A stretch of 64,000 nt of DNA from Aporhodopirellula sallentina SM41 (GTDB lineage: Bacteria > Planctomycetota > Planctomycetia > Pirellulales > Pirellulaceae). Below the pieces are notes generated by a model, which was given only the letters and a program-made list of their open reading frames with translations, had not been told where the DNA came from and searched no databases. This document shows, piece after piece, positions 1-64,000 of this stretch; position 1 is the first letter of the stretch; every line of letters begins with the position of its first letter. The DNA lies in assembly GCF_000346505.1 (NCBI RefSeq), contig NZ_ANOH01000274.1, forward strand, positions 1 through 64,000, written 5' to 3'. Both the position numbers and the translations under genes were made by a program.

Positions 1-1092
1 GTCGCTCTGCACCTGGTTAATACCCGGCAATCGGTATTCGACCGGGTCTTCCACCGTCACGATGTTTCGGTCGTCATCGTTCAGGTGCTCGAGCGCGGCA
101 TACAACGTCGTACTCTTTCCGCTACCGGTCGGCCCCGTGACAACGAACATACCGTGCGGTTTGTCGAGGATGCCACGAATCGAATCGTAGTCCCGTGGAG
201 GCATCCCGATCCCTGCGAGATCAAATGTCTGTCCCCCTTCATCGAGCAACCGCAGCACGAGTTTCTGACCGTCGACGGTCGGAATCCCGCTGACACGAAA
301 GCCCACTCGTTTCCCGTTTTCATAAACCGTCAGGTGACCATCTTGGGGGCGTCGGTTTTCGGTGGTGTCCATATCGCCCATCACCTTGATGCGGCTGATG
401 ACGGGGTCTTCAATGTGGTTTGGGATCGTCATGGCGACCTGCAATTCACCGTCGACGCGATATCGCACTCGCATTTCCGGTTTGTACGGCTCGAGATGGA
501 TATCGCTCGCGCCCGCCGTCACGGCCCCCGAGAGAATCGCCTGCACGAGCTTCACCACCGGCGCGTCTTCTTGCCCAACGGCGGTAATCGCGAATTCGTC
601 TTCCTCGCTCGTTTCGCCGACCTCACGGAGTTCGGCAAACTTCATGTCGACAATTGTCTGACGGGCAAAAGCACGATCGTCATATACTCGGTTGAGCAGA
701 TTGGTAACGTCATCAGCTAACGCAACAACGGGCCGAATCTGATACCCGGTCATCAGCTCAGCTTCCGCAATCGTTTCGATGTCGTCCGGGGCAACCATCG
801 CCATCGTCAAAACGCGGTCGCCCACCTCGATCGCCGCCGATTCGCGAGCGCGTGCGAAATCCTCCGGCATCAAACGAGCAACCTGTGGGTTCACACTCGA
901 AAAATCGATGTCGACGTATTCGACCCCGAACTGCTCGGCGAGCGCACCGCCGAGTTGAGTGTTGCTGATCAGGGATTGCTTGACCAACCAATCACCGAGC
1001 ATCACGCCCCGCGGTTTTGACGAAAACGCAGCATCAATCTGCTCGGGGGTGAGCACCTTTTGATCGATGAGAATGTCGCCGAGACGTCGCAT
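1..1092 (-). CDS. GspE/PilB-type secretion ATPase (C-terminus beyond left edge)
   Basis: Assembly ATPase of a type II secretion or type IV pilus system; it would power pseudopilus or pilus assembly at the inner membrane. The 364 codons in view begin MRRLGDILIDQK. The first ~140 residues look like the MshEN/T2SSE N-domain (LGDILIDQ, MLGDWLVKQSLIS, EQFGVEYVDID). The catalytic core follows: SDIHLEPYK, the Walker A motif GPTGSGKSTTLYAAL near residue 320, and the acidic box VTVEDPVEYR near the window edge. The frame is still open at base 1, so the end of the ATPase domain is not visible. The ATG at 1092 is the natural family start. It lies 67 bp downstream of a co-directional receiver-like gene, probably in one transcript. 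Family certain; GspE versus PilB not separable here. Confidence 0.93.
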   Translation of the reverse strand, partial: MRRLGDILIDQKVLTPEQIDAAFSSKPRGVMLGDWLVKQSLISNTQLGGALAEQFGVEYVDIDFSSVNPQVARLMPEDFARARESAAIEVGDRVLTMAMVAPDDIETIAEAELMTGYQIRPVVALADDVTNLLNRVYDDRAFARQTIVDMKFAELREVGETSEEDEFAITAVGQEDAPVVKLVQAILSGAVTAGASDIHLEPYKPEMRVRYRVDGELQVAMTIPNHIEDPVISRIKVMGDMDTTENRRPQDGHLTVYENGKRVGFRVSGIPTVDGQKLVLRLLDEGGQTFDLAGIGMPPRDYDSIRGILDKPHGMFVVTGPTGSGKSTTLYAALEHLNDDDRNIVTVEDPVEYRLPGINQVQSD

Positions 1093-1159
1093 GGCAGTGG
1101 CTTTGTGAACAGGGAACGAGGGATTATTGGTCTTGGAAAAATCGTTTTAGAACCGGGAG

Positions 1160-1561
1160 TTAGGCACCAACCGGGGTTTCCGAACCGTTGAGGAGAACCT
1201 GAACTTTGGACTCCAGAACGGTCGGATCGAAAGGTGTCACCAAATAATCTTGTGCACCAGCTAGAAAAGCACGTCGAACCGTTTCCAAGCTCGGGTCGAG
1301 TGAAAACATCAACACAGGCAGAGTTTCCGGCTTCGTTTCCAATCGCAGTTCGGTGAGCCACTCAATGCCGTCACCTTCAGGTAATTTGGTGTCAACGATC
1401 ATCAAATCAAACTGCTTGCGGCGCAGAAGATCTTGCGCCTCCCCGCCCTCGGAAACCGTTTCGATCCCGTATCCGAGCAGCTCCAGACGGAACGCCGTCA
1501 GGTCAGCCAAAATCGTTTCGGGCTCGACGAGGAGCAGTTGCGGAATGGTGAAGTCAAGCAT
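1160..1561 (-). CDS. Degenerate CheY-like receiver protein
   Basis: Stand-alone receiver domain of 133 aa (start MLDFTIPQ). The phospho-acceptor aspartate appears kept as Asp57 in DLMIVDTKLPEG. The usual acidic pair after the first strand is replaced by E-P-E (LLLVEPETI). The conserved Thr/Ser strand reads LMFSLD, and the conserved Lys before PF is Thr (YLVTPFD). Magnesium binding and normal switching are therefore doubtful. An upstream in-frame start would add 20 residues outside the fold, so the ATG at 1561 is preferred. It is immediately upstream of the secretion ATPase on the same strand, which suggests a regulatory role in pilus or secretion function (inference). Confidence 0.85.
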   Translation of the reverse strand: MLDFTIPQLLLVEPETILADLTAFRLELLGYGIETVSEGGEAQDLLRRKQFDLMIVDTKLPEGDGIEWLTELRLETKPETLPVLMFSLDPSLETVRRAFLAGAQDYLVTPFDPTVLESKVQVLLNGSETPVGA

Positions 1562-1925
1562 GATCGGGATCGTTCGGAAACCATCGGGAGGACATCGTCG
1601 TGTGACGCGCACACCGACCAACGTCCAACTCGGGTATCGGATTCGGGCATGCGTTGAAGGCTAGGTCACCGATTGATGCCCGGACGCCAACGGTGTGGTC
1701 ACATTTCGTACATCTGTACGTCGTATACCCATCACACCGGAACAATCACTACGACCGGAAAAACCGAAACATGCTGGTATCTATCTGATTGCAAAGATGA
1801 CCACTGGGACTGTGTTTCTCGACCTACTCGAGCGTCGTTCCCCATGTTTCTTTCGGGGGGAGAAATGTTCGCAGGCACGAGACGATCTTCGCTGCCTACT
1901 CTCCAATGAACTCTCATCACTTTTC
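1562..1925. other. Divergent intergenic region
   Basis: Spacer between the leftward receiver/ATPase pair and the rightward diguanylate cyclase. The cyclase frame stays open upstream to 1695, giving up to 77 extra residues with no recognisable domain. I read this stretch as promoter and leader for both directions, but no clear sigma-70 box or hairpin was found. Confidence 0.4.
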
Positions 1926-3026
1926 ATGATTCGATCCACGGTTGATCCTTCTGCAAAGCCGAACTGGCTTTCGAAACTTTTCGGTTGGGCACTACCAAAG
2001 CGGTTTGTTGCTGTCCCTGTCGAATTGGGGGAAGTGCTGGATCGATTCCCCGAGGGTTTCTTCATCGTCGATGGCAGGTTCAACATTCTTTTCGCCAACG
2101 AGGCGATCTGTAACATCCTGGGAATCCCGCACGGTCACCTTGAGGGACAAAGCCTCGACTCGCTGAAATGGTGCAGCTCAATGCCACGGAATCGACCGTG
2201 GCACGAAGCACTGCGAACCGCTCGATCACAACGACACAATCCCGAGGGTGTCCCCATCGCGGTCGGTGACGAGCAATTGATGCTCTATGAACGCAGCGAC
2301 CAATCGCGACGTCTTCTCGCCATCACCGTTCGAGAAATCACCGGGCTGTCGATTCCTGATGTGATGGTCATCTCGGTCCGCGACGCAACGGTCGTCGAAA
2401 CCTATCGGGCCGAGATGGAAGACCTGCTCGCAAGGGTTCGTCGCAGCCGTGAGGAAGCTCATCAGTCCAATGAAGAACTCCGACAACTCGTCACTCAAGA
2501 CGCGTTGACGGGATGTTGCAATCGGCGTTCGCTCGACGAGCGAGGTGACATACTGTGGCAAAACAGCACGACTGATGCAGCGCCGCTGTCTTGCATGATG
2601 TTCGACATCGATCACTTCAAAAGTGTCAACGACGAATACGGGCATGCGACGGGCGATGAAGTTCTGCGGTGCGTGGGGACGTCATTGCGGCACACCTTCG
2701 AAAACGTCGGCGAGATCTACCGCTACGGCGGCGAAGAGTTCTGTGTCATGTTGCCCGCATATGATCTCAACGCGGCACGCAGCATCGCCGAGAAAGTTCG
2801 CAGCACCGTTTCCCACCTTTCCGTGCATTCCGCCACGACAAACGAAGTCATTCAGGTCACCGTCAGCATCGGTGTGGTGGATCGCGATTCCGGTGCAAAG
2901 AACATCGGCGAACTGATTCATCAAGCCGACAAGTGCTTGTACATGGCCAAACGCAACGGACGAAACTGCGTGGTCACCTACGGTCCCGAAGTCGCCTCGG
3001 CGAGGTTTCGCAGCAGCGACCGATAG
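1926..3026 (+). CDS. PAS-GGDEF diguanylate cyclase
   Basis: Makes cyclic di-GMP from two GTP. The N-terminal PAS-like sensor includes LDRFPEGFFIVDGRFNILF. A short coiled coil (EEAHQSNEELRQLVTQD) leads into a GGDEF domain with DALTGCCNRR, FDIDHFKSVND and the active-site signature RYGGEEF. The typical inhibitory RxxD site upstream of the signature is absent (ENVG at that position), so product inhibition through that site is unlikely. The ATG at 1926 (MIRSTVDPS) is chosen because the 77 residues available upstream have no domain character; starts at 1695 or 1797 are possible. No membrane segment is seen, so it is probably cytosolic. The neighbouring secretion/pilus ATPase fits c-di-GMP control of surface behaviour (inference). 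Confidence 0.9.
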   Translation: MIRSTVDPSAKPNWLSKLFGWALPKRFVAVPVELGEVLDRFPEGFFIVDGRFNILFANEAICNILGIPHGHLEGQSLDSLKWCSSMPRNRPWHEALRTARSQRHNPEGVPIAVGDEQLMLYERSDQSRRLLAITVREITGLSIPDVMVISVRDATVVETYRAEMEDLLARVRRSREEAHQSNEELRQLVTQDALTGCCNRRSLDERGDILWQNSTTDAAPLSCMMFDIDHFKSVNDEYGHATGDEVLRCVGTSLRHTFENVGEIYRYGGEEFCVMLPAYDLNAARSIAEKVRSTVSHLSVHSATTNEVIQVTVSIGVVDRDSGAKNIGELIHQADKCLYMAKRNGRNCVVTYGPEVASARFRSSDR

Positions 3027-3090
3027 CAAGGGCAGAAAGCCTCGGATGGAAGAACGATCCGGCGACGTCGACCTCGACGTCACGAGGAAA

Positions 3091-3747
3091 CTACGGTCGA
3101 ACCAACGCGATCATCTCGCCACCGAGAAACGTTGCCGTCTGCATGTCAGAACTGACAACCTCTCCGCCGGCGATACTCGCCGAGATCGTTCCCTCTTCAC
3201 TGCTGAATTGGTCAAAGGTGACGGCGACATGGGTTCCCGGTTTGCTCATCACAATCGGCCCGTTCGCGGTTGACTGAAGATAGACATCACACTCGATGCT
3301 CTTACCCGAAAGCGACTGCGCCGATTCCTGATCGGTCTTGCCTTGGATCAGGATCGCTGGATAACTCATCGATTGCTGATCAGGATCGTAACTCAGAATC
3401 TGCACCACGTTCGGGCGACCGTCACCGATCGAAATCACCTCGAGACTCGCCTGCCCCGTTTTCTCGATCGGCATACTTCCCCGCACCGTGATGTTACCTG
3501 TTTCAGGCAGAGTCTCTTCGATCGCGGTCACGGTTGATGAGACCGCCGAGTCTACCGACTGCTTAGTCGATGCAGCCAAATCTTCAGTCTTCGACTTGGC
3601 ATCATCGTAGGCTTTCTTTAATTCGTCTTTCGAACAACCGCCGCAAATCACCGGCATCATCAGGATTGTCAAAACAATCATCGAGACCGTGCGGTGGATC
3701 GAACGCGTGGTTCGCCCGGAACAAAATTGTGTGGATGCAGAAGTCAT
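3091..3747 (-). CDS. Putative lipoprotein of unknown function
   Basis: 218 aa, not recognised as a known family. The N-terminus has a basic stretch, a hydrophobic segment (MIVLTILMMPVI) and a lipobox-like CGGC|S, so it is probably a lipoprotein with Cys38 as the anchor. An amphipathic, charged region follows (KDELKKAYDDAKSKTEDLA), then a likely beta-rich domain of about 130 residues ending FLGGEMIALVRP. A start at 3681 would drop the basic n-region and is less likely. It is convergent with the diguanylate cyclase, and no operon partner is evident. Confidence 0.7.
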   Translation of the reverse strand: MTSASTQFCSGRTTRSIHRTVSMIVLTILMMPVICGGCSKDELKKAYDDAKSKTEDLAASTKQSVDSAVSSTVTAIEETLPETGNITVRGSMPIEKTGQASLEVISIGDGRPNVVQILSYDPDQQSMSYPAILIQGKTDQESAQSLSGKSIECDVYLQSTANGPIVMSKPGTHVAVTFDQFSSEEGTISASIAGGEVVSSDMQTATFLGGEMIALVRP

Positions 3748-3898
3748 AACAACACGTATTAAAAAGAACCGGTATCATCGCGAATGCCACCAAATGTACA
3801 GCGTTGATCTTGGTCGCTCTCAACAGCCGAGTCAACTCTTTCGCACCACCGTGCCGGCTGCCGCTTCCTGTTGTTCCCACCGTGTTTGAAGACGCCAC

Positions 3899-4966
3899 AT
3901 GCAATCCGCGATCCCCGCTCCGCTGCAGACCAAAAGCGGATGGCCCTGGGAAGGTACACCGAACCAACCCAACAGAAACAGCACATCCAACACACGCTCG
4001 CTATCGGATCCCGCAGAATTTCCTCCAATCACGGTCATTACCCCGAGCTACAACCAAGGCGATTTCCTGGAAGAGACCATCCGATCGGTGCTGATGCAGG
4101 GATACCCCAACCTGGAATACATCGTTGTCGACGGAGGCAGTACGGACAAAAGTTGCAGCATCCTGAATTACTACGCCTCTCACATCACCCACGTCATTTG
4201 TGAGAAAGACGACGGGCAATCTGACGCGATTTGCAAAGGATTGCGTCTGGCGACGGGTGAAATTTTCAACTGGATCAATTCCGATGATCGCTTGGAACCG
4301 GGGGCCCTTCACGAGATCGCGGCGAAGTTCCGACCGTCCGCCGACCTCTACGCGTTCGACGTTTGTGTTGAAGACGCGAACGGAAAACCGCCGACGGATT
4401 CGGCCGTTCGGATGGTCAATCGCAACCTTTCTGCCAAAGCGATGTTGCGATGCGACCGCTACTCGTTCAGTCAACCGGGACTATGGTTTCGAATGTCCGC
4501 ACTGAACTCCTGCGGCGGGATCGATCGCAATCTCAATTACGGTTTCGATTGGGATTTGATCGTACGTTATCTCGCCGATCATCCGAAGGTGACCTACTCG
4601 TCGTCACTCGGTGCGATGTTTCGTCTGCATGATCAATCCAAAACGGTTGTGGAAACCAGCAAAGACGTTGAATCGGAGAACAGGTTCAAACTCGAGAACC
4701 TCCGGATCCGCGACAAACTCGAACGTCAACTTTCGCGGAACCTCGCCCAAGCATCACGTTTGGGCAGAAAGCGAGAACCATGGAATCAACACATGATCGA
4801 GGTTCTCGACGATTTTGATACATCACCGATGAAGTCGGCATGGCACCTGATGGTAGAGGCGGCGAAAGACCCGAGGGCTCGCATCTCGCTACGAACACTC
4901 GGTTCGATCGCTCGCCTGTTATCGCGGTATGTGCGTCGCATGCCCAAGCCCAACACACCTGGTTGA
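3899..4966 (+). CDS. Family 2 glycosyltransferase
   Basis: GT-A fold transferase moving a sugar from a nucleotide donor to an unidentified acceptor, probably at the cytoplasmic face of the membrane. Visible motifs: ITVITPSYNQGDFLEETI at the start of the fold, VVDGGSTDKS (nucleotide binding), EKDDGQSDAICKGL and the metal-binding region WINSDDRLEPGAL. The catalytic domain spans roughly residues 42-270, and the tail to 355 is charged and without membrane segments. The first ~40 residues (MQSAIPAPLQ...) are low-complexity and the true start could be later. It stands alone, so substrate and pathway cannot be assigned. Confidence 0.9.
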   Translation: MQSAIPAPLQTKSGWPWEGTPNQPNRNSTSNTRSLSDPAEFPPITVITPSYNQGDFLEETIRSVLMQGYPNLEYIVVDGGSTDKSCSILNYYASHITHVICEKDDGQSDAICKGLRLATGEIFNWINSDDRLEPGALHEIAAKFRPSADLYAFDVCVEDANGKPPTDSAVRMVNRNLSAKAMLRCDRYSFSQPGLWFRMSALNSCGGIDRNLNYGFDWDLIVRYLADHPKVTYSSSLGAMFRLHDQSKTVVETSKDVESENRFKLENLRIRDKLERQLSRNLAQASRLGRKREPWNQHMIEVLDDFDTSPMKSAWHLMVEAAKDPRARISLRTLGSIARLLSRYVRRMPKPNTPG

Positions 4967-5045
4967 CCCTTTTCTTGCAACACAGGCGCCGCTTACAAAT
5001 TTCGCACCGAACCGCACGGTCGTCCTGGCCGGACGAACCGAGTGG

Positions 5046-5933
5046 TTAGCTCGCGGTGGAAGCGTCAGCATCGGTCGATTCGACGTTCAGTTGTTTCCAC
5101 GCATCCTGCAACGCATCGCTTGAATCTTCGACCGTCGTCGACGAGGTTGCCCCCTGGTCGCTCACCGACGCGTCAGGCTGAGCGGTAAGCGGCTGCGTCG
5201 TTTCGAGCTGCTGTGTTTGCTCGATCGTCTGCGTGGTCTCGTTCGTAGTGACGTTTTCGGATACTTGGGTTTCAGTGACTTCCGATGTTACCGACGAGGT
5301 CACTTCGAGAAATGGCAACGTCGCAACGCGGTACGCTTTGATGTTGTTGGCTTCATCGGTCTCGACGAACTCATCAAAACTATCAATGACGATGACGAGT
5401 CGTTGGAACCCGATGATTTGGCCGTTTCGGTTTCCCATAGAGAACGCTTCGATAGGAAGCGTCACTTCGACCTGCAGCGACTCTTTCGGATGGATTTTCT
5501 CGACGTTCACGGTGGTGCAAGGATCAAAGCACCGGATTCTACCGAGGGTACCCACGGCGGTTAGCGAGAAATTTTCCACGCATCGGGTGCTACAGTTAGA
5601 GATCACCACTGCGAACTTCGGGCCACACGCCGCGTCGGCCTGCGCGACTTGGTGGACGCTGACGATCGAGAGATCACCTGTTTCACATGCTGGAATAAAC
5701 ACAGGTCCGTAAGCGGACGGAGCGACGAAGTTTCCATCGGTCGATGTATCGCAGGATTGGTTCACTCCGTAACGATGGATCATGTCGATCACGTGCGAAC
5801 AATCGGGCGAGCCACTCAGCAACTCTCTATGAGAGAGATCTTGGCCGTTGCAAACGACCATGCCGATAGCGAGAGAAGCGATAAACAGAATCGTGACGTT
5901 GAGAAATTTGACAGTAGACGTTGATTGGCGCAT
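5046..5933 (-). CDS. Secreted protein with CARDB-like domain and Thr/Gln-rich tail
   Basis: 295 aa with a signal peptide (hydrophobic stretch FLNVTILFIASLAIGMVVC). The middle part has several cysteines (ACETGD, AACGPKF, NCSTRC, CFDPCTT), suggesting disulphides. It also has a beta-sandwich resembling CARDB-type adhesion modules: FAVVISNCS, a KESLQVEVTL strand and the typical end DSFDEFVETDEANN. The last ~80 residues are rich in T, E, Q and S (TTNETTQTIEQTQQ) and probably unstructured. The ATG at 5933 places the basic residue before the hydrophobic core; one 14 codons upstream is also open. Likely an envelope or extracellular protein; function unknown. Confidence 0.75.
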   Translation of the reverse strand: MRQSTSTVKFLNVTILFIASLAIGMVVCNGQDLSHRELLSGSPDCSHVIDMIHRYGVNQSCDTSTDGNFVAPSAYGPVFIPACETGDLSIVSVHQVAQADAACGPKFAVVISNCSTRCVENFSLTAVGTLGRIRCFDPCTTVNVEKIHPKESLQVEVTLPIEAFSMGNRNGQIIGFQRLVIVIDSFDEFVETDEANNIKAYRVATLPFLEVTSSVTSEVTETQVSENVTTNETTQTIEQTQQLETTQPLTAQPDASVSDQGATSSTTVEDSSDALQDAWKQLNVESTDADASTAS

Positions 5934-6001
5934 CGGACGGTACTCAGATTGGGTTGGTTCGAATGGTAAGATCATGGAGGCTTGCGAAGCGGTGAGGCTT
6001 T

Positions 6002-6043
6002 AAAAAAAGCCCGGACTCCCCGATCACTCGGTTGGTCCGGGCT
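6002..6043 (-). terminator. Rho-independent terminator for the Tyr-rich protein gene
   Basis: A perfect 9-bp inverted repeat, AGCCCGGAC (6008-6016) and GTCCGGGCT (6035-6043), with an 18-base loop. Read on the minus strand it is followed by seven T residues. It lies about 120 bp past the stop of the gene ending at 6167. Confidence 0.85.
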
Positions 6044-6166
6044 CTGTTGTGAATCAGGCGGAACAAATTTCCGTCCGCCCGAAATTCTCTCCACGGAATC
6101 GGGAGAGAGGTTCATCATCGGGCGAAGTAACGTTTGGTTATCTCACACCCAACGCGGCGGGCTGGC

Positions 6167-6598
6167 TTACCAGCATCCCCAGTAGCTGGTGTAGACAGGG
6201 GTGTAGTAGCTGTAGGTTACCGGCGTGTAGTAGTAGCTCGGTGTGTAGCGGTGGTACGAACGATAAGTTGGTGTGTAGTAGCTCGAGTACCGAACAGTCG
6301 AGTAACCGTAGTGACGGTATCCGTAACTGCGTCCGAATCGGCGATAGCACGCTGCAACCGCCTCTTCTCCGTCGGCAGCGTCTTCGCCGTCGCCGAGCAA
6401 TGCATCAACGTCGGCTTGGCCGAATTCGGTGTCGTCGATGTCGCTGCTGCCCTCGTTAGATTCGACTGCTGCCGAAGTATCGAGTTCCGCCGATGCGAGA
6501 CGTGACAACAAATCGTCGTCCGCCCGAGCAGTCAGGCTCATCATCAGTCCGGCGAGCAAAAACATTGGAACAACAGCGAGAAGGTTTCGTTTCGACAT
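6167..6598 (-). CDS. Exported tyrosine-rich repeat protein
   Basis: 143 aa. The start MSKRNLLAVVPMF gives a clean signal peptide ending near LTARA|DDD; a longer frame exists but puts extra residues before it. The central part is acidic (DIDDTEFGQADVDALLGDGEDAADGEE). The C-terminal ~55 residues are made almost entirely of Tyr, Ser, Thr, Pro and Arg, with repeated YTP and SYY units, and the protein ends in YWGCW. This composition suggests a structural or matrix role in the envelope, with tyrosines available for cross-linking (inference). No catalytic motif. A strong terminator follows, so it is probably a single-gene transcript. Confidence 0.75.
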   Translation of the reverse strand: MSKRNLLAVVPMFLLAGLMMSLTARADDDLLSRLASAELDTSAAVESNEGSSDIDDTEFGQADVDALLGDGEDAADGEEAVAACYRRFGRSYGYRHYGYSTVRYSSYYTPTYRSYHRYTPSYYYTPVTYSYYTPVYTSYWGCW

Positions 6599-6879
6599 GG
6601 TTCTTTCTCCGTGAAAGGAAAGTTGTGCGGCGGTCAGTGAGTTCGACAACGGGCGTTTGCCGCGATGGTGTTCGTTGTCGGGTGTCGTGTGACTAACTGG
6701 CCAAGCGGAGGTGTTTCCGGAGTGTTACCGAGAAACCTCAAAAGTTTTTCCGCCGTCTCAAAATTCCGTAACACATCCCGTTTCTCGTCGCTTTGAATGA
6801 CATCCACATCGCGCACGCGCCTCAATGCACGCGCATACCGATGCCCGCACCTGCCCAACGAACCTCAACGAGAACTCCG

Positions 6880-7536
6880 ATGAAAACTCGCACCAAGCTC
6901 CTGATCCTTGCACCGTTGTGCTCCGCTCTGTTGACGCCCACCGTTCGCTCCCACGCCGACGAGGGGCTGTTTTCGAAAGTCGCGATGGAATCGGTTTTCG
7001 ACGACTCAAAGGAAACCAACGACGACGAATCCACGACTCGCCTGAGCGAAGCCGAGCGAAAGCGTGCGGCACGGATTGCTGCTTTGTTCCAAGCAGACAC
7101 CCCGCCGCAGACCCCGCCCAAGTCAAAACCGCCGGCGGGCAACGTCGGCAGCTCGATCAACGAAGCGTCTGCCACGGCCGAGCCATCGGGAGGCTCCACA
7201 ATCAGTTCGAACGCTGACGCCGCCGCTCAAAATGTCCGCGGCACCAAAGACAAACCAACTAAATCTTCTTTCTCACTCGCCGGACAATGGGCCGCGACGA
7301 CCGCGGCGGGAGAAGTTTTTGCGATCGCTTTCACACCCGAGCAACGCTTCTTTCTCGTTCACATGAAGAGCGGAAAAACGTCGATCTCAAAGGGAAACTT
7401 CACCGTCACAGACGACCGGCTTAGTTTGGCCACGGAAAAAGCGCAGCCGCTCAAAGCCGAGATCCAGTGGAAAAGCGTGGGTCAAATGGTGATGAAGCTC
7501 GGAACCTCGAAACTGAATTTCCAGCGTAAAAAGTGA
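6880..7536 (+). CDS. Exported protein with C-terminal beta domain (paralogue of 61761-62705)
   Basis: 218 aa. It starts MKTRTKLLILAPLC with a signal peptide ending near SHA|DEG; an in-frame start 29 codons upstream is rejected because it precedes the signal sequence. Residues ~40-130 are low-complexity, charged and proline-rich. The last ~80 residues form a beta-rich domain: LAGQWAATT, AIAFTPEQRFFLVHM, GNFTVTDDRLSLATE. The same pattern and the same first six residues recur in the gene at 61761-62705, so the two are probably paralogues. The domain recalls small lipocalin-like ligand-binding folds (inference); function unknown. A trypsin-like protease gene follows about 100 bp downstream on the same strand. 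Confidence 0.75.
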   Translation: MKTRTKLLILAPLCSALLTPTVRSHADEGLFSKVAMESVFDDSKETNDDESTTRLSEAERKRAARIAALFQADTPPQTPPKSKPPAGNVGSSINEASATAEPSGGSTISSNADAAAQNVRGTKDKPTKSSFSLAGQWAATTAAGEVFAIAFTPEQRFFLVHMKSGKTSISKGNFTVTDDRLSLATEKAQPLKAEIQWKSVGQMVMKLGTSKLNFQRKK

Positions 7537-7638
7537 ATTTTTGCTGTAACGAAAGGAAACCGAGCCCGCTTGGAGACACAGCAAGTCGCTACCCCGCACC
7601 GTACTGAAGTCTCCCTTTCCATTGCCTCAGGTGAAAAC

Positions 7639-8883
7639 ATGTTTTCCAAAAAGAACCCAATTCGTGCGTTTCGCTATGGCATCCATCGCCTGTTCTCACG
7701 ATTGTTTCCCGCGATGGCCGTCACCGCAGCCTGTCTCCTGATCACGCCACCGAGCCTATTTGCGGAGGATTCCGCCGACACGTCGACGAACAATTACATG
7801 AAAGTTTTGCCGTCGACCACATGGATCATCACCGCAAACAGCGAAAACGAAACCAGCACCGGAACGGGCGTGTTTGTCGATGCCGAACGTCGCCTCGTGT
7901 TGACCAACGCGCATGTCGTTGGCGACAGCCGATCGGCGGTTGTGTTTTTCCCTGATATCAAGAACGGGCAACCTGCCGTCAAACGCAAAGGATACCTCGA
8001 CCAAGTTCTCAAGCTCGCCAAGCCGGGCAAGGTTGTCGCGGTCGATCGCAAACGTGACCTCGCGTTGATTGAACTCAGCGACGTTCCGAAACGAGCCAAG
8101 GCGATCACGTTGGCCGACCGATCAATTCTGCCGGGTGACAAAGTCGACTTGATCGGCAACCCTGGCGGCTCCGATGTGCTCTGGGTCTATACCAGCGGAA
8201 CGGTGCGTTCGGTTTACGAAAAGAAGTTCAGTTCGAATCATGGCAAACATGAATTCAAAGTCGTCGAGACCCAAACCCCAATCAAACCGGGTGACAGCGG
8301 TGGTCCGGTTGTGGACGCCGATGGCAAGTTGGTGGCGATCGCACAATCGTTCTCGCCAAACTTCAACTTGGTCAGTTTCTGTGTCGACATTACAGAGATC
8401 CGATCCTTCATGAACAGCTCGTGGAAGCCCGCTCCTTTGGCGACTGCAACACTACTCAAAGACGCCGACATCGAACATACCGTTCATTCGACAGGACATT
8501 ATCAAGTCGAGCGAAAACTGAAGTCAGGCAAGACACAAACCGTCTTCGTCGCCAAAGACACCGAGTACTTCGAACGTGCAGACATTCGCAAGGTGTGGTC
8601 GCTGGTCTCGGTTTCGAAAGACGAACCGACGAGTGAATTGATGATGCGACTGATGCGTCAAAGCTCCGCGACCAAAATCGGCGGTTGGGCGGTCGAAAAG
8701 AACGGCTCCGACGAATACCTGATCCTCTACGTGGCGAAACTCGACGCGACCGCATCAGACGAAGCTCTCTCGGGAACGATTGAATACGTCGCTCGAATCG
8801 CGGGTGCGATGAACGGCCAACTCAAACCGAAGGAAACTAAAACTTCATCGTCAGAAACTCTTGCGGCGTGGTTGTCGAAGTAA
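7639..8883 (+). CDS. Exported trypsin-like serine protease
   Basis: 414 aa, periplasmic or extracellular. The signal peptide (MAVTAACLLITPPSLFA|EDS) precedes an S1-type fold with an intact triad: His92 in LTNAHVVG, Asp140 in KRDLALIEL and Ser220 in KPGDSGGPVV. The glycine-rich oxyanion region is present (IGNPGG). The C-terminal ~150 residues are a separate beta/alpha region with no PDZ motif, unlike DegP/HtrA. The ATG at 7639 (MFSKKNPIR) has an AGGTGA sequence a few bases upstream and gives a proper signal peptide, so it is preferred over 7570. It may be co-transcribed with the exported protein just upstream. Substrate unknown. Confidence 0.88.
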   Translation: MFSKKNPIRAFRYGIHRLFSRLFPAMAVTAACLLITPPSLFAEDSADTSTNNYMKVLPSTTWIITANSENETSTGTGVFVDAERRLVLTNAHVVGDSRSAVVFFPDIKNGQPAVKRKGYLDQVLKLAKPGKVVAVDRKRDLALIELSDVPKRAKAITLADRSILPGDKVDLIGNPGGSDVLWVYTSGTVRSVYEKKFSSNHGKHEFKVVETQTPIKPGDSGGPVVDADGKLVAIAQSFSPNFNLVSFCVDITEIRSFMNSSWKPAPLATATLLKDADIEHTVHSTGHYQVERKLKSGKTQTVFVAKDTEYFERADIRKVWSLVSVSKDEPTSELMMRLMRQSSATKIGGWAVEKNGSDEYLILYVAKLDATASDEALSGTIEYVARIAGAMNGQLKPKETKTSSSETLAAWLSK

Positions 8884-8991
8884 CCATGCTTCGCACCGGA
8901 GTTTCCGGGCCCAAAACGTTCGCCGAGTTGTCAGTAGGGCCGCATCGGCTCGGTGAACGGGTAATCGTCCGAAGTGCTCCGAGCGAAACGT

Positions 8992-10368
8992 CTAGGCGAG
9001 TCGCTCTTTCCAAACCGCGATCTGCTCGCGGACACGCTGCGGAGCGGTTGAACCTTCGCTGCAAAATGCCGCGACGGCGTTTTGAGTCCCCAGTACTTCG
9101 TACACGCTCTCGTCGATCTCGCTGCTGAGTTCTTTCAGCGTCTCGATGGGCAGTTCCGCCAGAGGGACGCCTTTCTCCATGGCCGCGCCAACAATCGCAC
9201 CGACGAGATGGTGAGCGGTTCGCTGCGGCATGCCTTTGCGAATCATCCATTCCATCAAAGTCGTTGCATCGAGGTAACCCTTCTCGATCCGAGCGGCGAT
9301 GGACTCGCGTTTCAGCTCTGCACCGGCCACGATCGGCGTGGCCAATTCCAGCATCGCTTGGGTCGTGTCGAATGCATCGAACAGTGGTGGCTTGTCTTCT
9401 TGGAGGTCGCGGTTGTAGGCCAGCGGAAGGTTTTTGACGAGCAACATCAACGTTTGCAAACTGCCCATCACGCGGGCAGATTTTCCTCGGGTCAGCTCGA
9501 GTGTGTCCGGGTTAACCTTTTGAGGCATGATGCTGCTGCCGGTGCAGAATTGCTGCGGGATGGCGATGAAGTCAAACTCCACCGTGCTCCATAAGATCCA
9601 CTCTTCAGCCCAACCGCTCAGGTGCGAGGCGATCATCGACAAAACAAACGACGACTCGAGCACGAAGTCACGATCACTGCTGGTGTCCAAACTGTTGGCG
9701 GTGATCCCATCGAATCCCAACGCGGCTGCGGTTTGCTGGCGATCGATCGGCAAGGTTGTACCAGCCACGGCGGCGATCCCGAGCGGTGATTGATTAACGC
9801 GGGCACGGCAATCGGCAACCCGTCCGCGGTCCCGCTGCAACTTTTCGATGTACGCCAACCAGTAGTGCGGCGCGAGCACCGGCTGTGCCCGCTGCAGGTG
9901 GGTGTAGGCCGGAATGATGACGTCAAAGTCATCCTCGCATCGACCGAGAAACGCACGTTGCAGACCGAGCAACAGTTCGTCGATCTTATCGAGTGCCTCG
10001 CGAATCCACATTCGCACGTCGGTGCTGACCTGGTCATTGCGGCTCCGCGCGGTGTGGAGTTTGCGTCCGACGTCACCGGTCGCGTCGATCAACGCTTGCT
10101 CGACGTGCATGTGAATGTCTTCGAGTTCGAAACGCATCGGCAACTCGCCCCGATCGAGCTGTCCGCGGATCACCTCCAACTCTTTGCGAATCTGAGTGAA
10201 TTCTTCCTCGGTGATCAAACCCACACTGCGGAGCATGTCGGCATGGGCGATCGATCCACGAATGTCCTGTTGGTACAAACGCGAATCAAAAGTAATGCTT
10301 TCGGCGTAGGCTTCGAGTCGTTGATCGGTTTCGGCGGCGAACACGCCGCTGCGGGAAGGACTGGCCAC
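8992..10368 (-). CDS. argH: Argininosuccinate lyase
   Basis: Last step of arginine biosynthesis: cleaves argininosuccinate to arginine and fumarate in the cytosol. The 458-aa length is typical. Visible family features: the N-terminal FDSRLYQQDIRGSIAHA, the HTARSRNDQVSTD region, AYTHLQRAQPV, and the superfamily signature GSSIMPQKVNPD. The start is GTG at 10368 (Met-Ala-Ser-Pro-Ser-Arg), which matches the family N-terminus. It is convergent with the protease gene and divergent from the large orphan gene; no other arginine genes are in the window. Confidence 0.97.
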   Translation of the reverse strand: MASPSRSGVFAAETDQRLEAYAESITFDSRLYQQDIRGSIAHADMLRSVGLITEEEFTQIRKELEVIRGQLDRGELPMRFELEDIHMHVEQALIDATGDVGRKLHTARSRNDQVSTDVRMWIREALDKIDELLLGLQRAFLGRCEDDFDVIIPAYTHLQRAQPVLAPHYWLAYIEKLQRDRGRVADCRARVNQSPLGIAAVAGTTLPIDRQQTAAALGFDGITANSLDTSSDRDFVLESSFVLSMIASHLSGWAEEWILWSTVEFDFIAIPQQFCTGSSIMPQKVNPDTLELTRGKSARVMGSLQTLMLLVKNLPLAYNRDLQEDKPPLFDAFDTTQAMLELATPIVAGAELKRESIAARIEKGYLDATTLMEWMIRKGMPQRTAHHLVGAIVGAAMEKGVPLAELPIETLKELSSEIDESVYEVLGTQNAVAAFCSEGSTAPQRVREQIAVWKERLA

Positions 10369-10558
10369 GGTTGACTTTCAAACGGGAGTGGGTCGAAATG
10401 GAGGCGATTGCCTGCTATCGGGTTAAGATGGCTCAATCCGCTTTCGCTGAAAACCGGACATTTGCTCGGCGGGGCCTACCTTCACCCATTTTCTCTATCG
10501 AATTACTGTTCCCATGGTATTGCACCGCTGCAAAACGGCGTTTCGATTTTCTTCGAAC

Positions 10559-13462
10559 ATGCATCCGTCCTCGCAATCGACTCGATTGTCCGCATGGACG
10601 TTCGCCAGCCTGTGGGGCGCGTTGGCTGCTTTGCTTTGCGTCCCGGTGGCAGGTCAAAACGTCGGTTTCGGCCCACCCGCACTCGCGACCGCATCAGTCA
10701 ATGCTGCGTCCGGCCAACCGTATGGGATCGCGACGATCGAAATTCCTCTGCGGAACCCCGTCCTGGGCGACGGTCCACCACCATTGAGTCTCGTGGAATC
10801 CCCCGCGCCGACGTTTTTTCCCGTTAGCAAAAACATTCAATCCCGCGCCGCTCGGCTCCCGTCGGAGACGCCGCTACCGCGCCTTGGACGCGGACGTTTA
10901 CTCAACCGAGTGGGCAATCTGATTCGCGAGATCGCCGGCGGTGAGGAGAGCCGCGTACAAACCGTCGCCCGCCGGATCACATTTCTCTTTGAAGGAGACC
11001 AACCGTTCTCGGTCCAACTCGTGGATCGAAACGGAGCCGTTGGCACCTTTCAAATTCGTCCGTCCAACGACACCAACCTGCAACGCACGCTCGTCTCGGC
11101 ATGGTGGGCCGATTTCACGGCCAACGCCAAATCCCAAATCGATGCGACCGATACCCCGCCATGGGTTCAAACCTATCTCGTCGGAATGTTGTCAGGCCGC
11201 TTCGGGTTGCCGCTGCCTGATTGGTACGGCCGGTCCGACGACGAGGAAGAGAACGACGACCCACTGCTGATGACGTTGAGTTGGATCGGCGGAGCCGCCA
11301 AAGTCTCCGACCGTGTTTTCGCATCCGCGGCCGCCGGACGTGACCTCGATGCCGTCCAAGCCAGTACCACCACCGATGTCGCAGCGATTCCACTGCCCGC
11401 ACCGATTGCGTGGCAACCGACGATTCAACCGCTCGACCCATCGGCTCCTGAACCGGAGATCGAACCACTCGCCGAACATGTCCCACCGGAGTGTTTCTAC
11501 ATTCGCTATGGGAAATTCGAGAACTACCTTTGGTTCCAAGATCTTACTGACGAATACGGTGGCGACATTTCGCGGATGGTCACCCTCAGCGGATTGTCCA
11601 ACGACGGTTCGGAGAGACTGACGAAACAGCTCGGCATTCAAATGACCGCGATGGGACGAATGCTCGGGCCAAGCATTATCACCGATCAAGCGATCATCGG
11701 CCGCGATTTATACATGCAAGACGGTGCCGCGATGGGCGTGGTTTTTGAACCCACCAACGCGTTCCTGTTGCGATCGAGTTTGAATAACGACCGAACAACG
11801 CTCGCGAACTCCTCCGATCAGATCACCTTGAAAAACGTGCAACTCGAAAATGGCGAGGGAACGTTGATGCGGTCGACCGACAATTCGGTTCGATCGTACA
11901 TGGTGGAACATGACGGGTACATTTGCATCACCAACTGCAAAATGATCGCGGAACGTTTTCTCGAAGTCGGACGCACCGGCGAGTCACTCGGCAAGACGGA
12001 CGCGTTCCGTTTCGCTCGGACGTTGCATCCGCTCAGCCTCGACGACACGATCTTTGCGTACTTCTCGCCTGAAATGCTGCAGGGACTTTTGTCGCCTCAG
12101 TACCTGATCGAACTCCGCCGACGCATGCAGTCCGAAGCTGACATTGCGTTGGTGCACCTCGCACGCGCCGCGGCCGCCTCACATTCGTCAGCGGTCTCCG
12201 ACAACAATCCTCCCCTTCGTGACATCGAACCTCTCGTCGCCGCCGGCTATCTTCCTGTCGGGTTTGGCGAACGTCCCGACGGCACCGGAGTGTTCACGAT
12301 TGGTGACCGTGTGTTGGACACCCGACGCGGAGCACGCGGAACCTTTCTGCCAATCCCCGACAGTCCTGTGGAATCGGTCACCGCGACCGAGGCTCAGTGG
12401 TTCGCAGAAATTGCCGACGCCTACTCGCAACAATTCCGCAGCTTTGATCCGATCTTCGTGGGAGTCAAACGCGAGCTGATCGAACCGCTCGCCAACCCCG
12501 ACGGATCACCCGGTGAGTCCGGCACCGAACTTCGCGAACGCCTCATCGTCCACGCAGAAGTCGCACCGTGGCAACCGGAGAGTTACGGATGGTGGGCGGA
12601 ACAACTCGGTCCACCGACACCCGTTTCGATCCGCTTCGCCCCGGACGACATCGTCGCCCTGCAGGCTCACGTGACGAACGACACACTCGGACCACCCACC
12701 CATTTGTTCGCCGGGATCAAAGATTCCCACCCGCCACAACCTGAAGCGTTCGACGGGATTCTCGGCAGTTACCAAGCCCTCAAAACTCTTCCCGGTTACC
12801 TCGGTGCATGGCCGTTCCCCGGCACGCTCGATCGGCTTCCGCTCGGTCTCGGCCGAGGACAACCGGTCGGTCCGAACATGAGCCGTCTGCTCGGAGGCAT
12901 CTATCGCTACACCGGCGGTGAATTCAGCATCCTTTCATTCCAACCCGATTTGCTCGCCCAAACCGTTCCCCTACTCGCCGCGGAAGAAGTCAGTGACTCG
13001 GCACAGTTGCGTGCCCATATCGGCAACCTCAAAGGCAGCCAGCTCGAAGGATGGGTTAACGAGTTTCTCTACCAACGAGCATCCGCCACGAGCGCCGCCG
13101 GTGCAGAATTCCTCGCGACGCTGAGCAGTCAACTCGGCAATGCACCGGAGAAAAGAACGCCGGAAGATGTGCTCGAACAAGCGAAGCTGATTCTCGGAGG
13201 AGACGTTCAGTGTGCGTTGGGAGGCACCTACCGACCGTTGCCTGCTCTCGCGGGTTCCACCGGTAAAACACACTGGGTCAGCACCGCATGGGGCGACGGC
13301 AATCTGGCACCACCGACCTTGCCTCCGGCCGAATACCAAGCACCGATCATGCAGTGGTTCCGCGGTGCCGATGCGACGGTGACTCAGTACGAAAATCGTC
13401 TCGTCGCCGACGCGGTCATCGAAATCGCACGCGTTCGTCCCAACCCATCCGATGGACTCTAG
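10559..13462 (+). CDS. Large exported protein of unknown function
   Basis: 967 aa, not recognised. It starts MHPSSQSTRLSAW with a signal peptide ending near PVAGQ|N; a start at 10514 would add 15 residues ahead of it. No transmembrane segment or Walker, zinc or other classical motif is visible after the signal. The sequence is well mixed and globular, with an acidic patch (SDDEEENDD) near residue 225 and several conserved-looking aromatic blocks (CFYIRYGKFENYLWFQDL, QPESYGWWAEQLGP, YLGAWPFPGTLDRLP). Codon use resembles the neighbours, and the frame is uninterrupted over 2.9 kb, so it is a real gene. Probably a lineage-specific periplasmic protein. A long palindromic repeat follows 25 bp after the stop. 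Confidence 0.8.
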   Translation: MHPSSQSTRLSAWTFASLWGALAALLCVPVAGQNVGFGPPALATASVNAASGQPYGIATIEIPLRNPVLGDGPPPLSLVESPAPTFFPVSKNIQSRAARLPSETPLPRLGRGRLLNRVGNLIREIAGGEESRVQTVARRITFLFEGDQPFSVQLVDRNGAVGTFQIRPSNDTNLQRTLVSAWWADFTANAKSQIDATDTPPWVQTYLVGMLSGRFGLPLPDWYGRSDDEEENDDPLLMTLSWIGGAAKVSDRVFASAAAGRDLDAVQASTTTDVAAIPLPAPIAWQPTIQPLDPSAPEPEIEPLAEHVPPECFYIRYGKFENYLWFQDLTDEYGGDISRMVTLSGLSNDGSERLTKQLGIQMTAMGRMLGPSIITDQAIIGRDLYMQDGAAMGVVFEPTNAFLLRSSLNNDRTTLANSSDQITLKNVQLENGEGTLMRSTDNSVRSYMVEHDGYICITNCKMIAERFLEVGRTGESLGKTDAFRFARTLHPLSLDDTIFAYFSPEMLQGLLSPQYLIELRRRMQSEADIALVHLARAAAASHSSAVSDNNPPLRDIEPLVAAGYLPVGFGERPDGTGVFTIGDRVLDTRRGARGTFLPIPDSPVESVTATEAQWFAEIADAYSQQFRSFDPIFVGVKRELIEPLANPDGSPGESGTELRERLIVHAEVAPWQPESYGWWAEQLGPPTPVSIRFAPDDIVALQAHVTNDTLGPPTHLFAGIKDSHPPQPEAFDGILGSYQALKTLPGYLGAWPFPGTLDRLPLGLGRGQPVGPNMSRLLGGIYRYTGGEFSILSFQPDLLAQTVPLLAAEEVSDSAQLRAHIGNLKGSQLEGWVNEFLYQRASATSAAGAEFLATLSSQLGNAPEKRTPEDVLEQAKLILGGDVQCALGGTYRPLPALAGSTGKTHWVSTAWGDGNLAPPTLPPAEYQAPIMQWFRGADATVTQYENRLVADAVIEIARVRPNPSDGL

Positions 13463-13487
13463 TGACCTATGTCAGCTCCAATTTCGG

Positions 13488-13543
13488 GTAGTGGATCTTG
13501 TTGAAAATCCTTAATGCAGCAGGTCTTTAACAAGATCCACTAC
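13488..13543. repeat. Long palindromic repeat, copy 1
   Basis: Perfect 15-bp arms GTAGTGGATCTTGTT (13488-13502) and AACAAGATCCACTAC (13529-13543) around a partly paired 26-base centre. A second, closely related palindrome is at 46479-46534. Both lie between genes and neither has a T tract, so this looks like a REP/MITE-type dispersed element and not a plain terminator. It sits between the 967-aa orphan and the ABC permease, at the left edge of the biosynthetic locus. Confidence 0.75.
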
Positions 13544-13607
13544 GGGCTACCCGAAAACCGAACTGCGCGAAACACGAGAGTGTGTTTCAAGCGGTCGTTC
13601 GTACCGC

Positions 13608-14735
13608 CTAGTGTCTGAGTGCTTCGCTCGGCGATAACTTCGAGGCCGCATACGCGGGCAGAAGGCCGCCGAGAAAACCGACCACCAACGCGATCAACAC
13701 ACCTTGCATGATCACGGTCGGTTGGATGCGTCCTTCGATCAATCCGTTAACCGCAGGCATATGCGTCAAAACGGACACGAGCAGGAACGAGACCCCGATC
13801 CCAATCGCCGCACCAATCGCACTGAGCAGGACGGATTCGATCAGGATCATTGAGATGATTCGAACCCGCGTCCATCCAATCGCCCGCAACAATCCGATTT
13901 CGAGGGTTCGCTCTTGGATCGACATGAACATCGTGTTGAGCACGCCGATTGACCCAATGACGATCGCCACTGCCGATGTTAGCCACGCCATCGCCACGGC
14001 AACTTGGATCTCAGACAAAGACTCGACGTGTTCGCGTGTGGGTCGCACCTTGACCTCCGGTTCCATCGCTTCGACCTGTTTTGAAATACGATCGAGCATC
14101 GCTTCGTCGGTAGCATCCGACGTGATGATGCTGAACCCGGAAACCTCTCCCTCCCGGCCCATCAAACGCTGCAGTTCGGCAACAGACACAACGAGCGATC
14201 CGTTCTGCAACACATTGAAGCTCTCGAAGATGCCTACGATCTTATAAGGCTCATCCTCGACGACATCGATCGTTTCGCCTACTTTTTTGCCGAGACTGTC
14301 CGCCAATGTGATTCCAACCATCACGCCGCGCTCATCGGTCTTGAGCAAGCGTCGACCATCGACCGGTTCCATCGCATCAAACACCTGCGTTTCAGGAATC
14401 AAGCCGCTAACCGGGACAACATACAGACCGGCCTCGGGGAAAGAGACCACATCGGCGAGACCGGGAATGACCTCGACGACCCCATCGAGCGCGACGATTC
14501 GATCACCGAGCGATTCGTCGAGCGTGCTGGTCAGGCGACGCGCACTTCCCGAGCGAACGACGAGTAGGTCGACACCCGCGCCCTGATAAAAGTTCATGAA
14601 CGTCGCTTTGAACCCGTTTGCGATGCCTACCAATGAGACGACCGCACACACCGCCAACGCCACCGCGATCAGAGTCAACCCACTGCGCAGTGGACGTCGC
14701 ATCACATTGCGATACGTCATGGTCACGAATTTCAT
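13608..14735 (-). CDS. MacB/FtsX-family ABC transporter permease
   Basis: 375-aa inner-membrane permease. The layout is typical of the MacB/LolCE/FtsX family: TM1 at residues ~18-42 (SGLTLIAVALAVCAVVSLVG), a large periplasmic MacB_PCD-type domain (~43-245), then three TM segments (~250-275, ~300-325, ~345-365). It ends in the characteristic coupling region (ERTLEIGLLRAIGW before the third last helix; AYAASKLSPSEALRH at the end). It lacks its own ATPase domain. A LolD-like ATPase is encoded at 35643-36347 on the other side of the PKS locus and could be the partner, but no adjacent ATPase or adaptor gene is seen. Substrate unknown; lipid or peptide export is usual for the family. Confidence 0.9.
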   Translation of the reverse strand: MKFVTMTYRNVMRRPLRSGLTLIAVALAVCAVVSLVGIANGFKATFMNFYQGAGVDLLVVRSGSARRLTSTLDESLGDRIVALDGVVEVIPGLADVVSFPEAGLYVVPVSGLIPETQVFDAMEPVDGRRLLKTDERGVMVGITLADSLGKKVGETIDVVEDEPYKIVGIFESFNVLQNGSLVVSVAELQRLMGREGEVSGFSIITSDATDEAMLDRISKQVEAMEPEVKVRPTREHVESLSEIQVAVAMAWLTSAVAIVIGSIGVLNTMFMSIQERTLEIGLLRAIGWTRVRIISMILIESVLLSAIGAAIGIGVSFLLVSVLTHMPAVNGLIEGRIQPTVIMQGVLIALVVGFLGGLLPAYAASKLSPSEALRH

Positions 14736-14839
14736 GTCAACGGCCGAGCGAAGGAAGAAACGTAGGAAGAGAACATTGGAAACGAAGGATACCTATCAAA
14801 CGCAAGTTTCAAATCTCACGTTTGCAAGACGCGCGTCAA

Positions 14840-15916
14840 TCAGGTCAGCCATTGCGACTGATGATAATCGATGGTGGTTTCGATGATGCGAGTGGCAAGA
14901 TCGGCAGCAGGACGAAACGATAACTCTTGCTCGGCGAGCGAACCATCACACACCCAACTTCCTCCCACACCCTCACGGACTTTGTCGAGATTCAGAAACA
15001 CTCGTCCGCCGAAACCTCTCATCACGATCTCACCACACCCGCCGGCAATCCATCCGGCGGCGCGAGGAATGCGAATGTGACGCAAGGGTCGCCGACGCGA
15101 TATCGCAAACTCATCAAAAGATGCCGCAATCATCTCCGCTAACTCGACAAAGGTCACAGGATTCGGATCAGTCAGGTAGTAAACGCCTCGCGCCTGATCG
15201 GTCTGTTCGGGCGAAGGCAACCGCGTGCCCCGCTCGACCGCCGACAAGATTCCAGGCACCAAGTCCGTAACACTGATATAGGAATATCGAAAAGATTTCG
15301 ACAAAACAAAATTCCATCCCGAGCGCACGGTCTTGTACAGCGCAAAGAGATTGCGATCGCCGGGACCAATCACACACGGCGGACGCACGATCGTGATCGG
15401 GATTTGATCAGCCATCCCCTGCAAAACCTGTTCGGCCCGGAGCTTGGTTCGTCCATAGTGAGACACCGGACGACACGGATCGCCCTCGGAAACCGCGGCT
15501 GACTGCTCGTCGTCAGAATGTTTTCTCCGTTTCGATTTCGATGCGTCGGCTCGTTCCAAAACCGGTCCCGCGACCGCGAGCGACGAGACGGCGACCAGAG
15601 TAGGCGGGTTGGGCTGCTGTGCCGCTGACGCGGCAACGACACGGGTGCCTTCCACATTGATGCTCTCCGACAAAGCTGTCGAACGCGTGGCAACGGACGC
15701 GGCGAGATGGATCACGTGGTCGACCGAACGCATTGCCTCATCGACTCGCACCGGATTTCGGATGTCTCCCGCGATCCGTTGCAACTGACCACCTCGTTCG
15801 GTGCCTTCCTCTTGCGACCGGCTCAACGCGACGACTTCATTTCCCGCCGCTAGCAAAAAGTCGACGAGATGCCTGCCAATGAAGCCGCTTGCTCCGGTTA
15901 CCAGATATCGAGCCAC
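14840..15916 (-). CDS. NAD-dependent epimerase/reductase (extended SDR)
   Basis: 358-aa extended short-chain dehydrogenase. The NAD(P)-binding motif YLVTGASGFIGRHL is at the very start. HLAASVA, AVSSLAVAG and the catalytic pair in SHYGRTKLRAEQ (YxxxK) follow, then RPPCVIGPGDRN. It resembles nucleoside-sugar epimerases and 3-beta-hydroxysteroid-type reductases. The start is read as GTG at 15916 (V-A-R-Y-L-V); the frame runs upstream to 16012 but those 32 residues do not fit the fold. A basic/acidic insertion (DASKSKRRKHSDDEQS) interrupts the Rossmann domain. It is divergent from the PKS operon and on the same strand as the permease 104 bp downstream; a tailoring role in that locus is plausible but inferred. 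Confidence 0.85.
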   Translation of the reverse strand: MARYLVTGASGFIGRHLVDFLLAAGNEVVALSRSQEEGTERGGQLQRIAGDIRNPVRVDEAMRSVDHVIHLAASVATRSTALSESINVEGTRVVAASAAQQPNPPTLVAVSSLAVAGPVLERADASKSKRRKHSDDEQSAAVSEGDPCRPVSHYGRTKLRAEQVLQGMADQIPITIVRPPCVIGPGDRNLFALYKTVRSGWNFVLSKSFRYSYISVTDLVPGILSAVERGTRLPSPEQTDQARGVYYLTDPNPVTFVELAEMIAASFDEFAISRRRPLRHIRIPRAAGWIAGGCGEIVMRGFGGRVFLNLDKVREGVGGSWVCDGSLAEQELSFRPAADLATRIIETTIDYHQSQWLT

Positions 15917-16643
15917 AAAATTATCCCATCGGTGTCTGCGCAGTAGTCGGTGCGATTTGTAACAGAAACGCTGCCCTACCGCTTGGGAGATCGCTGCCCG
16001 GCACTCCACCAAACGGAAAACGATCCGAGTCGCAAAAAAACGACACGCCTCACGTCGAAGGGCAGCCCCGCGTCCGCCTAACCGAACGTTTCACGCGGCT
16101 TCGAAATCCCGCGAACGACCACACTTTCGCACCCCCCTCCAAAAAGGCAAATCACACCCACCACTCGGTGAAAAATATGATAGGATACGCTTACGATTGC
16201 GAAAATATCTACCACCAACGAGTGAGTGACCAGCCCTCACATGCAGCATATTTATGCACACCAATTCAACCAACACGAATACCCCACGCAGGGTGTATTA
16301 TTTTCCCCTTTCATCCTAAATTGACTCCCAGGTGAAGCTAGCGTAGGAAGCCTGCGAACTCGATTCGGGTATGAAACGCGTTGTAATCGAACTGTCACGG
16401 CCGGACGAGAAACGCCCCAGAGCGACAGTTCTGGACGTCTCCATCCGCGACGTGTCGTCCTATTCACCCGTCACATCCCCGGCCATGCCGCGTCAACCGC
16501 CAGTCCCACTGAGGCAATCCCATCAATTGAACGAATTTCCTATGAATGCCTGACCGTCCCCACTCGGAATTGGCATATCACAAGAAAAACGCTGTCCCCG
16601 ACCGCTACCGCCGTGTCGGGTTTTCCGCACCTGTAATAGTGTT
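15917..16643. promoter_or_regulatory. Divergent control region of the PKS locus
   Basis: A 727-bp spacer between the SDR gene and the PKS operon, with no convincing gene; a 60-codon frame at 16371-16553 is unsupported. The part from about 16160 to 16330 is clearly more AT-rich than the surroundings and holds several A/T blocks (AAAATATGATAGGATA, GCGAAAATATC, GTGTATTATTTTCCCC). I take this as the likely promoter area for the operon, with a long leader. No exact -35/-10 pair or operator can be assigned by eye. Confidence 0.45.
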
Positions 16644-19600
16644 ATGACAAAAGTGTCCCAGCCATCGACCGACACGCCATCGGTCGTCGATCTGCTTTGC
16701 GAGTGGGCAGACGTCCAGCCGGACAAGGTGCTGTATCGCTTCTTGAGAGCTGGCAACCACGACGGATCCAACGCGAAAGGATCCAACCGAGAACAATCCC
16801 ACGACAACAAAACACTGTTCGCTCCGATTTCAGACGCGAGTTGTCTGCCGGAGTCCGAAGGGTACACCTACCGCGGATTAGATCGACAGGCGCGTCGAAT
16901 CGCCGTTTGGCTCAGCCAACGGGTCCGGCCTGGTGAGTGCGTCGTGCTCGCATTCCCGCCTGGACCGGAATACCTGGCCGCCTATTTCGGATGTCTTTAC
17001 GCCGGTGTGATCGCGGTACCGGCCTATCCTCCACGACGCAACCAACGCGACGCACGACTGTGCGCGATCATCGCCGACGCGGAAATCAAGGTCGGTTTGA
17101 CATCCACATCGCTCGCGGCCTCTCTGCAAGCAAACGCAGAATCAGCAGACGCCGACGACCCATGGTCCGTCGTTACCTGGTGTTCGATCGATGCGATGGA
17201 TCCCAATGCGGCTGACGACTGGGTACGTCCGGATCTCGATCGAGACACCACCGCGTTCCTGCAGTACACCTCCGGTTCCACCGGTTCGCCGAAAGGAGTG
17301 ATCGTCACGCATGGCAACTTGCTACACAACCAACACCTGATTCAGTCGAGCTTTCTATCGACAGGCGATGACACGGTCGTCGGTTGGTTGCCGCTGCATC
17401 ATGACATGGGCCTGATCGGCAACTCGCTCAATCCGCTCTACCTCGGCGGCGAGTTGATTTTCATGTCGCCGATCGATTTCCTACAGAAACCGTCTCGATG
17501 GCTGCACGCCATTACGCAGTTTGGTGGTGCCGTCGCAGGTGGGCCAAACTTTGCCTATCGGTTGTGTGTTGACGAGATCACCGACGAAGAGTTGGTTGGT
17601 GTGGATTTGTCGACATGGCGAGTCGCATTCAACGGCGCCGAACCGATCGACTCTCGTGTGCTCCATCGATTCGCCGAGCGTTTCGCGGACTATGGATTCG
17701 AACACAAACTGTTTTGTCCGTGTTACGGCATGGCAGAGACAACGCTGTTGGTCAGTAGCAGCGTGCGCGGACAACCGGTCAGAGAACTTCCTCCTCGTGA
17801 CGCGACTGAAGACAGCGACCAATCACGATCCAACTGGATCGGTTGCGGCGTTCCCGACGAAAGTATGGATGTTCGCATCGTCGACCCCGAAACCAGAACC
17901 GAAATGCCGGCGGGCGAGATCGGAGAAATCTGGGTCGCGGGCCCATCGGTGGCAGCAGGTTATTGGAAGAACCCGGAGAAGACTCGCGAGACATTTCAGG
18001 CAACGATCGCCGGCCAGTCGAAGCAATACTTGCGAACGGGCGACCTCGGGTTAATTGACGCCGATACCTTTCCCGGCGAATTGTTTGTCACCGGGCGATG
18101 TAAAGATCTGATCATCGTTCACGGGGCCAACCATTATCCGCAAGATATCGAACGAACGGCCGAATCGGCTCATCCGGCAAACGCGATCGGAGGAGGCGCC
18201 ACCTTCTCGGTGACCGCCGATGACGGTGAAAACGTGGTGATCACTCAAGAGATCCGGCGTTCGCAAAGACGCAGCGCCGACTTGGATGAGGTAATTGACG
18301 CGATCCGCGCCGCCGTCACGCAAGAACATCAAATCGTTCCATCGTCCATCGTACTGGTTCGCCCCGGTGGGATTCCAAAGACAACCAGCGGCAAGGTGCA
18401 GCGGTCCGAAGCCCGACGGCGATTCGAAAACGATGAGTTCCGAATCCTGCACCGATGGGACCGTCCGACCGCGAGCAAAACGTCCGACTCGCCTCGATCG
18501 ACGCAGGCGGATTCGCCTCAACTGTCAACGATTACCGCGTGGCTAATTGAAAAGATCGCCGCTCGTGTGAAGCTCCCGATCGAAAGCATTGATGTCGACG
18601 AACCCGTTGCTCGATACGGGCTCGATAGTGTCGGTGCGGTTCGTCTCGCCGGTGAGCTTTCCGAATGGCTGGATCGAGACATTCCCGCGACGCTCGCATA
18701 TGAGTATCCGACCATCACGGGTTTGGCCAATCACCTCTCCGGTGTGGACTCATCGCCTGCTCTTCAAAAGGCACATGAAAAGACAACTCAATCCAGTCAT
18801 CGTCACAATGAACACCATGCCGGATCGAGTGGACCGGTCGCCATCGTCGGAATCGGATGTCGCTTTCCCTCGGCGTCCAACCCGCATGAATTTTGGAACG
18901 TGTTGCGAGATGGGATCGATGCGACCGGCGAGTGCCCGCACCGTTCCGACTGGCCCAGCGCGGGCAACCTGGACCCTTCCGTTCCCACGCGTGGCGGATA
19001 TTTGGCAGACGTCGCGGGCTTTGACGCCGGTTTCTTCGGCATCAGTCCGCGCGAGGCCGATGCAATCGACCCTCAACATCGACTACTGCTTGAACTGACC
19101 CAGGAAGCCTTTGAGGACGCGGGCATTCCGATTGCCAACTTATCGACGCGAGACCAAACCGAAGATCACAACCAACGCGTTGGAGTTTTCGTTGGCATCG
19201 GAAACAACGATTACTCCCGGTTCCACTCCAACGACAACGATCGAGTGACCGCGTATACCGCGACAGGCAACTCGATGGCCATGGCGGCCAACCGTGTTTC
19301 GTACACATTCGACTTTCGTGGACCGAGCCTGACGATCGACACGGCATGCTCATCGTCACTGGTCGCAACCCACCAAGCCTTTCGAGCCCTCGGCTCAGGC
19401 GACTGCGACTATGCAATCGCGGCCGGCGTCAATCTCATTCTCTCGACCGACGCAACCGAGTCGTTCACCAAAGCGGGCATGCTCTCGCCGTCAGGTATTT
19501 GCCGAACCTTTGACGAAGCCGCCGACGGGTTCGTCCGAGGAGAAGGCGGTGGAGCGGTATTGCTGCGACCCCTCAGCGATGCGTTGGCCGACGGCAACCG

Positions 19601-22600
19601 AATCTACGCCGTCATCCAAGGTTCCGCAGTCAATCAAGACGGACGCAGCAACGGTTTGACCGCGCCGAGCCGTGCCGCGCAGGCTGAACTGATCCGCGAA
19701 GCACTTCGCGACGCGGGTGTTCCCGGCGAGGCGATTGACTATGTCGAAGCACACGGCACGGGAACGTCTCTGGGCGATCCGATCGAGGTGCGAGCGATCA
19801 GAGAATCGTTAATCGAGACTCCCGAATACTCAGCAAAGCCTGATGCGTCTCTCAAGATCGGGTCCGTCAAAGCGAACATCGGCCATCTCGAAGCGGCCGC
19901 GGGCATCGCGGGGCTGATCAAAGTCGCGTTGTCCGTCCAAAATCAGATGCTGCCGCAACAAGTCAACTTCGAAACACCCACTCCACACATCGACTGGAGC
20001 GGCGGACTGCAGGTCGTCGCCGAATCGACCCCGTGGCCACGTCACGAGGAGCGACCACGCCGAGCCGGTGTCAGCTCGTTCGGCTTTGGCGGAACCAACG
20101 CACACGTCGTCTTGGAAGAACCGCCGGAGGCACCAACGACTGCACCGGAGGAAAATGTCTTTGCCCCAGGCGTGCTGGTTTGCTCGGCAAAATCACCGGA
20201 GACCCTGTCCCGAGTGGTGGACTCCGTTCATGCGATCAGTGACGCAACCGATCACGCCTCGCAGGCGTACACACTGGCGACCGGCAGAAGCCACTACCGA
20301 CACCGTGCCGCTTGGGTTGGAGATGCATCGAGTGCCCCGCCCGGTAATGCGTCCAAATGGATCCAGGGAGTAAGCCAACGCGATGCGTCGGTCGACTGGT
20401 ACTTTAGTGGCCAGGGTGGTTGCCACGCCGGTGCAGGTCACCAACTGTACCAAAGCAATCCGACCTTCCGGCAAGAATTCGATACTGTTGCCGAGGCCTT
20501 TTCTGCCCAAACAGGACACGATCTGAAACAACGTTTGTGGAGCACCAAAGATCAGTGGCTCGAGGTTTGGATACAACCGGCGTTGTACTGTTTGCAAGTC
20601 GCTACGGCCCGTTTTTGGATGGCACTGGGCGTCCAGCCGAACCGGCTCGTGGGGCACAGCCTCGGCGAATTCGCGGCTGCTTGCATGGCGGGTGTCTTCA
20701 CGTTTGAAGACGGCCTCACGCTCGTGACGCGGCGTGCCGAACTCACCGGGCGGATCGAACAACGCGGTGGGATGCTCGCGGTGTTTTCCGATGAAAAGAG
20801 TCTTCGTCAAACACTCGCCAATTTCAACGGACGATGCGAGATCGCAGCCGTCAACGGACCGAAACAAACCGTTGTCGCCTCGCTCCCTGAAACCCTCACA
20901 GAGCTTGCAGACTTCCTCAAAACGCACGGCATCGTTTCGCGTCCGATGTCGACAACGCACGGCTTTCATAGTTGGCTGATTGAACCGATTCTCGATGAAT
21001 TCGAACAAACGGCATCCATGACCGCGATGATGCCGCCGACACCGGCATTCGTGTCATCGCAAACGGGCAAACTAGCCGGCGAAGCGGCGGCAACGCCTGA
21101 GTATTGGCGATCCAACCTTCGCAACGCGGTTCGATTCGATCTCGTCTTGAACGAAATGTCGGGCGCGACTTCGTCGAACGACGTTCCGACGAAACAAAGC
21201 CGATCGCTTGGGATGGAAATCGGGGCAGGAAGTACATTGTCCGCACTGGCCCGTTCAGCCAAAACCGGATTGTCGGTGCTCGCCGGTTTCCCAGCCGACG
21301 CCAACGCACCGGTCAAAAAGCCAGGCTCCTACTGGGACACGCTCGCAAATTTATACGTCCATGGTGTCGATTTCGATTGGGCAGCCGCGTTGGGAGGAAC
21401 CGCGCCGTTGGTTTCGCTGCCCACCTACCCGTTCGATCGAGAACGACATTGGCTTTCCTCTGCGGGAGCGAACTCCGCAACATCGGCAACATTACCATCA
21501 TCTACACCGGAGACATCTGCCGGCGACCTTGCGTCACGACTTGACCTGGCGAGCGAAGACATTGTCTTTGAAACTCACTTCGGAGCAGACTCTTTCTTGA
21601 CCGACCATCGGGTCGATGAGTCGGTGCTCTTTCCCGCCGCCGGTTTTGTGCGGTGGGCACTCGCCGCGGGTGAAACGTTGACTCGCGAAAACGAAGACTC
21701 CAACGACCGCGGTTCCATTCAATTACGGGATTTGGAGATCCTGCGTCCACTCGTCCTTCACGATGGCCAACCCCAACGATGCCAACTCGTTCTGTCGCCG
21801 ACGAGCGAAGCCGACTCAACATGGCATGGGCGAATCCTCGGAAGAAAAGCAAAGAACTGGCGTTTGCACGCGACCTTCACGCTGTCGCTGAAAGACAATC
21901 CTGCCGAGTCCCCCAATCCGATCGCAAACTTCACGCCGCGTACCGATCTGATCCCGAGTGATGTTGATGAACACTATCAACGTCTCCAAGACGCGGACAT
22001 GCAATACGGTCCCGCGTTCCGATTGATCCGCAATTTGGGCTCGCTCGGAAACGACGCCGAAGCAATTGTCACGTCTCGCGAAACGATGTCTGGCGATGAT
22101 ACCTACCGCATCGGGAGTCTCGACGCCTGTTTACAAACGGTAGCCGCATGCGGAGTCCGGTGGGGACAGCGTGCATGGGTCCCCGTCGGTATCGATTCCA
22201 TCGACCTGATCGGCGATTTCTTTGCCGGAGGACCTGATACTCAATTTCGCGTGTCGGCCCGCCTGTTGAATCATCAAGAAGAAACCGCAACGGCCGATCT
22301 CGTCATCGCACCGATATCGACATCGACACAGACGGAATCTGTCCAAACCGAGTCGTCGACGGGCATCATCATCAGAGGCCTACAACTCAAAGCGACCGCG
22401 CCGATCGACTCGACGGAACTCACCCTGCAAAATCGCTGGGTTGAGTCGATACGCCAAAAAGAAGCCAATTCACTCAACACGGTCGAGATCCCCACGACGA
22501 TCAACGGGGTAGCCAACGACGGTCTACCGTCAACGATCCTTCGCGAGATCAGCGAATCACTGGAATCGGTCGCGGGAGAATGGACGATCAAAATCCTCTC

Positions 22601-25600
22601 GCAACTCGGCCTCCGCTGGGACATTGGGGACACCCACTCTCTGAATTCGATCTTGGACGCCGCCAGTATCCACCCTAAGCATTCCCGTCTACTGCAACGG
22701 ATGTTGAGGATTGCGGAGGAACAAGGTCTACTACAGAGTGGTCTCAACGGAGACACGGAAACCTGGACCGTTGCAACCGCTCCTTCGCTCCCAACCACGC
22801 TCGCAAAACACCCCAGTGCAACAAACGAATTCGCGTTGCTCGATCGGTGTGCCGCCGCGACGGCTGACCTCATGCGCAGTGGCGACGACCCTCTACCTTT
22901 ATTGTTCCCATCGGACGGTGAAGTTTCTGCGGCCGATGTTTATCGCGACTCCGTTGGCGGTATCCGGCTGAATCGACTCGCCGCGGGAGTTGTCGCGGAG
23001 ATCACGAGCGAACTGCCGCCCGGTCGTGGACTGCGAGTTTTAGAGATTGGTGCCGGCACCGGTGCCACGACTCGAGCGGTTCTGAACGAACTTCCCCATG
23101 ACCGGTGCGAGTACGTTTACACCGACGTTGCTCCCGGTTTTCTTGCAGCAGCACGACGCAGTTTCGCGGAACATCACTTCCTTGATTATCGCGTACTGGA
23201 CATCGAACAAGACCCGACGTCGCAGGGCTTTACGGACTCGCTCAACAAGTTTGATATCGTCATCGCAGCGAACGTGCTGCACGCGACCGCCGACCTTGCC
23301 ACAGCAATGCGACACATCCGGTCGTTGATTCACCCGCAAGGCCACCTCGTGGTTTTGGAAGGCACCGAACCTTCACGTTGGCTCGACCTGACCTTCGGAT
23401 TGACGCCAGGATGGTGGCGATTTACCGAAACCGATCTTCGTCCCGAATACCCATTGATCTCATCGCAGGGCTGGTCCCGACTGCTCGGGGCCGAGGGATT
23501 TGACTCGCCGACATTCTTCGACCCTGCCACCGGGCAGCCAGAATCGCAAACACCCGCCGAACTGGCCACGCCGAGCAAGGTCATTGTTGCTCAGCCCACA
23601 CCAACCGCGACTCCTTCGCATCATCGACGTTGGCTATTGATCGACAATGACTCAACTGATGTCGCGACCTGCTACGCAAACATACTTCGTGATCGGGGAG
23701 ACACCTCGGAAGTCGCCACGCTCAGCGAACTTGATCATCCACAGGAAGGAATCTCGAAGTATCTAGACGATCTCCAACCGACCGACATCGTCGTGCTCTC
23801 TTGCAACGAATCGCTTTCGTCCGATGACGACATCAGCAGCGATATCCAAAGCCGCTGTAATGCTCGCTGTAGTGACCAAAGTAGTGACCGCTGTGACACC
23901 CCCGCAGACTCCCTGGCAAAAGCAAGCGTTCGGATGCTGTCGGTCTTTCAAACATTACTGAGAGCCCAATCGTCTCGCATATCAACTGAACCGAATCTAC
24001 GCGTGCGATGGGTCACCTGCGGAGCCGTGGCAACGGATTCAATCGCTCCCGGAGCTTTTTGCGAGTCCACCTGCAACGCCAATTCAAAGACGCCGGTTGA
24101 TATCGTCGGCGGTTCGTTGTGGGGCATGTGGCGGACCCTGACCCTCGAACAACCGCAGTGGTCATGTTCCGGAATCGATCTCGACCGCGCGGCGTCGACT
24201 GAGACGAACGCAAATATTCTGTTCGACGAATTCAGCTCGACCGATCCGAGAAATGAAGAGGTCACGGTTCGCGATGGTCGGCGGATGGTTCGGCAGTGGG
24301 AACATCACAATCTTTCTGATGATGAGCAATGCCGAATCCTCTGCATCAACGAACGCGGCAGTTTACAAGGCCTCTCCGCCGAATCTCGAAACCGACGCCT
24401 TCCCAAAGCAGACGAGGTCGAGGTCGGGATTGTTTCTGCCGGCCTGAATTTCCGTGATGTTCTCAACGTGCTAGGCGCGTATCCCGGTAACCCACCGCTC
24501 GGTGCCGAGTGCGCCGGGAAAGTCGTACGAGTCGGCGCGGATGTTGACGATGTAACCGTAGGAGACCGCGTGGTTGTCGTCGCGGCGGAGTCGATCGCCG
24601 ACTACGTCACAGTACCCGCTTCATCGGTTTGTCATTTGCCGGAATCAATTTCATTCGACGACGCGTCGACTCTTCCGGTCGCCTTCTTAACCGCCTCAAC
24701 AGCAATCGAAGATATCGCCAATTTGAAAGCGGGCGAATCCGTTTTGATTCATTCAGCGGCAGGCGGTGTCGGCATCGCCTCTGTCCAAATCGCCCAACAC
24801 CTCGGGGCACAGGTGTTCGCAACAGCCAGCCTCGACAAACATGATTTTCTCAAACAAATGGGTGTCACTCACGTATTTGATTCGAGACAAACGGGTTATG
24901 CAGCGGCGATCTCGAAAGCGACTGATGGACGTGGAGTCGATGTGATTGTCAATTCGCTCGGCGAAGCATTCATCGACGAAAACCTGCGAACCGCCGATGA
25001 CACCTGCCGCTACGTCGACATCGCGTTGGCGAACTCCGGGATCAACGATCGCATCAAAGCACAGAAGCCTCGCATTGAATACACACCGTTGGACCTGTCT
25101 AAGCGTTTGGCAGATAGCCCCGACGGTATCCAAGGTCGGCTCGATCGCTTAATTCAAAAAGTTCGAAAGAACGTTTACCGCCCCTTGCCTCTGCGTGCTT
25201 TCGAGTTTGACGAAGTAGCCGATGCGATGGCATGGCTTCAAAGCGGTACAAATATTGGGAAGGCGGTGATCCACTGCGGTTCGAAACGGCAACCCGCATC
25301 TCTCCCCGAATCCACAACACGAAAATCAGTCGACGGACTGCAGATCATTACCGGTGGTCTTGGCGGATTGGGCCTCCTGACCGCAGAGCATTTGATCGAC
25401 AGCGGAGCGACCAAGATTGCCTTGCTCACCCGACGCGCCGCGACGAACGACGAGAACGCGGTGCTGAACCAATGGCGTTCACGCGGCGTGAGTATCCAGG
25501 TCGAGAATGTGCAACTGAGCCAGATCGCTAATGTTGACCAGACGTTATCACGTCTTCGCGATAACTTGGGGCCAATCACAGGTGTCTATCATCTCGCCGG

Positions 25601-26684
25601 CGTGCTCGACGATGCCACCATGGAGCAACAATCGCCTGCGAAAATGCATCGCGTTCTCGATGCGAAGGTCTCCGGTGCATGGAACCTTCATGAGGCGACT
25701 CAACACGATGCGATCGATGACTTCGTGCTCTTCTCGTCCTTCTCGGCTTGGCTGGGATCGCCCGGACAAGCTAACCATGCAGTCGCCAACGCGTTTTTGG
25801 ATTCTTTGGCAATGCTCCGCAGAGAACTCGGGCAACCGGCAATCTCAATCGGGTGGGGACCGTGGGGGCGAATCGGGGCAGCGGCGAAACGCGATCGTCT
25901 CGGCAAAGGCGACCTCGCTGGAATCGGCATGTTGATGCCTGACGAGGGAATTCACGTTCTCGAGCACCTATTGAGAGCGTCCGCACAGGAAAGTTCGCCG
26001 GGTTCAAAAACTCCCGCTTCGGTCGCGGTTGCTCGGCTGCATTTGGATCGGTTGCCCGATCACCTTCAGTCTCACCGTTTGTTTGAAGGCCTGCTTCGCG
26101 ATCGCAACAGTTCCGACAATGCGGCAACGAAACCTGACTGGGTGGAGCAATTGGGTGAACTTACCGCAGACGAACGCCTAAAAATGGTCACCCAACACAT
26201 TCGCGAGTCGATCGCCACCGCACTCGCTTTGGGCAGTGCCGATGCGGTTCCGCTCGATCAACCATTATTCGATCTGGGGATGGACTCGCTGACTTCGTTG
26301 GAACTGGTCAACGCTCTGCAAGCAACGCTCGGCGTACGCATTAGCACGATCGATCTATTCAACTTCCCCGACGTGCAGGCGCTCGCCGGACGGATGCTCG
26401 AACTGTTGTCTCTTACCGATGCAGAATCGTCATATACAGAAGAGCGGGACGTCAAACAGCCAACGGTAGAAAAGCACGCCCGCGAGAACGTGAATTCCGA
26501 TCGTGAACTAGAATCAGGGGTGAGTCTGTCGAATTTACAGGCAAACGCGCCTGTCGCATCGGAACGCGTATCCGACACCGAGGACACCTCGGGGAGCGAA
26601 ATGCCGGTTGCTGAGGTAACGGATCTACTTCGTGAAATTGGCGATTTGTCCGAACAATTCGAACAGTGGGGAGCTGACCAATGA
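16644..26684 (+). CDS. Hybrid FAAL-type I PKS megasynthase (FAAL-ACP-KS-AT-DH-cMT-ER-KR-ACP)
   Basis: 3346-aa megasynthase. Domains in order: fatty acyl-AMP ligase, 1-600 (YTSGSTGSPKG near 206; HHDMGLIGNSLNPLYLGG and GGPNFAYRLC are FAAL-like); ACP, Ser661 in GLDSVGA; KS, 732-1160, with Cys902 (DTACSSS), His1037 (EAHGTGT) and NIGHLEAAAG; AT, ~1245-1530, Ser1339 in GHSLGE and a GFHS motif that point to malonyl-CoA; DH, ~1620-1900, His1655 and Asp1827 (DACLQ), but Glu where HxxxGxxxxP has Gly; C-methyltransferase, ~2070-2300 (LEIGAGTGATT); structural KR half, then ER, ~2560-2880 (HSAAGGVGIASVQ); KR, ~2895-3120 (ITGGLGGLG), with His3045 in place of the catalytic Tyr; ACP, Ser3215 in GMDSL. It activates a fatty acid, loads it on the first ACP and adds a malonyl unit with C-methylation. 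The stop overlaps the next start by ATGA. Confidence 0.95.
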   Translation: MTKVSQPSTDTPSVVDLLCEWADVQPDKVLYRFLRAGNHDGSNAKGSNREQSHDNKTLFAPISDASCLPESEGYTYRGLDRQARRIAVWLSQRVRPGECVVLAFPPGPEYLAAYFGCLYAGVIAVPAYPPRRNQRDARLCAIIADAEIKVGLTSTSLAASLQANAESADADDPWSVVTWCSIDAMDPNAADDWVRPDLDRDTTAFLQYTSGSTGSPKGVIVTHGNLLHNQHLIQSSFLSTGDDTVVGWLPLHHDMGLIGNSLNPLYLGGELIFMSPIDFLQKPSRWLHAITQFGGAVAGGPNFAYRLCVDEITDEELVGVDLSTWRVAFNGAEPIDSRVLHRFAERFADYGFEHKLFCPCYGMAETTLLVSSSVRGQPVRELPPRDATEDSDQSRSNWIGCGVPDESMDVRIVDPETRTEMPAGEIGEIWVAGPSVAAGYWKNPEKTRETFQATIAGQSKQYLRTGDLGLIDADTFPGELFVTGRCKDLIIVHGANHYPQDIERTAESAHPANAIGGGATFSVTADDGENVVITQEIRRSQRRSADLDEVIDAIRAAVTQEHQIVPSSIVLVRPGGIPKTTSGKVQRSEARRRFENDEFRILHRWDRPTASKTSDSPRSTQADSPQLSTITAWLIEKIAARVKLPIESIDVDEPVARYGLDSVGAVRLAGELSEWLDRDIPATLAYEYPTITGLANHLSGVDSSPALQKAHEKTTQSSHRHNEHHAGSSGPVAIVGIGCRFPSASNPHEFWNVLRDGIDATGECPHRSDWPSAGNLDPSVPTRGGYLADVAGFDAGFFGISPREADAIDPQHRLLLELTQEAFEDAGIPIANLSTRDQTEDHNQRVGVFVGIGNNDYSRFHSNDNDRVTAYTATGNSMAMAANRVSYTFDFRGPSLTIDTACSSSLVATHQAFRALGSGDCDYAIAAGVNLILSTDATESFTKAGMLSPSGICRTFDEAADGFVRGEGGGAVLLRPLSDALADGNRIYAVIQGSAVNQDGRSNGLTAPSRAAQAELIREALRDAGVPGEAIDYVEAHGTGTSLGDPIEVRAIRESLIETPEYSAKPDASLKIGSVKANIGHLEAAAGIAGLIKVALSVQNQMLPQQVNFETPTPHIDWSGGLQVVAESTPWPRHEERPRRAGVSSFGFGGTNAHVVLEEPPEAPTTAPEENVFAPGVLVCSAKSPETLSRVVDSVHAISDATDHASQAYTLATGRSHYRHRAAWVGDASSAPPGNASKWIQGVSQRDASVDWYFSGQGGCHAGAGHQLYQSNPTFRQEFDTVAEAFSAQTGHDLKQRLWSTKDQWLEVWIQPALYCLQVATARFWMALGVQPNRLVGHSLGEFAAACMAGVFTFEDGLTLVTRRAELTGRIEQRGGMLAVFSDEKSLRQTLANFNGRCEIAAVNGPKQTVVASLPETLTELADFLKTHGIVSRPMSTTHGFHSWLIEPILDEFEQTASMTAMMPPTPAFVSSQTGKLAGEAAATPEYWRSNLRNAVRFDLVLNEMSGATSSNDVPTKQSRSLGMEIGAGSTLSALARSAKTGLSVLAGFPADANAPVKKPGSYWDTLANLYVHGVDFDWAAALGGTAPLVSLPTYPFDRERHWLSSAGANSATSATLPSSTPETSAGDLASRLDLASEDIVFETHFGADSFLTDHRVDESVLFPAAGFVRWALAAGETLTRENEDSNDRGSIQLRDLEILRPLVLHDGQPQRCQLVLSPTSEADSTWHGRILGRKAKNWRLHATFTLSLKDNPAESPNPIANFTPRTDLIPSDVDEHYQRLQDADMQYGPAFRLIRNLGSLGNDAEAIVTSRETMSGDDTYRIGSLDACLQTVAACGVRWGQRAWVPVGIDSIDLIGDFFAGGPDTQFRVSARLLNHQEETATADLVIAPISTSTQTESVQTESSTGIIIRGLQLKATAPIDSTELTLQNRWVESIRQKEANSLNTVEIPTTINGVANDGLPSTILREISESLESVAGEWTIKILSQLGLRWDIGDTHSLNSILDAASIHPKHSRLLQRMLRIAEEQGLLQSGLNGDTETWTVATAPSLPTTLAKHPSATNEFALLDRCAAATADLMRSGDDPLPLLFPSDGEVSAADVYRDSVGGIRLNRLAAGVVAEITSELPPGRGLRVLEIGAGTGATTRAVLNELPHDRCEYVYTDVAPGFLAAARRSFAEHHFLDYRVLDIEQDPTSQGFTDSLNKFDIVIAANVLHATADLATAMRHIRSLIHPQGHLVVLEGTEPSRWLDLTFGLTPGWWRFTETDLRPEYPLISSQGWSRLLGAEGFDSPTFFDPATGQPESQTPAELATPSKVIVAQPTPTATPSHHRRWLLIDNDSTDVATCYANILRDRGDTSEVATLSELDHPQEGISKYLDDLQPTDIVVLSCNESLSSDDDISSDIQSRCNARCSDQSSDRCDTPADSLAKASVRMLSVFQTLLRAQSSRISTEPNLRVRWVTCGAVATDSIAPGAFCESTCNANSKTPVDIVGGSLWGMWRTLTLEQPQWSCSGIDLDRAASTETNANILFDEFSSTDPRNEEVTVRDGRRMVRQWEHHNLSDDEQCRILCINERGSLQGLSAESRNRRLPKADEVEVGIVSAGLNFRDVLNVLGAYPGNPPLGAECAGKVVRVGADVDDVTVGDRVVVVAAESIADYVTVPASSVCHLPESISFDDASTLPVAFLTASTAIEDIANLKAGESVLIHSAAGGVGIASVQIAQHLGAQVFATASLDKHDFLKQMGVTHVFDSRQTGYAAAISKATDGRGVDVIVNSLGEAFIDENLRTADDTCRYVDIALANSGINDRIKAQKPRIEYTPLDLSKRLADSPDGIQGRLDRLIQKVRKNVYRPLPLRAFEFDEVADAMAWLQSGTNIGKAVIHCGSKRQPASLPESTTRKSVDGLQIITGGLGGLGLLTAEHLIDSGATKIALLTRRAATNDENAVLNQWRSRGVSIQVENVQLSQIANVDQTLSRLRDNLGPITGVYHLAGVLDDATMEQQSPAKMHRVLDAKVSGAWNLHEATQHDAIDDFVLFSSFSAWLGSPGQANHAVANAFLDSLAMLRRELGQPAISIGWGPWGRIGAAAKRDRLGKGDLAGIGMLMPDEGIHVLEHLLRASAQESSPGSKTPASVAVARLHLDRLPDHLQSHRLFEGLLRDRNSSDNAATKPDWVEQLGELTADERLKMVTQHIRESIATALALGSADAVPLDQPLFDLGMDSLTSLELVNALQATLGVRISTIDLFNFPDVQALAGRMLELLSLTDAESSYTEERDVKQPTVEKHARENVNSDRELESGVSLSNLQANAPVASERVSDTEDTSGSEMPVAEVTDLLREIGDLSEQFEQWGADQ

Positions 26685-29600
26685 TTCAACTACCGAACTC
26701 CGACGACGCATCCGATCAAGATCCTGCACGTCCTGGTCGCGGTACGCGAAATTCCGCTGTCAACGAAAACGTGCCCGCCGACGGCAGCCTGAACATGGCG
26801 AGCGTTCTCGAGGCTCTTCGAAAAACGAAAGCGGGTATGCAGCGATTGGGCGATCGTTTGAGCGAACCGCTCGCAATCGTCGGAATCGGTTGCCGGTTTC
26901 CCGGCGCCACGTCACCCGATGATTTCTGGGAACTGCTGCATCAAGGCCGTGCCGTCGATACTCACGCCGGTGACCGATGGACGAACGAACTGAAGTCGGA
27001 TCGTGAAAAGCAACCGGGCCGCATTACAGCTAATCGAGTCGGCTGGCTCGACCAGATCGATCAATTTGATGCTGCGTTTTTTGGAATCTCGGGCCGGGAA
27101 GCCGCCTCTCTCGATCCACAACAACGTTTGCTGCTAGAAGTCGCGTGGGAAACATTTGAAAACGCGGGCATCGCACCTCAATCCTGTCGCGGACGACGCG
27201 TCGGTGCGTTCGTCGGCATGTGCAGCAACGACTATCTGTATCGTTTGACTCGCCGCGACTCGGAATCCATTGATACGTACATGAGCACCGGAAACGCTCA
27301 TGGTGCAGCGGCGGGCCGATTGAGCTACGTGATGGATTGGCGCGGTCCGAGCGTGGCGGTCGACACCGCATGCTCGTCATCACTGACGGCGGTCCATTTG
27401 GCTGCACGCAGTTTGCGATACGGTGACTGCGACATGGCCATCGCGATGGGCGTCAACGTGATTTTGGCTCCCGAACTGAGCATCAGTTTGAGCCAAGCCG
27501 GCATGCTATCGCCGACCGGGCGTTGCCATGCGTTCTCGTCCGACGCCGATGGTTTCGTTCGCGGTGAAGGATGCGGAGCAGTTCTGCTGAAACGACTCAG
27601 CGACGCGATCAAAGATCAGGATCCGATTCTCTGCGTCGTTCGAGGCAGTGCGACCAACCAAGACGGCCGGAGCGTGGGTCTGACCGCGCCCAACGGCAAC
27701 GCGCAGCAAGCCGTCATTCGCGCCGCGATCGCTGACGCTCGCCTGACCGCAGAACAGATCGACTACCTGGAAACCCACGGCACCGGCACACCACTCGGTG
27801 ATCCGATCGAAGTGGACGCCCTTCGCCAGGTTTTCGGACCGAGCCGCGAACCATCGCGCCCCTTGCAAATCGGATCGGTTAAAACCAACGTCGGACACCT
27901 CGAAGGCGCCGCCGGAATCGCGGGAATGATCAAGGTCATTCTTTCACTCAAAAACAATTACCTGCCCCCGCATTTGCACTGCGACGAACTCAGCAAAGCC
28001 ATCGATTGGCAATGGCCGGTCGAAGTAATACGTCAAAAGCGTTCGTGGGAATCCGCAAAACCAAGAATCGCCGGCGTCAGTTCGTTCGGCTTCGGCGGCA
28101 GCAACGCACACGTGATCCTGTCTGACGCACCGTCGGTTCACCCACTATCGCCCGCCGCCTCGACCGAAGGAACGGTGATCGCACGTCCTGTCGCGTCGGG
28201 CGTCCAACTCGAGAATTCGCCGGCGCCGAATCTCACTCCCCAACCGTCGCTGTTCGTTTTGTCTGCGAAAAGCCCGAAGGCGTTGCGTCAGTATGCCGAA
28301 CGATTCGCCGCCTCGCTTTCGGCGATCTCCCTGCCGCTCGTCGACGTTTGTTTTTCCGCCGCAACGACCCGCGATGTTTTCGAACACCGAATCGGAATTG
28401 TCGCCGGAACGACTCAAGAACTCGTCGCCGAGCTACAACGTTATGCCGACGGCAATCCCTCATCCCAAACCATCACCGAGGTTTCAACATCGGAAAATCG
28501 ATTGCTCGGCGATGATCGAGTCTGCGAGCTCCGCAGCGTCGCGATGGCTTTCCTGCGTGGTGAAACGATCTCATGGAAAGAGCACTTCCCACCAACCGCC
28601 AAACGCGTCCCTCTGCCAACCTATCCGTTCCAACGCAGCCGACGGTGGATCGACGACACACCGGTCTGCCTACCCATGTCGGCTCTTTCGAGCAAATCTG
28701 TTGCTCCGGTTGATCGATTGGCAACGACGTTGCTTTCGACGACTCATGATGCGCCGGCTAGAAACGTTTCGACCGGTCACGCCTTGCTGCAACGAAAGCT
28801 GAACTTGGCGGGCAAAGAAACGATCTTCGAGACGAACTTAGAACAGTTCACCTACCTCCACGATCATGTCGTCCGGGGCATGAAACTGTTTCCCGCCGCC
28901 GGGCTGTTGGAACTGGCTTTGGAAGCAGGTCGAGCCGTTTCGCCGGACCTGACTTCCATCGATTCGTTCAAAATCCTTCGGCCGCTTCCACTGCGAGGTA
29001 GCGATCCGACATGCGTGCAGGTGATCGTTTCACCCGGCGAGCAAACTCGAGAGCTAACGATCGCGGCGTTGGACACACTTTCCGAAAATGGACAGTGGCA
29101 CACCATCGCCCAATGCCGGGTTGCGAACATGTCTCCCCAAAGTGACACACCATGTCCTAGCGAGATCCCGTCGCACGCTCCAACGGAAGACGAGACTCTT
29201 GCTTTGAACACACAGTGCGGCACCGAAACATCTGCCCACGATCACTACAAGGCGATGCATGATGCCGGTCTGAACTATGGCCCCGCGTTTCGAGGACTTC
29301 AGTCACGTCGAAACACTGTTGTCGATGGACAAACCGCATCGACTGGCCGGACCAAACTGCCATCCGGATTGGATTCGGATGGATATCAGTTGCATCCTGC
29401 ATTGCTCGACGCGTGTTTCCAAGTCGCCGCAGGGGTCATTCCTTCCTCCACGAACGCTTGGATCCCGGTCGGCGTCGACCACGTTGCGGCTCATCAATCC
29501 GCTAACGCGGACCAGACGCTGCAAGTCACGTCGACGCTCCGCCGTTCCTCCAACGCGTCAACCGAAGATGATTCGCTATCGATCGACTTAACGATCACCG

Positions 29601-30016
29601 ATGCCGATGGTTCTCCGGTCATGACCGTCACCGGACTGACACTGACGCCCATCACGATCGTCGCACCTGCGACAACCACGGCAGATGAATCGGCGTCGGA
29701 CACCGATTCTGCGAATCAGCAACAAAAGTCACCGGAAGAAATTCGTCAAGATTTGCACGAACGGATTGCGGAAATCATGGGGCTCGAAATTGACGAAGTC
29801 CCTCTCGCCCAATCGCTCGATGCACTCGGCTTGGACAGCCTCATGGCGTTCGAACTTCGTGACGAAATGCAACAAGAATTTGGCATCGAAGTACCTCTGG
29901 ATTTATTTTTCGAAGACAGCACCTTGGATACATTCTTAAATCAAGTGATCGAACAGATTGCAACTGCCGAGCCTCCTGTCGCAAGCGAAGACGGATGGGT
30001 GGAGGGCGCCTTATGA
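26681..30016 (+). CDS. AT-less PKS module (KS-DH-ACP)
   Basis: 1111 aa. After a short charged N-terminal helix (NMASVLEALRKTKAGMQRLG), likely docking to the previous protein, comes a complete KS (~65-500): IVGIGCRFPG, Cys231 in DTACSSS, His366 in ETHGTGT and NVGHLEGAAG. The KS-AT linker is present (FVLSAKSPKALRQYA), but no acyltransferase core with GHSxGE follows. The chain passes straight into the post-AT linker (RVPLPTYPFQRSRRW), as if the AT had been excised. The DH domain (~690-990) is intact: His729 in HVVRGMKLFP, and LHPALLDACFQ. An ACP ends the protein (Ser1053 in GLDSL). No KR or ER. The extender unit must come from another AT, perhaps that of the upstream megasynthase (inference). 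ATGA overlaps at both ends imply translational coupling. Confidence 0.93.
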   Translation: MIQLPNSDDASDQDPARPGRGTRNSAVNENVPADGSLNMASVLEALRKTKAGMQRLGDRLSEPLAIVGIGCRFPGATSPDDFWELLHQGRAVDTHAGDRWTNELKSDREKQPGRITANRVGWLDQIDQFDAAFFGISGREAASLDPQQRLLLEVAWETFENAGIAPQSCRGRRVGAFVGMCSNDYLYRLTRRDSESIDTYMSTGNAHGAAAGRLSYVMDWRGPSVAVDTACSSSLTAVHLAARSLRYGDCDMAIAMGVNVILAPELSISLSQAGMLSPTGRCHAFSSDADGFVRGEGCGAVLLKRLSDAIKDQDPILCVVRGSATNQDGRSVGLTAPNGNAQQAVIRAAIADARLTAEQIDYLETHGTGTPLGDPIEVDALRQVFGPSREPSRPLQIGSVKTNVGHLEGAAGIAGMIKVILSLKNNYLPPHLHCDELSKAIDWQWPVEVIRQKRSWESAKPRIAGVSSFGFGGSNAHVILSDAPSVHPLSPAASTEGTVIARPVASGVQLENSPAPNLTPQPSLFVLSAKSPKALRQYAERFAASLSAISLPLVDVCFSAATTRDVFEHRIGIVAGTTQELVAELQRYADGNPSSQTITEVSTSENRLLGDDRVCELRSVAMAFLRGETISWKEHFPPTAKRVPLPTYPFQRSRRWIDDTPVCLPMSALSSKSVAPVDRLATTLLSTTHDAPARNVSTGHALLQRKLNLAGKETIFETNLEQFTYLHDHVVRGMKLFPAAGLLELALEAGRAVSPDLTSIDSFKILRPLPLRGSDPTCVQVIVSPGEQTRELTIAALDTLSENGQWHTIAQCRVANMSPQSDTPCPSEIPSHAPTEDETLALNTQCGTETSAHDHYKAMHDAGLNYGPAFRGLQSRRNTVVDGQTASTGRTKLPSGLDSDGYQLHPALLDACFQVAAGVIPSSTNAWIPVGVDHVAAHQSANADQTLQVTSTLRRSSNASTEDDSLSIDLTITDADGSPVMTVTGLTLTPITIVAPATTTADESASDTDSANQQQKSPEEIRQDLHERIAEIMGLEIDEVPLAQSLDALGLDSLMAFELRDEMQQEFGIEVPLDLFFEDSTLDTFLNQVIEQIATAEPPVASEDGWVEGAL

Positions 30017-33000
30017 ATGCCCCTGACATGACTGCCGAGAAGCTCTACCAACAACTACTTGACCGCCGAGTCGAACTTTGGTGTCAAGGAAAGATGCTTC
30101 GTTTCCGTGCACCCGACAACGCACTCGATCAGGAAACGATGACGTTACTGCGTCGTTTTAAGAAAGACCTGATCAAGATCATTCAAAGCGAAACGGCTCC
30201 GCAGGCTGACGAGAGTCGGTTCGAACCGACGACCGTGGGCCAACAGGCGCTGTACTTCCTACATCTTTCGGCGCCATACAGTCCTGCCTACAACGTCGCC
30301 TCGGCCTGCCGGATCTGCTCCCCGGTCGATCCTGCATCGATCAAAACATCCATCGATTTGCTGGTCGAGCGACATGAGTCGTTGCGTACGACGATGGAAA
30401 TGAAGTCCGGAAAACTGCTTCGAAAGATCCATCAGAACTCAACCGCCGATTTTGCATCGATCGAGATGCTCGGCGCCTCCGAAGAAGAAATATCCTCACG
30501 CGTGAAGGCCGAGTACGAACGTCCGTTCGATCTCGAAGCCGGACCACTCTTGAGGGTACGATTGATTCGCCGCTCCGACGACGAACAGATCCTTCTGATT
30601 GTGCTGCATCACATTGTCTTTGATGCCTGGTCACTTTGGATCTTCCAAGACGAGTTATTCCAGTTGCTCTCACAGGTAACCGGCGGTGAGATCGCGAAAC
30701 TCCAGTCGCCTCCGGCAACGTTCTCTGATTTCGTCAACGAACAAAGAAGCTGGGTGGAAAGCACCGAGGGCGAGAAAGACTGGCTCTACTGGGAAGATGA
30801 ACTCGGTGGACCGCTACCGACTCTCGATCTCGCGAGCGATTTTCGACGTCCCGCGAGAGCGGAATTTCGTGGCGCGACGCTGAATTTCCAGATTCCAGAA
30901 GAACTCTCGTCGGGTCTACGCGAACTCGCCAAGACACTCCGCCTGACCCCCTTTGCGTTGACGCTGTCGATCTTCAAAACGCTGTTGCATCGCATCGCGA
31001 ACCAAAACGATGTCATCGTGGGCACAACCACGTCGGGACGTTCACGCAGCGAGTTCAATCATGTGATTGGCTATTTCGTCAACTCGCTCGCGATCCGTTC
31101 GGAATCGAGCGATGATCCGACATTCGCCGATTTCGCCACCGGAGTGAAATCAAAAGTCCTCGGTGCGATCAAACACCAAGGTTATCCGTTCGCGTCGATC
31201 GTGGATCGTATCGGTCGGAAAAGAAATGGCAGTGGCAACCCGATCTTCAACGTCATGTTCGGCCTGCAGAAGCCCCGCTTCTGCGAAGCGGCAACCTTGC
31301 TGGGAGACCAATCCGCGGAGGTCGAATTGGCCGGACTGCGCGTTCGCCCGTACAACATGCGGCAACAGGAAGGTCAGTGCGACCTGACGATGGAATTGTT
31401 CGAAACCGAGCAGCTTTTCGTTGGCACACTGAAATACGACACCGACCTGTACTCCGAACGAACGGCAAGACGCATCGCCGACCAGTTCGTGCATCTCTGC
31501 GGTGAAGTGGTCAGGGATCCTTCGAAACGATTGTCACAGTACGATCTGGTTTCAAAATCCGAACGAGACGAGATTTTGGCGTTGTCCTCATCCGCCGCGC
31601 TCGAAACGTGGGATGGCACACTCGTTCATCAATGGGTGGCACGACAGGCTCAATCGCGCGCAGACGCGGTCGCCTGGGTGTGTGACGCTGAACAACAGAC
31701 CTATGCCCAACTCGATCGTGCCAGCGACGTGATCGCGCATGAACTCTGTGAACGTGGCGTCACGAAGGGATCATTGGTTGCCTGCTGTTTTGCTCGGTGC
31801 TTTGAAACCGCCTCCGTTGTTTTGGGCATCATGAAAGCCGGTGCGGTTTACGTTCCGCTGGATTGCGAAAGTCCCATCACCCGCAACGAGAACATTCTTC
31901 GTTCGTGCGGGGCGGATACCTTGATCACCGACAACTCAGACTTGATCTCCGTCGTTGAATCGAGCGACGTTTGCTGTATCCCAATGCCCCACGTTGTTGA
32001 TCTGGTTTCCTCCGCCGACGAACAACGTCACGAGATTGACGTCGCGGCGTCGCCATCGGACACCGTCTACATCCTCCATACCTCCGGTTCCACCGGCAGT
32101 GCCAAAGGTGTCTGCGTTTCCCACGCCGCGTTGGCCCAGCACATCGTATCGATCAGTTCGGTCTACAAATTGACCGAAGACGACAGGGTCCTGCAGTTCA
32201 GCAACCTGACGTTCGATCCTTCGCTCGAACAAATGTTTTCGGCATGGCATGCCGGTGCGATGGTTGTTGCGAGAGGGAACGCCCTTTGGTCGCCCGAAAC
32301 TCTCTGGGAAAACGTCAGTCAACATGGTTTGACCGTAATCAACCTACCGCCCGCCTACTTCCAGCATTGCGGCGGGTTGATCGACCAGGATCATGACCTC
32401 AGTTCGCTACGATTGATGATCCTCGGTGGTGACGTTTTCCCGAGCGAATCAGTTTCCGCGTGGCGGTCTCGCGGCGTGCGTATTCTCAACGCTTATGGCC
32501 CCACCGAAGCCGTCGTCACCGCAACCACCTACGAAGTTTCGCCGGGGCAACACGCTCGGTCCGCTACGCCAATCGGCCGCCCACGGCCAGGCAGCAGAGC
32601 GTATGTTCTCGACGATGAAGGTCGACTGTGTCCGCTCGGCGCGGTCGGACGCCTTTTCCTCGCCGGCCCCATGCTCGCCGACGGTTACTGGCGAGACAGC
32701 CAACTCACCGAGAACGCGTTCTGCCGCGATCCATTCGTCGATGCGGAATCACCATCCTTAATGTACGACACCGGTGACCGGGCTCGCTGGAACCCTGACG
32801 GTCAACTCGAATTCCTCGGACGGATCGATCAACAGATCAAGGTCGATGGCATTCGTGCCGATACCTCGGAAGTTGAATCAGCGATCAACGCTATGCCGGA
32901 AGTCATGCGATGCTGCGTACGTCTGAATACCGACGAAGGAACGTCACAATCCGAGTTAGTCGCCTGGATTCAACCGACCGACAATACTCTGCGTGAAGAT

Positions 33001-33453
33001 AACGCGTCTCAAATAGGTGAGTATCAAAACAAGACCCTCGCTCATCTGCGGACGGTTCTTCCGCGATACATGGTTCCTCGACGTATCGTTGTGATGGAAT
33101 CGCTGCCTCTGACCGCATCGGGGAAGATTGCTCATCGGATGCTGCCACGTCCTGCCAAGTCCGAACGTCGGACGACGTGCGAATACGTTGAACCACAAAA
33201 CGAATGGCAAACAACCTTGGCGTCGATTTGGGAAGAAGAGCTCGGTGTGCCCAAGGTAGGGATCAACGACAACTTTTTTGATCTCGGCGGTGCATCGCTG
33301 ACGAGTCTGCGGATCATCACTCGCGCCAACGATGCCGGATTGACGCGGAACAATGGGCCGATGAAACCGGAAGTGTTATTCGAATACCAAACGATTTCTG
33401 AGCTGTACGAACATCTCGGTGCTCCCGAATTGACTCCCTGTGGCCAATCATGA
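30013..33453 (+). CDS. NRPS module (docking-C-A-PCP) without release domain
   Basis: 1146 aa. The first ~55 residues (AEKLYQQLLDRRVELW, GKMLRFRAPDNAL) look like a TubC-type N-terminal docking domain. The condensation domain (~65-500) has HHIVFDAW with His200 and Asp204; the usual Gly after the Asp is Ala. The adenylation domain (~540-1030) shows LHTSGSTGSAKG, NAYGPTEAVVTAT, YDTGDRARWNPDGQ and the Lys motif TASGKI. The specificity pocket read by eye is D-P-E-A-M-L-A-V-T-K, which I cannot match to a known amino acid. The carrier domain has Ser1095 in DLGGASLTSL. There is no thioesterase or reductase domain. It should add one amino acid to the polyketide chain; release then falls to the next protein (inference). 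Start taken at the ATG overlapping the PKS stop. Confidence 0.93.
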   Translation: MNAPDMTAEKLYQQLLDRRVELWCQGKMLRFRAPDNALDQETMTLLRRFKKDLIKIIQSETAPQADESRFEPTTVGQQALYFLHLSAPYSPAYNVASACRICSPVDPASIKTSIDLLVERHESLRTTMEMKSGKLLRKIHQNSTADFASIEMLGASEEEISSRVKAEYERPFDLEAGPLLRVRLIRRSDDEQILLIVLHHIVFDAWSLWIFQDELFQLLSQVTGGEIAKLQSPPATFSDFVNEQRSWVESTEGEKDWLYWEDELGGPLPTLDLASDFRRPARAEFRGATLNFQIPEELSSGLRELAKTLRLTPFALTLSIFKTLLHRIANQNDVIVGTTTSGRSRSEFNHVIGYFVNSLAIRSESSDDPTFADFATGVKSKVLGAIKHQGYPFASIVDRIGRKRNGSGNPIFNVMFGLQKPRFCEAATLLGDQSAEVELAGLRVRPYNMRQQEGQCDLTMELFETEQLFVGTLKYDTDLYSERTARRIADQFVHLCGEVVRDPSKRLSQYDLVSKSERDEILALSSSAALETWDGTLVHQWVARQAQSRADAVAWVCDAEQQTYAQLDRASDVIAHELCERGVTKGSLVACCFARCFETASVVLGIMKAGAVYVPLDCESPITRNENILRSCGADTLITDNSDLISVVESSDVCCIPMPHVVDLVSSADEQRHEIDVAASPSDTVYILHTSGSTGSAKGVCVSHAALAQHIVSISSVYKLTEDDRVLQFSNLTFDPSLEQMFSAWHAGAMVVARGNALWSPETLWENVSQHGLTVINLPPAYFQHCGGLIDQDHDLSSLRLMILGGDVFPSESVSAWRSRGVRILNAYGPTEAVVTATTYEVSPGQHARSATPIGRPRPGSRAYVLDDEGRLCPLGAVGRLFLAGPMLADGYWRDSQLTENAFCRDPFVDAESPSLMYDTGDRARWNPDGQLEFLGRIDQQIKVDGIRADTSEVESAINAMPEVMRCCVRLNTDEGTSQSELVAWIQPTDNTLREDNASQIGEYQNKTLAHLRTVLPRYMVPRRIVVMESLPLTASGKIAHRMLPRPAKSERRTTCEYVEPQNEWQTTLASIWEEELGVPKVGINDNFFDLGGASLTSLRIITRANDAGLTRNNGPMKPEVLFEYQTISELYEHLGAPELTPCGQS

Positions 33454-35516
33454 ACATCAACCATTCCATTCTCGAAAGCGTCGGCACGTACCTGCCACCA
33501 CAGGTCGTCACCACGCGTGAAATTCTTGATGGTTGCGTACGCCCTGTTCGCGTGCCTCTGGAACGTCTGACCGGAATTCGATCGCGTCACTTCGCAGCCG
33601 ACGATGAGTACGCGATTGACCTGGCGTCCAACGCGATCCAGGATTGCTTGAAACACTCGACGATCCATGCCGATCAGTTCGACCTATTGATCAGCGCCAA
33701 CATATCGCGTTGGGACGGTCCATCGCGTGTCGGTTACGAACCATCCACCGCGATCGCGCTAAAACGTTTGATGGGTTTTGACAATGCGATCGCGTTCGAC
33801 ATTTCCAACGCGTGTGCGAGCATGTGGACGGCGGTCTATGTTGCCGATGCGTTCATTCAATCCGGAGCCGTTCGCAGTGCGATGGTGGTCAGCGGTGAAT
33901 ACATCTCGCACCTGACACGTACCGCGCAGCTCGAGATGGACGGTTATCTCGATCCTCAACTCGCCTCGCTCACACTCGGTGATGCGGGCGTTGCGGTTGC
34001 CATGAGCGCGTCACCGCGGCGAGGCGAAGGCTTTACCGAGTTCGACATGTACACGCTCGGCCACTACAGCCGGTTGTGCATCGCAAAACCGAGCGATCAA
34101 CCACACGGCGGTGCGGTCATGCACACCGATGCGGTTCAGGTAACCGCGGCAATCGTTCCGCACGCCGCCGCTCACGCCGTTCATGTCCTCAAAGAAAGCG
34201 GACATCACGTCAATGATATCCAACACATCATCCCGCACCAAACGTCGCGACTGACGATCCGTGGTGCGATTGAGGAAATCGCGAAACAGTTTCAAACTGA
34301 TTGCACCGATCAAATGATCGACAACTTGGAACTGCGAGGGAACACCGCCAGCACGACACACTTCCTAGCGTTCCGTGACAACATCGACAACGGAAGAATT
34401 CGAACCGGCGACAGAGTCCTCTTTGCGATCTCGGGTTCTGGGCAAACCAGTGGCACGGCGGTCTACCATTGCAACGATCTGCCTGACCGAATCCGACGGG
34501 CTAACGATAACAACAACGGCAGTTCCACCAACGGGCACGCCAACCACCTCTTGATCGACTCGCCAACGCAAGACTCCATGAGCGTTGCGATGTCGACGCC
34601 GTTCCGGTTCGAATCGGTTGCAATGGCGACACCTGTCGATGGCGAACGTGCCGACACGTTGACGTTGCTACATCAGGCTGCTGAAACGAGCATCAAAGAA
34701 GCGAACATCGATCGCTCCACCATCGAGCTGTTGATCTCAACCGGCATCTATCGGACGGAATACCTCACCGAACCCGCCCTCGCGGCGTTGCTGGCCGGCG
34801 ACCTCAAACTCAACGCCGATCAGGCGGCAACGGACCCTGTAAAGTCGTTCGCGTTCGATCTGCTCAACGGTTCCATCGGCTTCTTAAACGCGTGTCACCT
34901 GATCTGTGAGATGGGACGTGCCGGGCGTATCGAACGAGCGATGGTGGTTGCCTCCGAGATCGAAAACAATGCTGACGTTCCCGACAAACCAACCATCGGC
35001 ATCACCGAGATGGCATCCGCCGCCATCCTGAGTGAATCTGAAGATGGTGAAACTGGTTTTCACGCGTTTCGGTTCGATCACTACCCTGAATTCCAAGACG
35101 AATACAAGGTCTTCGCCAACATCGAGAACAAGATTGGCAAGCCGTTCTTGGAACACACCATCGCTGAAGGATGGAAGAAGAGTCTCCTGCCGTGCATCCG
35201 ACAAAGCGTGGAACGGTTCCTCGACGAGAATTCTCTGACGAATGAGGACATCGATTGGTGGTTGCCTCCGCAAACCAGCGATGATTTCTTGCAAGGTTTT
35301 GCGAACGAATTGGAACTCGCCTTCGATCGCATGATCGTTGCGACCCAACGAGGTCCCGATGCATTCACGTCCTCGACCCCGTTGGCGATGCTTGCCGCCG
35401 GCGTGTCCGATCAAAACGGCAATCCTGACGACACTCGCCCCTCGGCAGGCGACCAAGGGTTGATCATCAACATTGGTTCAGGCTTACAGGTTGGTTGTGC
35501 CTTGTATCGTTTTTGA
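33450..35516 (+). CDS. Fused KASIII and pseudo-KASIII protein
   Basis: 688 aa built of two beta-ketoacyl-ACP synthase III-like (thiolase fold) halves. The N-terminal half (~1-345) keeps the Cys-His-Asn triad: Cys122 in DISNACASMW, His263 in IIPHQTSRL and Asn298 in GNTASTT, with GSGQTSGTAVYH near its end. An Asn/Ser-rich linker follows (NDNNNGSSTNGH). The C-terminal half (~375-688) has the same fold pattern (FDLLNGSIGFLNA, WWLPPQTSDDF, NIGSGLQVGCALYRF), but Ser475 replaces the Cys and Pro607 replaces the His, so it is probably inactive. The fusion mimics the natural KASIII dimer as one chain. Last gene of the ATGA-coupled operon and the best candidate for chain release, either by Claisen condensation or acyl transfer (inference). 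Confidence 0.9.
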   Translation: MNINHSILESVGTYLPPQVVTTREILDGCVRPVRVPLERLTGIRSRHFAADDEYAIDLASNAIQDCLKHSTIHADQFDLLISANISRWDGPSRVGYEPSTAIALKRLMGFDNAIAFDISNACASMWTAVYVADAFIQSGAVRSAMVVSGEYISHLTRTAQLEMDGYLDPQLASLTLGDAGVAVAMSASPRRGEGFTEFDMYTLGHYSRLCIAKPSDQPHGGAVMHTDAVQVTAAIVPHAAAHAVHVLKESGHHVNDIQHIIPHQTSRLTIRGAIEEIAKQFQTDCTDQMIDNLELRGNTASTTHFLAFRDNIDNGRIRTGDRVLFAISGSGQTSGTAVYHCNDLPDRIRRANDNNNGSSTNGHANHLLIDSPTQDSMSVAMSTPFRFESVAMATPVDGERADTLTLLHQAAETSIKEANIDRSTIELLISTGIYRTEYLTEPALAALLAGDLKLNADQAATDPVKSFAFDLLNGSIGFLNACHLICEMGRAGRIERAMVVASEIENNADVPDKPTIGITEMASAAILSESEDGETGFHAFRFDHYPEFQDEYKVFANIENKIGKPFLEHTIAEGWKKSLLPCIRQSVERFLDENSLTNEDIDWWLPPQTSDDFLQGFANELELAFDRMIVATQRGPDAFTSSTPLAMLAAGVSDQNGNPDDTRPSAGDQGLIINIGSGLQVGCALYRF

Positions 35517-35642
35517 GATATTCCGGGACCGTCTTTCACTTGCAAACATCCACCTGCAAACAGGGTCCCCCATCGAGCCCGTCATGGATTGCTGTACGAT
35601 GAAGGGCGCATTTGCCCACCCGCGTGTCCATCAGGATGAATC

Positions 35643-36347
35643 ATGACTCACGACGAATCTGTTTTGCTGGCCGTTGACGATGTCTGCAAGGACTACCCCG
35701 ACGGAAACGTGCGAGCCCTCGACCACGTCAGTTTCGAAATTCATTCAGGCGAATATGTCGCCATCATGGGCCCGAGCGGCAGCGGAAAATCCACGCTGCT
35801 GAGCATCCTGGGAACCTTGGACCGTCCCACCTCGGGGAAGGTCATCTTCGAAGGAAACGTGGTCGACTCTTCCACGGACCTCGACGAACTCCGTTCCCGA
35901 GCGATCGGTTTCATCTTCCAATCGTTTTATCTGCTACCAACGTTAACCGCATTGGAGAACGTTCAGGTTCCCATGTTCGGAAGAGGAATGACGGGAGCAC
36001 AGCGGATTGAAAAGGCCAGAGAACTCATCAACGCGGTAGGCATGAGTGAGCGAGAGAAACACCTTCCCAAACAACTCTCGGTAGGACAACGCCAACGCAT
36101 CGCCATCGCACGTTCGTTGGCGAACGATCCTCGTCTGTTGCTCGCGGACGAACCGACGGGAAACCTTGATACCGTAACCGCAGCAGGAATCCTCGAACTA
36201 TTCGATGAACTGCATGATGACCGAAAGATGACACTCGTCACGGTCACGCACAGTGAAGAGGTTGCTTTGGCGGCACAACGTGTCCTTCGCGTACGCGATG
36301 GACGTATCGAATCTGACGAAATCAACAAGACGTTGCAATCTTCCTGA
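35643..36347 (+). CDS. LolD/MacB-type ABC transporter ATPase
   Basis: 234-aa ATPase subunit that would drive a MacB/LolCE-type exporter from the cytoplasmic side. Walker A GPSGSGKST, the Q-loop region FIFQSFYLLPTLTALENV, the signature LSVGQRQR (Val in place of the usual Gly), Walker B LLLADEPTGNLD and the H-loop VTHSEEVA are all visible. Length and motifs are typical of LolD/YbbA proteins. It starts 126 bp after the KASIII fusion on the same strand and may be read from the PKS operon. No permease is next to it; the permease at 13608-14735 is the nearest candidate partner. Confidence 0.93.
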   Translation: MTHDESVLLAVDDVCKDYPDGNVRALDHVSFEIHSGEYVAIMGPSGSGKSTLLSILGTLDRPTSGKVIFEGNVVDSSTDLDELRSRAIGFIFQSFYLLPTLTALENVQVPMFGRGMTGAQRIEKARELINAVGMSEREKHLPKQLSVGQRQRIAIARSLANDPRLLLADEPTGNLDTVTAAGILELFDELHDDRKMTLVTVTHSEEVALAAQRVLRVRDGRIESDEINKTLQSS

Positions 36348-36356
36348 CGAACGATT

Positions 36357-37415
36357 TCATACCGCGGACATCTCTTTCGCCTTCTCTTCGTTGGCTTGCT
36401 CTTGCAAGTCCATCAACTCTTGAATCACCCCGGTGTATCCTTGAGTGATATGTGCCTTCGTTCGAAACTCCTCGTCTTTCATCAATTCCCGGTGCAACTC
36501 GCTCAGCCGATAGCCCGGCACGGACGGAAACAGATGATGCTCGAGGTGATAGTTCACCCCGTATGGCGCGATTAGCAACCGTTCAACAAAGTTCGGCAAC
36601 ACCGTCCGAGTGTCGTTCAATTCGTGATCACCCCGTGTGCCAAGGTGTTCTGCGGTGGCTCGGATACGGTTGATCAGATTCAGTACCGTAATTCCTGCCA
36701 ACATGTAAATGACGACCAAGAGGATTGTGGTGCGCGGGTCAATTTTGAGTGCGATGGCAAAAAAGGAATACACACAGGCCGTCGATAACACGTAGAGCAC
36801 TCTGCATCGCGGTGGGAAATCAGGCGAGCGAAAGTTGTTCCACGGCGCCCAGTGTTTGTACAGAATCCAACCTCGCAGAAAGTTGATTCCGAACACGCTG
36901 CGGATGAGGGTCAAGAACAAACCGAGTCGTGTCTTCGGCCACTCAAACCATTCCTGTTCCTCTTGCTGCGCGGCAAGGTCCTGGTCTTCTTCTGTGTTCG
37001 TATAGCGATGATGCCGAAAGTGCGTCTTTCGGTACAACGTCGTGCTCATCCCGATCGGGAAAGCAACAAAAAGATCCGAGACGACGTCGTTGAGCACACG
37101 GTTCTTGTACAGAAGATAGTGAGCTCCGTCGTGCATCAAGACACCGAGAGCCTGCATCCGGCTGGCCAGCACAATCATGCTGACCAGATAGACCGCCCAA
37201 TGATTCACTTTGGCCGCGACCACGATCGCGCCAATCATGACGATCCACTGCACTGCGATGTAAAGCGTCGAGCGAACGGCGCTCACTTGAGAGAGCGAAC
37301 GAACGAGCTCGACGTGTCGCTTTCGCGAGAAACGATCCAGGGCGCGAGTGGGCTCCGCATCCGTTGGGCTTTTTTGCAGCGTCGCCTCACGCAAGATCTG
37401 GTCGACGGTTCTCAT
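36357..37415 (-). CDS. Membrane fatty acid desaturase
   Basis: 352-aa di-iron integral membrane desaturase introducing a double bond into an acyl chain. The three histidine boxes are intact: HDGAH near residue 117, HFRHHRYTN near 153 and YHLEHHLFPS near 300. Hydrophobic segments surround them (WIVMIGAIVVAAKV; VYLVSMIVLASRM; TTILLVVIYMLAGI). It is convergent with the ABC ATPase, stop to stop only 9 bp apart. Its place at the edge of the PKS locus suggests it could supply an unsaturated starter acid or modify the product, but it may serve ordinary membrane lipids. Confidence 0.92.
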   Translation of the reverse strand: MRTVDQILREATLQKSPTDAEPTRALDRFSRKRHVELVRSLSQVSAVRSTLYIAVQWIVMIGAIVVAAKVNHWAVYLVSMIVLASRMQALGVLMHDGAHYLLYKNRVLNDVVSDLFVAFPIGMSTTLYRKTHFRHHRYTNTEEDQDLAAQQEEQEWFEWPKTRLGLFLTLIRSVFGINFLRGWILYKHWAPWNNFRSPDFPPRCRVLYVLSTACVYSFFAIALKIDPRTTILLVVIYMLAGITVLNLINRIRATAEHLGTRGDHELNDTRTVLPNFVERLLIAPYGVNYHLEHHLFPSVPGYRLSELHRELMKDEEFRTKAHITQGYTGVIQELMDLQEQANEEKAKEMSAV

Positions 37416-37476
37416 CGGATCGGCATCGGATTTTCAGGTGGGTCATCAATGTTCGTTTGCCCACAGTTTACTCCGA

Positions 37477-38499
37477 TTAACCGTCCGTGCTGACCGGAAA
37501 ATGCTCATCGACAACTGCTTGGAACTCCTCCGCCGTCGATACTTTGGCGACATGGGTTCGAAAATGGCGAGCCCCGCGTTTGCCCTGTGCGTAACAGCAC
37601 GCGTATTTTCGCATGAGAACCGTTGCTTTTTCCTCGCCAAAGCGATCCACAACGAGTCGATAGTGATGCAACATCACGTCACGCTGCTGCTCGAGAGTCG
37701 GGTCGGGCGGCACCGGTTCGCCACGTAACGCGGCAGCCGCCTGTGCAAACAACCATGGACGCCCCAAACACGCCCGCGCGATCATGACCGCGTCGACATT
37801 GTATTGCTCGAACGCCGCAACGACTTTCTCGGCACTGTCGAGATCACCGTTACCGATCAACGGGATATTCTTCAGGTGTGCCTTGATCTCGCTGATCCGA
37901 TCCCAATCCGCGTTGCCGCGGAACATATCCGCCGCCGTTCGGCCGTGCACGGTCAGGGCCGCCGCACCGGCTTCTTCGACGACTCTCGCAATCTCGTTGC
38001 AGTTAATATTGGTCGGATGGCAGCCGAGGCGGATCTTGGCCGTCACCGGCGTCGGGGCGCAGGCACGAACCAATTTCGAGATGATCGCACTCATTCGCTG
38101 CGGCTCACGCAGCAGGTAACTCCCGCTGTGAGCCTTTTCGGTTACCTGGCGGACAGGGCATCCGAAATTGATGTCGACGACACTCACCCGATATTCTTCG
38201 ACGAGCCGTCGACCTACCTTCGCCATGGTTTCGGGATCGTTGTCCCAAATTTGCACCGCCAACGGCCGGGGCTCATCGCCGACGCCCCAAAGGCGGTCGG
38301 GATGCTCGGCCTCGTTTTCATCCATCCACACGAACCCGCGGGCATTGACCATTTCGGTCGCCAGCAAGCCAGCACCTCCAAACTCGCGCACGATTTGGCG
38401 GAAGGCAGCGTTGGTGAAACCAGCCATCGGTGCCTGCAAAATCGGCGGGTCGATGGTCAGGTCACCAATCTTCAGTGGAGCAACAGCGGTACCAGGCAT
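37477..38499 (-). CDS. tRNA-dihydrouridine synthase (DusB-like)
   Basis: 340-aa FMN-dependent enzyme reducing uridines to dihydrouridine in tRNA D-loops. Family motifs: LQAPMAGFTNAAFRQ at the start of the TIM barrel, DINFGCPVRQVTEKAHSGS with the catalytic cysteine, KIRLGCH, TVHGRTAADMFRG and PLIGNGDLDSAEK. The tail contains LMRKYACCYAQGKRGARHFR, part of the tRNA-binding helical domain. Length fits DusB. It lies just downstream of the di-haem peroxidase on the same strand, 23 bp after that gene's start side, though a functional link is not expected. Confidence 0.94.
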   Translation of the reverse strand: MPGTAVAPLKIGDLTIDPPILQAPMAGFTNAAFRQIVREFGGAGLLATEMVNARGFVWMDENEAEHPDRLWGVGDEPRPLAVQIWDNDPETMAKVGRRLVEEYRVSVVDINFGCPVRQVTEKAHSGSYLLREPQRMSAIISKLVRACAPTPVTAKIRLGCHPTNINCNEIARVVEEAGAAALTVHGRTAADMFRGNADWDRISEIKAHLKNIPLIGNGDLDSAEKVVAAFEQYNVDAVMIARACLGRPWLFAQAAAALRGEPVPPDPTLEQQRDVMLHHYRLVVDRFGEEKATVLMRKYACCYAQGKRGARHFRTHVAKVSTAEEFQAVVDEHFPVSTDG

Positions 38500-38522
38500 C
38501 AGTTCTCTAATGGGAATTTCGA

Positions 38523-39824
38523 CTATTGATCGGCAGGCAATCGGCCTGTTTCGATGACCGGGAAGTCACTCGTCAGACCTTCGACCATGAAGGCCACGAG
38601 ATCCGCCTTTTCCCCATCGGTCAGGTTGAGCACCTTCATTTTATCGCTCAACCAAGGGTTTGGATGTCCGCCCTTGTCATACCATTCGACGACCTCTTCG
38701 AGCGTCTTTTGACTGCCGTCATGCATGTATGGGGCCGAGTCGGCGACGTTCCGCATCGTGGGCGTCTTGAACGCGCCGCGATCCTTCTCCTCCTTCGTGA
38801 TCTCGTAGCGTCCGAGATCTGGCTCGTCGCTGTCCATCCCGACACCGAGGTTGTGGAATTGCTCATCGGTGAAATTGGCACCCGCATGACAAACCGTGCA
38901 GTTGGCCTTTCCGAACGTCAACTCCATCCCACGAATCGCCGACTCGCTCATCGGATTCTTTGCGGCTTCTTCCTTGAGTCGCTTGTACTGCTCGGCGAGT
39001 TCGGGTTCTTCGTCGAGGTACTCAAGGTCATCCGCAAACGCTTTCTCAAATGTCGCCAACGGAGCGTAATAGTCGTACGGGGCAGGCCCGGTAACGACTG
39101 AGCGTTCGAACGTAGCGATCGCTCGGCCGACGTTTTCGATCGTCAGGCCATCGTCAAAGATGTGATCGAACTGGAGTTTGTATACGGGAATGGAACCGAG
39201 CGTTTGCACACAAACGTCATGGGTGTTCCCCATTTCGATCGGGTTCTCGATCGGCCCGACGGCTTGCTCTTCGAGCGTTCCCGCACGACCGTCGTGGAAC
39301 TGGTGCCGACTCAGAATTCGGTTGAACGAAACGGGTGAGTTTCGGTTGCCGGTTTGACCATCGACTCCGATCCCGAATTGGGTATTCGCTCCCCAACCCT
39401 CTTCCGGAACGTGACACGACGCACATGAAATCGAATTGTCCGAAGACAGCCGGGTGTCAAAGTAAAGTTGGCGTCCGAGTTCGATCTTCGCCCGGGTCAT
39501 CGGGTTGTCTTCAGGAATGAAGACGTTGCCCGCCGCCGCATGGAGACCGTGAGGTAATTTCACGTCGAGAATTGCATGGTTTTTAGGTTCGGCGAGCCAC
39601 TTCCTGGCTTGCTCGACCGTCAACGGACCCTCGCCGGGAATCCCCGCGGTAAGGGATGGATCACCGAGACTCACCGTCTCGGTCGCGGGACCTCCCTGAG
39701 TGCCGGAGGCATCTTTCGCGAACGAACCGGATTGGCAAGCGAGAATCAAGAAACAAATCAGTGCGGCCCGAGGATTCAGCAACACGGACGCAACGACGCT
39801 ATTGGAGAAACGACAATTCTTCAT
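38523..39824 (-). CDS. Di-haem cytochrome c peroxidase/MauG family protein
   Basis: 433 aa, periplasmic. A signal peptide (LICFLILACQSGSFA|KD) is followed by two c-type haem sites: SCASCHVPEEGW near residue 135 and NCTVCHAGANF near residue 310. The layout, the distal region (DGRAGTLEEQAVGPIENP) and the C-terminal SAPYMHDGSQKTLEEVVEWY match bacterial di-haem peroxidases, which reduce peroxide or oxidise a protein partner using two haems. The ATG at 39824 is used; a GTG one codon upstream is also possible. No mau or other partner genes nearby, so the true substrate is open. Confidence 0.93.
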   Translation of the reverse strand: MKNCRFSNSVVASVLLNPRAALICFLILACQSGSFAKDASGTQGGPATETVSLGDPSLTAGIPGEGPLTVEQARKWLAEPKNHAILDVKLPHGLHAAAGNVFIPEDNPMTRAKIELGRQLYFDTRLSSDNSISCASCHVPEEGWGANTQFGIGVDGQTGNRNSPVSFNRILSRHQFHDGRAGTLEEQAVGPIENPIEMGNTHDVCVQTLGSIPVYKLQFDHIFDDGLTIENVGRAIATFERSVVTGPAPYDYYAPLATFEKAFADDLEYLDEEPELAEQYKRLKEEAAKNPMSESAIRGMELTFGKANCTVCHAGANFTDEQFHNLGVGMDSDEPDLGRYEITKEEKDRGAFKTPTMRNVADSAPYMHDGSQKTLEEVVEWYDKGGHPNPWLSDKMKVLNLTDGEKADLVAFMVEGLTSDFPVIETGRLPADQ

Positions 39825-39956
39825 CACGGATTGGATCTGAGGGGGGTAGGAAATGGAGGCAGGGTCAAGCTCGAAAGCGTGACGGTACTTCTCATTCTAG
39901 ACCAACCACCTCGACCTGACACGTGCTCAAACCGCAGAAGCGTCGATCGTGTTCAC

Positions 39957-40970
39957 TCAACCAGGCAGCGTATCTTCGTCCGCGAAATCCTCGGGCATCA
40001 GTCCGTCTTCGGTGAGCAAATGCGACAGATCCGTTTCATCATCATCGTCGAACCGTTGGACTTGCAACTCAGGGCCGTTCTGGCCTCGGAAACTCAATGC
40101 GTGGTCGCTGATCTTCTGCGGCCCCGGGCTGCACACGACAACCGTGATGTTGTCCTCGCCCCCGGCAGCGTTTGCCAAACCGACCAACCGATGACAAATC
40201 CCACGGTGGTCACTGCAACCTTCCGATACCACCCCCGCGAGCGTCTCGGTCGACAGGTAACGACTCAGCCCGTCGCTGCACAGCAACACCATGTCTCCTT
40301 CGACCAAATCCGTCCGCCGGACCTCGGCGATCAACTCCTGATCACCACTGCCGCCGAGAACATTCCACAGCACGTTGCTCCACCGGCTTTGCTCTTCCTC
40401 TTCCGGTTTGAGACCACCGGACTCGACGAGTTGCCGGGCGAGAGTGTGATCGGTCGTTAGCTGTTCGCACTGCCCGTCTCGAATCAGATAGCACCGACTG
40501 TCTCCGGCGTGAACGACATACATCCGAGGCCAAACGATGTAGGCCATCGTCAACGTCGTTCCCATCCCGCGTTGCGAATCATCGTCCGCCGCCTCGGACA
40601 GAATCCGGGCGTGAGCCTGGCGGAGCAAATCCTTCAGTGAATCAATGAACTCGTCTTCGTGGTCGTGCTCAAGATGCAAAAACCAGTGCATCCGATTAAG
40701 CAATTCCGTGATCAAATGATCCATCGCCACGCTGCTGGCGCGACGCCCGGCGGCATGTCCCCCCATCCCATCGGCGACGATTAGCAGTTGACCGCGGGCA
40801 CTGCCAAAGAGAGGAACTTCCTTGTCGACCAACAGACTCGTCGAATGCACCAACATCGACTTGCGCAGTTCGGCAATGAGAAATTGATCCTGATTCTCCG
40901 CGCGGCGTCGGCCGATGTCGGTCAGGCCACAGGCGTTCTTCGCACACGATTCGGGAGAGGTTGAACTCAT
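39957..40970 (-). CDS. PP2C-family Ser/Thr protein phosphatase
   Basis: 337-aa metal-dependent phosphatase removing phosphate from Ser/Thr residues. Metal-binding and catalytic motifs are intact: RRAENQDQFLI, LLIVADGMGGHAAG, HAGDSRCYLIRDG, TTDHTLARQL, LLCSDGLSRYL and GGEDNITVVV. The ~60-residue acidic C-terminal tail (FDDDDETDLSHLLTEDG) is outside the domain. No membrane segment. It is probably the partner of cellular Ser/Thr kinases such as the one at 48783-49880, but it is not adjacent to any kinase gene. The upstream region contains a 21-bp-spaced repeat. Confidence 0.95.
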   Translation of the reverse strand: MSSTSPESCAKNACGLTDIGRRRAENQDQFLIAELRKSMLVHSTSLLVDKEVPLFGSARGQLLIVADGMGGHAAGRRASSVAMDHLITELLNRMHWFLHLEHDHEDEFIDSLKDLLRQAHARILSEAADDDSQRGMGTTLTMAYIVWPRMYVVHAGDSRCYLIRDGQCEQLTTDHTLARQLVESGGLKPEEEEQSRWSNVLWNVLGGSGDQELIAEVRRTDLVEGDMVLLCSDGLSRYLSTETLAGVVSEGCSDHRGICHRLVGLANAAGGEDNITVVVCSPGPQKISDHALSFRGQNGPELQVQRFDDDDETDLSHLLTEDGLMPEDFADEDTLPG

Positions 40971-41358
40971 CGATCTTTCCTCTCTACGGAGGGGGCATCA
41001 AAGTGGACTAAGTGTAACCCATCCGCAGTAGGCGTTGAGGTCAAATCAAACTGCTTTTTCGCCAAATCCGTTCCTGCCAAACCAACGCTCTCTTCCGTTT
41101 TCGTACGCGACATCACCGACTTCATTAGCAATACCGCCGTTTGCAAAAGTGAAACCATTCTCCGCAAATGTGGAGTCGTGCTCTGCAAATGCCGCTCCAA
41201 CCACTCTCGCACTCGTATCACACGGCGAGACACATTGCGTTGAAAAAAGGGCCGGTTTCCAAAACGCCCGCCAGCCCGGTCATCTGCCCGACGAGCCTAC
41301 CTATCCTGATCGACGATTGCCATGAAGACAGGGCATCGGCAAACGCGGGACCCGCGGT
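40971..41358. promoter_or_regulatory. Upstream region of the PP2C gene with 21-bp-spaced boxes
   Basis: 388 bp without a supported gene. Three related boxes sit exactly 21 bp apart at 41140, 41161 and 41182: TTTGCAAAAG, TCCGCAAATG and TCTGCAAATG. That spacing is two helical turns, so a regulator could bind all three on one DNA face (inference). The same stretch is also open as an unremarkable reading frame. Confidence 0.35.
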
Positions 41359-42639
41359 TTAGCGACGACTCGGTTCGCCAATCTGCACCAGTTCGGGTGC
41401 ATCCACTTTGTCATCAGGATCCTGATACCGCTGCGCGTCAAAATGCCGAGCGTAGGTTCCGAAGTCGTTGAACGCGTACTTCTTCGCCCAGCGATAAACA
41501 AGACTTCGCTCTGGGATCTCATCACCGGGTTGATACTGACTTCGTCGAGGCGAAACATTTTTCAACTCTTCGATCACACCGCCGCGTGCGGTCGTATCAC
41601 GCGCGCCGTGCTTTTCGGCAAGTTCGACGAGCAGATCAGGACGTTCCATGATTACGCAACCGCGAGTTTCTCCCGCGGTGAGTTCTCGGAAGTCTTTCAA
41701 AAAAGTCGACTCATTGAACGTGTCTTTCAATGGCCGGTCATCGTGAATCGATTCGGTCGCCAACTGAATGACCGGACAGGGCTCGATATCTCCCCATGGC
41801 CCGACGTGATGAGTGAAACCGGTGACCGCCGGACACAGTGCGTTGCCTGCGTCGTCGTGATAGGCGTCAATGACAACAATCGGTTTGGTGGCACGCGTGT
41901 CGACAACAAATTGACGAACCCGACGTTGTTCTTCACTCGACAGAGCCAACTGCGGATTCGGTTCCGGGCCGACCGGGCGGTAGATATGGAACCAGCAATA
42001 CATCACCCCCATCTCGATCAAACGGTCGACCCATTTATCCGTGACGAGGTCATCGATGTTGGACTTGCAAACGCTCGTGCAAACCCCGACCAACAATTTG
42101 TTGCGCAGTGCCGCTTCGATCCCAGCCATCGTTTGATTGTAAACGCCATCTCGACCGCGGCGCGTATCGCTGATGATCTCGCTACCCTCGACACTGATCA
42201 ATGGAGTGACGTTGCCACAATCACGCAAACGCTTTGCGACGTCATCGGTGATGAAATGTCCGTTGGTGAAGACCTGGAAATAAACATCCCGATGCCGCTC
42301 AAAAAGGGTCAACAAATCCTTATGCATGAACGGTTCACCACCGAGGATCCCAAAGAAGCTGTTGCCCATTTCTTTGGCTTGCTCGATCGTGCGGGTCGCC
42401 GCGTCGAGCTCAATTTTATGCTGCTTGGCCGCAACATCGACCCAACAGCCCTGACAACGCAAGTTGCAACTGTTGATGACCGACATGTACAGAAACGGCG
42501 GAAAGAACTCCCCCTTCTTGAGCCGTCGCTTGTGACGGTGCACGCTCCGGAGTCCTTTGACACCGAGCATCCAAACTGCTTTCGCGAGCAACCGTTTGTC
42601 CGTTTCCAAGGCAAACCGGCGAGCCATTCGGAGATACAT
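41359..42639 (-). CDS. Radical SAM protein
   Basis: 426-aa enzyme with a 4Fe-4S cluster bound by the CxxxCxxC motif in NSCNLRCQGCWVD (near residue 72). SAM-binding features follow: GILGGEPFMHKDL (GGE), FTNGHFITDDVAKRL and LISVEGSEII. Further cysteines (LCPAVTG; DIEPCPVIQ; GCVIMERPD) could bind an auxiliary cluster, as in SPASM-type proteins. The N-terminal ~65 residues are basic. Start taken at ATG 42639 (MYLRMARRF); a TTG at 42678 is the first possible start, directly after a stop codon. Divergent from the Gfo/Idh/MocA gene. The reaction is not known; peptide or lipid modification are both possible. Confidence 0.88.
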   Translation of the reverse strand: MYLRMARRFALETDKRLLAKAVWMLGVKGLRSVHRHKRRLKKGEFFPPFLYMSVINSCNLRCQGCWVDVAAKQHKIELDAATRTIEQAKEMGNSFFGILGGEPFMHKDLLTLFERHRDVYFQVFTNGHFITDDVAKRLRDCGNVTPLISVEGSEIISDTRRGRDGVYNQTMAGIEAALRNKLLVGVCTSVCKSNIDDLVTDKWVDRLIEMGVMYCWFHIYRPVGPEPNPQLALSSEEQRRVRQFVVDTRATKPIVVIDAYHDDAGNALCPAVTGFTHHVGPWGDIEPCPVIQLATESIHDDRPLKDTFNESTFLKDFRELTAGETRGCVIMERPDLLVELAEKHGARDTTARGGVIEELKNVSPRRSQYQPGDEIPERSLVYRWAKKYAFNDFGTYARHFDAQRYQDPDDKVDAPELVQIGEPSRR

Positions 42640-42814
42640 GAGTGCAGCGTTTTCCTTGGCGGCGAATATTGGCGTCAAATTTCAAAACGGGTGATGGCAG
42701 CGACGCAAATCTTCCGACATCGTAGCGGGTAGCCACTATCGTAACAGAGCAACATTCCCAGGCTGCGTAGTTTATGCTGCTGGTCAAATCAGAATACTGC
42801 ATCTACGAATGCAT

Positions 42815-42858
42815 TGTGTGACATCTGCTGTGTGAGATCTGCGTTGGGTGACATCCGC
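42815..42858. repeat. Three 14-bp tandem repeats in a divergent promoter region
   Basis: TGTGTGACATCTGC (42815-42828), TGTGTGAGATCTGC (42829-42842) and, after two bases, TGGGTGACATCCGC (42845-42858). They lie in the 355-bp spacer (42640-42994) between the leftward radical SAM gene and the rightward oxidoreductase, where no gene is seen, and could be operator sites. Confidence 0.6.
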
Positions 42859-42994
42859 CCGTCGCATTGAGACTGTTCTCCACCGCAAAGTCGCGGCAAG
42901 CCGTCGCGGTGACTACGATGCCACCCGCGGAGTCTATATAATCGCACGCGATTCTATCCCACCCCTTTTGCCCCTGCCAAACAGAGACGCCAAC

Positions 42995-44389
42995 ATGTCG
43001 AAATCTCCTGAAACCCCGGTTTCGCAAACCACCCAGCCGCAAACGGTCGGCCGTCGGCGAATGCTGCAAATCGCCGGTGCCGCGATGGCGACGCCGTACT
43101 TTGCGTGGTCACCCCGGACCATGGCGGATGAGCCCACCAGCAAAAACGACCGGATCAACATCGGCGTGATCGGCGCGGGCGGGATGGCAACCGGAAATAT
43201 CAAATCAGCCGAAAAGTGGCTCGATGTGGTGGCCGTTGCGGACGTCGATTCCAAGCGTGCCGACAGCTTCAACGGCAAATTCAGCGACGGGAAAGCAAAA
43301 GTCTACAACGATTACCGGGCAATGCTCGATCGAGACGACATCGAGGTCCTGCACATCGCGACCCCGGATCACTGGCACACCAAACCGCTGATCGAAGCGA
43401 TGCTCGCCGGAAAAGACGTGTACTGTGAAAAACCGCTCACGTTGACCGTCGACGAAGGAAAACTGATCCGCAAGGTGCAGAAGCAAACCGGCCGAATTGT
43501 TCAGGTCGGCACGCAGCAACGCAGCACTTTGCACCTGTTTGCCAAAGCGATGGCAATCGTCAACGAAGGCCGACTCGGACGACTTCGCCGTGTTCAGGCG
43601 GCAATCGGTGGTGCCCCATCGAGCCCCTCGATCCCGGTTGCCGAAGTCCCCGCCAACCTCGATTGGGACCGTTGGCTCGGACCCGCCCCCAAGGTGGACT
43701 ACCGTTACATCAAAGCCGGCCGACGCCCCAACACTAACTGCCACTACGAATTCCGTTGGTGGTACGAGTACTCGGGCGGAAAACTCACCGACTGGGGTGC
43801 TCACCACGTCGACATATGCAACTGGGCACTCAAACTCAACGGCCAAACCGAAGGCCCGACGTCGCTCGGCGGAACGGCCACTCACCCGGTTGAGTTCAAG
43901 GACGGGGTCGCTCAGCAGAACGACCGGTACAACACCGCGACCGCGTTCAACTTCACCGTGAAGTATCCCGGCGGGACCGAAATGATCATCCGACACGACA
44001 CCGACAACGGCGTGCTGCTCGAAGGCGACAAAGGTCGGATCTTCGTCAACCGCGGCAAACTCGTTGGACAACCCGTCGACGACCTGAAAGAGAACCCGCT
44101 GCCCGAAGACGCCATTTCCAAGGTGTACAAAGGACTGCCGATGGACCTCAACGGCCGCTCGCAGCACTGGGCGAACTTCCTGCACTGCCATCGCGAAGGG
44201 CTCGAGCCGATCTCCGATGTCCATTCCCACATGCAGATGCTCAACCTCTGCCACCTCGCAGGAATCTGCGCCCGCACCGGTCGCAACCTGACGTGGGACG
44301 ACGCCTCGGAGCAAATCGTGGGCGACGAACAGGCCAACTCGATGCTCGCACGTCCTTATCGCGAAGGATATGAGATCGAGATGGGCTGA
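42995..44389 (+). CDS. Tat-exported Gfo/Idh/MocA oxidoreductase
   Basis: 464 aa. A twin-arginine signal (GRRRMLQIAGAAMATP) precedes a Rossmann domain with INIGVIGAGGMATGN, IATPDHWHTKPLIEAML and the family signature CEKPLTLTVDEG. The C-terminal alpha/beta domain includes GKLTDWGAHHVDICNWAL, the likely active-site region. Such proteins are NAD(P)-dependent oxidoreductases of sugars, inositols or related polyols, and Tat export with bound cofactor is common among planctomycete members. Start at ATG 42995 (MSKSPETP); the frame is open upstream, but those residues are not part of the signal. Three tandem repeats lie 140-180 bp upstream. Substrate unknown. Confidence 0.93.
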   Translation: MSKSPETPVSQTTQPQTVGRRRMLQIAGAAMATPYFAWSPRTMADEPTSKNDRINIGVIGAGGMATGNIKSAEKWLDVVAVADVDSKRADSFNGKFSDGKAKVYNDYRAMLDRDDIEVLHIATPDHWHTKPLIEAMLAGKDVYCEKPLTLTVDEGKLIRKVQKQTGRIVQVGTQQRSTLHLFAKAMAIVNEGRLGRLRRVQAAIGGAPSSPSIPVAEVPANLDWDRWLGPAPKVDYRYIKAGRRPNTNCHYEFRWWYEYSGGKLTDWGAHHVDICNWALKLNGQTEGPTSLGGTATHPVEFKDGVAQQNDRYNTATAFNFTVKYPGGTEMIIRHDTDNGVLLEGDKGRIFVNRGKLVGQPVDDLKENPLPEDAISKVYKGLPMDLNGRSQHWANFLHCHREGLEPISDVHSHMQMLNLCHLAGICARTGRNLTWDDASEQIVGDEQANSMLARPYREGYEIEMG

Positions 44390-44585
44390 TTCGGCCCCCC
44401 TCGTCGCCTCACCGCGGCCGATTCGCGTGACGCCGGCCTAAATGACTGATTTGCCGGCAAAGATCAAGCGGGGCTTCCGAAAAAACCTGATTTCGGGTAC
44501 TCGGAAGCCCTTGCCTTCGACGGGGTGTGTCGAGTACGCTCTGCGATTCAAATTTTTGATGCCTCCCCTGAGAAAAGTTCCCACC

Positions 44586-45041
44586 GTGGCTGTTCAGCGA
44601 ACCTACATGGCGAAACCCGGCGAAGTTCAAAAGCAATGGCATATCGTCGATGCTAGCGACGAAGTGCTGGGCCGTTTGGCCAGCGACATCGCCGTCGTTT
44701 TGATGGGCAAACACCGCCCCGAATACACACCCCACGTCGATTGCGGTGACTTCGTCATCGTGACCAACGTCGAAAAAATTGCGATGACCGGCAACAAAAT
44801 GCAGGATCGTCACTACACCTGGTACACCGGGCACCCCGGATTGCGTTTGGAAAGCTACCAGGATCGTCAAAGCCGTAAACCGGAAGATCTTCTGCGGCAC
44901 GCTGTTCGTCGCATGCTTCCTAAGAACAAGCTGGCCCGCCATATGCTGGGCAAGCTGAAGATCTACGCCGGCCCAGATCACCCACACACGGCGCAGCAAC
45001 CCGTCGAATTGGCACGCACGAGCAAGAAAGTCAGCGCATGA
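44586..45041 (+). CDS. rplM: 50S ribosomal protein L13 (uL13)
   Basis: Structural protein of the large ribosomal subunit. RTYMAKPGEVQKQWHIVDASDEVLGRLAS aligns with the usual N-terminus, and MGKHRPEYTPHVDCGDFV, KIYAGPDHPHTAQQPV and the rest fit the family. The start is taken as GTG 44586 (V-A-V-Q-R-T-Y); ATG codons at 44559 and 44607 are alternatives, and an ATG at 44442 would add an atypical ~48-residue extension. Its stop overlaps the rpsI start by ATGA. First gene of a ribosomal operon. Confidence 0.95.
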   Translation: MAVQRTYMAKPGEVQKQWHIVDASDEVLGRLASDIAVVLMGKHRPEYTPHVDCGDFVIVTNVEKIAMTGNKMQDRHYTWYTGHPGLRLESYQDRQSRKPEDLLRHAVRRMLPKNKLARHMLGKLKIYAGPDHPHTAQQPVELARTSKKVSA

Positions 45042-45451
45042 TCGCAGTAAAAAAAGACAAAATCACCGGCGATGCTCTCGGAACGGGCCGTCGGAAAAGC
45101 AGCGTTGCACGAGTCCGAGTTCGCTCGGGTAGCGGCAACATCACCGTCAATGGCAAGCCATTGAACGAGTACTTCGTAAACGACCAGGATCAACGTGCCA
45201 TCGTCGAAACCCTTGAAGCAGCCGGATTGGCTGACAAGGTCGACATGACGGTTCGTGTTTCCGGCGGTGGAATGACCGGGCAAAGCGGTGCGGTTCGCAT
45301 GGGCTTGGCTCGGGCATTGTGCTCGCACGACGAAGCCTTGCATGAACCCATGCGAGACGGCAGCTTCCTGACGCGGGACTCCCGCATGAAGGAACGGAAG
45401 AAACCTGGTCTTCGTGGTGCCCGCCGTGGCGTCCAGTTCAGCAAACGATAA
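45038..45451 (+). CDS. rpsI: 30S ribosomal protein S9 (uS9)
   Basis: Structural protein of the small subunit whose basic tail reaches the P-site t[54 protein letters not shown] and the conserved end FSKR are all visible in 137 aa. Start ATG overlaps the rplM stop. Confidence 0.97.
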
Positions 45452-45464
45452 CCAGGCCCTACTC

Positions 45465-45686
45465 TTGAGTAAGAAAGAAGAAGCGTTCGAAGTCGAGGGG
45501 ACCGTCACCCAGGCGCTCGCCAACACGCGATTTCGAGTCCAACTCGAAACCGGAAACGATGTGCTCGCGCACGTCGCCGGTCGCATGCGGAAGCACTTCA
45601 TTCGGATCGTCCCCGGTGACAAGGTCCGAGTCGAACTGTCCCCGTACGACCTGACCAAAGGTCGAATCGTCTACCGAGAACGCTAG
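45465..45686 (+). CDS. infA: Translation initiation factor IF-1
   Basis: 73-aa S1/OB-fold factor that occupies the ribosomal A site during initiation. [40 protein letters not shown] and [16 protein letters not shown] match IF-1 through its full length. The start is TTG at 45465, 13 bp after rpsI; the only upstream alternative (GTG 45414) lies inside rpsI and adds residues foreign to the family. A TTG start may itself limit expression. Placement right after rpsI is less common than in the spc operon. Confidence 0.93.
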
Positions 45687-45744
45687 ACGCTCCGCGACGA
45701 TCCACTCGTCGCCTTCAATCACTCTCACCATCAGGTAAAATCTC

Positions 45745-45843
45745 GTGGCAAAACCACACCACAAACTGAAAAAGGCGAACCACGGGCGTCGTCCCGCCAG
45801 CGCCAAAGCCCGCAAGGCCAAACGAAAGAAGATCAAGACCTGA
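45745..45843 (+). CDS. 32-aa lysine/arginine-rich protein in the ribosomal operon
   Basis: Short gene starting GTG at 45745 with AGGTAA seven bases upstream and ending TGA at 45843. The product begins VAKPHHKLKKANHGRR (first residue Met) and ends KAKRKKIKT; 17 of 32 residues are Lys, Arg or His and none are acidic. It lies between infA and the FabZ-like gene, whose GTG start follows 6 bp later. The composition suggests a ribosome- or RNA-associated protein, like the tiny extra ribosomal proteins of other lineages (inference). Not matched to a named family. Confidence 0.7.
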   Translation: MAKPHHKLKKANHGRRPASAKARKAKRKKIKT

Positions 45844-45849
45844 TCTGCC

Positions 45850-46386
45850 GTGAAAAGCGAATACATCATCCAGCCGAGTATTCTCGACTTTGACAAACCG
45901 ATTGCGGGCATCGAAGAAATTCGAAAGTTCAACCCGCAACGGCACGAGATGGAACAGTTGACCGCGATCCTTCATGAGGATCTCGAGACACATTCCTGCG
46001 CCGCATACAAGCAAATCACCGAAGACGAATTCTGGGTCCGCGGACACATGCCCGGCATGCCTCTCATGCCAGGCGTCATGATGCTCGAAGCCGTCGCGCA
46101 GCTCTCGAGCTACTACACCCAGAAACACGATCTCCTCGGTGCCGCCATGGTTGGATTTGGCGGCGTCGATGAAGTTCGCTTCCGCGGGGTCGTCGTCCCC
46201 GGCGATCGCCTGATCCTGATGGTCCGGCTCGACAAAACACGACGCGGCCGCATGATCGTTGCGAGCTTCCAAGGTGTCGTTGGCGAAAACCTCGTCCTCG
46301 AAGGCTGCCTTCGCGGGATCCCAATCCCAATCGAAGCCGTGACCGGCCAACTGGCGGGCAAACCCGACCCGACCACTTCTTCTTAA
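45850..46386 (+). CDS. FabZ-like 3-hydroxyacyl-ACP dehydratase
   Basis: 178-aa hot-dog fold protein. The active-site block GHMPGMPLMPGVMMLEAVAQ carries the catalytic His and Glu of FabZ. FRGVVVPGDRLIL and RGRMIVASFQGVVGENLVLEG complete the fold. It should dehydrate 3-hydroxyacyl-ACP in fatty acid elongation. The N-terminus is ~30 residues longer than usual (MKSEYIIQPSILDFDKPIAG). Start GTG at 45850, 6 bp after the small basic gene, so it is probably the last gene of the rplM operon, tying lipid synthesis to ribosome production. It could also be a second FabZ-type paralogue with a special substrate. Confidence 0.9.
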   Translation: MKSEYIIQPSILDFDKPIAGIEEIRKFNPQRHEMEQLTAILHEDLETHSCAAYKQITEDEFWVRGHMPGMPLMPGVMMLEAVAQLSSYYTQKHDLLGAAMVGFGGVDEVRFRGVVVPGDRLILMVRLDKTRRGRMIVASFQGVVGENLVLEGCLRGIPIPIEAVTGQLAGKPDPTTSS

Positions 46387-46785
46387 TCGCCGCCGGCTTA
46401 ACCTCAGACGAGTTCCACCCTGCGCTCTCGCCTGCCCGCGTAGCGCATTCACGGTGTAGCCAGCCCCCCGGGGCAGACAGTAGTGGATCTTGTCAAAGAT
46501 CCTGGCACGCGGATCTTTAACAAGACCCACTACTCGAAAACAGAGCTGACCCAAACGATGAGTGCCGGCCTGCTCAACGCCAACCACGGACACGATTGCC
46601 CGCAGAACCGCTCTAACCAGCAGGAAAGCAAGCAACACGCAGGCACCTAGCCACCGGCCGAGGCCCCAGCACGACAAATCTCGCCCAACGCAGGCGCAGC
46701 TCGCTCGCAATTCCCACAAACCAGTGCGTCAGTTGTGAGCTACGGTTGTGAAGACTCCCTCGCTGCCTTCAGCTTCGCGCCGCAA
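46387..46785. other. Intergenic region holding the second palindromic repeat
   Basis: 399 bp between the FabZ-like gene and the GspH-like gene. Apart from the palindrome at 46479-46534 I see no gene. A GTG at 46735 extends the next reading frame by 17 codons and may belong to it. Confidence 0.4.
46479..46534. repeat. Long palindromic repeat, copy 2
   Basis: Two 24-bp arms (46479-46502 and 46511-46534) complementary at 22 positions, around the 8-base loop TGGCACGC. Arms begin AGTAGTGGATCTTGT and end ACAAGACCCACTACT. The same arm core is found at 13488-13543. There is no T tract, so a dispersed palindromic element is more likely than a terminator, although it lies 93 bp after the FabZ-like stop. 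Confidence 0.8.
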
Positions 46786-47328
46786 ATGCCTCGTCTCTGC
46801 ACCCGCTCCGTTCACTCTCGCGCCTCGACGGACCCGCCGCGCCGGTCCTCCGCTGGACTCTCGAAGTGGATCAAGCTGCTGATCGTTGGCATTTGCGTGC
46901 TGCTCGCTGCTCCTCAGGTGATCGCTGCAACCGGCCGGAAACGAGTCCGTTCTCTGGCAAAAACGTTGCAAGACGACCTCGAACTCGCTCGTCGAACCGC
47001 GATGAATCGCCGAAAGCACGTATCCGTGTATTTCGATTGGAAGGGCCGGACCTACCACAGCCCGGACCTGCATGCCGGTGCCCACGACTCGCCGCTCCCC
47101 GTAGATTGCGGCGAGCAAGAACGGGATCAACTAGCGAACCGCTTTGACGGCAACGTCCAAATCACCGGAAATTTTTGCGACCAAACTGGCATCTGCTTCA
47201 ACCCAGATGGCTCGCTTCGCACGGAAGACACCCACGGCACGCCGACATCCGCAGTCGAGATCACGGTGCAATTAGATGGCTACCAAACGAAACTCCTCAT
47301 CCGGCCCGGAATGAGCCTTGTGGAGTAA
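46786..47328 (+). CDS. GspH/FimT-like pseudopilin homologue without prepilin motif
   Basis: 180 aa. After a basic, Ser/Arg-rich start comes one hydrophobic helix (KWIKLLIVGICVLLAAPQVI), then VRSLAKTLQDDLELARRTAMNRRKHVSVYFDW and a beta domain with DQTGICFNPDGSLRTED. This follows the pattern of minor pseudopilins (GspH/FimT), which cap type II secretion pseudopili. The usual cleavage motif with Gly and a Glu five residues later before the helix is missing. Start at ATG 46786; GTG 46735 is possible. Either a variant inserted by its N-terminal helix or a diverged copy. The secretion ATPase at the left edge is the only other related gene here. Confidence 0.7.
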   Translation: MPRLCTRSVHSRASTDPPRRSSAGLSKWIKLLIVGICVLLAAPQVIAATGRKRVRSLAKTLQDDLELARRTAMNRRKHVSVYFDWKGRTYHSPDLHAGAHDSPLPVDCGEQERDQLANRFDGNVQITGNFCDQTGICFNPDGSLRTEDTHGTPTSAVEITVQLDGYQTKLLIRPGMSLVE

Positions 47329-47427
47329 AACGGCGCTGCCCCGCCGATCCAAAAACTTTTCAGAATTCTTCCCAATATCCGAACTGGATTCGCGAAGTGA
47401 ACATGTCAGCAAAATATCCCCGCTTGC

Positions 47428-47778
47428 ATGGACCAGTTTCAAATGAAGAGTTCCCTGAATTTCGGTGCCCCACTCTTTTTAGGTGCCGCACTCACTTTGG
47501 TTGCGATGACGATACTCGGCGCCGCAGCGCCTCAAGAAGCGAATGATGGTCACGATGCCCAAATCGTTCCCATCGCCGGAGGCATGGTGCTCATGTTGGC
47601 GGTGAACGACCGCGAAGAGGACCGCCTATACATTTACGAGATGGAGGGTGAGAAGACAGGCGATCAGATAAAACTGAAAGGCAGCATCGATCTATCTGCG
47701 ACTGGCAAGGAACTGCTCCCAAAAAATGCCTTGCTTTCTGATGAAGCCGCAAAGTCCGACGAGCCTGACGCGGGATAG
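47428..47778 (+). CDS. Small single-pass membrane or exported protein
   Basis: 116 aa, not recognised. Hydrophobic segment at residues ~12-35 (FGAPLFLGAALTLVAMTIL, ending AAAPQEA), probably a signal anchor or signal peptide. A ~80-residue domain follows: IVPIAGGMVLMLAVNDREED, RLYIYEMEGEKTGDQIKL, with an acidic end. The start could also be the ATG at 47443. It belongs to a cluster of short orphans between 46.7 and 48.8 kb. Confidence 0.55.
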   Translation: MDQFQMKSSLNFGAPLFLGAALTLVAMTILGAAAPQEANDGHDAQIVPIAGGMVLMLAVNDREEDRLYIYEMEGEKTGDQIKLKGSIDLSATGKELLPKNALLSDEAAKSDEPDAG

Positions 47779-47805
47779 CTCAGGCGACAATCGGGCCGTT
47801 CGCAT

Positions 47806-48222
47806 ATGAAAACGCAGAAAGGAAAGAAAGAGATGCAGAAACAGAACCACGCTGACCAGCCGAAAGATTTAGACTCCGTTTCATCGCGTTGCTCTACGCT
47901 CCGTGTGTTGGCAGATAGGTTTCTTAATGCGGGCAACAAAACAGACCACTGGGATGCGGCTGTCGCGGTTGTCGCAGCTTGGCGTCACGAAAACCCAGAC
48001 GATGACGAGCAGATCATTTCGCAAGTATGGCTCGAATCCGTTGGGTTTACTAAGCGAAGTGGGCCAGGATGGAAGTCAACGCACTTCAAGCGTTCGATTG
48101 CCGGCGAACTATCGGTGTGCAGTCAATTCGGTAACGTATGGTGGAACCAGGAACATATACGGTTTTGCAGAACACGTGGCGAAGTTCGCCGCCTGGTTTC
48201 TGCGATGGGGCTGGATGCGTAG
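47806..48222 (+). CDS. Small soluble protein of unknown function
   Basis: 138 aa, not recognised. Lys/Gln-rich start (MKTQKGKKEMQKQNHADQP), then a compact domain rich in Trp and charged residues (HWDAAVAVVAAWRHENPDDDEQ, FTKRSGPGWKSTHFKRS, WWNQEHIRFC). GAAAGGAAAG precedes the inner ATG at 47833, an alternative start. No signal or membrane segment. It begins 28 bp after the preceding small membrane protein on the same strand, so the two may be co-transcribed. Confidence 0.5.
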   Translation: MKTQKGKKEMQKQNHADQPKDLDSVSSRCSTLRVLADRFLNAGNKTDHWDAAVAVVAAWRHENPDDDEQIISQVWLESVGFTKRSGPGWKSTHFKRSIAGELSVCSQFGNVWWNQEHIRFCRTRGEVRRLVSAMGLDA

Positions 48223-48782
48223 AACAACGAGCTATCCGACTGAAGAAGGGATGACGCACAAGTCGCAACTTTGACCTCGCCACGGTTCGGATTGACGCAC
48301 TACAGCCATTCCGGTTACCGTCGCCAGACGCTACGTTCGACCTCCACGGAAGGAAATCGAAATGACTGCGATTCTCGCATTGCTTTATTTGCTTATCATT
48401 CCGCACGCCGATCTGCTTAACACGTCACATAACAGCCGTGACCGAGTTCGTGGCACCTTCTTCACCGGTACGCCGATCTACTACGATATCCCAACTCGCG
48501 TTATTCCATTTCAAAGATGACGGACCCTGACTGGCGGACAACCACACGGTGCACCGGAGCCGGCTGGTAGCGGGAGCGGCTAGTCGAGGATCAACAACGT
48601 TGGCCCTCTGACCTATTTCGATACACGCGAAGTCAGTAGTGCGAGTTGTCATCCAAATTGGATGGCCACTCACGTTCGCTAAGTGACTAAGGATGATTTG
48701 CTCCGTGAGAGCAGGTGTAACTGATACTCGCCCACGGCAGATGAACGGCGATCACCAGCGAACCACGGCCGCACTCACCATC
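48223..48782. other. Gene-poor stretch with one small reading frame
   Basis: 560 bp between the small orphans and the kinase gene. Only the 52-codon frame at 48362-48520 has a plausible ribosome binding site. The rest shows no domain, tRNA-like fold or strong hairpin, and it may be decayed coding DNA. Confidence 0.4.
48362..48520 (+). CDS. Possible 52-aa small protein
   Basis: Starts MTAILALLYLLIIPHADLLN with GGAAGGAAA about seven bases upstream, a clearer ribosome binding site than most genes here. The hydrophobic N-terminus could be a membrane or signal segment, followed by a polar tail (HNSRDRVRGTFFTG). No homologue recognised; may be a gene fragment. Confidence 0.35.
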   Translation: MTAILALLYLLIIPHADLLNTSHNSRDRVRGTFFTGTPIYYDIPTRVIPFQR

Positions 48783-49880
48783 TCATCCGGCGAGTGCGAT
48801 AACCGCAATGACCAGGGCCAACACGAGTAGCATGATCGCCACCTTCCAACCCTCTACCGCCTTGCGCGGGGTGCCTCCAATGCGAGCCTGAATCTGCTGC
48901 TCGAGCAACCGACGCCCTTGCTCGGTGACGTTTTCGGCACCGACGTCGTAGGGCTTCGGAGTTGCTCCTCGATAAACTTCTGCAGCCAACTGGCTAACGC
49001 CCGTTTCCTCCGGCGTCGTCCCCAAACCGTACTTCTCGCCGATCTCTAGCATAACGCCCTGGACCGCGCGGGCGCTGAAGGGCCGGTCTTCGGCACGCTT
49101 CGCGAGACAGGCATTGATGATCTCATCGAGCTCCGGCGGGGCGTCCCCGACGAGCGTCGTAATGCGAGGCGGAGGTGCGTGCAAATGCTGTTCGAACAAC
49201 TGAGCGAAGTTCTCGCCCAAGAACACCTTCCGGCCGCTTAGCATCTCGAACATGCAGCAACCCAGCGCATAAAGATCGACTTTCCCAGAAATCGCAGTAT
49301 CACCCACAATCTGCTCAGGCGCCATATAGGCATGCGTTCCGACAGTGAGACCCTGGTTCGTCAGATCCGCCGAGTGTTGGTCACGTGCGATGCCGAAGTC
49401 GCCAAGCTTGACCTGTGCGTCTCGGGTCAGGAAGAGGTTGCCGGGCTTCAAATCGCGGTGAATCACACCGTGATTATGGGCACACTGCAGGGCGGAACTG
49501 ACCTGCCGACTGACGTCGACCACCACTGGCCAAACCAATCTACCGGTTGCCTCGATCAGGTCTTTAATGGTGCCTCCGTCGACACGCTCCATCACGTAGA
49601 ACAGCTGCCCGTCCTCACTACCACCGCCGAAATAGCCGATGATGTTGGGGTGCTGCAATCGCTCGAGAATCAACATCTCGCGTCGAAAGCGTGCCTGAAT
49701 CAGCTCATCACTGGAGACGGCGGGATGCAGCTTTTTGATGGCCAGGTCTTCGCCCACGAGCGCCTTTGCTGCAGGCGACACCTCGATATCGTCTCGTACA
49801 CTTCCGTCGTAAATCGTACCGACCGTACCGACCCCAAGAACGGAGCCCAATTTAAAATCGGAAAGGTGCAGATGCGGCAT
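48783..49880 (-). CDS. Membrane-anchored Ser/Thr protein kinase
   Basis: 365-aa Hanks-type kinase. Subdomains visible: the glycine loop LGSVLGVGTVGTIYDG, catalytic Lys in LAIKKLHP, IHRDLKPGNLFL, LGDFGIARD, YMAPEQIVG and DLYALGCCMFEML. The kinase domain covers ~1-275. After a ~65-residue linker, a C-terminal hydrophobic helix (VAIMLLVLALVIAVIALAG) anchors it in the membrane with no extracytoplasmic domain. It starts 19 bp after rplU on the same strand, so it is likely co-transcribed with that ribosomal gene. Phosphorylation targets unknown; the PP2C phosphatase at 39957-40970 could reverse its action. Confidence 0.95.
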   Translation of the reverse strand: MPHLHLSDFKLGSVLGVGTVGTIYDGSVRDDIEVSPAAKALVGEDLAIKKLHPAVSSDELIQARFRREMLILERLQHPNIIGYFGGGSEDGQLFYVMERVDGGTIKDLIEATGRLVWPVVVDVSRQVSSALQCAHNHGVIHRDLKPGNLFLTRDAQVKLGDFGIARDQHSADLTNQGLTVGTHAYMAPEQIVGDTAISGKVDLYALGCCMFEMLSGRKVFLGENFAQLFEQHLHAPPPRITTLVGDAPPELDEIINACLAKRAEDRPFSARAVQGVMLEIGEKYGLGTTPEETGVSQLAAEVYRGATPKPYDVGAENVTEQGRRLLEQQIQARIGGTPRKAVEGWKVAIMLLVLALVIAVIALAG

Positions 49881-49899
49881 CGACTAGGAAAGCAGGAAG

Positions 49900-50214
49900 C
49901 TAGACGCCTGCGATCTCTTCGATACGCACGCGCGTATTCGGTTGACGGTGGCCCGTGCGTTTCTTGCTGTGCTTACGGCGACGGAACTTTTGCACGTAGA
50001 TTTTCTTGTCCATCGACTTGCCGAGAACCGAAGCGTTTACGGTGACGCCTTCGAGCGTTGGGGTGCCCAATTTCAGGCCTTCATCACCACCGACGGCCAA
50101 GACGGTGCCGAACTGCAGGTTTTCACCTTCAGCGGTATCGCGGAAATCGACGTCAATTTCCATCCCCGGCTCTACCCGGTACTGGCGTCCGCCGTCAACA
50201 AAAATGGCATACAT
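49900..50214 (-). CDS. rplU: 50S ribosomal protein L21 (bL21)
   Basis: 104-aa large-subunit protein binding 23S rRNA. MYAIFVDGGRQYRVEPGMEIDVDF, TVLAVGGDEGLKLGTPTLEG, KIYVQKFRRRKHSKKRTGHRQP and the end TRVRIEEI are typical. The usual downstream partner rpmA (L27) is not found; a Ser/Thr kinase follows instead. Confidence 0.96.
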   Translation of the reverse strand: MYAIFVDGGRQYRVEPGMEIDVDFRDTAEGENLQFGTVLAVGGDEGLKLGTPTLEGVTVNASVLGKSMDKKIYVQKFRRRKHSKKRTGHRQPNTRVRIEEIAGV

Positions 50215-50512
50215 AGTGAAATATACGGTTCAGGGGGTGATAGATGATGGATTTCTTTGGAAAGTCGAGGCGAGATCTTAGCGACCTTAGGCGAAAAAAA
50301 CTAGGCCTTTCTGAAAGTTCGCGACTTCTGCGACTGATCTGATCCACCAAATTGACCGGCATAATCAGACGGATGACGAATCCAGTGGTGGGAACGCCCA
50401 AAAATCGCCGATTCCTGGGCTAACACGATGCTGATGTACACGTTCGGCGTCGGGGGCACGGAACACAACGGGGCAACGTTTTTTCCGTCACACTTATCAA
50501 TTGCTAGCAAAC

Positions 50513-51355
50513 ATGGACTTTCACCCTGATAGAGCGGCGTACTCTCCCCGTCAAGACAGCAAAATTCCAACACCAACCTCCTCCCCCCGACAGAGAACTC
50601 ACGGCGATGACAGCCGGATTCCTGTCGCGGTCATTCACCCCGGCAGTATCGAACGGCTCGGAATCCATCACTCATGGTCCACCTCCAGCTTCGTTGATGT
50701 GCGGGTGGTTGCCGCTGACTACGACGAGGCTCGCGACGCGTTGGTCGAGAAGGGAGCCCGGGTAGCGATTCTCGGCCTGAGGCCGCTGGCGAGCAGTTCG
50801 GCTGCGGTCAACGTCTCAATCCTTCGAGATACCCTGCGGCGCCATACCGATATTCGGTGGATCATTCTCTCACCCCAACCCTGCCCGGAGTGCCAAACGG
50901 CCTCTAAGCAGGAAGGTGCATTCGGTTATTTCGATACCCCGCTGTCGATCGAGCAGCTCGAATCGGCAGTTGCCTGGGTCGACATCGGACGTCAGGTGGG
51001 ATGGCATGACGCCCCCGTGGCGAGTTCGGTCGGGCTGCGAAACACCCATGCGACCGCTGCGGAAGACTCCCTCGCAGAAGACCAGTTGTGGAAAGTGGAC
51101 GCGAGTCACGTTCGACCGCGGATCCATCGAAACACAGAATCGCCGTTTCAAGAAAGCTCATCCGGACTGAAAAAGCTGTCTGAGCGTGAACGCGAGGTTC
51201 TCGAAGGTCTCGCATCGGGCCGAACCAACCAACAGATCGCAGATGAGTTGTATCTGAGCGTCAAAACGATCGAAACCTATCGGAGCCGGCTGAAACAAAA
51301 GCTCGGTTTGAAAGATCGGGCAGAAATCGTCGCATTCTTTCATTCGCGGGTTTGA
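50513..51355 (+). CDS. LuxR-type regulator with degenerate receiver domain
   Basis: 280 aa. The C-terminal ~65 residues are a LuxR/GerE helix-turn-helix: LSEREREVLEGLASGRTNQQ, LYLSVKTIETYRSRLKQKLG. The N-terminal ~130 residues follow the receiver fold (VAVIHPGSIERLG, DEARDALVEKGARVAILGL, IRWIILSPQP, AFGYFDTPLSIEQLESA). The acidic pocket and the phospho-acceptor Asp are absent (ILGL at the Asp position), so phosphorylation control is unlikely. Start ATG 50513; a TTG four codons upstream is possible. Divergent from rplU across 298 bp without other genes. Targets unknown. Confidence 0.87.
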   Translation: MDFHPDRAAYSPRQDSKIPTPTSSPRQRTHGDDSRIPVAVIHPGSIERLGIHHSWSTSSFVDVRVVAADYDEARDALVEKGARVAILGLRPLASSSAAVNVSILRDTLRRHTDIRWIILSPQPCPECQTASKQEGAFGYFDTPLSIEQLESAVAWVDIGRQVGWHDAPVASSVGLRNTHATAAEDSLAEDQLWKVDASHVRPRIHRNTESPFQESSSGLKKLSEREREVLEGLASGRTNQQIADELYLSVKTIETYRSRLKQKLGLKDRAEIVAFFHSRV

Positions 51356-51466
51356 TCCGACCGGTGTGCCGTCAAACCTGCCGATCTGCATGTCAGGATG
51401 CCCGGACCAGGAATCCGGGCTTCCGCGACAGCGACCGCGGCCAGCGGACTCCTGATTCGCTGCCCC

Positions 51467-51511
51467 GGTCGCCGCTGTCCTGTTCGCCGCTGCCCTGTTC
51501 GCCGCTGCCCG
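51467..51511 (+). repeat. 15-bp tandem repeat, three copies
   Basis: Imperfect direct repeat of a unit close to GTTCGCCGCTGCCCT, in the 302-bp spacer upstream of the exported protein at 51658. GC-rich; role unknown. The spacer has no other supported feature. Confidence 0.55.
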
Positions 51512-51657
51512 GTTGGTGGTTGCCGAGTTTGCGGCAAGACGGTTTGTTGCTGCGCGATCGGTCCGCAGGGTGTCGGATTTTCAGGCTCGCTAGACGAGCG
51601 GCGGTCTCACCGGTGTCTGTATCGACTGACGCTTTCCAACCGCCTCGCGTTCGCCCG

Positions 51658-52188
51658 ATGGTGCGATGGTTTCTTTATTGCCTACTTTTCCTTTTCGCAA
51701 CGACGGGCCTTTTTGCAACCACGGCGTCTGCACAGTTTCAAAGTCGACAGAACTTTGCCGTAACCGTGCCTACGAACCTGTCGATCACGGCGCCCCCAAA
51801 CGTCGGCATCATGCACAATCAATCTGACGCCAACCAAGCGTTCCCTGTGCAGAGATGGCGAGTCATCGGGAACAACGTTCGGGGCGTGACGGCAACCTTT
51901 TCGACCGATGGCCCTTTTGTGCACAACATCGACCCGAATTGGAAACGGGACGTCCAGTTGGGCCTGAGCATCGCGTCGAGTTCCGGCGTCGGACGTTGGA
52001 TCTTGACTCAAGCGGTCGACACAACGGACTACGCCAACGGGGATTCCTATGCGACCGTCGGCGCGATGAGCAATGGCACCTCGACCGCGTCGTTCGATTT
52101 GCAGGTCAGTTTCGTAACCGACACGTACGGCAGCTTTCCGTCCGGTTTGTACGAAACGACCGTGACCGGAACGATAACGGCGAACTGA
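51658..52188 (+). CDS. Exported beta-sandwich protein
   Basis: 176 aa. MVRWFLYCLLFLFATTGLF forms a signal peptide cut near ASAQ; the frame is open ~100 codons upstream, but that part is GC-rich repeat sequence. The mature part starts NFAVTVPTNLSITAPPNVGI and ends with the strand pattern FPSGLYETTVTGTITAN. This resembles bacterial surface beta-sandwich domains in which a final GxYxxTVxGTIT strand is common. No catalytic motif. Probably an envelope protein. An exact family is not assigned. Confidence 0.7.
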   Translation: MVRWFLYCLLFLFATTGLFATTASAQFQSRQNFAVTVPTNLSITAPPNVGIMHNQSDANQAFPVQRWRVIGNNVRGVTATFSTDGPFVHNIDPNWKRDVQLGLSIASSSGVGRWILTQAVDTTDYANGDSYATVGAMSNGTSTASFDLQVSFVTDTYGSFPSGLYETTVTGTITAN

Positions 52189-52619
52189 ACCCCGAAGGGA
52201 AAAGCTTGCGTTAGCGCCGGATATCGAACAACTCTCGCCAGGAATCTGACTCTGCGCGCAAAAAGAAACCGGGATACCTTGCGGGAAGGTACCCCGGTTT
52301 GTGCTGTCGACCGTGACTTCTTTCGTTGGCGAAACAATCCAAACAATCCTGCGTTACTCCTAACGCACTTCCCGGGTGACCAATCCTTCGGTCACCGTGA
52401 CATTCCGTGTCGTCTGCAGCTTTCGAACCCAATCGGTCATTCGCATCCGTGCGGTGGCTACGTCGATCCGTCGACGTTCCTATGGGTTCGACAGCGAAGA
52501 CATTCTCGTGCCAAACACCCGCGAGGGATGTTTAACAACGATGGTCGATCACTGGGTGATTTAGTTTGGACTCTTTGGCGAACGATCTCTCCTTAGTTCG
52601 TCAAATTGTTGCGACGAGA
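52189..52619. other. Intergenic region with hairpin, no confident gene
   Basis: 431 bp between two convergent genes. It holds a strong hairpin (52266-52300). A frame at 52376-52564 on the plus strand, ending TTMVDHWVI, has fairly natural amino acid use but no start signal or recognised domain; I leave it uncalled. Confidence 0.4.
52261..52300 (-). terminator. Strong hairpin, probable terminator
   Basis: Arms AAACCGGGATACCTT (52266-52280) and AAGGTACCCCGGTTT (52286-52300), 14 of 15 pairs, loop GCGGG. Read on the minus strand the stem is followed by CTTTTT, fitting a terminator for transcripts coming from the amidotransferase-like gene. It lies 73 bp past the stop of the plus-strand gene and may act in both directions. 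Confidence 0.65.
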
Positions 52620-53393
52620 TCAGGCAACCAGTTGCAAGTCGCCGGCGTCGGAAGCTCCTTCGAGTTGACCGCTTCGCTCGCGAACCGAGTCAACAAATTC
52701 TTCAAAGATACGAATATCCAGTGCCGAGGCGGCGTCGGATTCGGGGTGGAATTGGGTTCCGATGGCGAACCAGTCGATCATTTCGCTCTCGATCGCTTCG
52801 ATGACTCCGTCGGGGCAACGAGCGGTGACACGGAAACCGGGTGCGACTTCATCGATCGCCATGTGGTGACGGCTGGTCACGCGAATTTCACCGTCGCCGT
52901 AGACGCGGCCGATCAGCGAATCACTGACGACGTCGAGGGTGTGACGGTGGTTGGTGTCTTGGACATCGTGATGCGGGACCGCCGAAGGGAGGTCTTCTTT
53001 GATGTGCAGGAACAGGTTTCCGCCCTGTTGGACGTTGAGCAGTTGCATTCCCGTTCCGATTCCGAAGACGGGCATGCGTCGTTCGGCGATTTCCGCCATC
53101 AGCATGCGATCGCTCTTCTCTCGTCCGGCATCGAGTGGCCGAACGCTCGGGTGCAGCATGAAACCATCGTTTCGTGGATCTAGATCGGCTCCGCCGATGA
53201 ACATGAACCCCTCGACAGCGTCGAGAACCGTGTGAGCTGATTCTTCGTCGACCTGCGGTGGCACGAGCACGGGCACTCCACCGGCGTTGATGATCGAGCG
53301 GTAGTACCCCTCGGCAATGTACGCGAATGCGGGGGTGGTCCGGGCAGCGGCTCGGAAATCAGCATTGATTCCGATCAGGGGTTTGCGTGGCAT
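52620..53393 (-). CDS. Peptidase C26-like (PuuD-type) amidotransferase lacking its cysteine
   Basis: 257 aa, class I glutamine amidotransferase fold of the gamma-glutamyl hydrolase (peptidase C26) type. MPRKPLIGINADFR, GGVPVLVPP, FIGGADLDP and the downstream catalytic-type HPE motif (TQFHPESDA) are present. At the nucleophile elbow, where the family has GIC(R/L)GMQ, this protein reads GIGTGMQ: Gly113 stands in for the cysteine. It is therefore unlikely to hydrolyse glutamyl bonds and may act as a binding or regulatory protein. ATG 53393 is preceded by AGGA at a usable distance; a longer frame to 53477 lacks this. Monocistronic by layout. Confidence 0.88.
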   Translation of the reverse strand: MPRKPLIGINADFRAAARTTPAFAYIAEGYYRSIINAGGVPVLVPPQVDEESAHTVLDAVEGFMFIGGADLDPRNDGFMLHPSVRPLDAGREKSDRMLMAEIAERRMPVFGIGTGMQLLNVQQGGNLFLHIKEDLPSAVPHHDVQDTNHRHTLDVVSDSLIGRVYGDGEIRVTSRHHMAIDEVAPGFRVTARCPDGVIEAIESEMIDWFAIGTQFHPESDAASALDIRIFEEFVDSVRERSGQLEGASDAGDLQLVA

Positions 53394-53914
53394 CTGAAGG
53401 TCCTCTTCGATTCGGCAAATACTGGGAAAAGCCCGCAGCGGTTTACTTTCTGTGAATCCGTCCCTCCGAAAGAACAACCGTGGTTGCTCTACTCCTTGGC
53501 CGAATTCACAAAATGGGATGAATCGAATCGTGATCTCTGTTGCAGAACCGAAACCGGGGTGATCATGTCGACCGTCGCGCCCGGCTTGGTGCCATTTAGA
53601 AATCTAACCACCAACGTTTGACCTTCTCAAACCGCGTCCCAAGGTGTACCCACATTAGGAATGATTCAAAACCGTCTGACGTCTTCGTGCTTCGTCTTAA
53701 AGCACGGTGATTCGATGCGAATCATCCTTTCGCGTTGGGTGTTGGGCGGCGCGGCGAAGGTGTCGCGTCCGACATGCGAGGAAAATTAGGAGTCTCGGGG
53801 CGTGATTTCCAGCGCAAACGACATATTGATAAAATAGGATTTCAGACCACTACAGGTAGTGCTAGCAAATGCATTTTTTGCTAGCAAAGACCGGTTTTGG
53901 TGGTGTTAAAACGC
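53394..53914. other. Intergenic region, no gene seen
   Basis: 521 bp upstream of the amidotransferase-like gene and downstream of the HEAT-like gene. It contains A/T-rich patches (ATATTGATAAAATAGGAT at 53823) and two adjacent palindromes near its right end. No reading frame has coding character. Confidence 0.4.
53849..53885. repeat. Two adjacent short palindromes
   Basis: CACTACAGGTAGTG (53849-53862 approx.) is directly followed by GCTAGCAAA (53861-53869) and TTTGCTAGC (53877-53885). They lie ~30 bp past the stop of the minus-strand gene ending at 53915, so they may be its terminator or a binding site. Confidence 0.45.
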
Positions 53915-55312
53915 TCAGTATTCGCCTGCCGATTGATGCCGCTTGACTGCCTCCAAAAAGGTGGCCCTTTCTGGTTCACTGGCGAACCCGATCGAGGCGA
54001 GCCGGGTGCCCCAAACCGGGTCGGCTTGCAGCCCGACCATCCCGTGGCGTCGAACGTCGAAGTCGGTCCCTTGGACCAACGCCCACGCGGCGACATCCTG
54101 CACCCGGGTCCGAATGATGGCGGGCATTTCCATCGGGAGTCGCGCCGCTTCATTCTTCCTATTTTCGTTTTTGTGTTCCTTTTGTCTGAGACGGTCTCGC
54201 GCCGCGTCGAGCTTGGGCTCATTGGCTCTCCGGTGATTCGTCTGGTTACCCAACTGCCGACCAGGCCGTCCCACCAATTGCTCCGGTGCCATACATACAA
54301 CACGGCGATCCTCGAGCGCAGACAACAAACGCGCCGTATCGGTATCTCGAATCAACGAATGGGTCGCTTTCGTCCGAGCGCCCGGCCGCCGACACGAAGC
54401 CAGAATGGCTGCGGCTAAATCCCGGGCGAGTGGATGTTCGCATCGCATCACTTCCTCTCGCAACGAATCAGCCGCCTCGAAGCGGTCATACAATAGGGCC
54501 ACGTGCAATCGTTCGGTGAGCGACCACCCGTAAGGATTCTCCAAGACGGTTCTGTCAATCAAACGGCCGATCACTCGCGCGCTCGTACCCGCTCCCAACG
54601 ACACGTTTTTGGCTAGGCAGGTTCGCGTCATCTGTTCGTAAGTGCGACCCGATTGCGGACGAAATAGCTGCGGCGTTTGCGGAGCCATGCATCCGAGTTG
54701 ACTCATCAAAACGAGATCAACGCGGTTGGATCGAACCCGAGAGTTCAGCACCGGCCACTGCAGATCAGGTCCCGCCGCAGAAGCGATCTGATGAAACGCA
54801 CGCTTGGCTTCGCGGCCACCGCCCGCCCGCGATGCAAATTCGTTCCAGGTCGTTGCCAGCGGCGATTCGTCCGCCGACACCTCACCGAACGCAGATTCGC
54901 TTTCGCTTGGCCGCTCGTCCATCAACCGATCCAGCATTTGTTGATAGCTGGCCCATCGGATGTGTTCGACGAGCCTTTCGATGGCCAGCTGCGTTTCGAA
55001 GTCCGCGAGTAGACTCCGATTCAGGATCATCTGCACGATTGCCTGCCGCTCCGCCGCGGGCAGGTTACTGGCGACCTCTTCGAGTCCGGTGAACGCTCGC
55101 TCGCGAGTGCTGTGTGAGTCGTCGCTCAGCTCTTCGAGATATCGACTCACCAATGTCTCGGTCCTCAGCCGGTCGGTCGTCGGTAAGCTATCTTTTGGAG
55201 CCGAACCGTCCGCAGACAGCTTTCCCGAGCCTTGGACCAAAATGGCGAGGCAGACTACTGCCGACAAAACGCGTTTTATCTCGAGAGTGCATCCGTCGAT
55301 CATTGCAACCAT
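53915..55312 (-). CDS. Exported HEAT-like helical protein of unknown function
   Basis: 465 aa. A signal peptide (VLSAVVCLAILVQGSGKLSA) is followed by helical, repeat-like sequence: LVSRYLEELSDDSHSTRERA, GLEEVASNLPAAERQ, LAIERLVEHIRWASYQ. This recalls HEAT-type repeats. A later segment is very basic (DRLRQKEHKNENRKNEAARL), then a final conserved-looking block (IIRTRVQDVAAWALVQGTDF, FASEPERATFLEAVKRH). The N-terminal pattern (a statement about splitting or re-arming of short helical repeats) also appears in the gene at 57015-58481, hinting at a shared planctomycete module. Function unknown. Start ATG 55312, or 55303. Confidence 0.7.
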   Translation of the reverse strand: MVAMIDGCTLEIKRVLSAVVCLAILVQGSGKLSADGSAPKDSLPTTDRLRTETLVSRYLEELSDDSHSTRERAFTGLEEVASNLPAAERQAIVQMILNRSLLADFETQLAIERLVEHIRWASYQQMLDRLMDERPSESESAFGEVSADESPLATTWNEFASRAGGGREAKRAFHQIASAAGPDLQWPVLNSRVRSNRVDLVLMSQLGCMAPQTPQLFRPQSGRTYEQMTRTCLAKNVSLGAGTSARVIGRLIDRTVLENPYGWSLTERLHVALLYDRFEAADSLREEVMRCEHPLARDLAAAILASCRRPGARTKATHSLIRDTDTARLLSALEDRRVVCMAPEQLVGRPGRQLGNQTNHRRANEPKLDAARDRLRQKEHKNENRKNEAARLPMEMPAIIRTRVQDVAAWALVQGTDFDVRRHGMVGLQADPVWGTRLASIGFASEPERATFLEAVKRHQSAGEY

Positions 55313-55499
55313 GAAGACAGCCGTCGTGAAGAGAAATCGAGAGTGCCGCCGATACGTTGTGCACTTGAAAACTCTAGTGTTGTCCCGCTACCGCGGCCAC
55401 GAATTGTCGAGCCGCAATGGCCAAGACGCATCGAACCAATCGAGCTAAACTGCCCAATCGCTACAATCGATTCCGTGCCGATGACGATCCTGTACCCAA

Positions 55500-56930
55500 A
55501 TGACGACCATGTTGATTTATTGCTTTGAAGATGACCGCGTCGAACAACTCGCCCCAATCGTCCACGCGCGGCCCGCATACGCGATCGGCTGTGCCAGCTA
55601 TCGATTGATCGACTGGCTCCACACACTGCGAAAGGAGCACGAAGATGCGTGTCTGGTGGGCGAGGTTCGCGATTATCTCGTTGAGATTCAGTCGGCTGAT
55701 TACAAAATCCAAACACCCCCGAAATCGTTGCGGTCACCGACCACAACGGAGTCCGAACACCCCGATGTGCTGCTCGTCAACGCTCGGTTGATCCCGTCGG
55801 TAAGTAATCTGCGAGTGCTGCGGGACCTGGTCCGTTCGCAGCGTTACAGTGTCATCATGTCCGATCACCCCGAGCATGAAACGGACGTCGAACCGGACTC
55901 GGAAAAGACCCAAGACATGCCGGGATCCATCCTCGCCGCTTGGGTTCCTGCAGGTGAAATCTCCAAGGCGATCGAACGTTCAGCGAAACTGAAAAGGGAC
56001 ACAAAAACGTCGACATCCACCGGTTCAGCGGGCGCTCGCGGCGGCGAAAACGAATCGTCAGAAAAGTCGTCGTTTTACCGTGTTCTCTGCCGTCATGCCG
56101 CTTCCACGGCCTCACGCTCCTCCGCACAACTGAGTGAGTTTCATTGGCCTCACGACGTCGTTGCTGCACACATGAAGTGTATCAACGATTCGATCGAATA
56201 CCGCATCAGTCAGGGGAACTACTCCCAACTGCAAGACGGCGTTTTCGTCGGCGAAAACGTCTCGATCGGCGACTACGAATCGATCCATACCGACGGCGGA
56301 GCGATCGTTCTCGATGACAACGTGAAGGTCGGTCCGTTTTGCTTTCTCGAAGGGCCTCTTTATGCGGGTGCGAACACGCGAGTCATCGAACATTCATCGA
56401 TCAAAGACGGCGTCGCATTAGGACACACAACCAAAATCGGTGGCGAAGTCGAGGCCTCAGTCATCGAACCTTACACCAACAAACAGCACCACGGATTCCT
56501 CGGCCACAGTTACCTCGGCAGTTGGATCAACCTCGGTGCAGGGACTTGTAACAGCGACCTAAAAAACACCTACGGAAAAATCAATATCGAGTACGGCAAC
56601 ACCAAGGTCCCCACCGGAATGCAATTCCTCGGTTGCATCATGGGCGACTATTCCAAGAGCGCGATCAACACGGGAATCTTTACTGGCAAAGTGATCGGCG
56701 TTTGCAGCATGATGTACGGTTTTGTAACCAGCAACGTCCCCAGTTACGTCAACTACGCACGCTTATTCGGTCAAACGTCGCTACTGCCACCGGAGGTGAT
56801 GGTGAACACTCAAGCGAGAATGTTCGCTCGACGAAAAGTGCAACAACGCCAGGCCGATATCGACCTCATCCACGCGATGTATCATCGCACCGAAGCAGAA
56901 CGACAGATGTCCGATCAGCTAGGTTTTTAG
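55500..56930 (+). CDS. GlmU-like putative sugar nucleotidyltransferase with left-handed beta-helix
   Basis: 476 aa, cytosolic. The N-terminal ~210 residues (MLIYCFEDDRVEQLAPIVHA, PDVLLVNARLIPS) look like the divergent nucleotidyltransferase domain of GlmU-like proteins; I do not see the classical GxGTRxxP loop. From ~235 the hexapeptide repeats of a left-handed beta-helix begin (FVGENVSIGDYESIHTDG, VKVGPFCFLEGPLYAGANTR, LGSWINLGAGTCNSDLKN). The NLGAGT block and following KVPTGMQFLG fit acyl- or uridylyl-transferases of this group. Probably makes or modifies a nucleotide sugar for envelope glycans, but the substrate is not set. It stands alone between two minus-strand genes. Confidence 0.83.
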   Translation: MTTMLIYCFEDDRVEQLAPIVHARPAYAIGCASYRLIDWLHTLRKEHEDACLVGEVRDYLVEIQSADYKIQTPPKSLRSPTTTESEHPDVLLVNARLIPSVSNLRVLRDLVRSQRYSVIMSDHPEHETDVEPDSEKTQDMPGSILAAWVPAGEISKAIERSAKLKRDTKTSTSTGSAGARGGENESSEKSSFYRVLCRHAASTASRSSAQLSEFHWPHDVVAAHMKCINDSIEYRISQGNYSQLQDGVFVGENVSIGDYESIHTDGGAIVLDDNVKVGPFCFLEGPLYAGANTRVIEHSSIKDGVALGHTTKIGGEVEASVIEPYTNKQHHGFLGHSYLGSWINLGAGTCNSDLKNTYGKINIEYGNTKVPTGMQFLGCIMGDYSKSAINTGIFTGKVIGVCSMMYGFVTSNVPSYVNYARLFGQTSLLPPEVMVNTQARMFARRKVQQRQADIDLIHAMYHRTEAERQMSDQLGF

Positions 56931-57014
56931 ATACTCGCATGCTTTAGAGTGGGCCACTTTCACAGCACGTCCCTTTCACAACCGGGATGGGGTTGTTCGC
57001 CGCCAGTGTGTATC

Positions 57015-58481
57015 TCACGGCAATGGGATTCCATTGACGAGGAACGGTACCTCGTTGCGTCGCACGGAGGTTGGCGATTCATAGATCAGTTCGGCGTCCG
57101 CGGGGATTTCACCTCCGAGGTCAAACAGATATCCGATTCCGACTCCCGTTTTGGTTTGCCGATAGACTTCGTAGCCGAGGTGGTCTTTTCTCGTACCATC
57201 CGCCAAACGAACCCACACATCGTTTTCAAAAATCCATTGACGGTGACTTTCGAGAGATCGTCCGGCGAACATCAGCTCGACACCGACGCGTATCTCATGC
57301 AGCGGATCGCTATCGCGGAGCCGCTCGATGGTGACCGTCATTGCGTCTTGAGTTTGGGATGGTGTGACTTCGTCGAGCATCAGTGTGAATTGTCGTCGGT
57401 TGCCGGGCAGCAACGCGGTGATCTTTCCTGACAGGTTTTTGATCTCGCTGGCATCGCCTCGGGGGACCGCTTTGTCATTTTCTTTGCCGTCGAAATCAAT
57501 CCGCCGGGCCGGCAATCGCATCGGCAAGTAAAACTGGCTCTCGGCAATCTCACCTGACGTCGCGATGTCGATTCGTTCGCCCGAGGTTTGCGGTTTCAGA
57601 TCAACTCCGTTGTCCAGTTTCCCTGTGACTTCGGAGATCGGGATACTCAATCCGATCGGTGTTCGGTTGGGTTGCCATGAAATCGACATGGTCAGGTTGA
57701 GCCCATTTTGTGACGGTGCCCCGAGCACTCGTCGAGCGGTCACCATGGTCGGTTCGATCCGATAGATCCCCGCATAGGCTGCCGAGTCCACGCGCGACAT
57801 GCGTTCTTCCGCCCGCGGGACCAACGCGAGCCGTTCCCGGTCTCCGGCGTAAAAATTGATATCCAAATTGGTCTGATCCAATACAAGATCAACCGCCTGC
57901 CAAAACCCCATCGGAGCGGCGGGCGGATGAATGGGCTGCGTCGCATCGATCGGGACGCCCGACGACGCGAGATCAAACTCCACACCACTGGCCAAACTGA
58001 TCGCCTCGAGTGCTTCACCGAGAGATTGTGCCTCAGCCATCCGAACGGTCGTGGTCTCGATCTCGACGCGGGTTTTCATCTGCCGCCACTGAGCTTCAAT
58101 TCGCTGCAGTCGTTCTCGGGCGTCGAGCGATAACGAATCCAAGATCACCGGCACATACTCGGCCGCTTCAGGTCCTGCCGCGAGCAACTTCTGCTCGGCC
58201 TCGCGGCGAGTTTGAGCCGTCGGCCCGTCTAACTCAGCAATCCACACCGGCACGTCGCGGCCAAGAACAATCTCCTCTGTCGCGGCAGCGGACGAATCAG
58301 TTTTCGCCGCCCGCGCATCGCGATCGTCACCCCGGAGCGAAGCAGTCGATGACGTGAAAAGCAGTAAACCAAAACCAAACGCGGCGGTACGTGCTGCCAA
58401 GCCACCGTGTCGACACGTTCGCCTCGCAAGCCGCATAACCGAACCAATCGCTACGCGAGACATATTCGGTGGAGTCTTCAT
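57015..58481 (-). CDS. Exported protein of unknown function
   Basis: 488 aa. The N-terminus is basic with a hydrophobic stretch (TAAFGFGLLLFTSSTASLRG), a likely signal peptide. A short helical region (DGPTAQTRREAEQKLLAAG, LSLDARERLQRIEAQWRQM) is followed by a mainly beta protein (LEAISLASGVEFDL; FWQAVDLVLDQTNLDINFY; VWVRLADGTRKDHLGYEVY). The middle part recalls the small alpha/beta domains of secretin-type proteins, in which a trial comparison basis LDQxNLDIxFY is common (inference). No enzyme motif. Start may also be ATG 58463. Confidence 0.7.
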   Translation of the reverse strand: MKTPPNMSRVAIGSVMRLARRTCRHGGLAARTAAFGFGLLLFTSSTASLRGDDRDARAAKTDSSAAATEEIVLGRDVPVWIAELDGPTAQTRREAEQKLLAAGPEAAEYVPVILDSLSLDARERLQRIEAQWRQMKTRVEIETTTVRMAEAQSLGEALEAISLASGVEFDLASSGVPIDATQPIHPPAAPMGFWQAVDLVLDQTNLDINFYAGDRERLALVPRAEERMSRVDSAAYAGIYRIEPTMVTARRVLGAPSQNGLNLTMSISWQPNRTPIGLSIPISEVTGKLDNGVDLKPQTSGERIDIATSGEIAESQFYLPMRLPARRIDFDGKENDKAVPRGDASEIKNLSGKITALLPGNRRQFTLMLDEVTPSQTQDAMTVTIERLRDSDPLHEIRVGVELMFAGRSLESHRQWIFENDVWVRLADGTRKDHLGYEVYRQTKTGVGIGYLFDLGGEIPADAELIYESPTSVRRNEVPFLVNGIPLP

Positions 58482-58635
58482 GGGACGGATTTCTACAAAA
58501 AGTGAACGAACAGTTCTGGCATCAACAGCCTCAAACTTGATTCTAACCTAGGTTTGATCAGACCGTGTTGGTGTCGGGGGGCATCGCCGGATCTGTTTCC
58601 GCTATCGACGTCTCTCCTCCGACACCCCCGACGCT

Positions 58636-59925
58636 ATGCGACTGCCACGACTTCGGGCTCTACCGATTCGACACACCACCAACGGCCAACGTCGTCAAAC
58701 CGTTTCGTCACGATACCGTGCTATAGGTACGCACGGTCGACGGCGTTCGTTTGCCGCGGTGTGCATCCTTCTCTTCGGTGCATTGGCTGTGGCACCGATG
58801 CAGGTCGGTCCACTCGGTGTGGCGCACTGCTTTGCCGATCCGGGCGGAAGCGCTCGACCGAGCAGCAACACGCATGTCGTCTCGCGGAACGTCGCCCGTC
58901 GGCATACCGCGCCACGTGGCCCCCAACCGGTTGAGTTTCTCGTCAACTCACGATGGGAAACGGGGCTGCACCTGATCGATTCGGCGACGGAATCACTCGT
59001 GATCGCCGAAGACGGTTGGTTGCACACGGTTTCCATGAATGACCGTGCGCAGTCGATGCGTTCCACCAACGAACGGTTCGAACCCGCATCGGCGACGCGA
59101 ATGAGAAACCAACTGCGAGCCGAGTTCGGTCCCTCCTTCGAGGTCATCGCCACGAGCAACTTCCTCGTTGTGCAACCGCGTGGGAGAGGCGACCGGTGGC
59201 CGCGCATGTTCGAGAACTCCCATCGCTCTTTCATTGAGTACATGTCCAAACGAGGCGTCAAGGTTCGGACGGGTCGGTTTCCAATGGTTGCCGTTGTCCT
59301 TCCCGATGCCCGTGCGATGTATGCCGAGTTGGACCGACTCGGGATCGACGTCTCTCGCGTTGCCGGAATTTACGCGAACCGCTGCAACCGTGTGATGACG
59401 CATGATGGCGGTCGTTTGTCTGACATCGCGGCAACGGTCCGACACGAAGCCGCCCACCAATCCGCGTTCAACTCGGGAGTGCACAGCCGAGTGAACGACA
59501 CACCGAGTTGGATCACCGAAGGTATCGGTCAAATGTTCGAACCCGAAGCGCTCGCCTCAGGACGCGCGGCCGCTCGTTTGAACGACCGAGTCAATCGAGA
59601 ATCGCTCAACCACATTCGCAAACAATTGTCCTTACGCAGCGCCGACGACATCACCGCATGGGTCGAACAACTCGTCGATGGTGACGAAGCGTTTCGAGAC
59701 GGCGGACGTGTGCATACCGCCTACGCGGTTTCTTGGGCGATGATGTTCTATCTGTCCGAACGCGACAGCGAAACGTTCGCTGACATACTGAACTTCACCG
59801 CCACCCGGCCACCCTTCGAACCGTATCGCCGCGGCCAACGACGTATCGATTTTGAACGAATCGTGGGTACCGACACCGTCACTTTCTCGAAACGACTCGC
59901 TCACTTTATTCGGTCACTTCCATAG
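58636..59925 (+). CDS. Exported DUF1570-type putative metalloprotease
   Basis: 429 aa. A basic leader and hydrophobic stretch (FAAVCILLFGALAVAPMQVG) suggest export. The key block is TVRHEAAHQSAFNSG: HEAAH (His270, His274) is an HExxH zinc site, and PSWITEGIGQMFEP downstream supplies the third glutamate ligand expected for gluzincin-like enzymes. This arrangement is typical of planctomycete DUF1570 proteins. Substrate unknown. The first ~35 residues are Arg-rich and a later start is possible. It is divergent from the orphan at 57015 and has no operon partner. Confidence 0.85.
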   Translation: MRLPRLRALPIRHTTNGQRRQTVSSRYRAIGTHGRRRSFAAVCILLFGALAVAPMQVGPLGVAHCFADPGGSARPSSNTHVVSRNVARRHTAPRGPQPVEFLVNSRWETGLHLIDSATESLVIAEDGWLHTVSMNDRAQSMRSTNERFEPASATRMRNQLRAEFGPSFEVIATSNFLVVQPRGRGDRWPRMFENSHRSFIEYMSKRGVKVRTGRFPMVAVVLPDARAMYAELDRLGIDVSRVAGIYANRCNRVMTHDGGRLSDIAATVRHEAAHQSAFNSGVHSRVNDTPSWITEGIGQMFEPEALASGRAAARLNDRVNRESLNHIRKQLSLRSADDITAWVEQLVDGDEAFRDGGRVHTAYAVSWAMMFYLSERDSETFADILNFTATRPPFEPYRRGQRRIDFERIVGTDTVTFSKRLAHFIRSLP

Positions 59926-60188
59926 ACCAGTCGCGGGATGCGACAATACTGCGCAGCCCGTTCGCAGACATCACCGTTGAGAAGTTTCGCGGCGTCAAAT
60001 CATGTTGGCATTGACCTGAATTGGCGAAAGGATCACGTCGGCTGCACGAATCGCAGATCGGCTCGCGCAAAATGAATTTGCTTTCAAACCGCGTGATCGA
60101 AATCGCGTAACAACGCGAAACCTTTCCACGCCCGGCCGGTTAGAAGAAATGAGACACACCCTTATTTCTCCCCCAAGGCGAAACGATC

Positions 60189-61613
60189 ATGTTTACGAGA
60201 TGGACGAGTTTGATATTGATAGCGGGCGCGACGTGCATGCTCGCCTCCCCAGTTTCCGCACAACCACGTGATGGACGAGGTGGCCCAAGAACAGGCAGCC
60301 CAGGACGCGGTGGACCAGAACAGGGCGGCCCGGGGCGTGGTGCCCCCGAAGCAGGATCGCCAAACCGGATGATGCAAATGCTGCCTATCTTTGCAGCGAT
60401 CGACGCCGATGGTGACGGTGCGATTTCCAGCGAAGAAATGGAGAACGCTTCGTCCGCCCTGAAATCCCTCGACAAAGACGAAGACGGCTCTCTCGATGCC
60501 ACCGAGACACGCCCAAACTTTGGCAACCGTGCCGAAGGCGACAACCCCCGCATGCGTGGTGGTCCCATGTCGGACCGTCAACGTGATGGCCTCTCTCGTG
60601 GACGCGGCCCCGGCCCCGGTGCACAACGTGGTAGACAAACCGATCGCCAACGTGACGTTCGTGGTCCCCAACGTGGCCGTTCAGATTATGCGTTTCGTGG
60701 GAAAGGACGCGACCATGGACCGTCCTTTCGCGACCGGAGCGGTCGCTCGGATGGCAGAGGCTTTCGAGGTGGCCGGAGCGGATCTCGTGACTTTGGCTTT
60801 CGTGGGCAAAGCCGTCGAGGAGGAAAATTCGAGTTCCGTGGTCGCAGCTCGCGAGACAGTTTTCGCAAACAACGGTTCGCTCATTCTCGGGAACGCGGGT
60901 CGGCACGCGATCGAGGAAATGCTCGGCACGCAATGAACTCTCGCGACGATGACCGTGGCATGAGAAGCGGCCGAAGCCGTGATCACAAAAGCATGGACCG
61001 TGGTGCCAGCCGACGCGGACCCAACGGGATGTCACGCGATCGCGGCGAAGACCGCTCACCACGTGGCATGCATGACGGACAACGTCGTGGAAAGGGGCCG
61101 CGAGGCGCCGACGCTCGCCAGCACCGTGGCGAACGCAAGACAGATGCCAAAGCCGACACGGACGATGAAACCACACCCGAAACCAGTGCCAGCGAATCCT
61201 CCCAAGCGGACGAAGCGGCTGAGTTGACCGAAGAGGATGCCGAAGAAAACGAAGAAGCAGGCAATCGAGAACGCCGAGGACGCCGCGGTGAAGGCATGCG
61301 TGGCGGCGGCCCCCGTGGTGGCGGCCCTCGCGGTGAAGGACCTCGTGGTGGTGGCCCCCGAGGCGACGGTGACACCACGCGAGGCGGTTTTGGAATGGTG
61401 GAACGCCTGATGAAACTCGACACGAACGAAGACGGCGAACTCTCCAAAGACGAACTCAGCGAGGTCGCCGATCGGGGAGCCGAGATGCTCAAACGCATTG
61501 ACGAGAACAGTGACGGCACCCTCTCAAAAGAAGAACTCGAATCACTCCAATCCCGAGCAGAACAAATGCGTCGCGGTCGTGGTGGACGCGGAGGACGTCC
61601 CGACCAAGAGTAG
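60189..61613 (+). CDS. Exported EF-hand protein with Arg/Gly-rich centre
   Basis: 474 aa. Signal peptide MFTRWTSLILIAGATCMLAS, cut near VSAQ. A first EF-hand pair lies at ~65-110 (IDADGDGAISSEE; LDKDEDGSLDATE) and a second near the end (LDTNEDGELSKDE; IDENSDGTLSKEE); all four loops keep the Asp/Asn-x-Asp-Gly pattern for calcium. Between them lie ~270 residues rich in Arg, Gly, Asp and Ser with RGG-like repeats, broken by an acidic Glu/Thr stretch and ending in GGGPRGGGPRGEGPRG-type repeats (DNA repeat at about 61290-61370). Probably an extracellular or periplasmic calcium-binding protein of the cell surface. The long antisense frames here are composition artefacts. Confidence 0.85.
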   Translation: MFTRWTSLILIAGATCMLASPVSAQPRDGRGGPRTGSPGRGGPEQGGPGRGAPEAGSPNRMMQMLPIFAAIDADGDGAISSEEMENASSALKSLDKDEDGSLDATETRPNFGNRAEGDNPRMRGGPMSDRQRDGLSRGRGPGPGAQRGRQTDRQRDVRGPQRGRSDYAFRGKGRDHGPSFRDRSGRSDGRGFRGGRSGSRDFGFRGQSRRGGKFEFRGRSSRDSFRKQRFAHSRERGSARDRGNARHAMNSRDDDRGMRSGRSRDHKSMDRGASRRGPNGMSRDRGEDRSPRGMHDGQRRGKGPRGADARQHRGERKTDAKADTDDETTPETSASESSQADEAAELTEEDAEENEEAGNRERRGRRGEGMRGGGPRGGGPRGEGPRGGGPRGDGDTTRGGFGMVERLMKLDTNEDGELSKDELSEVADRGAEMLKRIDENSDGTLSKEELESLQSRAEQMRRGRGGRGGRPDQE

Positions 61614-61760
61614 ACGCTGCAAGAGCCGCCGTTTTCCCGGCTCGCAGAACATTTCGAATTTTCTGGTAACACATCTCGAGACAGCTCGCTTGGCAATTTG
61701 TGACGTGACCTATATCGCGTCCATCGCACCAAACGTCCGCCTTTTTGAGAAGCCAGAACC

Positions 61761-62705
61761 ATGAAAACTCGAACGAAAAACTGGATCCGTACCGCCGCAG
61801 CACTCGCCATTCTCGGAACCTCCTGCAATCCCGTCTTCGCCTGTGGTGGCGGCGGTGGCGGTGGCTACCGAGGAGGCTATGGCGGCGGATACGCCGTCGC
61901 ACCGAGCCCTTCGACATGCGGATCGGCGGGCTACGCGGCCCCAGCTCGGTACGCGGCTCCTCAACCTCGATTCAACTCGGTTGCCCCTTCCGCCCCGAGT
62001 CGTTTTCAACATCCGGGCCCAGCCAGCACCTCCGCTTCGTTCGCAAGCGGACAGAACGTGGGTTTCCGCGGGCAACAGCCATCGGCTCCACGCTCCTCGT
62101 CTCGAACCGCTCCCCAGCAACAAGCACAGTTCACCGGAGCCCGTAGCGGTTTTGCCAACGGGAACACCAATCCGACAACACGAACCAACACAGCGTCCGT
62201 TCAACCGGTTCGACAAAACGCTGCTCCGGTTCAATCCAATGGTTCTCGTGCAGTGGCTCAAACCCGTTCACAGAACAACCCCGCACCGACACAACCTTCC
62301 GAAGCCTCTGCACTGCAGATGCTAGCCTCGCTCTCAGGCAACGCCAACTCGAACGCCGGGAATTCTGCTGTATCTTCGAGCATTCCGGAATTCGGAAGAG
62401 CCGCCAGCGATACGACCGCGGCAGCCACGCCGGCACCTCACGTCGGAACCTGGACGGTTTCTTTGCCAGGCGACCAATCGGTTTCTCTCATCTTGAACGA
62501 TGACAGCACGTTTACTTGGTCGGCCACCAAGGGCGGCAGCACGAAGAGTTTCAACGGCGAGTACCGTCTCGACAACGATCGGTTGTCCTTGAAGCGAGCG
62601 AGCGACCTCCAACAAATGCAGGGCAGTTGGACCGCATCGGCAAACGGATTCGTCTTCAAAGTCGACGGCGACACCACCGGTTCGCTGAACTTCACCCGCT
62701 CGTAG
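61761..62705 (+). CDS. Exported Gly/Ala/Pro-rich protein with C-terminal beta domain (paralogue of 6880-7536)
   Basis: 314 aa. It begins MKTRTKNWIRTAAALAILG, with a signal peptide ending near NPVFA|CGG. A Gly/Tyr-rich stretch (GGGYRGGYGGGYAVAPS) and a long Ala/Pro/Ser/Gln low-complexity region follow. The last ~85 residues form a beta domain: HVGTWTVSLPGDQSVSLIL, GGSTKSFNGEYRLDNDRLSL, GSLNFTRS. The start MKTRTK and the GxW...DDRLSL pattern are shared with the gene at 6880-7536. Function unknown; envelope location likely. A strong terminator follows 75 bp after the stop. Confidence 0.78.
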   Translation: MKTRTKNWIRTAAALAILGTSCNPVFACGGGGGGGYRGGYGGGYAVAPSPSTCGSAGYAAPARYAAPQPRFNSVAPSAPSRFQHPGPASTSASFASGQNVGFRGQQPSAPRSSSRTAPQQQAQFTGARSGFANGNTNPTTRTNTASVQPVRQNAAPVQSNGSRAVAQTRSQNNPAPTQPSEASALQMLASLSGNANSNAGNSAVSSSIPEFGRAASDTTAAATPAPHVGTWTVSLPGDQSVSLILNDDSTFTWSATKGGSTKSFNGEYRLDNDRLSLKRASDLQQMQGSWTASANGFVFKVDGDTTGSLNFTRS

Positions 62706-62779
62706 AAACAGACGAAAACCTTTCGAGGTGAACGCGGCGGTTTATCCAACGCGTTGGGCGATTGCGGTGCGGCAATCAG

Positions 62780-62842
62780 AAACCGATGCGGCGGCGAGCG
62801 GATTCTTCTCCTCCCTCGCCGACGCATCGGTTTTGTCTTTTT
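62780..62842 (+). terminator. Rho-independent terminator
   Basis: Arms AAACCGATGCGGCGGCGAG (62780-62798) and its complement at 62815-62833, one mismatch in 19, followed by TTTTGTCTTTTT. It ends the transcript of the gene at 61761-62705. Confidence 0.9.
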
Positions 62843-62848
62843 GATCGA

Positions 62849-63490
62849 TCAGCCGGCGGCCAACCGTTGTTGACGCGACGACAGCCATCCGAAGAAGATC
62901 GACCCGGACAACAACCCGACCAGGCACAACACGCCGAGCACACCCACTGCAGCGAGCCGCCCCTGGAGCTCGTGATTCTGAACCAAACGGTTGAGGGTTT
63001 CCTGATGCGAGCCGTCCATTCGCAACAGACACGCACTCTCGTACTGAACCATATCGCCTGTTTTCACCGTCCCGTCGTAGCGACGTGAAATCAACTCATC
63101 GCGAACCCAACCGAGGTCGATCGCGACATCGCTCGAACTGACGTCCGCGTTTGTCTCCTGCAGACGCTGATCGACGTAGTTCTCGACCGCCCCGAGTGCC
63201 ATCACTTCCATCATCTCGACCGCGGCCTCGGGTGTCGGTGCCGGTCCTGACGTGATCGCAATGAGAACCTCGTCACTCTCGTCCGAATCGAGCGGCGTTC
63301 GACCTTCTTCGATCCATTGTGGGCGGTCGAGCGGATATTCCACGTGGTCCAAAGGTGCCACACTCAACGCGACCGGCTCGTTGGCTTCCTCTTTCTCGCC
63401 GGAATCATCCGAAGCCGCCGAGCACACGTTCAACGAAGCAAACAACACCGCCGATACCATGATCGCCGAAAATCGTCGTAAAACATTCAT
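62849..63490 (-). CDS. Exported protein with C-terminal membrane anchor
   Basis: 213 aa, not recognised. A signal peptide (FSAIMVSAVLFASLNVCSA) is followed by an acidic extracytoplasmic domain (SDDSGEKEEANEPVAL; APTPEAAVEMMEVMALGAV) and a C-terminal membrane helix (LAAVGVLGVLCLVGLLSG), then a short basic tail (SSRQQRLAAG). The topology places most of the protein outside the cytoplasm. It is downstream of the membrane protein at the right edge, 81 bp apart on the same strand, so they may form an operon. It is convergent with the terminator-bearing gene. Confidence 0.68.
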   Translation of the reverse strand: MNVLRRFSAIMVSAVLFASLNVCSAASDDSGEKEEANEPVALSVAPLDHVEYPLDRPQWIEEGRTPLDSDESDEVLIAITSGPAPTPEAAVEMMEVMALGAVENYVDQRLQETNADVSSSDVAIDLGWVRDELISRRYDGTVKTGDMVQYESACLLRMDGSHQETLNRLVQNHELQGRLAAVGVLGVLCLVGLLSGSIFFGWLSSRQQRLAAG

Positions 63491-63571
63491 GAGAACCTCT
63501 CAACGCAAACGCAATAACAAAAGACTCACAGCGCGACCGCTGAATTGCTGCCCGGTCTGTCCAACGCCGAT

Positions 63572-64000
63572 CTACACCGCTGACGTCGCGAGGGAGTTCA
63601 CCGAGTCCGTCTTCACCCATGGCGCGGACATCTGCGTCATGACAATGATGCCTCCGGCAATCAGCATGCCCGCGGGCTGCGGGATAGGCAGCATTTGATG
63701 AACGATCCATTCTCCAACGACCGCGACCATCACTCCCCAAAGGCTCAATCGTGCCCGACGGAGCGGGTCGACTGGTTTCCACATGCGAAGCAGAGCAAAC
63801 AACACTCCGAAGTGTGCCATCATCGCCGCCGCCTTCGGGATCGCGGAACCTTCGTAGAAGGTCGTCGGTAACCTCGTGGCGTCAATATCGCGCCCCAAAC
63901 CGTGATCTAGTGGCACCATCAAGGCATCGGCCAACAGGTACGCGAAAACACCGATCCCTGCACCCAAAAACGACGCAGACAGCCGTCGAGTGAATCCATC
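63572..64000 (-). CDS. Polytopic membrane protein (N-terminus beyond right edge)
   Basis: The frame is open to base 64000; 142 codons are visible before the stop. About four hydrophobic segments can be seen: GAGIGVFAYLLADALMVPL, AAAMMAHFGVLFALLRM, LSLWGVMVAVVGEWIVHQML and AGMLIAGGIIVMTQMSAP. A TTG at 63967 is an internal candidate start, but in-frame residues continue upstream (DGFTRRLSASFLG), so the gene probably begins outside the window. The loop RDIDATRLPTTFYEG is soluble. Some planctomycete kinases end in such membrane bundles; this cannot be tested here. Confidence 0.6.
   Translation of the reverse strand, partial: DGFTRRLSASFLGAGIGVFAYLLADALMVPLDHGLGRDIDATRLPTTFYEGSAIPKAAAMMAHFGVLFALLRMWKPVDPLRRARLSLWGVMVAVVGEWIVHQMLPIPQPAGMLIAGGIIVMTQMSAPWVKTDSVNSLATSAV

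Follow-up and report, generated by a model that had tools for sequence, protein, structure and literature searches.

A planctomycete FAAL-PKS-NRPS gene cluster with a putative LstA-LstB-type terminus

Biosynthetic assembly lines usually end in a thioesterase, a reductase or a cyclase. The lipstatin pair LstA/LstB and the enzyme OleA are the closest characterized relatives of the KASIII-type domains reported here. The activity of LstA/LstB was lost upon the substitutions C128A and H271A in LstA as well as E60A in LstB, and for LstA N305A a soluble complex was not obtained (PMC12141560). In OleA, Glu117 is a general base that is contributed by the partner subunit and acts across the dimer (PMC7064751). 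We analyzed a window of 64,000 nucleotides, the whole stretch of DNA under study, which is part of an 83-kb contig in a planctomycete genome of 8.2 Mb and encodes a four-gene assembly line with two KASIII domains at its end. The literature searched, with most subscription papers outside its reach, contained no planctomycete account of such a cluster and none of LstAB-type release on an NRPS. A fused LstAB may have been noted earlier in the 2019 LstAB paper (JACS 141:3993), which a review cites on heterodimers versus natural fusions.

Organization of the locus and its relatives

The line is encoded by four genes on the forward strand:

16644..26684, + strand: PKS1, 3346 aa, FAAL-ACP-KS-AT-DH-cMT-ER-KR-ACP (Pfam and motifs)
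26681..30016, + strand: PKS2, 1111 aa, KS-(no AT)-DH-(no KR)-ACP (Pfam and motifs)
30013..33453, + strand: NRPS, TubC-type dock-C-A-PCP (Pfam and motifs; listed as ORF 29995-33453, 1152 aa)
33450..35516, + strand: gene 4, 688 aa, KASIII-KASIII (two ACP_syn_III_C matches in Pfam)

Nearly all domains scored far above the Pfam gathering cut-offs, while TubC_N on gene 3 fell slightly below its own (23.5 versus 26 bits). The preliminary description had given this domain order, which Pfam bore out, along with three ATGA overlaps, which are present at all three junctions (26681-26684, 30013-30016 and 33450-33453). From the second of these it follows that gene 3 begins at 30013 (MNAPDM...) and not at 29995. 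The same junctions recur in Rhodopirellula rubra (G003) and Rhodopirellula (Aporhodopirellula) aestuarii (G009), the closest sequenced relatives found to carry the cluster, whose gene 4 products are 86% and 83-84% alike to that of the window, respectively; more distant relatives keep them only in part. Crude extracts of R. aestuarii ICT_H3.1, the G009 strain, inhibit Gram-positive bacteria (PMC10805854), for which involvement of the cluster is not claimed.

The LstB half was detected in 14 of 397 Pirellulales genomes, and one more genome in a 392-genome sample of the phylum had it at comparable strength. Several layouts were observed among these. The four-gene layout is found in the window, G003, G009, G011, G018, G059, G613 and G703, while G038, G498 and G460 combine a PKS with a fused C-A-PCP-LstA-LstB protein. 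Copies of the latter type in G487 and G502 are cut by contig ends, with that of G502 being partial. G676 encodes a single protein of 3,950 aa (FAAL-ACP-KS-AT-cMT-ACP-C-A-PCP-LstA-LstB), and G249 has an unfused pair and an SDR with no PKS within the stretch covered. Since the order of the parts is kept across diverged genomes, this order is not due to chance. The didomain directly follows the PCP in the fused relatives, which, as far as can be read from domain order, makes it very probably the terminal element of the line. Neither the four genes nor the flanking genes scanned encode a thioesterase.

Three domains of PKS1 have the following features:

16851..18449, + strand: FAAL domain, loads a fatty acid as acyl-AMP (PF00501 and PF23024)
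20397..21323, + strand: AT, Pfam match at residues 1252-1505, with GHSLGE and the malonyl-like specificity motif HGFHS
25335..25973, + strand: KR, Pfam match at residues 2898-3075, with His at the catalytic Tyr position (GQANH)

Several NCBIfam FAAL models match the first of these strongly, though below their curated cut-offs. The KS of PKS1 covers residues 731-1110 in Pfam, and its AT is the only one in the line of the window. Module 2 has a RhiE-like KS linker and lacks AT and KR according to Pfam, which is the composition of a trans-AT or AT-sharing module. Its KS Cys/His/His and DH His/Asp motifs are intact. A type B dehydrating bimodule was ruled out, as KS2 keeps the Cys and both His motifs. 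The AT is located in module 1 in the window, G003, G009 and G011 and in module 2, not module 1, in G059, while both modules lack it in G018, G613 and G703. With one AT or none per line, at least one module probably receives its malonyl in trans, and a shared or trans AT would be the simplest reading. The reduction state is harder to predict: module 2 has a DH and no KR in all four-gene loci, and His replaces Tyr in the module-1 KR of all four-gene lineages, a position that is Tyr in the G038 type and in all five solved KRs among the matches listed. The G676 line lacks DH, ER and KR altogether.

The specificity code of the A domain, with positions taken by motif rather than through a GrsA alignment, is DPENIGAVTK in the window and reads DPENIGA(V/I)TK throughout the four-gene loci, even in the diverged G018 and G059. 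Glu at position 239 is presumably a weak hint of a basic residue. The codes DILQLGMIWK (G038 type), which we take to be glycine-like, and DAFVVAGVWK (G676) are different, and the line thus seems to be a platform with a varying amino acid. Overall, these results support the earlier proposal of one fatty-acid-primed hybrid line that incorporates one amino acid.

The cluster is flanked by three further genes, which the preliminary description had missed:

14840..16012, - strand: extended SDR (3beta-HSD/epimerase type, Pfam), divergent from the PKS
13608..14735, - strand: MacB/LolC-like permease, candidate exporter (Pfam/NCBIfam)
35643..36347, + strand: LolD/MacB-type ABC ATPase, candidate exporter ATPase (Pfam/NCBIfam)

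The SDR, whose true start probably lies downstream of the listed TTG, adjoins all eight four-gene loci and that of G676; none was found beside the G038, G498 and G460 clusters. Permease and ATPase genes flank the cluster in the window and form an unbroken run with the SDR in G018, G613 and G703, where the ATPase is on the SDR side; in G003, G009 and G011 the ATPase is adjacent to the cluster. Additional neighbors include a 982-aa ORF with zero Pfam matches (10514-13462 of the window) that is conserved beside the cluster in G003 and G009, as well as a HetI-like phosphopantetheinyl transferase gene directly downstream of the G038 cluster (L045:2838-3659), a position occupied by a similarly sized gene in G498 and G460. 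In G676, an MbtH domain fused to a MupA/Atu3671-family luciferase-like (LLM) monooxygenase is encoded 16 bases past the synthase (L111:2070-3320).

The LstA-LstB-type fusion encoded by gene 4

The two halves of gene 4 differ in their catalytic residues:

33450..34484, + strand: LstA-type KASIII half, with the triad Cys122, His263 and Asn298 and with Glu97 in an EP motif
34575..35513, + strand: LstB-type KASIII half, with the triad lost and Glu441-Pro442 kept in a TEPALA motif

By tblastn, KASIII pairs of Streptomyces and Rhodococcus were recovered from plasmid records. Three of the Streptomyces pairs lie upstream of genes for an acyl-CoA-ligase-type protein, then an SDR, an NRPS and finally a formyltransferase, an order that we take to be that of the lipstatin operon lstABCDEF. 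Both halves of gene 4 were aligned with the Streptomyces and Rhodococcus pairs as well as with the FabH and OleA of the same genome. Glu441-Pro aligns with OleA Glu117 and the LstB-type Glu, while its correspondence to LstB Glu60 is a match by position only, the S. toxytricini LstB sequence being absent from the alignment. Every copy has this OleA/LstB-type Glu in each of its two halves, and FabH has no Glu at that column. All 16 planctomycete fusions compared (window, G003, G009, G011, G018, G059, G038, G613, G703, G676, G498, G460, two in G487, G502 and G607) have Cys/His/Asn in the first half and Glu-Pro in a second half that lacks the Cys and the His. The second half of G059 is exceptional in having Asn at the Asn column, with Cys and His still lost. 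The split Streptomyces and Rhodococcus pairs follow the same pattern of an LstA triad and an LstB Glu-Pro.

The second half had been labeled a pseudoKASIII. This label does not hold, as the half is of the LstB type and keeps the catalytic Glu, so that the pair resembles a covalent LstAB enzyme; a dead second KASIII was likewise rejected on account of the invariant Glu. In the tree, the halves fall into LstA-type and LstB-type clades (support 100/99), with deeper long-branch placement being unsure. This split indicates that the pair predates the fusion. Judged by sequence, gene 4 therefore appears, with high probability, to encode a covalently fused LstA-LstB-type enzyme. An AlphaFold model of gene 4 built from a shallow alignment of eight sequences was of low confidence (pLDDT 55).

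Proposed chain release and alternative readings

The sequences show which domains are present, that the halves are of the LstA and LstB types, which catalytic residues are kept and that relatives fuse the didomain to the PCP. From this basis we infer a second substrate, an order of events, roles for the SDR and the exporter, and a product. The FAAL would activate a fatty acid and load it onto ACP1, followed by extension with malonate and C-methylation in module 1, where reduction would be expected from DH-ER-KR. The AT-less module 2 probably extends the chain again with malonyl supplied in trans, and the TubC-docked NRPS would add one amino acid, so that the PCP carries an N-acyl-aminoacyl thioester. 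Cys122 of gene 4 would accept this chain from the PCP, while Glu441 of the second half may serve as the base that takes a proton from the alpha carbon of another acyl thioester. A non-decarboxylative Claisen condensation would then set the chain free, either as a beta-keto acid or, with loss of CO2, as a ketone. Reduction of this ketone may fall to the divergent SDR, and export of the product to the MacB/LolD-type ABC pair.

Release of a FAAL-PKS-NRPS chain through LstAB-type Claisen condensation with another acyl thioester is, taken as a whole, the explanation we favor, though some way short of confidence, and the intermolecular reaction with a second acyl chain appears likely to a similar, modest degree. 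Several points stand against this explanation: the SDR is no orthologue of OleD/LstD, the cluster lacks OleC/LstC, the KR with His for Tyr in module 1 and the DH without a KR in module 2 make the reduction state ambiguous, and the model of gene 4 was of low confidence. Its main rival is a Dieckmann (intramolecular Claisen) reaction, in which a beta-ketoacyl chain from module 2 would be turned by the NRPS into a beta-ketoamide that the didomain cyclizes to a 3-acyl tetramic acid. Such closure seems unlikely overall; it is a real rival wherever the last module leaves a beta-keto group. Tetronates are closed by KASIII-type enzymes, a base such as Glu441 would fit, and since module 2 has no KR, the lineages of the window, G018 and G059 should have a beta-keto group beside the amide, with G676 likewise devoid of a KR. 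On the other hand, the Tyr-containing KR of G038, G498 and G460 would remove the acidic alpha carbon even though their didomain is the same, the closest characterized relatives, LstAB and OleA, join two chains, and the conserved SDR would be left without an obvious role.

The enzyme types also match those of lst operons (LstAB, SDR and NRPS), and the didomain could act early by joining two acyl chains, one of them PKS-made, before the NRPS attaches an amino acid to a hydroxyl as an ester, as is thought for LstE. This order is improbable in view of the gene order, the TubC dock and above all the C-A-PCP-LstA-LstB fusions, which place the NRPS ahead of the didomain, and the cluster has neither LstC nor LstF. 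KASIII-fold acyltransferases such as CerJ exist, so the didomain might instead off-load an ester or acid as an acyltransferase or hydrolase with no C-C bond being formed. We regard this as the least probable reading and quite remote, given that the Glu required for OleA condensation and LstAB activity is present in both halves throughout.

Release by a ketosynthase-like protein had been suggested before, and the relatives that fuse the KASIII pair to the PCP strengthen the case for it. Returning to the intermolecular Claisen release, the clusters may represent a conserved planctomycete family whose built-in LstA-LstB terminus gives amino-ketone or amino-beta-keto-acid lipids by non-decarboxylative condensation, a proposal that we consider evenly balanced. 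If true, the fused end would link two lipid chains on an NRPS through a C-C bond, from which a new class of aminolipids would be expected, and the didomain would possibly be an unusual means of completing an assembly-line product. As the clusters range naturally from four genes to a single protein of 3,950 aa, the release step could be tested with one expressed construct.

Comparison with known systems

The planctomycete locus resembles LstA/LstB of Streptomyces toxytricini in combining one catalytic KASIII half with a triad-less half that has a conserved Glu-Pro, in the presence of an SDR and an NRPS in the same cluster and, by analogy, in the non-decarboxylative condensation expected here. 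In contrast to the lipstatin system, the pair is covalently fused and terminal in a FAAL-PKS-NRPS line, LstC and LstF are missing and the SDR comes from another clade, for which reason its assignment as OleD/LstD was rejected. The contig of the window gave zero matches above the cut-off to NF006754, the OleC family; the single strong match of the genome is on contig C341. With an OleD-like match on C428 and a canonical OleA, separate from gene 4, on C273, the genome probably has a pathway to head-to-head hydrocarbons or beta-lactones that operates alongside the cluster. OleA shares the Cys-His-Asn triad and the Glu117-Pro equivalent with gene 4, but works as a homodimer on free acyl-CoAs. The sequence of gene 4 also matched the structure 4v2p (titled KETOSYNTHASE), which we believe to be MxnB, though weakly (1.3e-7). 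The interconnecting ketosynthases MxnB and CorB of myxopyronin and corallopyronin biosynthesis are KASIII-type enzymes that act where an assembly line ends, as the gene 4 product probably does, but they are single-domain proteins and form a pyrone. Lastly, FAAL-primed PKS-NRPS lipopeptide lines have FAAL-ACP loading, PKS extension and one NRPS module in common with the locus, in which the predicted LstA-LstB terminus replaces their thioesterase or reductase.
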